NCBI GenBank assembly: GCA_016934195.1
Contig: JAFGTJ010000458.1
Coordinates: 1 to 46,985, forward strand
From: Anaerolineae bacterium
GTDB taxonomy: Bacteria; Chloroflexota; Anaerolineae; Aggregatilineales; Aggregatilineaceae
Direction of reading: 5' to 3'
Length of the DNA stretch: 46,985 bases
Positions 1 to 46,985 of the stretch are shown here, one piece after another. How positions within the stretch are numbered: position 1 is the first letter of the stretch; each line of letters opens with the position of its first letter. The notes under the pieces are model-generated. The model saw nothing but the letters and a program-made list of their open reading frames with translations. It made no database searches and was not told the DNA's origin. The position numbers and the translations under genes were made by a program.

Positions 1-318
1 CACTTCGGCGGCGCTGCGCTGGTCGGCCCAGATGATCGCGGGGCCGGTGGGCTGGTAGTTTGTATCAATCAGGACGACGCCGTGCATTTGCCCGGACAAT
101 CCAATGGCTTTAATCGAGTCTCGTGTGTCGGCGGTGGCCTGCCGGACCGCGCGCACGGTCGCATCCCACCAGGATTCGGTATCCTGTTCGGCCCAACCGG
201 GCCGGGGACTCTGGATCGGGTATTCGTGAGCGCCGGTTTTTGTTACCCGGCCCTGCTCATCGATCACAACGGCCTTGACGCTTGAGGTCCCCAGGTCAAT
301 TCCGAGCAGGTGTGGCAT
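1..318 (-). CDS. xylB: Xylulokinase / FGGY-family carbohydrate kinase, N-terminal 106 aa (truncated by window edge)
   Basis: Reverse-strand translation from ATG at 318: MPHLLGIDLGTSSVKAVVIDEQGRVTKTGAHEYPIQSPRPGWAEQDTESWWDATVRAVRQAT...IKAIGLSGQMHGVVLIDTNYQPTGPAIIWADQRSAAEV. Typical FGGY phosphate-1 motif plus GLSGQMHG and IWADQR. Not in the ORF track because it runs off the edge. Confidence 0.9.
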   Translation of the reverse strand, partial: MPHLLGIDLGTSSVKAVVIDEQGRVTKTGAHEYPIQSPRPGWAEQDTESWWDATVRAVRQATADTRDSIKAIGLSGQMHGVVLIDTNYQPTGPAIIWADQRSAAEV

Positions 319-423
319 ATTTTGTTCCTCTGTAAAAGAAATATATCAAGATAGTGTAGCATATTGACACCGCTGAGTCTGGATGCTATGATTTGCTCAA
401 TCAATTGGATATGCCTGGAAACA

Positions 424-544
424 CTCTTATCCAGAGCGGCAGAGGGACCGGCCCCGTGAAGCCGCGGCAACCATCCTGTTTGGTTCAGGTTTACCGCCAA
501 GCAAGGAACGGTGCCAATTCCGACAGATTTCTGGAAGATGAGAG
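424..544 (+). ncRNA. SAM-I (S-box) riboswitch aptamer upstream of metK
   Basis: S-box core CTCTTATCCAGAGCGGCAGAGGGACCGGCCCCGTGAAGCCGCGGCAACC...GGTGCCAATTCCGACAG...GATGAGAG. P1 closes between CTCTTATC (424-431) and GATGAGAG (537-544). Confidence 0.95.
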
Positions 545-597
545 CGTGATCCACGAGCCTCAATAACTGGTGACGAGGCAATTCGTGTGCGATAGCG

Positions 598-630
598 CCC
601 CCTACAAGAGTGTAATGGGGGTTTTTTGTT
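598..630 (+). terminator. Intrinsic terminator of the SAM riboswitch expression platform
   Basis: CCCCC-TACA-AGAG-TGTA-AT-GGGGG followed by TTTTTTG, between the S-box aptamer and metK. Confidence 0.85.
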
Positions 631-679
631 TTCCCTGCCCAGGTTGTAGGCTGTCAGAGCAGATTCAGAAGGAGCTACT

Positions 680-1906
680 GTGAGCGAGAATACACACACT
701 ACCACTTTTATGTCCTCTCCCCAACTATTTTTCACCTCGGAGTCGGTGACAGAAGGCCATCCCGACAAAATCTGTGACCAGATATCAGACGCCGTGCTCG
801 ACGCGATTCTGACCGATGATCCGAACGCGCGCGTCGCCTGCGAAACCGCCGTCACTACCGGCCTGATCGTAGTTATGGGTGAAATCACCACGAGTACCTA
901 TGTGGACATTGGCACCGTCGCGCGCGACGTGGTGCGCGAGATCGGGTACACACGCGGCAAGTATGGCTTTGACGCGGATACCTGCGGCGTGATCGTGTCC
1001 ATCAAGGAACAGTCGGGCGATATCGCCCAGGGTGTGGACAGCGCGTTGGAACAGCGCGAAGGCCAGATGACCGAGGCGCAGTTGGACGCGACCGGCGCGG
1101 GCGACCAGGGGATGATGATCGGGTTTGCCTGTGACGAAACACCGGAATACATGCCGCTGACGGCGATGCTGTCCCATAAGCTGTGCCAGCAGTTGTCGGT
1201 TGTCCGGCGTAACGGCACCATGCCTTACCTGCGGCCCGACGGCAAGAGCCAGGTCACGGTTGAATATTCCTATGGTAAGGCCAGGCGCGTTGATACGGTG
1301 TTGATCTCGTCGCAGCACGCGCCGGAAGTCTCCAACGAACAGATTCGCGCCGACGTGTTGGAGCATGTGGTGCGGGCCATTATCCCGGCGGAACTGTTAG
1401 ACGAAAATACCAAGTATTACGTGAATCCCACCGGGCGTTTTGTGGTCGGCGGCCCGTTGGGCGATGCGGGCCTGACCGGGCGCAAGATCATTGTGGATAC
1501 CTACGGCGGGATCGCGCGGCACGGTGGCGGTGCGTTCTCTGGCAAGGACGCGACCAAAGTGGACCGCTCGGCGGCATACATGGCGCGTTACGTGGCGAAG
1601 AATGTGGTCGCGGCGGGTCTGGCGTCACGCTTCGAGCTTCAGGTATCCTACGCGATTGGCGTGGCGCGTCCGCTGTCGATTGCGATTGAAACGTTCGGCA
1701 CGGGCGTTATCCCGGATGAGAAAATTGTTGAGCTGATCAACAAGCACTTCGATATGCGCCCCGCTGCCATTATCCGCGACCTGGACCTGCGCAAGCCCCA
1801 GTTCCGGCAGGTGGCCGCTTACGGGCACTTTGGCCGCGATGATCTCAATGTGGCCTGGGAAAAGACCGACAAGGCCGACATTCTGCGCAAAGAAGCGGGC
1901 CTGTAG
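680..1906 (+). CDS. metK: S-adenosylmethionine synthetase
   Basis: MetK motifs: [86 protein letters not shown]. Preceded by an SAM riboswitch. Confidence 0.98.
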
Positions 1907-2012
1907 TCTGTAGTCTCCTAACCTTTGTTGGCCTCTTTGCTGAACTGCCGGGAGCGTGCGCCGCGCGCTCCTGGAATCTTACCCGGTGCTAATCCACCCC
2001 AAAACTGCCTAG

Positions 2013-2042
2013 TTGACCATAACTTCGGGCCGATGTTATGAT
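2013..2042 (+). promoter_or_regulatory. Putative sigma70-type promoter for the 2100 gene
   Basis: TTGACC (2013-2018), 18-nt spacer, TATGAT (2037-2042). The ORF-track start at 2013 lies in this -35 box. Confidence 0.4.
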
Positions 2043-2099
2043 GGGCGCAGGCTGCACAACTGCCGGTTCGCTCAGCACGGTATGGCGCGGAGGCTCCTC

Positions 2100-2909
2100 A
2101 TGCAACGGTTTAGGGTCTGGTGGAACAGTTTTAAAACGGTCGCGTTGTTAATTTCGTTTACGGTCAATATGGTGTTATTGGTCGTGCTGCTGATTGTGCT
2201 GATGCAGATTTTTCAGATCAAAAATGGTATTCTTGAACCCTTAATTGACGGCTTGCACGCCAATTTCGTCGGGCTGGATCAGGCGGTCATTGAGCGCACC
2301 ATCGCGGTTGACGATGAAATCCCGGTGGTGTTTGATCTGCCTTTGAACCAGGCTACCAATGTGATACTGACCGAGGATGTGCCGATTGCAGCCAGCGCGA
2401 CCTTCACGCTGCCCGGCGGCGGCGGCATGATCAATGGACGGGTTGACATTGTGCTGCCGACGGGCCTGATTCTGCCGGTTCAACTCAATATGATCGTGCC
2501 GGTGGATACCCGGCTTGCGATCAGCTTGCCGGTAGAAGTATCTATCCCGCTGCGCGAAACGCAGCTTCACCAGCCGTTTGACAACTTGCGTAATCTGTTG
2601 GAACCCTACGTTCGCGTGCTCGATAACCTGCCGAGCGCGTGGGACGATGTGCCGGACTTTATTATCGATGCGGCCCAGGGCGAAGGCGTAAATTTGGTAT
2701 CACCCACCTATGGCAGCGAGAATCCCTGGCCGATTCAGAAGAACGGCGAGCCACCGTCCGACGCAGGGGAAGACCAGTCACCGGCAGCGGGTGATACCGG
2801 GACGGATACCGGAACCGAACCCGCCGCAGATGACGCGGGCACCGAACCGGCAGGGCCGGAACCGACAGTCACGCCGGTTGAGGATATTGGCATCATACCA
2901 TCGGAATAG
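2100..2909 (+). CDS. Membrane-anchored hypothetical protein with acidic Pro/Thr-rich C-terminus
   Basis: ATG at 2100 follows GGAGG. N-terminal hydrophobic helix (TVALLISFTVNMVLLVVLLIVLMQIF) and low-complexity tail. Start revised from 2013. Confidence 0.7.
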   Translation: MQRFRVWWNSFKTVALLISFTVNMVLLVVLLIVLMQIFQIKNGILEPLIDGLHANFVGLDQAVIERTIAVDDEIPVVFDLPLNQATNVILTEDVPIAASATFTLPGGGGMINGRVDIVLPTGLILPVQLNMIVPVDTRLAISLPVEVSIPLRETQLHQPFDNLRNLLEPYVRVLDNLPSAWDDVPDFIIDAAQGEGVNLVSPTYGSENPWPIQKNGEPPSDAGEDQSPAAGDTGTDTGTEPAADDAGTEPAGPEPTVTPVEDIGIIPSE

Positions 2910-2936
2910 GCAGTTACTACAATATATGTGGGGTAT

Positions 2937-3866
2937 ATGGACGACCAGACGCTGAACGAATCGACACCGAATGAACCAACGCGCCCGCTGTGTGATTACG
3001 AAGGATCGGGATATCGCCAGGAGTTTTGGGAAGGGCAGGGACGCGATTACGAAGACCTGACCGAGCGTGTGGCGATGCGCCGCTTGCTGCCGCCGCGTGG
3101 ACGGCGCGCGGTGCATCTGGGCGCGGGTTTTGGCCGCATGACCAACGAACTGAGTGGTTATGATCAGGTGATCGTGCTGGATTATTCGCGGACCATGCTG
3201 CGCGAAGCCCAACAGTTTTTGGACGCATCGGAACGTTATATTTTTGTAGCCGCCGACGTGTACTATTTGCCCCTGGCGGACGGGAGTTGTGATACCGCCG
3301 TCATGGAGCGCGTGATCCACCACCTGGCCGACGTGCCCGCCGCGCTCCGGCAGATTCGGGCGGTCCTGGCTCCCGGATCGCCGTTTGTGCTGGAATATGC
3401 CAGCAAACGCAACCTGAAAGCCATTTTGCGCTACTGGCTCAAGCGCCAATCCTGGGACCCGTTTGATCACGCGCCGGTTGAATTTGTGAAACTGAATTTC
3501 GACTTTCACCCGGCGTATATGGCCCAGTGTTTGAGCGAAGCGGGCTTCCTGACCGAACGGCGGCTGGCGGTGTCCTATTTCCGGTTGGGACTGCTCAAGC
3601 GTGTCGTGCCGTTGGCGTGGCTGGTGGCGCTGGACCGGCTGCTGCAACCGACCGGCGAGATCGCGCCGTTTTCGCCCAGTGTGTTCACGCTGAATTTTGC
3701 GACCGGCGATATGCCACCGCACGCGCTGGACGGTCCGTTATTCAAGTGCCTGCGCTGCGGTGAACTGCTGCATCATGAGAATGACATGGTGGTATGCGAT
3801 GCGTGCGGCGCGCGGTGGGCGATCCGCGACGGCATATACGATTTCAAGGACGAATTGGGCGATTGA
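2937..3866 (+). CDS. Class I SAM-dependent methyltransferase with C-terminal Trm112-like zinc-ribbon segment
   Basis: AVHLGAGFGRMTNEL and VIVLDYSRTMLREAQQ (motifs I/II), ADGSCDTAVMERVIHHLAD. C-terminal FKCLRCGELLHHENDMVVCDACGARWAIRDGIYDF. GTG at 2928 is an alternative start. Confidence 0.85.
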   Translation: MDDQTLNESTPNEPTRPLCDYEGSGYRQEFWEGQGRDYEDLTERVAMRRLLPPRGRRAVHLGAGFGRMTNELSGYDQVIVLDYSRTMLREAQQFLDASERYIFVAADVYYLPLADGSCDTAVMERVIHHLADVPAALRQIRAVLAPGSPFVLEYASKRNLKAILRYWLKRQSWDPFDHAPVEFVKLNFDFHPAYMAQCLSEAGFLTERRLAVSYFRLGLLKRVVPLAWLVALDRLLQPTGEIAPFSPSVFTLNFATGDMPPHALDGPLFKCLRCGELLHHENDMVVCDACGARWAIRDGIYDFKDELGD

Positions 3867-3954
3867 CAGCCAGATAATCAACCGCCCTTTGATCGACTGC
3901 GTTACAATCTAAAGCAGCTTAAATCGGCCTCTCCAACTCAATAAGGAAAATACC

Positions 3955-4425
3955 ATGTTCAAAGCGCAGCGCGGGATGTATTTTGAGGAATTTGAAGTCG
4001 GGTTGGAACTTGAAACCCAGGGCCGGACGATCACCGAGGCCGATATCGTCGCTTTTGCCGGAGTGTCGGGCGATTTTAATCCCATGCATACTAACGAGGT
4101 GTACGCCAGCGGCACCCAGTTCGGTCAGCGGGTGGCACACGGTTTGCTCGGATTGGCGGTTGCCAGCGGGTTAGCCTACCAGATGGGTTTTATCGAAGGC
4201 ACGGTGCTGGCGCTTACGGGTGTAGAAACCAAGTTCCGCGCGCCGGTTCTCATCGGTGATACGATCCGCGTGTTGGTGAAAGTGACCAAACTGCGCGAAA
4301 TGAAAGCGGCGGGCGGTGGTTTTGTGACATGCGATATCCGGGTTGTGAACCAGGAAGACAAAGTGACCCAAAAAGGCGAATGGACCTTCCTGGTCGCCAG
4401 CCAACCGGCGGACGAGGCCCAATAA
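3955..4425 (+). CDS. MaoC-like (R)-specific enoyl-CoA hydratase/dehydratase
   Basis: Hot-dog hydratase motif: FAGVSGDFNPMHTNEVYA...VAHGLLGLAVASGL. Confidence 0.9.
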   Translation: MFKAQRGMYFEEFEVGLELETQGRTITEADIVAFAGVSGDFNPMHTNEVYASGTQFGQRVAHGLLGLAVASGLAYQMGFIEGTVLALTGVETKFRAPVLIGDTIRVLVKVTKLREMKAAGGGFVTCDIRVVNQEDKVTQKGEWTFLVASQPADEAQ

Positions 4426-4512
4426 CCGGCCCAACCGCTCGCTAACGGTTTTATGGCTTCTCATGTATAATGCCTTTGAGTAATATTTAGCGACTAACGG
4501 CAGAGGTGCAGT

Positions 4513-7500
4513 ATGGTCGATCAGCCTCCTTTGAACTCCCATGACGAGCAGCAGCCGGACGAAAATCCGGTGACTGACCCGGCGGAAACACCGGCTGGAT
4601 GGCACGATCCGTCCATTCCGAAGGAGCCATCGCGTCCGGCGGTAGCCGGGGGATGGTTTACGCCGGAGAATGCTGCGTCCATCGACGACACAACCGAGGC
4701 CGATTCCGATCAGCCTGAACTGCTGCCCAGCGCGGCTCCTGACCGGGCGGGTGCGTGGTTTGCGCCGCTGGATGCTCAGTTGGACGCGCTGTTAGACGGT
4801 GCGGCAGACACGATCATCGAACACCATGAGCCAGTGCCAGTCCCGCCTGCTCCTGCTGCTCCTGCGGTGGATGAGGTGTCAGAAGCGGCGGCGGAAGCCG
4901 GGCTGGTTGACGGTCAGGAAGCGACCCGCGCGCAGGCGGCGGCGGATACTGAAGCTTATGCCGCCTTTGACGAAGGATGGGCCGCTCCGGTAGCTCCGCA
5001 GCGCGAAGCGTTTGAGGATGACGAACCGACTCACATCATCAGCCCGTCTGTGGTGCATGAAATCGGCGAGCCGGAGGTGCCCGAACCGGCTGTAGATGTT
5101 GACAGCACGGCTGCCGGAGATGTTACGCCGGTCCAGTCTGCTGTGCCGGGATTGACTCCTGCTGAGGCCGCGCTGTTGGCCGAGCAGCAGTCCCAGGCGG
5201 TGCCTTCCCAATCAACAGAGCCAGTGCCAGCGCGCCCGCCGTCCGAACCGGCAGTCACCGCGCCGCGTTCGCTGACCCAGTTTGAGGAAGTCGAGCGAAA
5301 GGTTGGCGTGCTGCGGGCACAGTTCAATGCGGGACAGATCAGCCGCGAACAGCTTCAGGCCGAACTGCGTTCGCTGATGTTCCAGGATGACAATAATACC
5401 TGGTGGATGATTGGCCTGGACTCGAACCGCTGGTACCGTTCCGATGGGCAGGAGTGGGTCATTGCCGATCCGCCCGGTTATGGAGGGATGGTGCGCGGGA
5501 GTGGGCTGCGCACCGAAACAGGGCTGCAAGAAGTGGTCGGCGGGGCGTTCGGTTATACGGAAGATGTTCAGCCGCGATTTGCGTCCATCGAGATTGATGA
5601 GGACGGGATGCCGCTGCCTGCGCGCGTCCCGCAAGAAGACCCGGCGGCGACCCTGGTGTCACCCAGTGCGCCTTTTATGGAACCCATGCGCCGATCCGAT
5701 GCGGCGACCGAATCGCCGGGGCGCGTGGTCGAAGCCCCCTATCCGACAGCGAACGATTCATCACTGCAACTGACGCAGCTATCCCAGGCAATGACCGGGT
5801 TCACGTCCGGCGGCGATATGACGATTCGGTCCGAAAGTTTGCCGGTGGAACGTGGTATTCCCGTTCCGGCACAGCCTCAGTATGCTGTTGGCGATTTCCC
5901 GCAGCCGGATTACAGCGCTGCTTTTGGCGCGCGCAACCGGAACACGGTTGCCCGGCGAATTATTCAGCTTGGGCTGGTTGGCTCGATTATCGGAATGGTG
6001 CTCGTCCTGGTCGCGTTGATTGTCATGATCGGCTACTACTTTTACAAGGTTGACCAGTATAAGGATGTGGTTGCTAACCTGAGCGAGCGAACGTCCAATT
6101 TTGAAACAACCCTGATCCTGGATTCGCAAGGGACGGTATTGGCCGAATACAGCAGCCAGGAAACCGGCGCGCGGACCGAAGTGCCGCTGAATCAAATTTC
6201 GCCCTGGTTGATCCACGCGACCGTTGCCACCGAGAATGAGACGTTCTACACCGATCCGGGCTTCAGCGTGGTGGCGATTGTGCGCGCGGCTGTCCAGAAT
6301 GTGCGCGAAGGCGATACGGTGTCCGGCGCGAGCACCATCACGCAGCAGTTGGCCCGCGCATTGGTGCTGGAAACCGAATTCGCGTCGCAGCGCACCACCG
6401 AGCGTAAGATCGTCGAGATCATTGTGGCGTCCGAGATCAAGCGCCAGTATTCCAAAAACGAAATTCTCGAAATTTATTTGAACGAGATTTTTTACGGCAA
6501 CCGCGCCTATGGCATCGAAGCCGCTGCCCAGGCATATTTCGGTATCCCGGCCAGCGAGTTGAATCCGGCCCAGGCTGCGTTTTTGGCAGGGCTGCCGCAG
6601 TCACCGGCGACCTATGACCCGGTGGTCAATCATGATGCGGCGATGGCCCGTATGCAAACGGTGCTGCGCCTGATGTCTGAGGCTAATGGAACCGGCTGTA
6701 TTGCCATTCAACATGCGGATACGACTCCCTGGGGGGTGCCAGATGGCGGGGAATTATGCGTGATTGCCGAGCCGCTGCCGGATGGCAGCACCCGGTATTA
6801 TTACGAGTCCCCCAACCGGGAACGGCAGGAATTGACACTCGACATCACGCGGGTTGAAATTACGACGTTCCGAGCGCCGGAGTTCAAGGCGACACACCCG
6901 CATTTTGTCAACTATGTCTGGCAGCAGTTGGAACAAGAATTTGGTTCCCAGGCGGTGTATGATGCCGGGTTCCGCGTGACCACTACGCTGGACGAGCGTA
7001 TCCAGAGCGCGGCGGAAAAGGCCGTAACCGATAATCTGGCATCGCTGCGGAACCAGGGGTATGACGTGGAGAATGCGTCGGTGGTGGTGATGCAGCCCGG
7101 TACCGGGAACGTGGTCGCGATGGTGGGCAGCGCGGATTATTTCAACGAGGCCATCGACGGTCAGGTCAACGTGGCGCTGACCGCCCAACAGCCGGGATCG
7201 GCCCTCAAACCGTTGATTTACCTGTCCGCGTTCCAGCCGAATGAATACGGGCAGTATTTGACCCCCTCGACCGTTATCTGGGATGTTTACACAGATTTTA
7301 ACGGTTATATTCCCAACAACTTCGATGGTCAGTATCACGGTCCCAAGACCGCGCGCGAGGCGTTAGCCAACTCGCTGAACGTTCCGGCAGTCAAGGTGCT
7401 GCAATTCGTCGATTTGCAGCGATTCACGGATTTTGCCCAGAAAGCCGGGATTACGTTCCCGTTGGGAACACCGGCTGATCTGAATGCCGGGTTATCAACG

Positions 7501-8706
7501 GCGCTCGGCGCGGTTGAAGTGCGGCTGCTTGATATGGTTGAGGCTTACGGGATGTTGGCGAACAACGGGCGCAAGGTTGAGCCGGTGTCAATTTTGCGGA
7601 TCGAGGACAGCGATGGGAATGTTGTGTCGAACTTCCCGGCGGCTCCGGTTGTCGAGAATGTGGTTCCCGCCGAATATGCGTACTTGATTACTAATATCCT
7701 GGCCGACAATCAGACCCGCACTCAGGAATTCAGCCCTGGTTGGCCGCTCGAATTGCAGGGTGGTCGAGTCGCTGCCGTCAAGACCGGAACCAGCAACGAC
7801 AGCCGCGATGTCTGGGCTATTGGTTACACGCCGCAGTACGTGACCGGGGTGTGGATGGGCAATACCGATAACCGGCCCATGTACACGCTTTACGGTTCAA
7901 CCGGCGCGGCGCTGGTCTGGAACCAGGTGATGGAGGAAGCGCACGCGGGCCAGCCGGTTATGCCGTTTGTCCGGCCCAACGGGATCATCGAGGTGGATGT
8001 TTGCAACGATTCCGGCACGCGGCCATCGCCCGAATGCGCCGGGCGTATTCACCGGGAAATTTTTACCAATACCGCGCCGCCGCCCGATGCTTCACAGGAT
8101 ATTTTCCGCACGGCGCAGGTCGATTCCTATACCGGGAAATTGGCGAACGAGTATTGTATAGACAGGCTGGAAACGCGCACCTTCCTGGCGATCAGCGATC
8201 CGACGGCGTTTACCTGGATTAACACGACGGCAGCGGGCAATAACTGGGCGCTCACGCGCGGCTTTGAATTACCGGTCCAACCGATGCCGACCGAATACTG
8301 CGATCCCAGCCAGCCGCGCCCGCAGGTGATCCTGAGTTTCCCGCCGCAGGATATGACATCAGAAGGCGTTGTGCCGCTGCGCGGCCTGATCACGATGCCC
8401 AACTTCAGCTACTACGAGATTCTGATCGCGCCGTCACATCAGCCTCAGGAGATCGATTTCCAGCAGATAGAGGTTTTCCAGACGGAATGGCCGCAGCCCA
8501 ATACCCCATTGGGACAGGTGGATACACGCGGACTGGTAAACGGTCCCTATACGATCCGGCTGCGGGTGTTTGATGGCTTTGGGCAGAGCGTGAAGGAAGA
8601 TATCCGCATCACGGTTAATAACCCACAGCCGACCGCTGTGCCGACGATACCGCCGGTATTGCCTACTCCGACTTTAGCGCCCACGCTGACGCCAGTGCCG
8701 GAGTAG
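4513..8706 (+). CDS. Class A penicillin-binding protein (transglycosylase/transpeptidase), 1397 aa, with ~480-aa N-terminal extension
   Basis: GT51 motifs (TVATENETFYTDPGFS, GASTITQQLARALVL, EIYLNEIFYGNRAYGIEAAAQAYFG). Transpeptidase QPGSALKPLIYL (SxxK), SLNVPAVK (SxN), VKTGTSND (KTG). TM helix LVGSIIGMVLVLVALIVMIGYYFY. Confidence 0.95.
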   Translation: MVDQPPLNSHDEQQPDENPVTDPAETPAGWHDPSIPKEPSRPAVAGGWFTPENAASIDDTTEADSDQPELLPSAAPDRAGAWFAPLDAQLDALLDGAADTIIEHHEPVPVPPAPAAPAVDEVSEAAAEAGLVDGQEATRAQAAADTEAYAAFDEGWAAPVAPQREAFEDDEPTHIISPSVVHEIGEPEVPEPAVDVDSTAAGDVTPVQSAVPGLTPAEAALLAEQQSQAVPSQSTEPVPARPPSEPAVTAPRSLTQFEEVERKVGVLRAQFNAGQISREQLQAELRSLMFQDDNNTWWMIGLDSNRWYRSDGQEWVIADPPGYGGMVRGSGLRTETGLQEVVGGAFGYTEDVQPRFASIEIDEDGMPLPARVPQEDPAATLVSPSAPFMEPMRRSDAATESPGRVVEAPYPTANDSSLQLTQLSQAMTGFTSGGDMTIRSESLPVERGIPVPAQPQYAVGDFPQPDYSAAFGARNRNTVARRIIQLGLVGSIIGMVLVLVALIVMIGYYFYKVDQYKDVVANLSERTSNFETTLILDSQGTVLAEYSSQETGARTEVPLNQISPWLIHATVATENETFYTDPGFSVVAIVRAAVQNVREGDTVSGASTITQQLARALVLETEFASQRTTERKIVEIIVASEIKRQYSKNEILEIYLNEIFYGNRAYGIEAAAQAYFGIPASELNPAQAAFLAGLPQSPATYDPVVNHDAAMARMQTVLRLMSEANGTGCIAIQHADTTPWGVPDGGELCVIAEPLPDGSTRYYYESPNRERQELTLDITRVEITTFRAPEFKATHPHFVNYVWQQLEQEFGSQAVYDAGFRVTTTLDERIQSAAEKAVTDNLASLRNQGYDVENASVVVMQPGTGNVVAMVGSADYFNEAIDGQVNVALTAQQPGSALKPLIYLSAFQPNEYGQYLTPSTVIWDVYTDFNGYIPNNFDGQYHGPKTAREALANSLNVPAVKVLQFVDLQRFTDFAQKAGITFPLGTPADLNAGLSTALGAVEVRLLDMVEAYGMLANNGRKVEPVSILRIEDSDGNVVSNFPAAPVVENVVPAEYAYLITNILADNQTRTQEFSPGWPLELQGGRVAAVKTGTSNDSRDVWAIGYTPQYVTGVWMGNTDNRPMYTLYGSTGAALVWNQVMEEAHAGQPVMPFVRPNGIIEVDVCNDSGTRPSPECAGRIHREIFTNTAPPPDASQDIFRTAQVDSYTGKLANEYCIDRLETRTFLAISDPTAFTWINTTAAGNNWALTRGFELPVQPMPTEYCDPSQPRPQVILSFPPQDMTSEGVVPLRGLITMPNFSYYEILIAPSHQPQEIDFQQIEVFQTEWPQPNTPLGQVDTRGLVNGPYTIRLRVFDGFGQSVKEDIRITVNNPQPTAVPTIPPVLPTPTLAPTLTPVPE

Positions 8707-9620
8707 TGGCTCAAGCAGCCAATGCGATGACTCTCAACTGGCAGGATCGTTACCAGCCGCGCCGCGAGCCGGATCGCACGCTGCGCCTGATGACTCCGGC
8801 GGATATTCCGGCGGCGGTGGCGTTGAGCAGTAGCGTTGGATGGCCGCAACGTCTCGCGGATTGGCAGCGTTTGCTCACATGGTCGCCGGAAGGGTGTTTC
8901 GTCATTGACGAGACGGATCGCGGTATTGTCGGTACGGTCACGACGACGGTGTATGGTATGGCGCTGGCCTGGATCGGCATGATGATCGTCGCGCCAGATC
9001 GCCAGCGGCGCGGTTTGGGGCATCGCCTGATGCGGGCCGCGTTGGATTACCTGATCGCGCGCGGAACCGAGCGCATTATGCTGGATGCGACCGCAGTCGG
9101 GCGTCCCCTGTACCGGGAATTAGGATTCCGCGATCTGGGCAAAGTGGAACGATGGGAAGGGCGGGCCAGTACCTATCTCGGACCGCGCGCCCGTGCCCTC
9201 ACGCCAGGGGATACAACGGCGGTGTTGGAGTTGGACCGGCAGTTATTTGGCCTGCCGCGCCCGCATATCCTGATCCGGTTGATGGAAGAATTTCCCGCTA
9301 TGGGATGGGTGGACGATCAACGGGGCACGCTGGAAGGCTATTTGCTGGCGCGCCCGGTGGGGGATGCGGTGTATCTCGGTCCCTGGATGAGTTGGTCGGG
9401 GACTTCTGCTGAACGGCTGCTGCTGGCCGCGATGGAACAGTTGCAGGGCCAGCAGCTTGTAATGAATATCCCGGTGAACAACGGTCGCGGCTTGATCCTG
9501 GCGCAAAACCATAATCTGCGCCGTGTGCGTCATTGTATGCGCATGATCTACGGTGAAGCTCGCCCCATCGAGGGGGAACTGCTGGCCCAGTTATCGGTTG
9601 CTGCGCTTGCTACCGGATAG
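8706..9620 (+). CDS. GNAT-family N-acetyltransferase with probable second degenerate GNAT-like domain
   Basis: GTG start at 8706 overlaps the TAG stop of the upstream PBP. IVAPDRQRRGLGHRLMRAALDYLIARG is the acetyl-CoA binding motif. Confidence 0.85.
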   Translation: MAQAANAMTLNWQDRYQPRREPDRTLRLMTPADIPAAVALSSSVGWPQRLADWQRLLTWSPEGCFVIDETDRGIVGTVTTTVYGMALAWIGMMIVAPDRQRRGLGHRLMRAALDYLIARGTERIMLDATAVGRPLYRELGFRDLGKVERWEGRASTYLGPRARALTPGDTTAVLELDRQLFGLPRPHILIRLMEEFPAMGWVDDQRGTLEGYLLARPVGDAVYLGPWMSWSGTSAERLLLAAMEQLQGQQLVMNIPVNNGRGLILAQNHNLRRVRHCMRMIYGEARPIEGELLAQLSVAALATG

Positions 9621-9645
9621 GTCACAAACCGGGCTGCTGCCTCAG

Positions 9646-11175
9646 TTAAAAATCGTGCAGTTCTTCCAGCAGGATCAGGCCCCGCCGCAGCGCAATGAGT
9701 GATGCATCCATCCGTGATTTTGCTTCCAGTTGCTCGATCAGCGTCAGGAGTTGGGCCGCTACAAGCTGCGGGGCGATCTTGAGCCGTTCCGCGATCTGTT
9801 CGTTGGTCAGTCCGGCAGCAATCCCAATGAGAATCTTGCGTTCCAGTTCACTGAGATCGATATCTTCGGCAGTGTTGTGAACCATTAAGCCCTGTACTAC
9901 CCGTTCTGCGACACCGTGCCCCAGGACCAGATGCCCCTCATATACGTCGTGGACGGCCTGGATCAGCGCTTCTTCGTTGATCGTCTTCAACACGTAGCCG
10001 TGCGCCCCGGCCCGCAGCGCGCGCATGATGTAGGCGTCTTCGTCGCGCCCGGTAAGCACCAGGACCTTGACATTCGGCCAGGTTGAGCGTACCTGTGGCA
10101 GCGCATCCAGCCCGCCCATGCCGGGCATATTCAGGTCGAGCAGCAGCACGTCCGGGTTTTTTTCTCGCACAATCTCGATAGCCTGTGCGCCGTCGTCTGC
10201 TTCGCCTACCACGTCGATAGCCGGGTTGTCGTCCAGGTACATTGCCAGACTGGTTCGCAGGATGCGGTGATCGTCGGCCAGGACGACCCGGATATTGCCG
10301 GTTGGTATGGGCTGAGGGGGTGTTCCGGCTGCCTCCGCTGGGAGAATCTCAACCGGTTCGGTGGCTTTTTGCGGCGGTGCACCGATCACCGTTGCCAGCG
10401 CTGCGGCCATTTCGCCTGCCGTCCCGAAGCGATCTTCCGGTTTTTTGGACAGCGCCTTGAGGATAGTTTGTTCCAGGCTGTCCGGGATGTCGGCTACCAG
10501 ATGACTGGGAGGCCGGGGGTCTTTTTTGACCTGTTGCAGCAGCAGCACGCCAATATCGTCGGCGTCAAATGGCAGGATGCCGGTTACGAGTTCATACAGC
10601 ACCACGCCGGTCGAGTATATATCGGTCCGGTTGTCGAGTTTTAGTCCCTGCGCTTGTTCTGGTGAGAGATAGGCGGGAGTGCCGATAATACGCCCGGTTG
10701 CCGTCAGGCGTTTCGATGTGCCGGTAATTGCCAGCCCAAAATCCATGATCTTAGCCAGACCGGAGGGCGTGATATGAATATTGGCTGGTTTGATGTCCCG
10801 GTGAATGAGTCCCTGGCGATGGGCATAATCTAATGCAAGGCAGATTTGCCGTCCAAACTCGGCGGTGATTTCCGGCGACGAGGGGATGAAGGAGTAGAGC
10901 GGCTGTCCCTCAATATGTTCGACGATCAAGAAGGGGCGTTGATCTTCCTCGCCTACATCATAGATCGCCATGATGTTGGTGTGGTTGAGTCTGGCGGCGG
11001 CCAGTGCTTCGCGTTGGAAGCGCTGGCGCGTGGTATTATCCACATACGGCAGCATAATTTTGATGGCAACCGTGCGTTCCAGGCGCGTGTCCAGTCCGCG
11101 ATAGACGACTGCGGTAGCGCCTTCGCCAATCAACTCTATAATCTCGTAACGATCATTCAGTTTGTGACCTAACAT
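9646..11175 (-). CDS. Ser/Thr protein kinase fused to NarL/FixJ-type response regulator (STK-REC-LuxR HTH)
   Basis: Kinase: VAIKIML, LIHRDIKPANIHI, IMDFGLAI, GTPAYLSPEQAQG. REC: VVLADDHRILR...DVLLLDLNMPGMGG...VLVLTGRDEDA...GYVLK. HTH: LSELERKILIGIAAGLTNEQIAERLKIAPQLVAAQLLTLIEQLEAKSRMDASLIALRRGL. Start at MLGHKLNDRYEI (11175). Confidence 0.93.
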   Translation of the reverse strand: MLGHKLNDRYEIIELIGEGATAVVYRGLDTRLERTVAIKIMLPYVDNTTRQRFQREALAAARLNHTNIMAIYDVGEEDQRPFLIVEHIEGQPLYSFIPSSPEITAEFGRQICLALDYAHRQGLIHRDIKPANIHITPSGLAKIMDFGLAITGTSKRLTATGRIIGTPAYLSPEQAQGLKLDNRTDIYSTGVVLYELVTGILPFDADDIGVLLLQQVKKDPRPPSHLVADIPDSLEQTILKALSKKPEDRFGTAGEMAAALATVIGAPPQKATEPVEILPAEAAGTPPQPIPTGNIRVVLADDHRILRTSLAMYLDDNPAIDVVGEADDGAQAIEIVREKNPDVLLLDLNMPGMGGLDALPQVRSTWPNVKVLVLTGRDEDAYIMRALRAGAHGYVLKTINEEALIQAVHDVYEGHLVLGHGVAERVVQGLMVHNTAEDIDLSELERKILIGIAAGLTNEQIAERLKIAPQLVAAQLLTLIEQLEAKSRMDASLIALRRGLILLEELHDF

Positions 11176-11268
11176 TTTTACCCTCAAGGTACGGTGCCAA
11201 TCGGGTGAGAGTGTACAAATGACTGGCGGGATACGCAACTATTGTTGGCGATGTAGGAGCAAAATCTT

Positions 11269-12132
11269 GTGAAAATATTGCAAAAAGTTGCAGTGAATAA
11301 AACGTGCTGGTGTAAGTTGCTGGTTGTGTGCCTGTTATTGGGTTTGGTGGCTGCCGGATGCTCAGGCGATACGACCGATCAGGTTAAAACGGTTGATGAG
11401 GCGGTCGCGCTGTTGCAGGATATCGAGGACCGCAGCGCCTGGGATGCCCTTGACGACGGACTGGTGGACCTCGCGGCGCACGAGTACGGGTATGAGGCGG
11501 TGGCGCGTTTTACACAGGAGTCGCCGGACCAGGATATAAAAATCGACGTATTGGTGGATCGTGAAGGAACGGCGCTCTTTACGGTCACGGAAAACGAAGC
11601 GGTTCACACGTATTATTATCTGCCAGGAGATACGGCGGCGCTGTACCGGGTTGAGGCGGGACAGGACTCCGGTGACTATTATTGTGAGCAAACCGGCTCG
11701 GCCTATGAACGGTTCCACGATGGCCTGAGCAGTTTGTTTATCGCGCTGGGGGTAAAAGCACGCACGGTACAGACGCTCGCGGTGATTGACGAAGTGGATG
11801 ATTCTGAGAATGCAACGTGGCTGGACCGCGATGTGATCCGCTACGATGTGATATCCAGGGTGCCGGACGCGCTCGCGGTGGTGGCGCGGTTGGATAACAC
11901 CACGTTGCAGGCGCGGCTCGTCGGGGCGAACGCGGTTGACCTGAGTGGCCGCCTGATTCTAGACGAGGACACCTGGGCGATGCTCAGTTTTGACAGCACT
12001 TACCAGGATTCGGCAGCCGGTCAGCGCGCCGAGTTCTCGTTCGATATCACCCGTTGGGGTGACGCGGATCACGCGCTGGAGGCCATTCCCGCGCCGGGTA
12101 ACGACCGGATTCTCCAGCCGTGCAGCAATTAA
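11269..12132 (+). CDS. Predicted lipoprotein, hypothetical
   Basis: Signal peptide with lipobox (LLLGLVAAGC) then SGDTTDQ. Divergent from the STK-REC gene. Confidence 0.75.
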   Translation: MKILQKVAVNKTCWCKLLVVCLLLGLVAAGCSGDTTDQVKTVDEAVALLQDIEDRSAWDALDDGLVDLAAHEYGYEAVARFTQESPDQDIKIDVLVDREGTALFTVTENEAVHTYYYLPGDTAALYRVEAGQDSGDYYCEQTGSAYERFHDGLSSLFIALGVKARTVQTLAVIDEVDDSENATWLDRDVIRYDVISRVPDALAVVARLDNTTLQARLVGANAVDLSGRLILDEDTWAMLSFDSTYQDSAAGQRAEFSFDITRWGDADHALEAIPAPGNDRILQPCSN

Positions 12133-12139
12133 AGAGTTG

Positions 12140-13390
12140 TTAGTTTGCGGCTGCCGTCAGGATGTAGATCGGGCCGAGTTCGTCCAGCACGGCTATGAAT
12201 CGCCCATCGTCGGACCACGCAAGATTCCAGAAACGCGGCCCGGCGAACAGGCCCATCGTCTCCCGGTTGGCAACGTCAAGCTGGATATCGTCCGACGACG
12301 GCGCGTTTTTCAGGTTGGCGAGATTCCACAAATACAGTTCGCGTCCCGGTTGGGGCAGCGTGATCAATAACGTGCTGTCCGGCGAAAAGGCCGCGCTGAC
12401 GCACGACTGGCCGGGAATGGGCACTCCGGCCACCCAATCGCTGCTGTCGGCGGCCCAGATGCCAATGATCGGTTGCAGGCCACATCCTACCAACAGCGTT
12501 CCATCCGGTGAGAAGATCAGCGCGCCGGAAGCGTTATGTTCGGCGGTTTCGATGAAGTACAGCGATTCCCCGGTCGTCATGTCCCATAGTTCGATGCCGT
12601 TCAGGTTGGCGACGGCCAGGCGGCTCGAATCGGGCGAAAATGTGGCCCGCAGCGGCATTTGTTCGACTTCGCGTTCCTGTGGATTCACCAGATCGTATAA
12701 CAATCTGCCGTCCGGCACCGACCATACACGCAGACCTCGATCTGCACTCAATGAAACCAGCATGGTATTATCCGGCGAAAAGGCCAGATATTGGATCGCA
12801 TCGTTATGCGCGGCGATATCGGCGGTGAGTTGGCCTGCCGGGATTTGCCATATCCTGACGCCGCCCGACCGCGCGCCGAATGCCAGCAGCGTCCGGTCCG
12901 GTGATTGGGTCACTAACCCGGCGGCGACATCGTGCCCCGCGAAGCTCAGTAATTCGTTCATCTTACGCGGCGGACTCATATCCATCGTCCAGACGCGCGC
13001 GATTCCATCGCGGTTGACGGTGATCAGCGTCTCGTCATTCGGACCGAAGAAGACGCGCCGACCATCATTGTCACTTTGAATGAACAGGGTTTCGCCATTT
13101 GCCAGATTCCAGACAGCGGTTATATTGTCCGCGCCGACGCTCGCCATCCGGGTTCCATTGGCCGAAAATGCGACGTCGTTTACCGTTTGTTGGTGCAGAC
13201 GCAGCAGGCCGGTGAGTTGGACCAGCGGCGTTTCCTGGCTGATGGCCGTTTGGGGGCGCTGCCAGGGGATCGTGGCGGGTGTTGGAGGAATGGCCGGTTG
13301 GGAGTCTTTGTCAGCGTCGTTGTCTTTTTGTGAGCACGCTGCCAGCAAAACCAGCAGCATCATGGCTGTGAAAAGTATCGACTTTTTCAA
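12140..13390 (-). CDS. WD40-repeat lipoprotein
   Basis: Lipobox LLVLLAACSQ. Repeated WD40 blades (HQQTVNDVAFSANGTRMASVGADNITAVWNLANG; HNDAIQYLAFSPDNTMLVSLSADRGLRVWSVPDG). Confidence 0.9.
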   Translation of the reverse strand: MKKSILFTAMMLLVLLAACSQKDNDADKDSQPAIPPTPATIPWQRPQTAISQETPLVQLTGLLRLHQQTVNDVAFSANGTRMASVGADNITAVWNLANGETLFIQSDNDGRRVFFGPNDETLITVNRDGIARVWTMDMSPPRKMNELLSFAGHDVAAGLVTQSPDRTLLAFGARSGGVRIWQIPAGQLTADIAAHNDAIQYLAFSPDNTMLVSLSADRGLRVWSVPDGRLLYDLVNPQEREVEQMPLRATFSPDSSRLAVANLNGIELWDMTTGESLYFIETAEHNASGALIFSPDGTLLVGCGLQPIIGIWAADSSDWVAGVPIPGQSCVSAAFSPDSTLLITLPQPGRELYLWNLANLKNAPSSDDIQLDVANRETMGLFAGPRFWNLAWSDDGRFIAVLDELGPIYILTAAAN

Positions 13391-13451
13391 CTGATTTCCT
13401 CAAGATTACTCAAAATGGTGTGGTTTCGGGTAATTTAATGTAGTCGCCTGA

Positions 13452-13480
13452 TTGACTCTAGCGCTGCCCTTGTGTACCCT
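13452..13480 (+). promoter_or_regulatory. Putative sigma70-type promoter for the PadR-family gene
   Basis: TTGACT (13452-13457), 17-nt spacer, TACCCT (13475-13480), 46 nt before ATG 13527. Confidence 0.45.
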
Positions 13481-13526
13481 ACCACTACTACTATACACCA
13501 CGTCGGCAGATAAAAGGATTCCGTTC

Positions 13527-14420
13527 ATGACCGATGCTGAACTTGCCATTCTGAGTATTGTGGCCGAAGGGCCGGTACATGGCTATGACATCCAGACGAT
13601 CATTGTCCAGCGCGGACTGCGGGCCTGGACCAATGTGGGGGTGTCGTCGATGTACTACGTGTTGGAAAAGCTCGAACGCCAGGGCTTGATCGAGAGCCAG
13701 GGCGAACACCGGGGCGCATCCCACCGCGAGTATCGCATCACGTCCGCCGGATACGGGGTGCTGCAAACAGCGGTAGCCGATCTGGTCAGCACGCCGCGCG
13801 AATATGCCACCGGATTCGAGTTAGGACTTGCTAACCTGCACGTCCTGCGTCCGCCGCAGATCAAAACTGCCTTTGTCGCGTACCGCCAGGAATTGGTGTC
13901 GCGGCTGTCTCAGGCCCGTGAACGCTGGCAGCAGCTTCGGGCGAGCCGTGCGCCATTTAATGTGGCTGCTATGTTTGAACATCATGTTGCCATGCTGGAA
14001 GCCGAGTTGGATTGGATCAAGCGTTTCATTGAGGAGTGGGAAGCGCAGCTCCCACCGGATGCGTTTGTCACCGAGCCGCCCGAACCAGTTGATATTCCCC
14101 GTAATAAGCAGGTCGTCTTGCCGCACGATCCTGACTCGCCGCATCGTGTCCCAACCCGTCCGCTCAAGTCGTTGTCTGACACGGATCAAGCAATGCTGGC
14201 CGCCGCCGATACCGATATGTTTGATATCCCTGTCCCGGATAGCACTACGCCCGCGTCTGCCAGGACTACCTCGCTGAGCGCCCAAACCCCGCGTGATTTG
14301 GTGGTGGATGAAGGCGTTGAAGCAGTGGTTGAGGATGAGGTCAAACTGGAAAAAAGTGATCCCAGTATGCCGAATGAAGCTGAATCAAACGAGGAACTAC
14401 CGGAGGATAAAGGTTTGTAA
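13527..14420 (+). CDS. PadR-family transcriptional regulator with extended acidic C-terminus
   Basis: MTDAELAILSIVAEGPVHGYDIQTIIVQRGLRAWTNVGVSSMYYVLEKLERQGLIESQGE is the PadR winged helix. Start revised from 13452, which lies in a putative -35 box. Confidence 0.88.
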   Translation: MTDAELAILSIVAEGPVHGYDIQTIIVQRGLRAWTNVGVSSMYYVLEKLERQGLIESQGEHRGASHREYRITSAGYGVLQTAVADLVSTPREYATGFELGLANLHVLRPPQIKTAFVAYRQELVSRLSQARERWQQLRASRAPFNVAAMFEHHVAMLEAELDWIKRFIEEWEAQLPPDAFVTEPPEPVDIPRNKQVVLPHDPDSPHRVPTRPLKSLSDTDQAMLAAADTDMFDIPVPDSTTPASARTTSLSAQTPRDLVVDEGVEAVVEDEVKLEKSDPSMPNEAESNEELPEDKGL

Positions 14421-14506
14421 AAATTAATGCTCTATAAAGCTCAATTGTATGCTAAACTAATGAATGGTCACATCGTTAATGGTTAGGATTGAAGGAAACA
14501 GGGCGT

Positions 14507-14887
14507 ATGGCTCCATGCGTATTGTATATCGAGGACAATATCGATAACCTGGTATTGGTCCGGCGAGTGCTCAAGGCCGAAGGAATCGAACTTCTTGAGG
14601 CGACTTCTGCACGGGAAGGGATTCGCCTGGCAGAAGAAAAGCTGCCCGACCTGATCCTGATGGACATTAACATGCCAGAAATGGACGGTCTGGTCGCGAC
14701 CGCGCACCTGCGCAGTAATCCCAAGCTGGCGAAAACGCCCATTGTGGCGCTCACGGCCAATATTATGCGAGACGTGCTGAACGCGGCGTTGGACGCGGGC
14801 TGTGATGGCTGCATTGCCAAGCCAATCCGAATCGATGATTTTCCTGAGCAAGTCTTGTCTTATCTCAAAAATGGGCGGACTACATGA
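14507..14887 (+). CDS. Single-domain response regulator (CheY/DivK-like)
   Basis: VLYIEDNIDNLVLVRRVL...PDLILMDINMPEMDG...IVALTANIM...GCIAKPI. ATG at 14507; the tracked TTG start is 14489. Confidence 0.92.
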   Translation: MAPCVLYIEDNIDNLVLVRRVLKAEGIELLEATSAREGIRLAEEKLPDLILMDINMPEMDGLVATAHLRSNPKLAKTPIVALTANIMRDVLNAALDAGCDGCIAKPIRIDDFPEQVLSYLKNGRTT

Positions 14888-16038
14888 CTTTGCTGGAAGC
14901 ACTGCACGACATATCACACCAGCTTAGTTCCAACCTGGGCAATGTCGAAATAGTGCGGACCATTTGCCAGGAATTGGCGACACGGTTGGGACTGGGCTAT
15001 GTGGCCGTTATCCGGTGGGAAGACACGCCGGGCCGCAGCAGCGTAGACGCCGAATATCCGGCTCGCGTAGATGGCGCTGTTCCCCCACTGCCGCACGGCC
15101 TGTATGACTACCTGCGGTCTGTTCAAGCGCCATCCGTCATCCGACAGGATGACACGGACCGTTCGACCGCGTTGAAGTCATTTTTACCTATGGCTGATTT
15201 TGGTGTTGCGTTGGCGTCACGGCTTCAGGTGCGCGATCAGGATATAGGTGCGCTGTTGTTGGCGGGGGGAGCAGCGGATCGCACCTTTAGCCCGGACGAG
15301 ATGTATTTTATCAAGGCGGTAGCGGTTCAGATGACGCTGAGTCTGCGCAACCGGGCCTTATCACGCGAAATTCAGCGCCGTGTGAACCAACTGGAACAAA
15401 GTACGAACTTTGGCCGCCTCGTTACGAGCACATTTGACCGCGACAAGATATTGAAGCATGTCGCCGACGTCATTCCGAGTCTGCTGCCGGTGGATCAGGT
15501 AAGTGTGACTCTGTATTCTTCCGGCCAGAGCCAGATGGAACATATCATGTTGACTCTGGATGCGCCGCTTGAAAAATTATCCCTGCCGGTCGCCGGATCG
15601 AGTGTGGAAGAAGTGGCGAATACACAAACGGCACTGTTGTTTGCGGACCTGGAAAGTTCTAACTACACCGATCACCAGCGGTTTTTCCGGCAGGGCGTGC
15701 GTTCGTTAGTCATTGCGCCGTTGGTGGTGGGTGGGCGCACCCTGGGAACGCTTAACGTTGGGCATCAACACCCCGGCATCTATACCCCGACCGACCAGAC
15801 ATTGCTCCAACAGTTTGGCAACCAGATCGCTATCGCCCTGGAGAATGCGCGCCAGTTTCAGATCGCCCAACACCACGCCGCGTATGAACAGGCGTTGAGC
15901 GAGATCACGCTGCGGTTGCAGCAGCAGTCGGATTTGCGCAGCCTGTTACAGCAGACCATGCAAGATTTGGGGCGCGTATTAGGGGCGAAACGGGCGCGCG
16001 TGCGTTTGGAAACACAGCCCGGCACGAGCAAAGAGTAA
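14884..16038 (+). CDS. GAF-domain protein, no output domain
   Basis: GAF-type C-terminal motifs: RSLVIAPLVVGGRTLGTLNVGHQHPGIYTPTDQTLLQQFGNQIAIALENARQF. ATGA overlap with upstream gene. Confidence 0.85.
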   Translation: MTLLEALHDISHQLSSNLGNVEIVRTICQELATRLGLGYVAVIRWEDTPGRSSVDAEYPARVDGAVPPLPHGLYDYLRSVQAPSVIRQDDTDRSTALKSFLPMADFGVALASRLQVRDQDIGALLLAGGAADRTFSPDEMYFIKAVAVQMTLSLRNRALSREIQRRVNQLEQSTNFGRLVTSTFDRDKILKHVADVIPSLLPVDQVSVTLYSSGQSQMEHIMLTLDAPLEKLSLPVAGSSVEEVANTQTALLFADLESSNYTDHQRFFRQGVRSLVIAPLVVGGRTLGTLNVGHQHPGIYTPTDQTLLQQFGNQIAIALENARQFQIAQHHAAYEQALSEITLRLQQQSDLRSLLQQTMQDLGRVLGAKRARVRLETQPGTSKE

Positions 16039-16043
16039 GAATT

Positions 16044-17180
16044 ATGCCTAGATTCCAATGGTTGGCATCTTTATCCAGGCAGCATACGCCTGAACACGAT
16101 GCCGCGCATCTTTTGACCGAGATCGGCGAGCAGGTGGCTCAGCGGTTGTTTGCGCGGCTGGATTTGGACGAGTTGTTGCACGACATCACGACGACGCTTG
16201 AAAAGCGGTTCGAGATGGTGTATCACGTTCAGCTTTACCTGCTTGATACCAACGGGCAGCAGGCTGTTTTGCGGGCCAGTACCGGCGCAGTCGGGCAGCA
16301 GTTGCTCACCCAGGAATATGCGGTCGATGTCGGCAGTTTGAGCGTAGTAGGGCGTGTTTCCATTAGTGGCGAGCCGCTTTATATCCCCGACTACCGGCAG
16401 TCGCCGATACATAAGCCGCAGGTGCTGCTGCCGGGCACACGGTCCGAATTGGCGCTCCCGCTTGGCGCTGGCAAAGAAATCATTGGCGTGCTCGATTTCC
16501 AGAGCAAGCGGGCCAGGGCCTTTAGCGAACCGGATATTGACTTATTGAGCGCGATTGCCAACCAAATTGCGATTGCAGTGGATGGCTTGCAGCTCTATGA
16601 GGCATCTCAACGCAGCCTGCGCGAAAATCGCGCCTTATACCAGCAGACCCAGACCAACCTCCGCGAGATCGAACGGCTGAATTACCAGCTTACCGGGCGC
16701 GCCTGGGCCGATTATCTGCGGACGCAAGCCGACGCGGTAGCGGTTACGTTGAATGTGCAGACTGGGGGGGCCGAGTCAACGGCCAAGTGGACGCCCACCC
16801 TCAATGAAGCCGCCACACATCGCCAGGTGATCACGATCACCAGCCAGGGGCAGCGGATTGTGTCCCTGCCGATTGTGGTGCGCAACGACGTGATCGGCGC
16901 AATGGAATTCGAACTGGAATCTGATGCCGAACTACCGGATGGTATGTTAGAGTTGGTGGCCGCTGTTGGGGAGCGATTAGGGTCAGCGATGGAAAACCGC
17001 CGGTTGTTTGATGAGGCTCAGCGCGCGGCTCAACGCGAAGCCTTAATCAACGATGTTGGGGCCGCATTGCAGGCGGCAACTGGGGTCGATGCCATTATCC
17101 AGCGTGCTGCGCAGCATTTGCAAGAAGCGTTGGATGCCCACCAGATCACAATCCACATTGGCGATATTGTGGCCGAATAG
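16044..17180 (+). CDS. GAF-domain protein, no output domain
   Basis: GAF: HVQLYLLDTNGQQAVLRASTGAVG...LPGTRSELALPLGAGKEIIGVLDFQSKRARAFSEPDIDLLSAIANQIAIAVD. Then linker LREIERLNYQLTGRAWADYL and a half-GAF-like segment. Confidence 0.85.
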   Translation: MPRFQWLASLSRQHTPEHDAAHLLTEIGEQVAQRLFARLDLDELLHDITTTLEKRFEMVYHVQLYLLDTNGQQAVLRASTGAVGQQLLTQEYAVDVGSLSVVGRVSISGEPLYIPDYRQSPIHKPQVLLPGTRSELALPLGAGKEIIGVLDFQSKRARAFSEPDIDLLSAIANQIAIAVDGLQLYEASQRSLRENRALYQQTQTNLREIERLNYQLTGRAWADYLRTQADAVAVTLNVQTGGAESTAKWTPTLNEAATHRQVITITSQGQRIVSLPIVVRNDVIGAMEFELESDAELPDGMLELVAAVGERLGSAMENRRLFDEAQRAAQREALINDVGAALQAATGVDAIIQRAAQHLQEALDAHQITIHIGDIVAE

Positions 17181-17189
17181 GATAGCTTT

Positions 17190-18890
17190 ATGATCGCGTT
17201 GCTGCGCTACCTGTTTATAGTTCAGTACGACTACCGCGATTCCGCCCAGGCAACTCGCGCGCGGCTGCTGCTGCCATTGATCGGCATGACCGCTGTGTTG
17301 GCGGCTATTTTTAGCATCTTTCTGATCGTGGTGTCCGTGACGGGCATTGACGTGCATGATAATGTGCCGGTGTTTGGCGGCGTAGTAGCCCTGGTGATGT
17401 TCGGCTTGACGGGGGCCGCCTTGTGGCTGACACAACGCGGACATCTCCAGTTGGCGGCGGCGCTCATGGCCCTGTTCCTGGCAGCCTCGGTGGTGGCGAG
17501 TTTGCTCACAGACGGTATTGCCGCCGTGTCAGTATCGACGCTTCCGTTTTTTCTCATTTATGCGGGGTTGGCGTACCGGACGAGGGGCACCATGATCGCG
17601 TGGCTGCTGACCTCGATTCTACTGCCGCTGACTGCTTATTTACAATCCGAAGGGCAGTTGCCCGCCGAGCAAGGTTCGCTCGATGAGTTGATGTCCGAGG
17701 CGCTGGTCACTCTGGGGATGCTGACCGTTGCCACGCTGCTGCTGTGGATATTTGCGTGGAACTCGCAGCACACATTGGCGCGCGCCACGCGCATCGCCAC
17801 GCAAACACGCACGACGGCGGCGACGGGACAGGAAATCGCGCGTATTCTGAACATTCACGAACTGCTGACGCACGCGGTCGATCTGATCCGGGATCGCTTC
17901 GCCTTTTACCAGGTGCAAATCTTCATGCTGGATGACAGTGAGGCTTACGCGAATCTGGCGGCCAGTACGGGGGAAATGGGTAGTATTCTGTTGGCGCAAG
18001 GATACCGTGTACCGGTTAGTTCGCGGACGGTGGTCGGAGAAGCCATTTCAGGGGCCGAGGTGCGGTACGTGCCGGATATCACGGCCACTGCCTACCAGCA
18101 TCCTGAGCAGTTGTCCGAAACCCGAACACAGCTTGCCCTGCCGCTCAATGCCGGGGATGAGCTGGTCGGAGTGTTGGATATTCAAAGCGTGCGTCCCGAT
18201 GCCTTCAAGCAGGAAGATATCGAGGCGATGCGCATTATGGCGAATCAAGTAGGCCAGGCGATCCAGAATGCGCGGTTGTTCGAGTCCCAGCAGCAAGGGT
18301 TGCTCCAAAACCGCCGCATGTTCTTGGAAAGCCAGACCAACTTTGGCGAGATCGAACGTCTGAACCGGCAGCTTACCGGCGAGTCGTGGCAGGGATATTT
18401 ACTGGAACGCGGCAACAAACCGTTGAGAATACGGTTGGCCGGTCAGGAAATGGCCGCTGAAGAGGTGGAGATGACAACCCTCATGCAGCAGGCCATTCAA
18501 CGCAGGCGAATTGTGAGCCAGGTCGATCTGGGTGCGCAGGTGTTGGCCGTGCCGATCAGTATACGCGACCAGGTGATTGGGGCGGTGGAGGTACGGCTGC
18601 CATCGCTTCAGAATCAATCTGAGGTGCGCAGTATTATTCAGGCGGTAGTCGAGCGTATGGCGTTTAGCCTGGAAAATGCCCGGTTGTTCGAGCAAACCCA
18701 GATGGCCGCCGAACGCGAGCGCCGCATTAACCAGATCACGACGCAACTTCAAGGTTTGACCACCGTTGAAGATGTGCTGACAACGGCCATTAGCACGTTA
18801 GGGCAGGCGCTTGGAGCCAATTACGGCTCTATTCGCATGGCGGCCCGCGAGGATATGGCCGGTGATGGTCAGGGGGATCCACACACATGA
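17190..18890 (+). CDS. Multi-TM GAF-domain protein, no kinase domain
   Basis: Several N-terminal hydrophobic helices, then GAF FYQVQIFMLDDSEAYANLAASTGEMG...TRTQLALPLNAGDELVGVLDIQS and linker FGEIERLNRQLTGESWQGYL. Confidence 0.85.
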   Translation: MIALLRYLFIVQYDYRDSAQATRARLLLPLIGMTAVLAAIFSIFLIVVSVTGIDVHDNVPVFGGVVALVMFGLTGAALWLTQRGHLQLAAALMALFLAASVVASLLTDGIAAVSVSTLPFFLIYAGLAYRTRGTMIAWLLTSILLPLTAYLQSEGQLPAEQGSLDELMSEALVTLGMLTVATLLLWIFAWNSQHTLARATRIATQTRTTAATGQEIARILNIHELLTHAVDLIRDRFAFYQVQIFMLDDSEAYANLAASTGEMGSILLAQGYRVPVSSRTVVGEAISGAEVRYVPDITATAYQHPEQLSETRTQLALPLNAGDELVGVLDIQSVRPDAFKQEDIEAMRIMANQVGQAIQNARLFESQQQGLLQNRRMFLESQTNFGEIERLNRQLTGESWQGYLLERGNKPLRIRLAGQEMAAEEVEMTTLMQQAIQRRRIVSQVDLGAQVLAVPISIRDQVIGAVEVRLPSLQNQSEVRSIIQAVVERMAFSLENARLFEQTQMAAERERRINQITTQLQGLTTVEDVLTTAISTLGQALGANYGSIRMAAREDMAGDGQGDPHT

Positions 18891-20560
18891 ATACCCTGAG
18901 AAAATTGAGTGATCGGGTGGCTTTACACGAAGTCTACCCGGATGTTGTTGAGCGCCAGCAAGCCTGGCGGGTGTTGATCATCAATCTGGTGTGGATAGTG
19001 ATCAGTATCGCCGTCGCACCGGTGTTGCTTTGGTGGGCGACGGATGGCAGCTTTGATGCGGGAACCGTCTTTTTCCCATTTTCTCTGGCTGTAGCCTTTT
19101 TTAACCACCGGTTGATCCGGCAGGGACGTTTGAGCCGGGCGCGGCTGCTGTTTGTGCTCAATACCCTGGTGTTGTGTGTTTTGTTGATCTTCCCCAACTA
19201 CCGGATCGATACGGTATTTATCCTGGTTCTCACGCTGCCGCTGACGGCTTCCGGCGTGCTGCTGCCGCGATCCGGTCTGCTCGGGATGGGCGCGATCTTG
19301 ATCGTGATTGTAGCGGTTGGTGGGTTGGTTCAGCTTGACACGGATATGCAGCCCACGCCGCTCGGTTCACCGCTGGAAAGCATTCGGACGACGATTATTA
19401 TTGTTGCGGCAATTGTGGTGCTCGATGCCGCCATGTTGTGGACATTTGTTAACAGTATGGATAGTACACAGCGTCAACGCCAGTATTGGGTGGGGTTGAT
19501 TGATACCACCCACCAGATCAGCCAGACGTTGGTCGAACTGCCGGGCGATCCGGAGGTGTTGAACCGGACCGTCGAGCAACTGCGTGACGCGCTGGGACTG
19601 TACCACGCCCAGGTCTTTCTGGCTGATCCGGCCAGTGGGCTGCCGGTTTTGCGGGCCAGCACCGGCTTTATCGGTCGCCGGTTGCTTGAAGAGGAAAGTT
19701 TGCAGAAGCTCGACGAAGACAGCCCGGTTAATGATACGATGCGGCAGAAAGACCCGATTTTGCTGCGCGAAAACTCACCCGAAAGCCAGCGCAGCGGGTT
19801 TTTACCCGCTACTCGGAGCCAACTGCTGCTGCCGCTGCGGGTTGGCAACCTGTTACCATTGGGCGTGTTGGATTTGCACAGCACCATGCCTGCTACATTT
19901 TCGGCCAATGTAACGGATGTCCTGGTAACGGTCAGCAACCATTTGGCGGCAGCATTATACGGCGCACAGCAAACGCACCAACTGCGTGCCAGTTACCAGG
20001 AACGCGACCAGTTAGTTGACCGGATCAGGGATGACCAGCAGGAATTGGCGCGCATGAACCGGCAGTTGGTTGGCGCAACCTGGGGAACGTACCTCGAAGC
20101 GCGGCGCGATGCCCTCCCTGATCTGGAATGGCGGGATGGGGCGACTCTGCCGCCGCTTGTCGAATCAGAATTGGTGGATCAGACTCTTCGTGACGGTCAG
20201 CCGCGCCTGGAGCACCGCGATGCTGTTGATGTCTTGTGTGTGCCGATCCAACTGCGCGGCCAAACCCTGGGCGTGGTCGAATTCCGGCGCGAAAATACCG
20301 AACGATGGTCGCCCGCTGCTCTGGAATTGGCGCAGGCAGTAGCCCAGCGTCTGGCGCTTTCGTTAGAAAATGCGCGCTTGTTTGAACAGGCCCAAACGAC
20401 CGCGCAGCGCGAGCAGTTGGTGAGCCAGATTACATCCCGCCTGCAAACCATGAACGATCTCGAAGCGTTGTTAAATCTGGCCGCTGCTCAATTTCACGAA
20501 GCCCTGGGAGCTACTCAGACGCGCGTGCGCCTGGGGTTCCTGGAGGAAGGTCAAAAGTAG
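18887..20560 (+). CDS. Multi-TM GAF-domain protein, no kinase domain
   Basis: N-terminal TM helices, GAF YHAQVFLADPASGLPVLRASTGFIGRRLL...TRSQLLLPLRVGNLLPLGVLDLHS, linker ELARMNRQLVGATWGTYL. ATGA overlap with upstream gene. Confidence 0.85.
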   Translation: MNTLRKLSDRVALHEVYPDVVERQQAWRVLIINLVWIVISIAVAPVLLWWATDGSFDAGTVFFPFSLAVAFFNHRLIRQGRLSRARLLFVLNTLVLCVLLIFPNYRIDTVFILVLTLPLTASGVLLPRSGLLGMGAILIVIVAVGGLVQLDTDMQPTPLGSPLESIRTTIIIVAAIVVLDAAMLWTFVNSMDSTQRQRQYWVGLIDTTHQISQTLVELPGDPEVLNRTVEQLRDALGLYHAQVFLADPASGLPVLRASTGFIGRRLLEEESLQKLDEDSPVNDTMRQKDPILLRENSPESQRSGFLPATRSQLLLPLRVGNLLPLGVLDLHSTMPATFSANVTDVLVTVSNHLAAALYGAQQTHQLRASYQERDQLVDRIRDDQQELARMNRQLVGATWGTYLEARRDALPDLEWRDGATLPPLVESELVDQTLRDGQPRLEHRDAVDVLCVPIQLRGQTLGVVEFRRENTERWSPAALELAQAVAQRLALSLENARLFEQAQTTAQREQLVSQITSRLQTMNDLEALLNLAAAQFHEALGATQTRVRLGFLEEGQK

Positions 20561-20569
20561 GAGCGATCC

Positions 20570-22807
20570 ATGAGGCGATATCGCTTGTCTCCACTGCATT
20601 GGCCGATCAACACCAAGTTGGTGGCTGTGTTCCTGTTGGCGAGTTTTTTGCCTGCGGTGATTGTCCTGGTTCCGTTTGAGGGCTACCGGCGCAATGTGGT
20701 CATCCAGGAGCAAAATGAAGTTCGGCTGGAAATTCTTGGCCCATTGGAGATTGTGCAGACCCAACAGGTATTTGACACTCTGATCACCCAGTTGGAGCGA
20801 TTGTACTCCGGCTCGACTTATTATGCTTTGTTAGAGGCATATTTAGTCACGGCTTCCGAGGCGGATCGGACTGCGGTTGAGGAACAAACCGCTCGTTTTT
20901 TTGATTTTGCGCCGTCGTTGTCCCGTGTCCGTTTTTACGATGCGCATTACCTTTCCTTGTTGGATGTGAACGCTGAAGGACGGACACCCGGTAATGCCAC
21001 GCCTGCCGATGCGTTGATCAAGCTTGGTGAATTGAGCGCGCGTGTTACTCTCAGCGAGATTTACGTTGGACCTGGCGATAGGCCGCTGCTGGACGCGATT
21101 TTTGCTTTTCGTCCAGGCGATACTGATCTGGCCGGTGTTCCGGCTGGATACATGGTGTTCACCCAGGATTTGTCGTTGGCTGCACAAGACGACTGGCTGC
21201 CCGATTTATACGGGGCGCTGCAAACATTCCCGCGTTCTAAGGAAGCAACACACGTTTTCGTGCTGGATTCGTTGGGAGGGCTGGTCGCGGCGTCTGAGGA
21301 TGCTGCGTTGTTTACAAGCGCCGTATCTTCTGACGGATTCCGCGAAGCTCAGCAGGGTTATACCGGGGTGTCCCGTTACTACAGCCCGCTGTTGGATACG
21401 CAGGTGCTCGGTTATCATGAGATGGTCTCATTTCCTGATGGCCCGGTGTTTACCTATCTGGTTGAAACTCCTGTGAGCGAGCTGACCAGCCGCGTCTGGC
21501 AGGATATCGTGCTCGTGTTTCTGCTGGTCAGCGCCGGGGGCGTCATATTGGGGAGCATCGCGGTCTGGATCGGGAACAACCTGATTTCCCGTCCGGTCAC
21601 GCGGTTGACAGAAAATGCCCAGCAGATCGCGGCAGGACGCTTTAATGTGAAGCTGCCAACCGTGACGCGGCGGGATGAGATCGGTCGGCTGAATAATACG
21701 CTCAGTGACCTGGCCGAACAGTTGATCTCGGCAATTACCGATCTGGAAGAACGTGTGGCTGTGCGCACACGCAACCTGGAAACCACGCTTGAGATCGGAC
21801 GTGTGCTGACCGGTATTCACGATATGGATACCTTGCTGGAACAGATTGTGACCGTAATCCGCGATCAGTTCGACACAATTTACCATGCGCAGGTGTTTTT
21901 GATCGATCCTGCCACGCAGCGGGCTAACTTGCGAGCCTCGACCGGGGCAGTGGGGCGGCGGCTGCTTCAGCGCGGACATTATCTTGAGGTTGGCAGCCAG
22001 AGTGTGATCGGGAGTGTGACCGCCTCCGGTCATGCCGTGGTCGCGTTGGATACATCGGCCAATCCGCTCCACCGGCACAACGAATTCCTGCCGGACACAC
22101 GCGCCGAGATGGCGCTGCCTTTGCGAACCGGGAAACGGGTGATTGGCGCGTTGGATTTGCAGAGCACTCTGCCGGATGCGTTTGGGGAACCGGATGTTGA
22201 TTTGTTTCAAGGGATGGCCGATCAGGTTACGATTGCGATTGAGAATGCTACGCTCTTTGCCGAATCGAATGCCCGGTTACAGGAAATTGAGCGCCTGAAC
22301 CAGTCGTTGACCCGCATGGGTTGGCGCGAGATCGGTCGAGGCAGCAAGCGTCCTTCGTTGTCAGCATCCGTCGGAGCTTCAGTCGATAATGGCACATGGT
22401 CGGATTTGCAGCAGAAAACCATCCAAACCGGCCAGGTTGCCGTCCAGAACGAAGGCCAACAAACGCGATTTGCGGTGCCGGTTGTGCTGCGTGGTGAAGT
22501 GCTGGGGGCGGTTGAATGGCAGGTTCCGAGCGCGCGCTATTCTAAGGAAATTGTTCAATTGGCTCATGAACTTACTACCCGGCTGGCGCTGACTGCTGAG
22601 AATATTCGTCTCTCAGATCGCAGCCGCCAGGCCGCCCAGCGCGAATATCTGGTGAGCCAGATTTCGACCCAACTGGTGGGCATGACCGATGTTGATGAGA
22701 TATTAAAGGTTGCCGTCCGCGAGTTGGGGTTGGCGCTGCGCGCGCCGCAAACGGCTATCCAACTTGTTGCGCCGCCTGACACAACCGATGATGCAGTGAG
22801 CGAGTAA
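20570..22807 (+). CDS. Transmembrane sensor: extracytoplasmic domain - HAMP - GAF, no kinase/output domain
   Basis: TM1 near N-terminus, ~270-aa extracytoplasmic region, TM2 (VWQDIVLVFLLVSAGGVILGSIAVWIG), HAMP (ISRPVTRLTENAQQIAAGRFNVKLPTVTRRDEIGRLNNTLSDLAEQL), GAF IYHAQVFLIDPATQRANLRASTGAVGRRLL. Confidence 0.88.
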   Translation: MRRYRLSPLHWPINTKLVAVFLLASFLPAVIVLVPFEGYRRNVVIQEQNEVRLEILGPLEIVQTQQVFDTLITQLERLYSGSTYYALLEAYLVTASEADRTAVEEQTARFFDFAPSLSRVRFYDAHYLSLLDVNAEGRTPGNATPADALIKLGELSARVTLSEIYVGPGDRPLLDAIFAFRPGDTDLAGVPAGYMVFTQDLSLAAQDDWLPDLYGALQTFPRSKEATHVFVLDSLGGLVAASEDAALFTSAVSSDGFREAQQGYTGVSRYYSPLLDTQVLGYHEMVSFPDGPVFTYLVETPVSELTSRVWQDIVLVFLLVSAGGVILGSIAVWIGNNLISRPVTRLTENAQQIAAGRFNVKLPTVTRRDEIGRLNNTLSDLAEQLISAITDLEERVAVRTRNLETTLEIGRVLTGIHDMDTLLEQIVTVIRDQFDTIYHAQVFLIDPATQRANLRASTGAVGRRLLQRGHYLEVGSQSVIGSVTASGHAVVALDTSANPLHRHNEFLPDTRAEMALPLRTGKRVIGALDLQSTLPDAFGEPDVDLFQGMADQVTIAIENATLFAESNARLQEIERLNQSLTRMGWREIGRGSKRPSLSASVGASVDNGTWSDLQQKTIQTGQVAVQNEGQQTRFAVPVVLRGEVLGAVEWQVPSARYSKEIVQLAHELTTRLALTAENIRLSDRSRQAAQREYLVSQISTQLVGMTDVDEILKVAVRELGLALRAPQTAIQLVAPPDTTDDAVSE

Positions 22808-22811
22808 AACT

Positions 22812-25800
22812 ATGTTACGCAGACGAGGCATTCAAGCTCAAATCGTTCAGATCATTGTCATTGCGTTGATCTTTTTGGCTGCGATTCTACAGATTGTAAA
22901 CAGCCTGCGACAGCGTGAGTCTTTGATCAAGGCCAACCGTGCTCAAGCGCTGGGGATGGCCGTTTCGTTGCATGAATCGATCAAAGCCTTCGATCTGATG
23001 TTTACAACACTGCCGGATGTGTTGGATGTCGATCAAAATCTGTTAGTGCTGCGGCTGCTGCCCCAGATGACAAGCATGTTTAACCAGGGGTTCGCTGATT
23101 TTGTGGAAGGGGATCTCTCGGTTGCGTTTGAGTCCTTGGTGTTATCCAATGGCGCGGTGATTAATCACTCGAAGCCAGAGGCGCGGAACAAAACCGCCGC
23201 CGAATTAGGGATTGCTGATTTGCCATTGGACAGGACCGTGCGGCGTGACATACCCGGTTATGCGCCTGTATACCTGACTCGTGTTGAGATTGATGCGACT
23301 GATACGTTTGTGGGTACGGAACTGAATTTCATTGTCGGCATCTATGCCGAGCCAATCGATTCCGAGCTTCGGCAGGGCCTCATCTTTTCGGGGGTAGCAG
23401 CGTTGGCTGGTGTGCTGTTGGTTAGCTCGGTGGCTGCTTACATGGTCCGGCGGGGCGTCATTCGGCCTATTCATAACGTGCAGACCGCTGCGTTAAATTT
23501 TAGCCAGGGCAAATTGACACACCGGATTGATCCGAAGGGCAGTGCTGAATTTTACAATCTGGCTGAAACTCTAAACCGCATGGCCGGGAATTTGCAGCAG
23601 TCACGCGAGGTTGTTGAAGCGCTGCTGAATAATATGTCATCGCGGGTCCAGTCGCATGATCGTGATCTCCAGATCGCCGCCGATATTGGGCGTATTGCGG
23701 CCAGCCTGCGGGATGTCGATACGCTGCTGCAAGAGACGGTGGACCAGATATGTGCCCGATTTGAGACAATTTATCACGCCCAGATTTTCCTGTTGGATGA
23801 ATTGGGTGAATATGCGGTGTTGGTCAAAAGCACGGGCGAGGCGGGGCGGCGTCTCTTGAGTTTCGGGCATAAAATTTCCGTCGGGTCGGATTCGGTGATT
23901 GGACGTGTCACGCTGCGCGGCCAGGTGGTGATGGTATCGGACACGTTGGCCGGGGAAGTGCCCTGGCAGCCTAATCCTGTTCTTCCCCATACCCGCGCAG
24001 AAATGGCGCTGCCGTTGGCAATTGAGCAGCGCGTGATCGGCGCGTTGGACGTGCAAAGTATTAAGCCGGACGTCTTTACCAGTGAGATGGTTCAGGTGTT
24101 CGGGGTGTTGGCCGACCAGCTTGCCATTGCGATCCGAAATGCCCAACTGCTTTCAGAATCGGAGCGCCGTGTCCGTGAGATTGACAGTCTCAACCGCCAG
24201 CTCACCCGTAGCGTGTGGCAGACTTTTGTGACTGCCGAGCGTGGCGGCCAGCCGTCCGGTTATCTGTATGACCAGATGAACACGGTCTCGTTGGACGCGG
24301 AAAACACCGCCGTGCTTATGCCACAGCGGACCGAAGTGCCGATTCAGGTGCGTGGTGAGACCATTGGGATGTTGGCGGCGGCTGCGCCGGGTGATGAATC
24401 GTTGACGGATGATGACCAGATGCTGGTTCGCGCCCTGGCCGACCGTGTTGCGTTGGCGATTGAGAACGCGCGTTTGTTTGAACGGACACAGCGCGCGCTT
24501 TCTGAGACGGAACGCCTGTATGAAGCGGCCCGGACGGTGAGTGGTACGTCCGCCCTGGCGGACATTTACCCGCTGGTGGCCGAACAGATCGGGACGGCTG
24601 CGCCCTCGGTAGACGCCATTGATATCATGTTATCTGGTCCCGCCCCGACCCTGATCCAGTATCTTGAGGATGTGTACCGCTGGCAGCGCAATACGGAGTC
24701 GGGATCGCTTGATCCTGAGCGGTTGCAGGTGCCCCCGCTGGAATCATTTGTTGAGGGTGGTTTGCCAGAGAATGAACCGTTGCTCTACCGGGATGCTGCC
24801 GCTGACATGGCGGCCAGTCATCCCCTTTATGCGCGATTGAACAACCGGGCGGCGCGCAGCGTGCTGATTGCTCCCCTTCATGCTGGCGGGCAGTGGTTCG
24901 GGGTGGTGGTGTGCAGCGGTCATCATACCGGCGGGTTTGAAGCGGCCTATGTATCGTTCGTGAGTGCGTTGTGCGACCAGCTTGCCATCGCCATTGAAAA
25001 CCGCCGCCTGTTTGAAGATGCCCAGGCCGAAGCGCGCCGCGCGCGCGCATTGGCTGAGGCCGGTCAGTTGGCTAGCCGGATTGCGGGCGATTATGTATCG
25101 GGTCTGCAACACTTATTTGAAGTGGTGGCCGGGCCGGGCGGATATGACCGTTGGTGGTTTGGGTTGCTGTCAGATGACGGCAGCGCGTTGGGAATGGTCA
25201 CGGAGTCGGGCATTCCGCTTTCAACCGTTGACGTTCAAAATGATCAACACGCGCTGGCCGAAGTTGCGCGGATTGGCGAGATTGTTCTGATCAACGATCC
25301 GGTTGATCACCCGGTTGTGGGACCGCAAGACTTGGCGACTGTCCAGACGTGGGGTAAGCACATCGCCATGCCAATCCATATTGGATCGTCGTTGACCGGT
25401 GCTTTGTTGATCGGACGCGGCCAGGAAGCGCCGAATCTGGACGAACGGGATATCCAATTGGCGGCAACGCTGGCAAGCCAGGTAGCCGTTGCAACCCAGA
25501 ATCAGCGCTTGTTTACCGAAGCGGAAAGTCAGGGCCGCCGGTTGCAAACGATTGTGGACACCATGCCTACCGGTATCCTGGTGATGGATACTCAGGGGAA
25601 TGTGCTGCTTGCTAATCAGAATTTGCGCGATCTTTTGGGACCGGATATGCGGCCTGATACCGGGGCACGTCCCGAACCCTATCCGATAGTGCGGACCGGC
25701 ACGCAGGACCCATATCCGCGTGACGAATGGCCGCTGAGCCAGGTGGTTAGCCTGGGTGTTCCGGTTGTGGTCGATGATATGACGGTGCTGCATCCGGCGG

Positions 25801-28800
25801 GCTACGAGATCAGTGTGCTGGCGCAGGCGGCTCCTATCACCAATGCGGCGGGCGAAGTAACGGCGGTTGTCGGCGCATTTCAGGATATTACCGAGCTGCA
25901 AGAGTTGGAGCGCGCCCTACAAGACAGCTTGCGCGAAACAACTTTACTTTACGAGGCCAGCCAGTCAATCTCGCGTGCCAACACGATGGACGAGTTGTTA
26001 GACGTGACACTGCGGCAGATTATGACGATGGCCCTGTCGCCGGACCGGGTGTATGTATTCTTGCAAGAGGCAGAGGACGACGAGCGATACACCCTTCGTC
26101 TGGTTGCCAGCGAACCCAGCGAACCGCTGGAGAATTGTGCTTTGTCCGGGTTTAGTCCAATGCTGGGACCCGAACCAATCATTGTCACCGCATCGACCGC
26201 TCCAGATGAGTTCAGGTCTTGTTTCGAGCAAATGGAAGTGGGTGTCCTGGGTAGTTTTCCACTGCGAGTACACCAGTATATCAACGGGTGGATCATGGTC
26301 GGCTTCACCGATCCCAGCGGTTTGATGACGGAACAGCGCCGGTTTATGACCACGTTGGCCGATCAAGCGGCGGTGACGGTCGAAAACCAACGGTTGTTGG
26401 GCCGGACAGAAGCAGCGTTGGAAAATACCGCCCGGTTGTACCGGGTGAGTCGCGCTATTGCTGACGCGCACGGCGCGCTGGATATCCTGCGCGCGTTTGT
26501 GAACTACGGCGCGCCGCGCCCGGTGGGGTATGCGGCGTTGTACCTCTTGATGGGGGATCATGAAGATACTACGAATACAGTGGTCGAATTGGCGGCAGCC
26601 TGGGGAGATCGAACCGCGACCGACCCGGTTGGCACGCGCTACCAGGCCGAGCGGTTTGCTTATTGGGGGCAGTTGACCAGCCGGGGAATTACCCACTTTG
26701 ATGATGTGGCCGCAGCATTCAACCTGGACCCGGAAATCCAATACTGGTTCACGATCCTTGAGATCGAAGCGGCGGCTTTGATCCCGCTCCGGTTGGCGGA
26801 TCGCCCGGTGGGTGTCATCTTGATTGGTCTGGATGAACCCTGGGTACACAGCAACAGCCAGCTTCGCATTTACCAATCAATGGCAGATCAGTCAGCTATT
26901 TCGCTTGAAAACACGCGCCTGTACCAGCAGGCCGAGCGCCGCGCCAGGCAGCTCAGCACCTCGGTCGAGATTGGCCGGGCCGTTACATCGATTTTGTCCC
27001 TGGACGAACTGCTGCCCAGGGTTGTGAATCAGATTCGAGAGGCGTTTGAATACGATCATGCCCAGGTCTTTCTGCTCAGCGAAGATGGGGTCCGGGCCAA
27101 TCTGGTAGCATCCACCGGCTCGGCGGGTCAGCAGATGTTAGCGGTGCGGCACAGCTTGCCGGTCGGATCGCAGTCGGTGATTGGGCAGGTGACGGAAACC
27201 GGCAAACCTCAAATCGCGTTGGATACGGCGGATGCGTTTGTGATCCACCGGGTGAATCCGTATTTGCCGGATACGCGCTCGGAGATGGCGCTGCCGTTGA
27301 TTGCGCGCGGCCAGATTCTGGGCGCGTTGGACGTGCAGAGCAACCGTCCGGGCACATTCACTCCCAACGATGTCCAGATATTAACGCCGCTGGCCGATAT
27401 GGTTGCCATTGCGATTAACAACGCCCGCCTGTACGAAGTCTCGCAGGAACGGGCCGAGGAGATGGCGTTCCTGTTTAATGTGACGACTGCCGCCACAACT
27501 TCGTCCGATTTGTCCCAATCCCTGGAACAGGCCGTTGAAACGCTGCGCGTGATGATGGGCGTCACCAGCGCCAGTATTTTCCTGCCGGACGAGAGCGGTG
27601 AGCACATGATCAAAGGGGCGGATGTGGGGGCAACCGGCGAAGAGATAGGACCTTCGTTGGTGTCTTTTGACCGAGGGCTGATCGGTTGGGTGGCCCGCCA
27701 CCGCGAACCGGCGATCATTGGTGATGTCGCGCAGGACCCGCGCCGTTTGCCGACCCTTGAAACCACCCAGTCGGTGATCGTGGTGCCGCTGCAAACCGTC
27801 GGGCGGTTGGTTGGGGTGTTGGGTGTCGAGAGCGATAAACTCAACGCTTTTGACGACAACGACCTGCGTCTGCTGCAAGCGTTGAGCGGTTCGTTGGCCG
27901 CGATCATCCAGAACCAGCAGTTGCTGCGCGAAGTGCAGTTGGCGAACGAACGCTTGCTGGAAGTGGACCGTTTGAAGACGAACTTCTTGGCGGCGATGAG
28001 CCATGAGCTGCGCACGCCGCTTAACTCGATCATCGGTTTTTCGCGGGTGATTCTGAAAGGCATTGATGGCCCGCTTACCGACACGCAGGAGCAGGACATA
28101 ACAACCATTTACGACAGCGGTAAGCACCTGCTTGGCCTGGTGAACGATATCCTGGATCAGGCCAAAATCGAGGCCGGTAAGATGGAACTATCGTTTGGCT
28201 ACTTCAAGCTTCAGGATGTCGTTACGGGCGTGATGTCGAGCGCCATCGGCTTGACTCGTGACAAACCGGTCCGGCTGCATACCGACATTGCGGAGAATCT
28301 GCCGGATGCTTACGGCGATGAGTTCCGCACGCGCCAGGTGCTGCTAAATCTGGTATCCAATGCGGCCAAGTTCACCCCGGAGGGCAGTATCAGCGTGTCG
28401 GCGTTTCCCATTGTGGAAGAGGGCCAGCAGTATCTCCAGGTGTCGGTGGTGGATACCGGGATCGGCATTGCGAAGGAAGATATGTACCTGCTGTTTGAAG
28501 CCTTCCAGCAGGTAGATAATTCCCTCACCCGCTCAGTCGAAGGAACCGGGATGGGCTTGCCGCTCGCCAAATCCTTGACGGAACTTCAGCACGGGCGTAT
28601 CTGGGTAGACAGCGCGCCGGGGATCGGGTCCACATTTAGCATCACGGTTCCGACCGGACCTCAACCCGAAGAGGGCGCTGAGGGTCAACGACCGGGTGAT
28701 GCGGCGACGCCGGTGGTCAGGGAAGTTGACACGCCGCTGATTGCGCCGTCGCCGAGGAGTGCTCTGCCGGACCCGGCAAAAGTGGCACTGGTGATTGAGA

Positions 28801-29540
28801 ACAATCTGGAGATTATCAGCCTGTATCGCCATTATCTCGCCAGCGCCGGTTACGAGGTCGTAGGCACGGTTCATGCCGGAAACGCGGTTGACATGATCAC
28901 GGCCTACAAACCCAACGTGGTGTTGTTGGACGTTGACGTGTCGGAAGGGTCTGGATGGGACGTGCTGGCCCGGTTGAGCAGCACCCCCGAAACATCGTCT
29001 ACGCCCGTGATCGTATCCAGCATGAACACCGATCTGGAACGGGTGTGGCAGTTGGGCGCGTCCGGTTATCTCCTGAAGCCATTTTCCGAGAGCCAGTTGG
29101 TGGATACGGTGAAAGGCGTTGAGGCCAGCACGGATTGCCAGCATATTCTGCTGGTGGACGACAAGCCGGAAACTGTGCGTGTGTTCCGTGAGGCGCTCGA
29201 AGCCTCCGGGCAGTACTGCGTGACGGAAGCGACGACCGGTCAGCAGGCCATGGATATTATCCAGCAGCCCCAGACCATTGACCTTGTGATCCTGGACCTG
29301 CGAATGCCAGAAGTGGATGGGTTCGAGGTGCTGCAAATGCTGCGCACCAATGCGCGCACGGTAGGCGTGCCGGTGCTGGTACTGACGGCGGAGGACGTGA
29401 ACGCCGAGGAACGTACCGCGCTCCAGACGACCAGTATCTATCGCAAGGATGATCTGGACGAAGAACATTTTCTGCAACAAGTGGAAATGCGACTCGGAAG
29501 CACACAGGAGAATACACGTTTTGAGCATGGTAACAACTAA
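22812..29540 (+). CDS. Giant hybrid sensor histidine kinase: TM sensor - HAMP - multiple GAF - PAS - GAF - HisKA - HATPase - REC - REC (2242 aa)
   Basis: H-box FLAAMSHELRTPLNSIIGFSR; N-box LLNLVSNAAKFTPEGS; G-boxes VVDTGIGIAKED and EGTGMGLPLAKSL. Two C-terminal receivers (VVLLDVDVSEGSGWD; LVILDLRMPEVDGFE). About seven GAF-like units, one PAS (IVDTMPTGILVMDTQGNVLLANQ), HAMP and TM helices. Confidence 0.95.
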   Translation: MLRRRGIQAQIVQIIVIALIFLAAILQIVNSLRQRESLIKANRAQALGMAVSLHESIKAFDLMFTTLPDVLDVDQNLLVLRLLPQMTSMFNQGFADFVEGDLSVAFESLVLSNGAVINHSKPEARNKTAAELGIADLPLDRTVRRDIPGYAPVYLTRVEIDATDTFVGTELNFIVGIYAEPIDSELRQGLIFSGVAALAGVLLVSSVAAYMVRRGVIRPIHNVQTAALNFSQGKLTHRIDPKGSAEFYNLAETLNRMAGNLQQSREVVEALLNNMSSRVQSHDRDLQIAADIGRIAASLRDVDTLLQETVDQICARFETIYHAQIFLLDELGEYAVLVKSTGEAGRRLLSFGHKISVGSDSVIGRVTLRGQVVMVSDTLAGEVPWQPNPVLPHTRAEMALPLAIEQRVIGALDVQSIKPDVFTSEMVQVFGVLADQLAIAIRNAQLLSESERRVREIDSLNRQLTRSVWQTFVTAERGGQPSGYLYDQMNTVSLDAENTAVLMPQRTEVPIQVRGETIGMLAAAAPGDESLTDDDQMLVRALADRVALAIENARLFERTQRALSETERLYEAARTVSGTSALADIYPLVAEQIGTAAPSVDAIDIMLSGPAPTLIQYLEDVYRWQRNTESGSLDPERLQVPPLESFVEGGLPENEPLLYRDAAADMAASHPLYARLNNRAARSVLIAPLHAGGQWFGVVVCSGHHTGGFEAAYVSFVSALCDQLAIAIENRRLFEDAQAEARRARALAEAGQLASRIAGDYVSGLQHLFEVVAGPGGYDRWWFGLLSDDGSALGMVTESGIPLSTVDVQNDQHALAEVARIGEIVLINDPVDHPVVGPQDLATVQTWGKHIAMPIHIGSSLTGALLIGRGQEAPNLDERDIQLAATLASQVAVATQNQRLFTEAESQGRRLQTIVDTMPTGILVMDTQGNVLLANQNLRDLLGPDMRPDTGARPEPYPIVRTGTQDPYPRDEWPLSQVVSLGVPVVVDDMTVLHPAGYEISVLAQAAPITNAAGEVTAVVGAFQDITELQELERALQDSLRETTLLYEASQSISRANTMDELLDVTLRQIMTMALSPDRVYVFLQEAEDDERYTLRLVASEPSEPLENCALSGFSPMLGPEPIIVTASTAPDEFRSCFEQMEVGVLGSFPLRVHQYINGWIMVGFTDPSGLMTEQRRFMTTLADQAAVTVENQRLLGRTEAALENTARLYRVSRAIADAHGALDILRAFVNYGAPRPVGYAALYLLMGDHEDTTNTVVELAAAWGDRTATDPVGTRYQAERFAYWGQLTSRGITHFDDVAAAFNLDPEIQYWFTILEIEAAALIPLRLADRPVGVILIGLDEPWVHSNSQLRIYQSMADQSAISLENTRLYQQAERRARQLSTSVEIGRAVTSILSLDELLPRVVNQIREAFEYDHAQVFLLSEDGVRANLVASTGSAGQQMLAVRHSLPVGSQSVIGQVTETGKPQIALDTADAFVIHRVNPYLPDTRSEMALPLIARGQILGALDVQSNRPGTFTPNDVQILTPLADMVAIAINNARLYEVSQERAEEMAFLFNVTTAATTSSDLSQSLEQAVETLRVMMGVTSASIFLPDESGEHMIKGADVGATGEEIGPSLVSFDRGLIGWVARHREPAIIGDVAQDPRRLPTLETTQSVIVVPLQTVGRLVGVLGVESDKLNAFDDNDLRLLQALSGSLAAIIQNQQLLREVQLANERLLEVDRLKTNFLAAMSHELRTPLNSIIGFSRVILKGIDGPLTDTQEQDITTIYDSGKHLLGLVNDILDQAKIEAGKMELSFGYFKLQDVVTGVMSSAIGLTRDKPVRLHTDIAENLPDAYGDEFRTRQVLLNLVSNAAKFTPEGSISVSAFPIVEEGQQYLQVSVVDTGIGIAKEDMYLLFEAFQQVDNSLTRSVEGTGMGLPLAKSLTELQHGRIWVDSAPGIGSTFSITVPTGPQPEEGAEGQRPGDAATPVVREVDTPLIAPSPRSALPDPAKVALVIENNLEIISLYRHYLASAGYEVVGTVHAGNAVDMITAYKPNVVLLDVDVSEGSGWDVLARLSSTPETSSTPVIVSSMNTDLERVWQLGASGYLLKPFSESQLVDTVKGVEASTDCQHILLVDDKPETVRVFREALEASGQYCVTEATTGQQAMDIIQQPQTIDLVILDLRMPEVDGFEVLQMLRTNARTVGVPVLVLTAEDVNAEERTALQTTSIYRKDDLDEEHFLQQVEMRLGSTQENTRFEHGNN

Positions 29541-31170
29541 GCGGATTCAGTTACGCTGCACCAACTGTGGACATATCATGCAATACGATGGCACGCGCAC
29601 TATGTGCCCGCGTTGTGATGAGAACATTCTTGAAGCCAAATATGATCTGGAAGCGCTCCGCCAGGGAGACTGGCTCGCGCAGTTAGCGCGCCGCAAACCG
29701 GGCGTATGGCGCTATCACGAACTGCTGCCTGTTCTGGATACCCGGCACGTCGTCACGATGGGCGAGGGGGGCACCCCGATGCTCAAGGCCCCTAACCTGG
29801 GCCTGATGTTGGGCTTAAAAAATCTGTATATCAAGGATGAGCGCCAGGGACCAACCGGATCGTTTAAGGACCGGCAGGCGGCGGTGGCGATCTCGGTGCT
29901 GCGCGAAATGGGCATCCCGTCGGTAGTGGTGGCGTCAACCGGCAATGTAGCCATTGCGTATGCGGCCTATGCCGCGCGCGCCGGAATTAAGCTGTGGGCC
30001 TTCCTGACCAGCCAGGTTCCCGGCGAAAAAATGCGCGAAGTGGCGATCTATGGCGCGGAAGTGATCAAAGTCACCGGGACGTATGACGAAACTAAAGCCA
30101 TCGCCGCCCAGTTTGCGCAATCTAAAGGGCTGTTTCTGGATCGCGGCATCAAGAGTATTGCGGCGGTCGAAAGCATGAAAACGATGGCGTTTGAGATCGC
30201 TGAGGACCTGGAATGGCGCGCGCCAGACTGGTTCATTCAGGGCGTCAGCGGCGGGATGGGGCCAATTGGTGTTGCCAAAGGGTTTGAGGAACTGCGCCAG
30301 CTTGGGTTAGTGGATAAAGTGCCCGCGTTAGGCATCGTGCAGTCGGAAGGCTGCGCGCCGATGGTTCATGCCTTTAAAGCCGGACAGCGGATCGCCGTGC
30401 CGGTTGAGAATCCCCAGACCATTATTGCCACCCTCAGCACCGGGCGTCCGGGGCGGGCGTATGAACTGCTGTGGGCGCTGATGCAAAAATACGGCGGTGC
30501 CGCCGAGAGCGCCAGTGACGAGGAAGCATTTGAGGCGCTGCGCCTGCTGGCGCGTATCGACGGTCTTTCCGTCGAACCGGCGACGGCGGTTACATTTGCC
30601 GGGTTGTTCAAGATGGTCCGGGCGGGTACGATTAAGCCGGATGATGTTGTGGTGCTCAATTGTTCCGGTCACACCTTCCCGGTGGAAAAACATATTTTGG
30701 GCGACCAGTGGGCGCACGATGTTGACGTATCGGATGTAGGGCGCAAGGTGTCTTTGCCGGAAGAAGGGCTGCTGTCGGCGCTGGAACAGGTCGATGCAGC
30801 GGTCAGCCGGGTTGTCGTGATCGAGGATACGCCCAGCGCCGCTCGCTTGATCAGTCGGATTTTGCAAACACGCGGCCAGTATAAGGTCGAAATTGCGGAG
30901 GATGGCCCTCGTGGGATTGATCTGGTGCGCCGGATCAAGCCGGACGTGATCATCACCGACCTTATGATGCCGGGGATGGATGGTTTCCAGGTAATCGACA
31001 CGCTCAAGGCCGACCCGGAATTAAGCCGGATTCCGGTGATTGTGTTGACGGCAAAGGAACTCACGCCGCGCGAACGTGACCGGCTCAGCGGGCAGATCGA
31101 CGCGCTGCTGCAAAAGGGGGGATTTTTGGATGAGGAGTTGCTGCAAAGTATCGTCAAATCGCTGCAATAG
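29527..31170 (+). CDS. Threonine-synthase-like PLP-dependent enzyme fused to C-terminal response-regulator receiver domain
   Basis: N-terminal zinc ribbon (CTNCGHIMQYDGTRTMCPRC), PLP-Lys motif GPTGSFKDRQ, ASTGNVAIAYAAYAARAGI, GVSGGMGPIGVAKGF. Receiver VVVIEDTPSAARLISRIL...DVIITDLMMPGMDGFQ...PVIVLTAKE. Start at ATG 29527, overlapping the HK stop by 14 nt. Confidence 0.93.
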   Translation: MVTTKRIQLRCTNCGHIMQYDGTRTMCPRCDENILEAKYDLEALRQGDWLAQLARRKPGVWRYHELLPVLDTRHVVTMGEGGTPMLKAPNLGLMLGLKNLYIKDERQGPTGSFKDRQAAVAISVLREMGIPSVVVASTGNVAIAYAAYAARAGIKLWAFLTSQVPGEKMREVAIYGAEVIKVTGTYDETKAIAAQFAQSKGLFLDRGIKSIAAVESMKTMAFEIAEDLEWRAPDWFIQGVSGGMGPIGVAKGFEELRQLGLVDKVPALGIVQSEGCAPMVHAFKAGQRIAVPVENPQTIIATLSTGRPGRAYELLWALMQKYGGAAESASDEEAFEALRLLARIDGLSVEPATAVTFAGLFKMVRAGTIKPDDVVVLNCSGHTFPVEKHILGDQWAHDVDVSDVGRKVSLPEEGLLSALEQVDAAVSRVVVIEDTPSAARLISRILQTRGQYKVEIAEDGPRGIDLVRRIKPDVIITDLMMPGMDGFQVIDTLKADPELSRIPVIVLTAKELTPRERDRLSGQIDALLQKGGFLDEELLQSIVKSLQ

Positions 31171-31173
31171 TTT

Positions 31174-32487
31174 ATGGCGCGAGAACCCATGACGCAACCT
31201 GTGACGCAACAAATGACAGAAACTAAAACCATTCTGTATATTGAAGATGACGAATCCAGCCGGACTCTGATTCAGCGCTTGCTATCCTATGCCGGGTACA
31301 AGGTGCTGTTGGCGGAGCGCGCGTTGGACGGGATCGATCTGGCTCAGAAACACCGGCCCGATCTGATCCTGACCGACATCAACCTGCCGGATTTGAGCGG
31401 GCGCGAGATCACGGTCCGGCTGCGAGCCGATCCGCGTCTGGCAAAAGTGCCGATTGTGGCGCTGACGGCCCAAAGCCACTCTGTTGAACGTGATAAGACC
31501 TTCGTGGCCGGGGTGACGGGCTATATCACCAAGCCGGTCGATGTGGATACGCTCACGACGCAAATCGAGGCGTATATCAAAGGCCACCGGGATAAGGTGG
31601 ATGTCGATAAACTGCACTCGGCGCAGCGGGCGTACAACGAGGAATTGGTAGAACGGTTGGAATCTAATGTCCGCGATCTCGAAGCCGCCAACCGGGATTT
31701 GCGGCGTCTGGACCGGATCAAGGACGATTTCATCCAGCTCACGGCTCACGAGCTGCGCACGCCGCTGACGACGGTACACGGTTACTGCCGGTTAGTCCAA
31801 TCGTCGGACGCGATCCGGGCCGTGATGGACCAGGACGCTGAAGTTAACGCGAGTCTGACCGGACTGATCGACTCGGTGGAGCGTCTGCACACTGTTGTGA
31901 ACGAGATCATCACCGTGTCGCGCATTGCATCGGGACGGGTGCATCTGACGTTGGGGCCGACCAATTTGTCCGAGGTCTTTGACCGGGTGATCACCGGGTA
32001 TGCCCAGGTAATCGAACAGCGCAAACTGACTCTTAAACGCGATCCGCGTCACTGGCCTCGCTCGTTTTTCGCGGACGTGTCGCTGTTGGAAATGGCGTTC
32101 GATAACTTGCTCGGCAACGCTATCAAATATACGCCTGATGGCGGAACAATCCGGGTAGACGCTCATGTCAAGCAGGAAAAACACGTCCTGGTCAGTGTAC
32201 AGGATTCCGGGATTGGGATTAATGTAGAGGATCAGGCCTACATTTTTGATCGTTTCTATACTGCGGGCGATACACAGCTTCACTCGACCAGCAAGACCGC
32301 GTTCCGAGGCGGCGGGTTGGGGTTAGGACTGGCGATCTGCCGCAACATTATCGAAGCCCATAAAGGGAAAATCTGGGTCAAGAGTGAAGGATGCGACGAG
32401 GAAAAAATGCCCGGCAGCACGTTTTTTGTCGAACTGCCGCTGCTGGGTGAACTGCCTTCACAGCCGTCGAGCCAGGTGACCAGTTAG
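31174..32487 (+). CDS. REC-HisKA-HATPase hybrid histidine kinase
   Basis: REC: ILYIEDDESSRTLIQ...LILTDINLPDLSG...IVALTAQ...GYITKPV. HK: FIQLTAHELRTPLTTVHGYCRL, NLLGNAIKYTPDGG, VQDSGIGINVED, GGLGLGLAICRNII. Confidence 0.94.
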   Translation: MAREPMTQPVTQQMTETKTILYIEDDESSRTLIQRLLSYAGYKVLLAERALDGIDLAQKHRPDLILTDINLPDLSGREITVRLRADPRLAKVPIVALTAQSHSVERDKTFVAGVTGYITKPVDVDTLTTQIEAYIKGHRDKVDVDKLHSAQRAYNEELVERLESNVRDLEAANRDLRRLDRIKDDFIQLTAHELRTPLTTVHGYCRLVQSSDAIRAVMDQDAEVNASLTGLIDSVERLHTVVNEIITVSRIASGRVHLTLGPTNLSEVFDRVITGYAQVIEQRKLTLKRDPRHWPRSFFADVSLLEMAFDNLLGNAIKYTPDGGTIRVDAHVKQEKHVLVSVQDSGIGINVEDQAYIFDRFYTAGDTQLHSTSKTAFRGGGLGLGLAICRNIIEAHKGKIWVKSEGCDEEKMPGSTFFVELPLLGELPSQPSSQVTS

Positions 32488-32490
32488 TTT

Positions 32491-33582
32491 ATGGATGATT
32501 ACACCACACGACGTGCCCGCCTGATTACAGCTTTGTTGTCCCCGGTTTTTTTGGGAATGGCCCCGGTGTTCGGCAAGCTGGCGCTGCGCGGCGGCTCAGA
32601 CCCTTTTACCGTCGCGGCGGTCCGAACGGCGTTTGCGGCGTTACTGTTGTGGGTGCTGTACCTCATTTTCTGGCGGAAGTATATTTATATCTACACGGCG
32701 GGTTTCCTGGGATGCGCGGTTGTCGGCACGATTAACGGCATTGGTTCGTTGATGTACTACAACGGCCTGAACCGGATGGACGCTTCGATGTCCCAGTTGT
32801 TGAACGGGACTTATCTGGTTTTTGTGGTGCTGCTGGCCCGGTTAGGCGGGCAGTCGCTGTCCTGGCGGACGGCGATGCGGGTAGGGTTGGCATTGGCGGG
32901 CCTGATGTTGATTACGGGCGGTGTGCGCGGCCAGGTGAACTGGTTTGGTGTTGGCCTTATGTTGGGGAATGCGCTTTTGTTCGCGGGGACAGTTGTCTTG
33001 AGTCAGCGTGTGTTGTGGGAGATGCCCGCGCAGACGGTGACGTTGTATGTCGTGACCGTGATGGCCGGGATCGTGGTGATGGCGCGGATTGCTTATGATG
33101 TGCATTGGCTGCCCCAAACCGGCGACGCGACGCTGGCAATTCTGGCATTAGCGCTGACCACCGCATTATCCCGGCTGACGTTGTTCGCTGGAGTGAAGAA
33201 TCTCGGCAGTTTACAAACCACGTTACTCGCCATTACCGAACTGGCGGTAGCGGTGGCTCTGTCGTTCGTGGCATTGGACGAACGCCTGACTACTGTTCAA
33301 TGGATCGGTGTGGGCGCGTTTGTGCTGAGCTTGCTGTTACAGGGCAGCGGGCAATATGCCGATGACGCCCCACGCGGCGCGATCCCGATGCCCAATATGG
33401 CGGGCATCGCGTTTCAACAGATCGCGTTTATTCACGCTTTTGGCAACAGTGGAATTTCCCAGGATGAACTGGACGCCATCCGGCGAATGATGGGGGTTGA
33501 AGGGCCGCTCCCATCCGAGCCACCCTTAAGCTATCCGGACCAACCGCCCGAATTACCTTCCCCTTCCGATCCAACAGATTAA
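32491..33582 (+). CDS. EamA/DMT-superfamily transporter with ~75-aa C-terminal tail
   Basis: Ten predicted hydrophobic segments in two EamA-like repeats (e.g. GLNRMDASMSQLLNGTYLVFVVLLARLGGQ; ITELAVAVALSFVALDERLTTVQWIGVGAFVLSLLLQG). Confidence 0.85.
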   Translation: MDDYTTRRARLITALLSPVFLGMAPVFGKLALRGGSDPFTVAAVRTAFAALLLWVLYLIFWRKYIYIYTAGFLGCAVVGTINGIGSLMYYNGLNRMDASMSQLLNGTYLVFVVLLARLGGQSLSWRTAMRVGLALAGLMLITGGVRGQVNWFGVGLMLGNALLFAGTVVLSQRVLWEMPAQTVTLYVVTVMAGIVVMARIAYDVHWLPQTGDATLAILALALTTALSRLTLFAGVKNLGSLQTTLLAITELAVAVALSFVALDERLTTVQWIGVGAFVLSLLLQGSGQYADDAPRGAIPMPNMAGIAFQQIAFIHAFGNSGISQDELDAIRRMMGVEGPLPSEPPLSYPDQPPELPSPSDPTD

Positions 33583-33600
33583 GCCTGCCTCATGCGTGAT

Positions 33601-34632
33601 CTATTTTGAGTTGCTGCGCTGTTTCAGAAATGCGATTAACTTCTTCACCGGTTGGACGATTCCGCTGGTTTGTTCTTTTTCCAGCGGGGGCGGCGGTGCG
33701 CTTTGGGGACGCTTTAGTTGAGGTGTGGCCTCCGGCAGCGTATCGCGCCGTTCAGGAACGGGGTCTGGTTGCGAAAATGCGCTGGCAGCGCCGGTTGTTT
33801 CGGGTGTACCTGATGCGGTAGGCCGCGCGGCGGGTAACGCACTTTTCATGCGGGGGTGTGGGGCAGGCGGCATCACCGGGCGCGGCGTCGCCTCATGGGG
33901 GATTGCCGGTTGTTGGGGTGTGGATGCGGGCGTTTGCGGCGTAGTTTCGGCAGTAGGCGCAGGCGCAAAATGTTTGCGTAGGGTGGCAATCGCGTCTGCG
34001 GTGCCGATCCGCCGGAGCGCGGCGGCGGCAGTGCGCCGTACTACCGGATGCGAATCGTGTAGCGCTGCTGCCAGGGGTTCGACGGCCCATACTGCCTGTA
34101 TCTGGCCGAGCACGGCGGCGGCGTTGCGGCGCACCTGCCACGAGTCCCGCCGCAGTGCGCCTAGCAGTGTGACAACGGCGGGGGCGCTTTGTAGGTCCAG
34201 CAGCGCTTCGGCGGCGGCCAGCCGCACGGCAGGCGGCGCAGCCGCGTTGTGAAACAGGATCACGAGTGGTTCAACGGCCATCCGGTCGCCGAGCTTGCCC
34301 AGGGCGTGGGCGGCGGCAATAACGTTTTGCGGGTGGCGGCTGCGCAAAGTTTTGATCAGCCCGTTAACATCTCTGGCGTTAACCAGCCCGCCAACGTCCG
34401 TCCGGTGATCCAGTTCGTGGATGGCAGCGGCCAGACTGTGCCGGGTCTGTTCGTTGGTTTCATGGCGGAGCGCGGCTTTTAAGGCAGGAACGGCCTGGAC
34501 GGTATCCAGGGCGCGCAATGCAGTAGCGGCTCGCTGCCGGATTTCTGGATCGGGATAAGCCAGCGCGCTGATTAAGCCGTGTGTATCGCGTCTGGATTGG
34601 AGTTGCCAGACATTGGGTCGTGTGTGTGCCAC
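33601..34632 (-). CDS. HEAT-repeat protein with Pro-rich C-terminal tail
   Basis: Tandem HEAT units (AVPALKAALRHETNEQTRHSLAAAIHEL; AVEPLAAALHDSHPVVRRTAAAALRRIG). GTG at 34632 after AGGGG is the preferred start; the track uses 34743. Confidence 0.82.
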   Translation of the reverse strand: MAHTRPNVWQLQSRRDTHGLISALAYPDPEIRQRAATALRALDTVQAVPALKAALRHETNEQTRHSLAAAIHELDHRTDVGGLVNARDVNGLIKTLRSRHPQNVIAAAHALGKLGDRMAVEPLVILFHNAAAPPAVRLAAAEALLDLQSAPAVVTLLGALRRDSWQVRRNAAAVLGQIQAVWAVEPLAAALHDSHPVVRRTAAAALRRIGTADAIATLRKHFAPAPTAETTPQTPASTPQQPAIPHEATPRPVMPPAPHPRMKSALPAARPTASGTPETTGAASAFSQPDPVPERRDTLPEATPQLKRPQSAPPPPLEKEQTSGIVQPVKKLIAFLKQRSNSK

Positions 34633-34737
34633 TATCGATTCGCCCCTGGTGACATGTAAATAAATTATATATGCGATCTGGACGGATTTTGTTAGAAGAC
34701 AGGAACATACTTGATTTCTAATCGTTTTCGTGCGTTT

Positions 34738-34765
34738 TTGCAACTAGCCAAACTGTTTGTACAAT
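34738..34765 (+). promoter_or_regulatory. Putative sigma70-type promoter for the PP2C gene
   Basis: TTGCAA (34738-34743), 16-nt spacer, TACAAT (34760-34765). Confidence 0.4.
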
Positions 34766-34837
34766 GATACGGAGAAGGGCGATACTGAAAAGGACATCCG
34801 CCCTGGGCCGGAAAGTTGCAGAGATGGAGACACAACC

Positions 34838-36094
34838 ATGCAAACACGAACGTGTCCAGAGTGTGGGCACGAAAATCTGCAGCGCGCAGTGTTTTGTTTT
34901 CAGTGCGGGTGTAACCTGGACGAACCGCCGGTTGTGCGTGGTATTCACCGCGACCGTCGGCATGTTGAAGACGCGATGCGATATGTGAAAGGGCGCGAGA
35001 GCAGGCTGGAGCGCGATATTGTGGAGCATCTGCGGCAGGCCAAAGCCAAGCTGCCGCCGCCGATTGACAGCACACCTGTGACCTGTCTCCGGTGTGGCAC
35101 GTTGAACAAGCCATTGGCCGGGTACTGTATTGGTTGTGGCGCGACTCTCTCGGTTCCCGATCAAATAAACACGGTCAATCTGGTGCCGCGCGCGGCGGCG
35201 CTGAGTGATGTGGGACAGGTGCGCGATAACAACGAGGATCGTGTGGGGATGTGGGCGCGGCATGGCGTGCTGCTGGCGATGGTAGCCGATGGGATGGGCG
35301 GCGCGGTAGCCGGGGAGGAAGCCAGCCGTCTCGTGACGGAAGCGATTCAGGCCGATTTTTTGGGCGAAGCGCGCGGCAGCGAAACGTTAAGTGATCTGGC
35401 GGAAGATGAAATTTCCGATAAGTTGCGTCAGGCGGTTCGTCGCGCCAACCGTGCCGTAATGTACCAGGCGAACATGAATCCTGAGTTGCAGGGCATGGGA
35501 ACGACGATCACCCTGGCGTTTGTGCGCGACAACCGGGTGGTGATTGCGCATGTGGGCGACAGCCGGGCCTATCTGGTGGATGGGAATGAAGGTTGGATTA
35601 ACCAGATCACCGACGATCATAGTTTTGTCGAGGCGCTGTTGGCTTCCGGCCATATCACGCCGGAACAGGCGGCAGTACATCCGATGCGCAACGTGCTCTA
35701 TCGCGCGCTGGGACAGGTCGATGATACCGAATCGGACCTGTACAGCCGCAACCTGACGGCAGGTGATTGGCTGATTCTGTGCTCGGATGGTTTGACCCGG
35801 CACGTATCTGCTACCGAGATCGCCGAACAGACGACCAGCGGACAGTCGCCGGACCAGGTGGCCCAGGCATTGGTTGATCTGGCGAACCAGCGTGGCGGCG
35901 AGGATAACATCAGCGTGGTGGTCGTCTTGATGGAGAGCGCTGAGGATATCGAACCGGAAGCTCCGCCCGATCCGACTTTATACCGGCAAACGGATATTGG
36001 ATTATATCAGGCTCCCGGCGCTGAGGGCGCAGAGCGCAGCACAACAGAATTGGACGTTATCAAGCCTGATGACCAGGGTGATCGCCCTGAATAG
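34838..36094 (+). CDS. PP2C-family Ser/Thr protein phosphatase with two N-terminal zinc ribbons
   Basis: SDVGQVRDNNEDRVGM, VADGMGGAVAGEEAS, VAHVGDSRAYLV, LILCSDGLTRHVS, GGEDNISVVVV. Ribbons CPECGHENLQRAVFCFQCG and CLRCGTLNKPLAGYCIGCG. ATG at 34838 after GGAGA. Confidence 0.94.
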   Translation: MQTRTCPECGHENLQRAVFCFQCGCNLDEPPVVRGIHRDRRHVEDAMRYVKGRESRLERDIVEHLRQAKAKLPPPIDSTPVTCLRCGTLNKPLAGYCIGCGATLSVPDQINTVNLVPRAAALSDVGQVRDNNEDRVGMWARHGVLLAMVADGMGGAVAGEEASRLVTEAIQADFLGEARGSETLSDLAEDEISDKLRQAVRRANRAVMYQANMNPELQGMGTTITLAFVRDNRVVIAHVGDSRAYLVDGNEGWINQITDDHSFVEALLASGHITPEQAAVHPMRNVLYRALGQVDDTESDLYSRNLTAGDWLILCSDGLTRHVSATEIAEQTTSGQSPDQVAQALVDLANQRGGEDNISVVVVLMESAEDIEPEAPPDPTLYRQTDIGLYQAPGAEGAERSTTELDVIKPDDQGDRPE

Positions 36095-36150
36095 TGCCTG
36101 TTAGAAAATCGCAGGGGGACCAGGGTACTAATGACAATGAAGATAGAATT

Positions 36151-36183
36151 GTGCTAACCTTGAATTAGCTCAAGGTTGAGCAC
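36151..36183. promoter_or_regulatory. Long inverted repeat upstream of the Flp-type pilin gene (candidate operator or 5'-UTR hairpin)
   Basis: GTGCT-AACCTTGA-ATTAGC-TCAAGGTT-G-AGCAC. Arms complementary over 13 bp with one bulged base; no following U-tract. Confidence 0.65.
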
Positions 36184-36215
36184 ATTGTCATCTAATCATC
36201 ATTGGAGGAATCATT

Positions 36216-36362
36216 ATGCTGTACCGTCCGCGTGAAGAAGGTCAGGGCCTCGTTGAGTACGCTCTGATCCTGGTGTTGGTCGCCGTTGTCGTGATTATCA
36301 TCCTGGCCCTGCTCGGCCCGGCCATCGGCAACATCTTCTCCAACATCGTCAACAACCTGTAA
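36216..36362 (+). CDS. Flp/Fap-type (type IVb) pilin, 48 aa
   Basis: Translation MLYRPREEGQGLVEYALILVLVAVVVIIILALLGPAIGNIFSNIVNNL. EEGQGLVEYALIL is a prepilin signature with a following hydrophobic helix. RBS GGAGGA at 36203-36208. Below the track's size cutoff. Confidence 0.9.
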   Translation: MLYRPREEGQGLVEYALILVLVAVVVIIILALLGPAIGNIFSNIVNNL

Positions 36363-36406
36363 GGTTGTCATCGGGACAGCCATTGGCGGCTGTCATAATA
36401 TTTGAA

Positions 36407-36438
36407 ACAAGCGCCCAATTCGGGCGCTTGTCTTGTTT
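36407..36438 (+). terminator. Intrinsic terminator downstream of the pilin gene
   Basis: ACAAGCGCCC-AATTC-GGGCGCTTGT followed by CTTGTTT. Confidence 0.85.
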
Positions 36439-36480
36439 ATGGTGCGAATGAATTAAGAATTGTGGTGTGGCAATAGCACG

Positions 36481-37887
36481 TTATTCGCCAAATACCAGTT
36501 CGATGTTGTCAATCCAGATTGAGCCAACCTGCGCGCGTTCCCAGTCTCCCAGGTCAAATACGAACCAGGCGATCTGAGCCGGATCGAACTCGTCTGGCCC
36601 GCCGTCAAACCACGCGGCTTTTGCCAGATCGTCCCAACTGATGAACAGTTCCGACCAGTCACCAACCGGCGCAGTTACTTCGATCTCAAAGGGAGCAGCC
36701 TGTCCGGGGTCGGGGTTGGCGGGATCGGCTACGGCCAGCGCGAATCGCATCACCAGGTCGGGTTGATCGGCCCACCAATAGAATCGAATCCCCTCGGCTT
36801 CCGACCAATTTTGGATCGCGGCAAAATTGAATCCGCAGCCTCCCCCGCTGTCAGCGGCCATGTCGAGCGTGATCCGCAGTGCTTGCTCGCTGTTGTATCC
36901 GCCCTGTTCCGACGTGCAGGTGAACGTGTTCACGGTGCCATAGGAGTGATCCCACCATTCGAGCTGTGTATCGCTGGTTTCAAAATCCGTGATGGTGTTG
37001 TTGTCCGGTGACAGGGGAACAGCCGCGACAGCGGGTTCACCCTGATCGGCTGGCTGGTCGTCGGGTTCGGACATGTCAGCGGCGTCGGATGGTTGGCCGG
37101 GCTGTTGTTCGTTCAGCGGAAGAGGTTCCCCTGGCGTGAAGTCCATAATAGCCTGGGACACGAAGTCCACAAAGACCGGGCCAACGGTCTGATTAGCGAG
37201 TGTATTCGGGTGGCTGTCCCATTCGTCCCCGCGATATTCGGCGCGCAAAAAGCCTTCTTCATCGGCCAACTGACTGAAGAAGTCAAACACATAGACATTC
37301 GGATGCCCGTCCAGGTATTCCGGCGATGTCAGGTATTCGGACCACTGCCGGGCGCGCGCAGCGCTGTCAGCATCGGTTTCATTGGGCACCAGCGGCGGCG
37401 TGGTGAAAGGAATAAAGAGCTTATCGGGATGCCGGCCCATCGCGTCACGGATGCTCAGAAAATAATGCTGGTATTCCTGGAACATCTCGTCACTGGCGAT
37501 ATGAGACGAGGGGAAACAGCTTTTGAAAATGATCACGTCAAATTCGAGCATGTGGCTGAGCGTGTTGCCGGGTGGATCGGTCACGGGCTGGTTAAATGTC
37601 TCGTACCAGCCATTGGGGTCGGTGTTGTCGCCGGGTACGTCCCAATTGGTGCCGAGATAGGCTCCGGCAGCGTTTATCAGACCCTCCTCGTTATAGCCGT
37701 GATCCCAGAATTCATAACTCTGCGCGGTGAAGGCTTCGCGCACCCCACCTTCCCAGATCAGGCCCGCGCCGGTGGAATGGTGCATAAAAATGATGCGGAT
37801 TGGTTCATCCTGGGCGGCGGTGGGGGAGATGAGAACCAACAGTAATAGGACGGCGAGTGCCGTGTACCAAAATCGGTGCCCCTTCAT
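36481..37887 (-). CDS. Secreted SGNH-hydrolase-like protein with C-terminal carbohydrate-binding-like domain
   Basis: Signal peptide (WYTALAVLLLLVLISPTAAQ), IRIIFMHHSTGAGLIWEGGV, late DSHPN motif. C-terminal jelly-roll-like region (FETSDTQLEWWDHSYGT...QVGSIWIDNIELVF). Confidence 0.65.
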   Translation of the reverse strand: MKGHRFWYTALAVLLLLVLISPTAAQDEPIRIIFMHHSTGAGLIWEGGVREAFTAQSYEFWDHGYNEEGLINAAGAYLGTNWDVPGDNTDPNGWYETFNQPVTDPPGNTLSHMLEFDVIIFKSCFPSSHIASDEMFQEYQHYFLSIRDAMGRHPDKLFIPFTTPPLVPNETDADSAARARQWSEYLTSPEYLDGHPNVYVFDFFSQLADEEGFLRAEYRGDEWDSHPNTLANQTVGPVFVDFVSQAIMDFTPGEPLPLNEQQPGQPSDAADMSEPDDQPADQGEPAVAAVPLSPDNNTITDFETSDTQLEWWDHSYGTVNTFTCTSEQGGYNSEQALRITLDMAADSGGGCGFNFAAIQNWSEAEGIRFYWWADQPDLVMRFALAVADPANPDPGQAAPFEIEVTAPVGDWSELFISWDDLAKAAWFDGGPDEFDPAQIAWFVFDLGDWERAQVGSIWIDNIELVFGE

Positions 37888-37957
37888 CAGTCAACCTCCA
37901 AATGACCCTGCGATTATGCTCACGGTACACCGTTCTGTATCTCTTGGCAAGGCAGCT

Positions 37958-38590
37958 TTATGGGTTTTTATCAGTGGACGCCGGGCGCTGGTCGAGTTTG
38001 AGGGTCGCTTCGCGCGCCTGGACGCTGTGGACCATTTTCAAAAACGCATCCAGCAATCCTTGAATTTCGCCATCCAGGGCTGATTCGGGGACTTGTTGCA
38101 GCGCTTGCTCGTAATTTCCACGTTCGAGTTGCTGGGTGGCGTCCAGAACGTTTTCAAGATAGGTCGTGGTATAACGCACGCGCTCTACCAACTCGCGCAT
38201 CATTGCCAGCCCGACCAACGGGCGCTCGTGTAGAAAGGCCAGAAAATCATCACGGTGCAGGATCAACACGTCGAGCGGTTCCGCTGCCGCCGCTGACGCC
38301 GAACGTGGTTTGCCATCGAGCATGGAAAATTCGCCCACCGTGTCTTCCAGGTGCCGGAGGGTTAACTCGCGGTCTTCCGCATCGCGGGTATAAATGCGTA
38401 CCCGGCCCGATAGAACGATATACATTGAATCGCCCGGCGCGCCTTTCTCAAATAACACCGCCCCCGCCGGGTACGATTGGCGGCGCATCAACTGGATCAA
38501 GGCCGCACGATCTTCCAGCGATACGCCTTTGAACAGGACTGAGTGTTCGAGTTGTACGGCCAGCGTGCCATCGTTTATGTTGTCATTCAT
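37958..38590 (-). CDS. Cyclic-nucleotide-binding-domain (CRP-like) protein, no HTH
   Basis: LFKGVSLEDRAALIQLM...GAVLFEKGAPGDSMYIVLSGRVRIY...VGEFSMLDGKPRSASAAA. Confidence 0.88.
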   Translation of the reverse strand: MNDNINDGTLAVQLEHSVLFKGVSLEDRAALIQLMRRQSYPAGAVLFEKGAPGDSMYIVLSGRVRIYTRDAEDRELTLRHLEDTVGEFSMLDGKPRSASAAAAEPLDVLILHRDDFLAFLHERPLVGLAMMRELVERVRYTTTYLENVLDATQQLERGNYEQALQQVPESALDGEIQGLLDAFLKMVHSVQAREATLKLDQRPASTDKNP

Positions 38591-38617
38591 GCGATTATCG
38601 GTTATCTCGCGCGTTTA

Positions 38618-40354
38618 TTAAGCGGTTCCGGTGCGGATAGTTTGTTCCCGTTCGTGTAATTTGCTCGCCGCCGCTGAGAAAATGTCCTCAACCAGCATGA
38701 CTGTTTGCTCGGATATTTCGTCTGGTTCCAGCATGATCTCGCCTGTCATGTGGGTGTCGGTGGTTTGAACTGCCGCGTAATTGCCTGCGCTGATCTGCGT
38801 CATCCAATTAACGCCGATCTCGACCGATGTGGTCGTGAATCGCACTTTTTCAGCCAGGTATTGGAGCATTGCCAGCACGACTTTCGGGCGGCTCTGGATG
38901 AACCGGATGAAGACTTCACGCTGAAGCACCAGCACTTTAAGCGGTCCGTTCGCGCGCGCGCTGGCCGAACGGGGTCGCCCATCCAGCAGCGAAAATTCCC
39001 CGACCACGCTTCCCGGCTCGAAAGTGCGCAGCGGTTTTTCCTGGCCTGCTTGATCGCGCACAAAAATGTCGATTTGCCCGTCTTCAATCAGGTACATGGC
39101 ATCGCCTTTTGCGCCTTCGTGAAACAGCAGTGTGCCGTTGTCAAAGCTTTGAACCGAGATGGCGCGGCTCAGGTTTTCCAGATTTGCTAGCGATACGTTT
39201 TTGAAAATCTGGATATGGCTCAGGCGTTGGGCAAATGCGGCCAACTGCTCCGGCGTGAAGGTTTCGGCCAGTTCCGAGACGCGCATGAACATATCGAAGG
39301 TATGCACCAGCGTCGGATCGGATCGCGCCAGTTCCTCATTGAGTGCTGTTTGCATGGTGGCATCATCACCGGGGAAAACGGTTTGCAGAAACAGGCGGAC
39401 CGGCGCGTTCAGCGTGTTTCGGGTGCGCTCGATCTCGGCACGATACTCGGTAATTTCCGCCAGCCACGCAGCGCGAAGACGGTCGCTGACCGGGCTGCTG
39501 AGATTGTTTTGCAAAATACCGATGTTAGCCTGGACCACGAGCAAGTGGCGAATCAGGGTGATATGCTCCGTCCCGAAGAATTCGCCCAGTTCTCGAAAAA
39601 TCGTTTCCATCGAGGCCACGCCCAGTTGTTGGACGGCTTTACGTTCCCCGGTGGAGACATCCAGGTCCAGTCCCAGAGTGTGGGAAAACCGGCGTTTCTC
39701 CTCTAACAAGCCCTGGTTGATCTGCCATGCGATCAGCACGCCGCCGCCGATGCCGGTACCGACCGCAACCAACAGTAACATGATGCCGTTTAATTCGCTG
39801 ACGACGTTGTTATAGATGACGTGCAGTGCGATAGCGAGTCCGATACCCAGGACCGGCCACACGTTCCGGCGGGCGGCGGTGGTGCGGCGCAGGCGGCCTA
39901 ATGACAGCCCGACTAACCCGCTGGCGGCGGCGTGCATCAGCGAAGTGGATAATGTGCGGCTGATCGCAGTGCCGAGCACGGCGCTGCCCGATCCGGGCAG
40001 GTACACGAACAGGTTTTCCGACAGCGCGAATCCCATCCCAACCGCGATACCGTAGATTGCGCCGTCCACGATGTAGCGAAAACTCGGCTGGCGGATCAGA
40101 TACAGCAGGATCAGCGACTTTAGAATTTCTTCGATAATGGGAGCCGTGATTTTGGTCAGGGTTTCGTAGCTTAGCCCGGTATCAATCACAGCGTTGTTCA
40201 CCCATACCGCGATCTGGTATGCCGCAACCGCGCCCCATGCCGCGCATAACAGGATAGTATTGGCTTTCCCGGTGCCAAACACGTCCAGCGTGATGAACAG
40301 GTAGATTACCAGCGCAGGAATGATGATGGCGATAAGGTAGGCGGCAATCGTCAT
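38618..40354 (-). CDS. PrsW-like intramembrane protease fused to C-terminal cyclic-nucleotide-binding domain
   Basis: N-terminal multi-TM with APIIEEILKSL, GMGFALSENLFVY, TSLMHAAASGLVGLSLG (PrsW-type EE/E/H motifs). C-terminal IFKNVSLANLENLSRAI...LLFHEGAKGDAMYLIEDGQIDIF...VVGEFSLLDGRPRSASARA. Confidence 0.85.
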   Translation of the reverse strand: MTIAAYLIAIIIPALVIYLFITLDVFGTGKANTILLCAAWGAVAAYQIAVWVNNAVIDTGLSYETLTKITAPIIEEILKSLILLYLIRQPSFRYIVDGAIYGIAVGMGFALSENLFVYLPGSGSAVLGTAISRTLSTSLMHAAASGLVGLSLGRLRRTTAARRNVWPVLGIGLAIALHVIYNNVVSELNGIMLLLVAVGTGIGGGVLIAWQINQGLLEEKRRFSHTLGLDLDVSTGERKAVQQLGVASMETIFRELGEFFGTEHITLIRHLLVVQANIGILQNNLSSPVSDRLRAAWLAEITEYRAEIERTRNTLNAPVRLFLQTVFPGDDATMQTALNEELARSDPTLVHTFDMFMRVSELAETFTPEQLAAFAQRLSHIQIFKNVSLANLENLSRAISVQSFDNGTLLFHEGAKGDAMYLIEDGQIDIFVRDQAGQEKPLRTFEPGSVVGEFSLLDGRPRSASARANGPLKVLVLQREVFIRFIQSRPKVVLAMLQYLAEKVRFTTTSVEIGVNWMTQISAGNYAAVQTTDTHMTGEIMLEPDEISEQTVMLVEDIFSAAASKLHEREQTIRTGTA

Positions 40355-40454
40355 AGAAATGCCTCGTGGTGTTCAGGATTGATACCTTCAATTTTAGCTG
40401 ATTGTGTTGTGGTATGCATGGTGTTAATTATTTCTAAGAATGCGCTGAGAAACA

Positions 40455-40483
40455 TTGACAAGGATACACTAAACTCCTAGAAT
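40455..40483 (+). promoter_or_regulatory. Near-consensus sigma70-type promoter for dnaJ/cbpA-like gene
   Basis: TTGACA (40455-40460), 17-nt spacer, TAGAAT (40478-40483), 40 nt upstream of ATG 40523. Confidence 0.65.
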
Positions 40484-40522
40484 GCGATCAGGTGGTGTAG
40501 ATTGGATCAACAGGGTCTGGCT

Positions 40523-41482
40523 ATGGACTATGTAGACTACTATAAGGTACTGGGCGTTGATCGCGGCGCATCACGCGAGGAGATTAAGAAGGCGTACCGC
40601 CGCTTGGCCCGCCAGTATCACCCCGACGTGAATCCCGGCAACAAAGAAGCCGAGGAAAAATTCAAGGCGATCAACGAAGCTAATGAGGTGCTGTCCGACA
40701 AGGACAAGCGCCAGAAATATGATCAACTCGGCCAGAGTTATCACCAGTGGCAGCAGATGGGCGGACAGCCCGCTGGCTTTGACTGGTCGAATTGGATGTC
40801 TGGGCAGTCTGGGCAGCCTGGGCAGCCGGGCGGCTTCCGCGTAGAATATGCAGACAGTAGTATGGGCGGCGGCGATTTCTTCTCGGATTTCTTCCGCTCG
40901 ATGTTTGGTGGTGGTATGGGACAACAAACACGCTCCGATCCGCGTGGGTCGGGCAGGCGGGCGGCGCGCGGCCAGGATTTGGAGGCAGTGGCCCAGATTA
41001 CGCTGGAGGATGCGTATCACGGTACGATACGGACCGTTCAAATCGGACAGCGCCAGCTTACTGTGAACATTCCACGCGGCGCGCGCGAGGGTACACGGGT
41101 CCGGCTGCGCGGTCAGGGCGAACGCGTGTATGGCGGCGGGCAGCCCGGCGATCTGTTCGTGATCGTGAGCCTGTTGGAGCACCCGGTTTTTACGCGGGAC
41201 GATGATGATCTCCACCTGGATTTGAAGGTGCCGGTTTATACGGCGGTGTTGGGAGGGTCGGTCCGTGTGCCAACCCTGGACGGTGATGTGACGCTGCGCA
41301 TCCAACCCGGCACGCAGTCCGGCCAGAGTATCCGGCTGCGCGGCAAGGGAATGCCACATTTGCGGGGACACGATACACAGGGCGATTTGTACGCGCATGT
41401 GTTGGTTCAGGTGCCGACCGACCTGTCAGAAAACGAACGGCGGCTTTTTGATCAGTTGCGCCAGATGCGCGGCGCTGAGTAG
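40523..41482 (+). CDS. DnaJ/CbpA-type J-domain co-chaperone (no zinc finger)
   Basis: [40 protein letters not shown] (J-domain with HPD), Gly-rich region, C-terminal DnaJ_C ([33 protein letters not shown]). Confidence 0.93.
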
Positions 41483-41549
41483 GATTGTTTATTGGCACTG
41501 TCGTGAGTGGACGAACCGGATAGTGAAACCAGATTGAGAGGACGACTAC

Positions 41550-42884
41550 ATGGGTTGGGACTTTGACGATTTTGAACCGGTAGAGGATGATGAGCCAGCA
41601 AACAGCCGAGGGCGGTTTCTCAATTTTCTGATCGGCGCGGCAGTGGGTGTGATTACGTTGGTGCTTATCACGTCGCTCGTATTAACGACTGTGGCGCATC
41701 TGTTGATGGATGACACACCGGTACGCCGCTCTGTGACGCGCGACCAGCCATCTCAGGCTGACTTGGTGAACGCGAACTATCGCCCCAGTAATTGGGTAGA
41801 GCCAAACCTCTTTCAGATCATCACGCCGACGCCGGTCGCGCCGGATGTGGTTGTGCAGGCCGACGCGGAACATGCGCTGCTCATTAACATTTATGAGCGG
41901 GTTAATCCCTCCGTTGTCAATATTGAGGTTGTGAGCCGGTTTCACAGCGACACCGACGTGATTGACAGCAGCGGGTCGGGGTTTGTGCTGGATATGGATG
42001 GTCATATTGTCACCAACTCGCACGTCATTCGTGAGGCGAATGAAATCCTGGTGACGTTTTATGACGGCTATGTCATCGAGGCGCAGATCATCGGTGTGGA
42101 TGATTACAGCGACCTGGCCGTTATCCGGGTTGATCCGGCTCGCAGCCCGTTAGTGCCGGTGATGTTGGGGGATAGCAACACGTTGCAGGTCGGCCAGCGG
42201 GTGATCGCCATTGGCAACCCGTTTGGGCTGGACGGCAGCATGACGGTCGGCATTGTGAGCGCGTTGGGGCGGTCGCTGCCGTCGGCGCAGTTGCTCGATC
42301 CGAACAGCTATGCTGGCTACAGCAACCCCTCGATTATCCAGCTTGACGCGGCGGTGAATCCCGGCAACTCCGGCGGGCCGCTGCTGGATTCTTACGGCCA
42401 GGTGATCGGCATCAACACCGCGATACGGACGGAAAATGGCGTATTCCAGGGGATCGCGTTCGCGGTGCCGGTGAACACCATGAAGCGCGTGGTTCCCCAG
42501 TTGATCCAGACCGGGTTTGCCGAGTATTCCTGGTTGGGGATTCAAAGCCCGCCGAATGAGCTTGGTACCAGCGTCGCGGCCCTGGCGGACGAACTGGGCT
42601 TCCCGGTCCGCAGCGGAGTCATGGTCAGTCAGGTTGTAGCGGATTCCCCGGCGTACCGGGCCGGGTTGCAGGGCGGAACTGAGGAAGTGCAGGTGCGCGG
42701 AGTTTTTGTGCCGACCAACGGTGATATCGTCGTTGCCATCAATGGGATGATGGTGCATGATATTGACGATCTGACCGCGTTCCTGGTGGAAAATACCTCA
42801 CCCGGTGATACCGTTGTGCTGACCATTGTGCGCAATGGGCAGACATTGGACGTGGATGTAACGCTAGGGGTGCGGCCCCGGTAA
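41550..42884 (+). CDS. HtrA/DegP-family trypsin-like serine protease with PDZ domain
   Basis: Triad motifs VTNSHVI, DYSDLAVIRV, NPGNSGGPLLD. C-terminal PDZ (GVMVSQVVADSPAYRAGLQGG...GDIVVAINGMMV). N-terminal TM. Confidence 0.95.
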   Translation: MGWDFDDFEPVEDDEPANSRGRFLNFLIGAAVGVITLVLITSLVLTTVAHLLMDDTPVRRSVTRDQPSQADLVNANYRPSNWVEPNLFQIITPTPVAPDVVVQADAEHALLINIYERVNPSVVNIEVVSRFHSDTDVIDSSGSGFVLDMDGHIVTNSHVIREANEILVTFYDGYVIEAQIIGVDDYSDLAVIRVDPARSPLVPVMLGDSNTLQVGQRVIAIGNPFGLDGSMTVGIVSALGRSLPSAQLLDPNSYAGYSNPSIIQLDAAVNPGNSGGPLLDSYGQVIGINTAIRTENGVFQGIAFAVPVNTMKRVVPQLIQTGFAEYSWLGIQSPPNELGTSVAALADELGFPVRSGVMVSQVVADSPAYRAGLQGGTEEVQVRGVFVPTNGDIVVAINGMMVHDIDDLTAFLVENTSPGDTVVLTIVRNGQTLDVDVTLGVRPR

Positions 42885-42900
42885 GCGCGGAGGTGACAGC

Positions 42901-43224
42901 ATGAACGACTCCATTCCCTGTGACGACGAACCGTGTTATACCATCGGTGTAGTGGCGCGAATGGTCGATCTGCATCCTCAAACCCTGCGCAATTACGAGC
43001 AGGGGGGGTTGGTTATTCCCCAACGCAGCGCCGGGAACATTCGCCTGTATTCTCAGCGTGAGGTCGAGCGTTTGAAGAAGATCAACCGGCTGACTCAGGA
43101 GTTGGGCGTGAATCTGGCCGGGGTGGAGGTTATTCTGCGTATGACCGACCAGATCGAAATGCTGCAAATCAAGTTGAGCCTGTTACAGCAGCAGCTTAAT
43201 ACCGAGCGAGAACGGCGCGCTTGA
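42901..43224 (+). CDS. hspR: MerR-family heat-shock regulator, HspR-like
   Basis: CYTIGVVARMVDLHPQTLRNYEQGGLVIPQRSAGNIRLYSQREVERLKKINRLTQELGVNLAGVEVILRM; located after dnaJ and htrA homologues. Confidence 0.85.
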   Translation: MNDSIPCDDEPCYTIGVVARMVDLHPQTLRNYEQGGLVIPQRSAGNIRLYSQREVERLKKINRLTQELGVNLAGVEVILRMTDQIEMLQIKLSLLQQQLNTERERRA

Positions 43225-43247
43225 AGTACAGGATTATGATACGATAA

Positions 43248-43275
43248 CCTGGCATCGTGGGATGCCGGGTTTTTT
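43248..43275 (+). terminator. Intrinsic terminator downstream of hspR
   Basis: CCTGGCATC-GTGG-GATGCCGGG followed by TTTTTT. Confidence 0.85.
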
Positions 43276-43298
43276 ATGCCGACAGGAGCGAGTTTATT

Positions 43299-44114
43299 AT
43301 GCAATGGGTTCGTTTTGAGGCGGAGGGCGTGTCGCAGTGGGGTATTCTTCGCGCGGACGTGATCACCGCTGTGTCGCTCACCTGGGACGAGATTCTGGCC
43401 GGGCAGTTGCCAGATGTTTCGGATTCTGGCCCACAGTACCAACGTGACGCGGTTCGGCTGCTTGCACCGGTAGGCCGTCCGGGGAAGGTGATTGCCATCG
43501 GGAAGAACTACCTGGATCACTGCCGCGAAACCAATACCGAACCGCCTGCCAGACCGCTTATCTTTGCCAAGTTTCCCACCGCCATTATTGGGCCGGGAGA
43601 CGCGATTATATGGTCGGCGGCGCTAACGCAGCAGGTGGACTACGAGGCGGAACTCGCGGTTGTGATCGGCAAAACGGCGCGGCGGGTATCCGAAGCGGAC
43701 GCGCTGGATTATGTGTTCGGCTACACGGTTGCCAATGACGTGAGCGCCCGTGATCTGCAATTTGGCGATGGGCAGTGGGTGCGCGGCAAGAGTCTTGATA
43801 CGTTTTGTCCTCTGGGACCCGCCGTTATCACCGCCGACGAAATTCCCGATCCGCAAACCCTGGCGATCCGGTGCGAGCTGAACGGCATAGAGAGGCAGGC
43901 CAGCACGACCAGCGAGATGATTTTTGGCGTGGCGCAGTTGGTGGCGTTTTGTTCCCAGGCGTTTACATTGGAACCGGGCGACATGATCCTGACCGGCACG
44001 CCGCACGGTGTCGGCGCGTTCCGCGATCCGAAGCTGTTTATGGGCGACGGTGATACGGTGGTAGTCGAGATTGAACGGGTGGGCCGCCTGGAAAACCGCT
44101 GTATAGTGGAGTAA
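43299..44114 (+). CDS. Fumarylacetoacetate hydrolase (FAH)-family protein
   Basis: GKVIAIGKNYLDHCRET, DYEAELAVVIGKTARRV, YTVANDVSARDLQ, MILTGTPHGVG. Start at ATG 43299; the tracked start lies in the terminator loop. Confidence 0.92.
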   Translation: MQWVRFEAEGVSQWGILRADVITAVSLTWDEILAGQLPDVSDSGPQYQRDAVRLLAPVGRPGKVIAIGKNYLDHCRETNTEPPARPLIFAKFPTAIIGPGDAIIWSAALTQQVDYEAELAVVIGKTARRVSEADALDYVFGYTVANDVSARDLQFGDGQWVRGKSLDTFCPLGPAVITADEIPDPQTLAIRCELNGIERQASTTSEMIFGVAQLVAFCSQAFTLEPGDMILTGTPHGVGAFRDPKLFMGDGDTVVVEIERVGRLENRCIVE

Positions 44115-44169
44115 AGGGCTGTGTTATAATCTGCCGGATTGCCCATTGTTCACCAGACAAAAGGATATT

Positions 44170-44970
44170 ATGCCATTCTCATTTGATGCGATACGAGCCG
44201 TTGTGCTGGATATGGACGGCGTGCTGTGGCGCGGCGGCGACATTTTGCCGGGAGTCCCGGCGTTTTTTGATTTCGCGCAGCAGCAAGGGATTTCCTACGC
44301 TTTTGCGACCAACAACAGCTCAAAAACGGTCGATAACTACATTGATCGCCTGACCAATGTGGGGATTCCCGTTGGGCCAGAACAGATCATCACGTCGGCA
44401 GTGGCAACGGCGGATTATATCCGGCAGCGTTACCCGGTGGAAACGCCGGTTTACATCATCGGGCAGCAGGGCATCCGGCAGGCGCTGGCGGAACGCGGCT
44501 TCTCTGAAGACCCGGCCCGCGCTGAGCTGATCGTGGTCGGGATTGACTTTGATATCGGCTACGAAAAGTTCAAAATTGCGACGCTGCGCATCCGGGCCGG
44601 GGCGGACTTCATCGGCACCAATGGGGATCGGACGTTTCCTACGCCGGAAGGTTTGGTGCCGGGAAACGGGTCGCTGCTGGCGTTGATCGAAGCGGCCACC
44701 GATCAAGCGCCTATCGTGATCGGCAAACCGGAAACGGCGATGTTTGAGGTTGCGTTAGATCGCCTGGGGACCACGCCCGCCCAAACCTTGATGATCGGCG
44801 ACCGTTTGGGAACCGATATTCTGGGGGCGCAGCGGGCCGGGCTAAAAACGGCGCTGGTCCTGACCGGCATCACGTCCGCCGAAGAAGCGCGCACCGCCGA
44901 TATCCAGGCCGACGCCGTATTCGAGTCGCTGGCCGATATCCAGGCCGCATGGGAAACTGTGGTAGTGTGA
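44170..44970 (+). CDS. HAD-IIA family hydrolase (NagD-like)
   Basis: AVVLDMDGVLWRGGDILPG, YAFATNNSSKTVDNY, IGKPETAMFEVAL, TLMIGDRLGTDILGAQRAGLKTALVLTG. Confidence 0.93.
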   Translation: MPFSFDAIRAVVLDMDGVLWRGGDILPGVPAFFDFAQQQGISYAFATNNSSKTVDNYIDRLTNVGIPVGPEQIITSAVATADYIRQRYPVETPVYIIGQQGIRQALAERGFSEDPARAELIVVGIDFDIGYEKFKIATLRIRAGADFIGTNGDRTFPTPEGLVPGNGSLLALIEAATDQAPIVIGKPETAMFEVALDRLGTTPAQTLMIGDRLGTDILGAQRAGLKTALVLTGITSAEEARTADIQADAVFESLADIQAAWETVVV

Positions 44971-46208
44971 TGGTGGAGCGGACGGTGATAAAACTGCGTT
45001 GGCCTGCTGCCCGTATCGTAACGGTGGGGTTGGTTGTATTGGCGGTTGTGGGCTTGTCCTGGGGACTTGTCGGATTGCAGGTATTGGCGCAAGGCGATCC
45101 ACCTCCGGCGGGCGATAATTTTGGTATGGCGTCGTCGGATGTGCAGTGGACGGTGGGGGAGTTGGCTTTCCAGAGCAATTACCCGGCGGGATTCCAGTTC
45201 CAGGCCGAAATTCGCAGCAGCGCCGGGCCAATTGTGCGCGGGCGCGTGATCTGGTCGCATGTGCCGGGAACGCAGCGCAGCCGCCCGGTAAACGTTGATC
45301 CCGACACCGGCACATTGACGGCGGTCTGGGATGCGACCGGGTCCGATGCGGTGCCGCCCTGGGTCGGGCTGATGTATTACTGGGACGTGGGCGATTCGGA
45401 GGGGAATGCGTTCCAGACCGAGCCGCAGTATGTTGAGTACGAAGACACGACTCATGACTGGGTGCGCACGGAAACCGACGACATTATCGTTTTCGCGCAA
45501 AACTTGCCGGATGAGGTTGGTCCCCTGGTGGCGGACGCGATGGCCGCACAGCGCGAAATGTACCGCGCCGCCTGGGGAGGATTGCTGCCCTATAAACCGC
45601 GCGCTATTTTGTTTGGCAGTCGCGGCGCGTGGCTGGAATGGCAGATCACGACGGTGAACTATTCCACCATTGGCCTCACCTCGGATGACTGGGGCGGGAC
45701 GGGCCAGGTGGTGTCCGGCGGCGGGCTGACCGATCTGGCGTATGGCACGGTGTTACACGAGGTCGCGCATTTGTACCAGAACGAATTTACGCTTATGGTC
45801 CCCGGTAGCTGGCTGATCGAGGGTAACGCCACATTTTTCGAGTTGAACCAGCAGTATAACTACGAGTCGTCGGTGCGCCACCTTGCAGCGAGCGGTAATC
45901 TACCGGTCCTGCTGCAAGGGACCGGTCCCGGTGTGAGTGGGCGTAATGCGCGGCGCGGCTATGATATCGGCTACACGTTTTGGAAGTGGTTGGTCGATAA
46001 CTACGGCCTGGAAGGGCACCGCCAGTTGATCGAGTTGTTAGATCAGGGGATCGGGCGCGTGGCGGCGATTGAAACTGTGACTGGCCTGACGGCTCAGGAC
46101 GTTGAAAGCCGCTGGCGGACCTGGCTCGGAGCGTCTGCGCTGCCGCCCACGCTGGTTCCTACGCCCACGTTTTTGATCTTCCCGACGATTGCGCCACTTG
46201 GGTATTGA
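44970..46208 (+). CDS. Secreted peptidase-MA-like metalloprotease-family protein
   Basis: N-terminal hydrophobic signal/anchor; zincin motif in YGTVLHEVAHLYQNEF; GSWLIEGNATFFE. ATG overlaps the TGA of the HAD gene. Confidence 0.8.
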   Translation: MVERTVIKLRWPAARIVTVGLVVLAVVGLSWGLVGLQVLAQGDPPPAGDNFGMASSDVQWTVGELAFQSNYPAGFQFQAEIRSSAGPIVRGRVIWSHVPGTQRSRPVNVDPDTGTLTAVWDATGSDAVPPWVGLMYYWDVGDSEGNAFQTEPQYVEYEDTTHDWVRTETDDIIVFAQNLPDEVGPLVADAMAAQREMYRAAWGGLLPYKPRAILFGSRGAWLEWQITTVNYSTIGLTSDDWGGTGQVVSGGGLTDLAYGTVLHEVAHLYQNEFTLMVPGSWLIEGNATFFELNQQYNYESSVRHLAASGNLPVLLQGTGPGVSGRNARRGYDIGYTFWKWLVDNYGLEGHRQLIELLDQGIGRVAAIETVTGLTAQDVESRWRTWLGASALPPTLVPTPTFLIFPTIAPLGY

Positions 46209-46230
46209 GAGTGTGGGGGAGCGGGCTGCG

Positions 46231-46985
46231 ATGAATTCCCGGCGATTAGTGAATTATCTGCTGCTGGTGGCGGTGGTGGCCGGATTGTGCGGGCCGGAAC
46301 TGGTGTTTGCCCAGGGGGGCGGTGATGAGCCGGAGCAGGATACCGGCCTGATCTACACCTACCGTACCGAAATCCTGTTTCCGGCAGTGGTGCGTTTTTT
46401 CGTCGGGATCAATGCCCCGCCGGACCAGATCGTATCTGCCGCGCTGACGCTGCGCCAGGAAAGCGGCCTGGACGTATCTTTTACGCTCAGCCCGGAACAG
46501 CACCTGTTTAACAGCGCCGAACTGTTTGTCGAGCTGGTGTATGACCTGGATTTGACCAACGGCGCGATCCCGGTGCCGTTTGAGCCGGTCAATTTCCTGT
46601 GGCAAATCCAGACCGAGGACGGCCAGCTTTCTACGGCGGTTGATCAATTTTTGTTTCAGGACGGCGCGCGTGGCGAGTGGCAGTCAGCCGGTGTGCCGCC
46701 GCTGATCCTGCATTGGACCAATGAGAATCTGGCGGGGCGGGCTATCCGCGAAGAAGTGATGGCCGCCTATGGCCTGATCAACCACCAGACCGGGCGTTCG
46801 CCGTTGTTCCAGTTCGCCATGTACGATCCGGCGGTGCGCCTCTGCCGGGAATTTGAAGACACAGAGACAGGCGAGATCGAAACGGTCGTGGTTTCCCGCA
46901 CCGACCAGACCGCCTATCCGTGCTCGGTGGAAGCCTTCGCGCGCTTGTATGCGGCGGCAGGCATAACGTTTTTGCAGCGGCCCAC
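46231..46985 (+). CDS. Secreted protein, probable peptidase-MA-like paralogue, truncated by window edge
   Basis: Open frame from ATG 46231: MNSRRLVNYLLLVAVVAGLCGPELVFAQGGGDEPEQ... (signal peptide), then an architecture parallel to the upstream gene. Runs off the right edge. Confidence 0.7.
   Translation, partial: MNSRRLVNYLLLVAVVAGLCGPELVFAQGGGDEPEQDTGLIYTYRTEILFPAVVRFFVGINAPPDQIVSAALTLRQESGLDVSFTLSPEQHLFNSAELFVELVYDLDLTNGAIPVPFEPVNFLWQIQTEDGQLSTAVDQFLFQDGARGEWQSAGVPPLILHWTNENLAGRAIREEVMAAYGLINHQTGRSPLFQFAMYDPAVRLCREFEDTETGEIETVVVSRTDQTAYPCSVEAFARLYAAAGITFLQRP

Follow-up and report, generated by a model that had tools for sequence, protein, structure and literature searches.

Receivers have repeatedly become attached to standard metabolic enzymes in bacteria, and archaeal examples of receiver-enzyme proteins include REC-KaiC and REC-glycosyltransferase (PMC5847659). 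The locus described here lies in a stretch of 46,985 nucleotides from an Anaerolineae bacterium (hereafter the window), whose source assembly is 4.07 Mb and 78% complete, and it encodes a single protein in which a threonine synthase (ThrC)-like PLP enzyme is joined to a receiver. Like the metabolic-output response regulators described previously (PMC5847659), it combines a receiver with a metabolic enzyme, is restricted by lineage and is presumably under environmental control; it differs from them in that the output is a ThrC-family PLP enzyme and the receiver is C-terminal. Its spread, over many Anaerolineae families and Herpetosiphon, is also broader than that of the archaeal single-family cases. 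A sequence-only reading of the window had regarded an amino-acid biosynthetic enzyme as an unusual partner for a receiver. As a kind, receiver-metabolic enzyme fusions are already known (PMC5847659), and what stands is that the ThrC-type PLP fusion was itself found undescribed: in the literature searched, with subscription papers largely outside it, we found no description of a protein that joins a receiver to threonine synthase, to PALP or to any other PLP enzyme, and nothing on a lysine-decarboxylase wing-domain precedent.

The nearest described enzymes are the threonine synthases (TIGR00260, PRK08197; Thermus 1UIM/1V7C, Aquifex 2ZSJ, M. tuberculosis 2D1F), with which the fusion shares the fold-type II PLP core at ~30% identity, the zinc-ribbon-bearing layout of PRK08197, the SFKDR lysine and the STGN loop. 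Relative to ThrC, it adds the C-terminal receiver, has DRQ for DRG and R106 for Gly, replaces the substrate-phosphate positions, and is not the housekeeping thrC of its genome. Cysteate synthase (TIGR03844; CapA2, 9K3C) is likewise related to ThrC and PLP-dependent but acts on another substrate, and its fold matches; however, the fusion scores 130.7 bits against the TIGR03844 cut-off of 324.9 and so falls outside that family, and cysteate synthase has no receiver. With the LvrA/LvrB-type receiver-controlled kinases, the neighbouring hybrid kinase and REC-HK share a layout (NF047465, LvrB, matched below cut-off), but in this case the two kinases flank a response regulator with a PLP-enzyme output. 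The features of the locus are as follows.

22812..29540, + strand: hybrid histidine kinase, 2242 aa, with HAMP, GAF and PAS repeats, HisKA, HATPase and two receivers (Pfam)
29527..31170, + strand: PALP-REC fusion gene (P0001), 547 aa (translation, Pfam, full-length homologues)
29557..29616, + strand: zinc-ribbon cysteines C11, C14, C27 and C30, conserved at >=97% in 94 fused homologues
29752..30666, + strand: PLP fold-type II domain PF00291, residues 76-380 (Pfam; Foldseek of the AlphaFold2 model)
29866..29868, + strand: K114 (SFKDRQ), the Schiff-base lysine, at the position of K61 in Thermus ThrC (94/94; alignment)
30142..30183, + strand: rebuilt substrate loop R206-GIKSIAAVESMK-T219, in place of canonical NSxNPxRxEGQKT (alignments, conservation)
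30667..30807, + strand: linker, residues 381-427, with conserved GHTFPVEK, a variable middle and conserved EGLxxALE (conservation analysis and model)
30811..31167, + strand: receiver domain PF00072, residues 429-547 (Pfam)
30958..30960, + strand: D478, the phospho-acceptor aspartate (94/94 fused homologues)
31174..32487, + strand: REC-HisKA-HATPase protein, a receiver-controlled kinase, 3 nt past the fusion stop (Pfam)
32491..33582, + strand: EamA/DMT-superfamily transporter, candidate exporter (PF00892; weak TIGR00950 match)

The frame at 29527-31170 on the forward strand translates without a stop to 547 amino acids. This translation holds every motif quoted in the sequence-only reading, which had claimed one uninterrupted in-frame ORF with complete PLP and receiver signatures. 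Both domains were recovered above their Pfam cut-offs, i.e., PALP (PF00291) at residues 76-380 with 246.9 bits (cut-off 35, E 3.5e-73) and Response_reg (PF00072) at residues 429-531 with 70.2 bits (cut-off 30.2, E 2e-19), and the key residues were kept in all of the fused homologues. An alternative ATG at 29449 would give a longer frame of 573 amino acids, but 29527 is the better start because homologue alignments begin only at about residue 3-5 counted from it. A stop or frameshift, absence from relatives and loss of key residues, which that reading had named as grounds for doubt, were each looked for and none was found. Since full-length homologues of the same architecture occur in most of the nearest genomes and the residues are kept in 94 proteins, chance and artefact are excluded; an assembly or frameshift artefact in particular was ruled out by the 94 distinct homologues that carry the same fusion with catalytic and phosphorylation residues intact. 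PALP-REC is a genuine, conserved single protein in which a ThrC-like PLP enzyme is joined to a receiver, and receiver and enzyme in one conserved polypeptide is the architecture of an enzymatic-output response regulator.

Surveyed by domain architecture and taxonomy, the fusion recurs across Chloroflexota. Most of the 61 nearest genomes have full-length homologues of the same architecture at 50-82% identity, often in two copies: one of the window type (~550 aa) and a paralogue of ~690-740 aa, usually with a second receiver. The window's own genome has a PALP-REC-REC paralogue truncated at a contig edge (G000:C463:1-4215), followed by two stand-alone REC genes. A strong match was present in 99 of the 298 genomes of a class-wide sample, with the fusion in about a third of the sampled Anaerolineae. 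The phylum-wide sample gave a match in 35/301 genomes and placed the fusion in two lineages outside Anaerolineae, one of them the cultured Herpetosiphon aurantiacus 114-95T (fusion gene at L204:9294-10931), whose chromosome sequence has been published (PMC3368417). Samples of ~250-300 genomes each, drawn around pseudomonadotal, bacillotal and actinomycetotal centres, contained no match at E 1e-80, which, these being samples, is a weak negative.

The enzyme domain resembles threonine synthase in fold and in its cofactor site. Threonine synthases were the top PDB matches for the AlphaFold2 model (Foldseek) and are the nearest solved structures, at ~30% identity. Over the 94 non-redundant fused proteins used for residue conservation, K114, S137, N140 and G242 of the PLP site are invariant, i.e., the PLP lysine and PLP-binding loops are those of ThrC. 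The substrate site is different. Canonical Chloroflexota ThrC carries NPTGSFKDRG and NSxNPxRxEGQKT, whereas in the fused proteins the corresponding motifs are PTxSFKDRQ and DRGxKSIAAxESMKT, or near variants of these. In Thermus ThrC we take T88, N154, S155, R160 and N188 to be the contacts to the O-phosphohomoserine phosphate (substrate-analogue complex 1V7C); residue numbering was checked by alignment. Thirteen canonical Chloroflexota ThrC sequences conserve these positions; in the fused family all five are replaced, mostly by V/A/K, R/K, G, A/G/S and G, respectively, in the alignment. None of the 94 fused proteins has Arg at the R160 position (A in 66, G in 18, S in 7, V in 2 and C in 1).

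A separate ThrC above cut-off was found in 15/15 genomes checked, with the canonical motif where readable, and thrB above cut-off in 13/15; several of the separate thrC genes adjoin thrB. The fusion is thus neither the sole nor the thrB-linked thrC of its genome, and a housekeeping thrC identity was ruled out. The description as threonine-synthase-like therefore stands for the fold and for the passing of HMM cut-offs, and is weakened as a biosynthetic label by the replaced phosphate-site residues and by the second thrC, for which the sequence-only reading had suggested looking. Since the substrate-anion pocket is rebuilt, the fusion enzyme is unlikely to be an ordinary threonine synthase and probably uses a substrate other than O-phosphohomoserine.

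These data also bear on whether the protein could be a second, regulated threonine synthase, one whose rebuilt loop would still accept O-phosphohomoserine, using different residues, and whose output of threonine would be set by the receiver. PRK08197 is the best NCBIfam match of the window protein (310.1 bits, cut-off 303), and TIGR00260 is also above its cut-off (192.1 versus 167.1 bits), but the Herpetosiphon homologue (166.9 for TIGR00260 and 234.5 for PRK08197) and the REC-REC paralogue tested (153 and 272.7) fall below both. The rebuilt loop contains the basic residues R206 and K209, which could hold an anion, so that the substrate may be anionic; however, each of the five aligned positions of the phosphate site is changed. 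In three loci, the fused gene and its REC gene are closely followed by an unfused ThrC-like gene (L185:6013-7548, L190:7805-9328 and L203:10361-11548), which keeps a link to the threonine pathway alive, while a canonical thrC is present in every genome checked. Taken together, we regard a regulated second threonine synthase as unlikely, although deserving of attention.

The receiver half has the residues expected of a working phosphorylation site. D434, D478 and K530 are invariant in the 94 fused proteins, position 433 is always E/D and position 508 is always T/S, so that acidic pocket, phospho-acceptor Asp, T/S and Lys are present in all 94. Both the PALP and the receiver halves look functional. 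An AlphaFold2 model of the fusion, computed from a 26-row alignment, had a mean pLDDT of 81 and a pTM of 0.71, with both folds modelled well; linker residues 382-424 had pLDDT <50, so the model gives neither the relative orientation of PALP and receiver nor a structural route from receiver to active site. One reading of this arrangement is that the receiver merely localises or dimerises the enzyme, or takes up phosphate from the relay as a sink, and leaves catalysis unaffected. The clusters are indeed rich in extra receivers and stand-alone REC genes, but the fusion has long been kept across families, and this, like the conserved EGLxxALE of the linker, suggests coupling; we consider this reading very improbable.

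The gene order in the window is giant hybrid kinase, PALP-REC, REC-HK and EamA. The kinase stop ends at 29540, confirming the 14-nt overlap with the fusion gene reported earlier, and 3-nt gaps follow between the remaining genes; the second kinase noted on the 3' side is the REC-HisKA-HATPase gene at 31174-32487 (Pfam). The EamA gene, next after REC-HK, was absent from that account. This spacing is consistent with the four genes forming one transcription unit. Neighbours were counted by hand over 65 fused loci, 63 of which had room upstream. A histidine kinase ORF lies directly upstream in 50/63 and not in the other 13, so a kinase is commonly encoded alongside and may be the source of the phosphoryl group. 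Directly downstream is REC-HK in 23 loci and a stand-alone REC in 18 (41/65 together), and the Herpetosiphon order is kinase, PALP-REC, REC. EamA is downstream on the same strand in 25/65 and in none of the REC-REC paralogue loci surveyed. Apart from this transporter, no recurring biosynthetic family was found beside the fusion. Open frames of 1784 and 1157 amino acids in two loci (L184 and L185) had suggested larger fusions; these were rejected, since their upstream part is a wrong-frame reading over a kinase gene in GC-rich DNA. A gene for a ParA/MinD-like ATPase (KGGVAKTT motif) lies near the fusion in eight loci (L187, L188, L191, L194, L195, L207, L208 and L209).

Because the fusion is genuine, its signatures are complete and its kinase neighbours are widely conserved, kinase-dependent control of the enzyme is a reasonable hypothesis. 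The conserved neighbours, being almost all signalling genes without a conserved biosynthetic gene, would also fit a PLP part that senses a ligand instead of catalysing a reaction, with an amino acid at the PLP tuning the receiver in a kinase-REC-REC-kinase relay. However, the Schiff-base lysine and PLP contacts are strictly kept (94/94), the same site occurs in unfused relatives without kinase neighbours, and there is linkage to the EamA transporter; a sensor of this kind seems to us unlikely.

The unfused relatives were found in four genomes sampled around a cyanobacterial centre. They are 54-60% identical and retain FKDRQ, the altered loop and the PLP motifs, and no kinase neighbours were detected in the four genomes. 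Judged from sequence, the enzyme part is functional in its own right, since these relatives keep the PLP motifs and the altered loop, and the occurrence of the PALP domain without a receiver favours catalysis over a purely structural role. When the cyanobacterial-phylum sequences are left out, all fused PALP domains group in a single clade (SH-aLRT 100). With them included, one tree places two of the unfused relatives within the fused clade, but the AU test does not reject a single fused clade (p-AU 0.227); gain and loss of the receiver are both compatible with the trees. At one unfused locus (L245), an 843-aa frame ahead of the PALP gene reads as a cellulase-like protein.

On balance, we lean towards a response regulator with a ThrC-family PLP-enzyme output of changed specificity, switched by the neighbouring kinase, and hold this reading with moderate confidence. 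The upstream multi-sensor hybrid kinase, accompanied by a receiver-controlled kinase or REC protein encoded downstream, would phosphorylate D478. Phosphorylation of D478 would alter the activity of the attached PLP enzyme, control presumably running in that direction, and the amino acid on which the enzyme acts would probably not be O-phosphohomoserine. The adjacent EamA transporter of the window's lineage probably moves the product across the membrane, presumably outwards. A wider proposal, in which the kinase, a PLP-enzyme regulator with a novel specificity and a dedicated exporter of the EamA type act as one unit across Chloroflexota, i.e., a phosphorelay with a metabolite output that releases an amino-acid-derived compound upon an environmental signal, is speculative, and we put it forward only tentatively. 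If receiver phosphorylation does switch the enzyme, a two-component pathway would act directly on small-molecule metabolism. The family also represents a ThrC-family PLP subgroup with a rebuilt substrate site, yet annotation models name it threonine synthase, and reconstructions of the threonine pathway in Chloroflexota may therefore be wrong. The hypothesis is testable, since the gene is present in a cultured, completely sequenced type strain, H. aurantiacus 114-95T.

The surroundings of the operon show further regularities. Five successive GAF proteins without a kinase domain are encoded at 14884-22807 (+), directly ahead of the giant kinase; three have predicted membrane helices, and one of these is HAMP-GAF. 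Related GAF proteins precede the giant kinase in sister genomes too. On the opposite strand at 33601-36094 are genes for a HEAT-repeat protein and a PP2C phosphatase with zinc ribbons, which hold this position behind the operon in the closest genomes. Elsewhere in the window, 38618-40354 (-) encodes a protein that combines a PrsW-type intramembrane protease with a cyclic-nucleotide-binding domain, and a separate cyclic-nucleotide-binding protein adjoins it. A 530-aa single chain at 9646-11238 (-) combines a Ser/Thr protein kinase, a receiver and a LuxR-type HTH, and a 51%-identical relative of this protein is encoded near the fused gene of another locus (L137).
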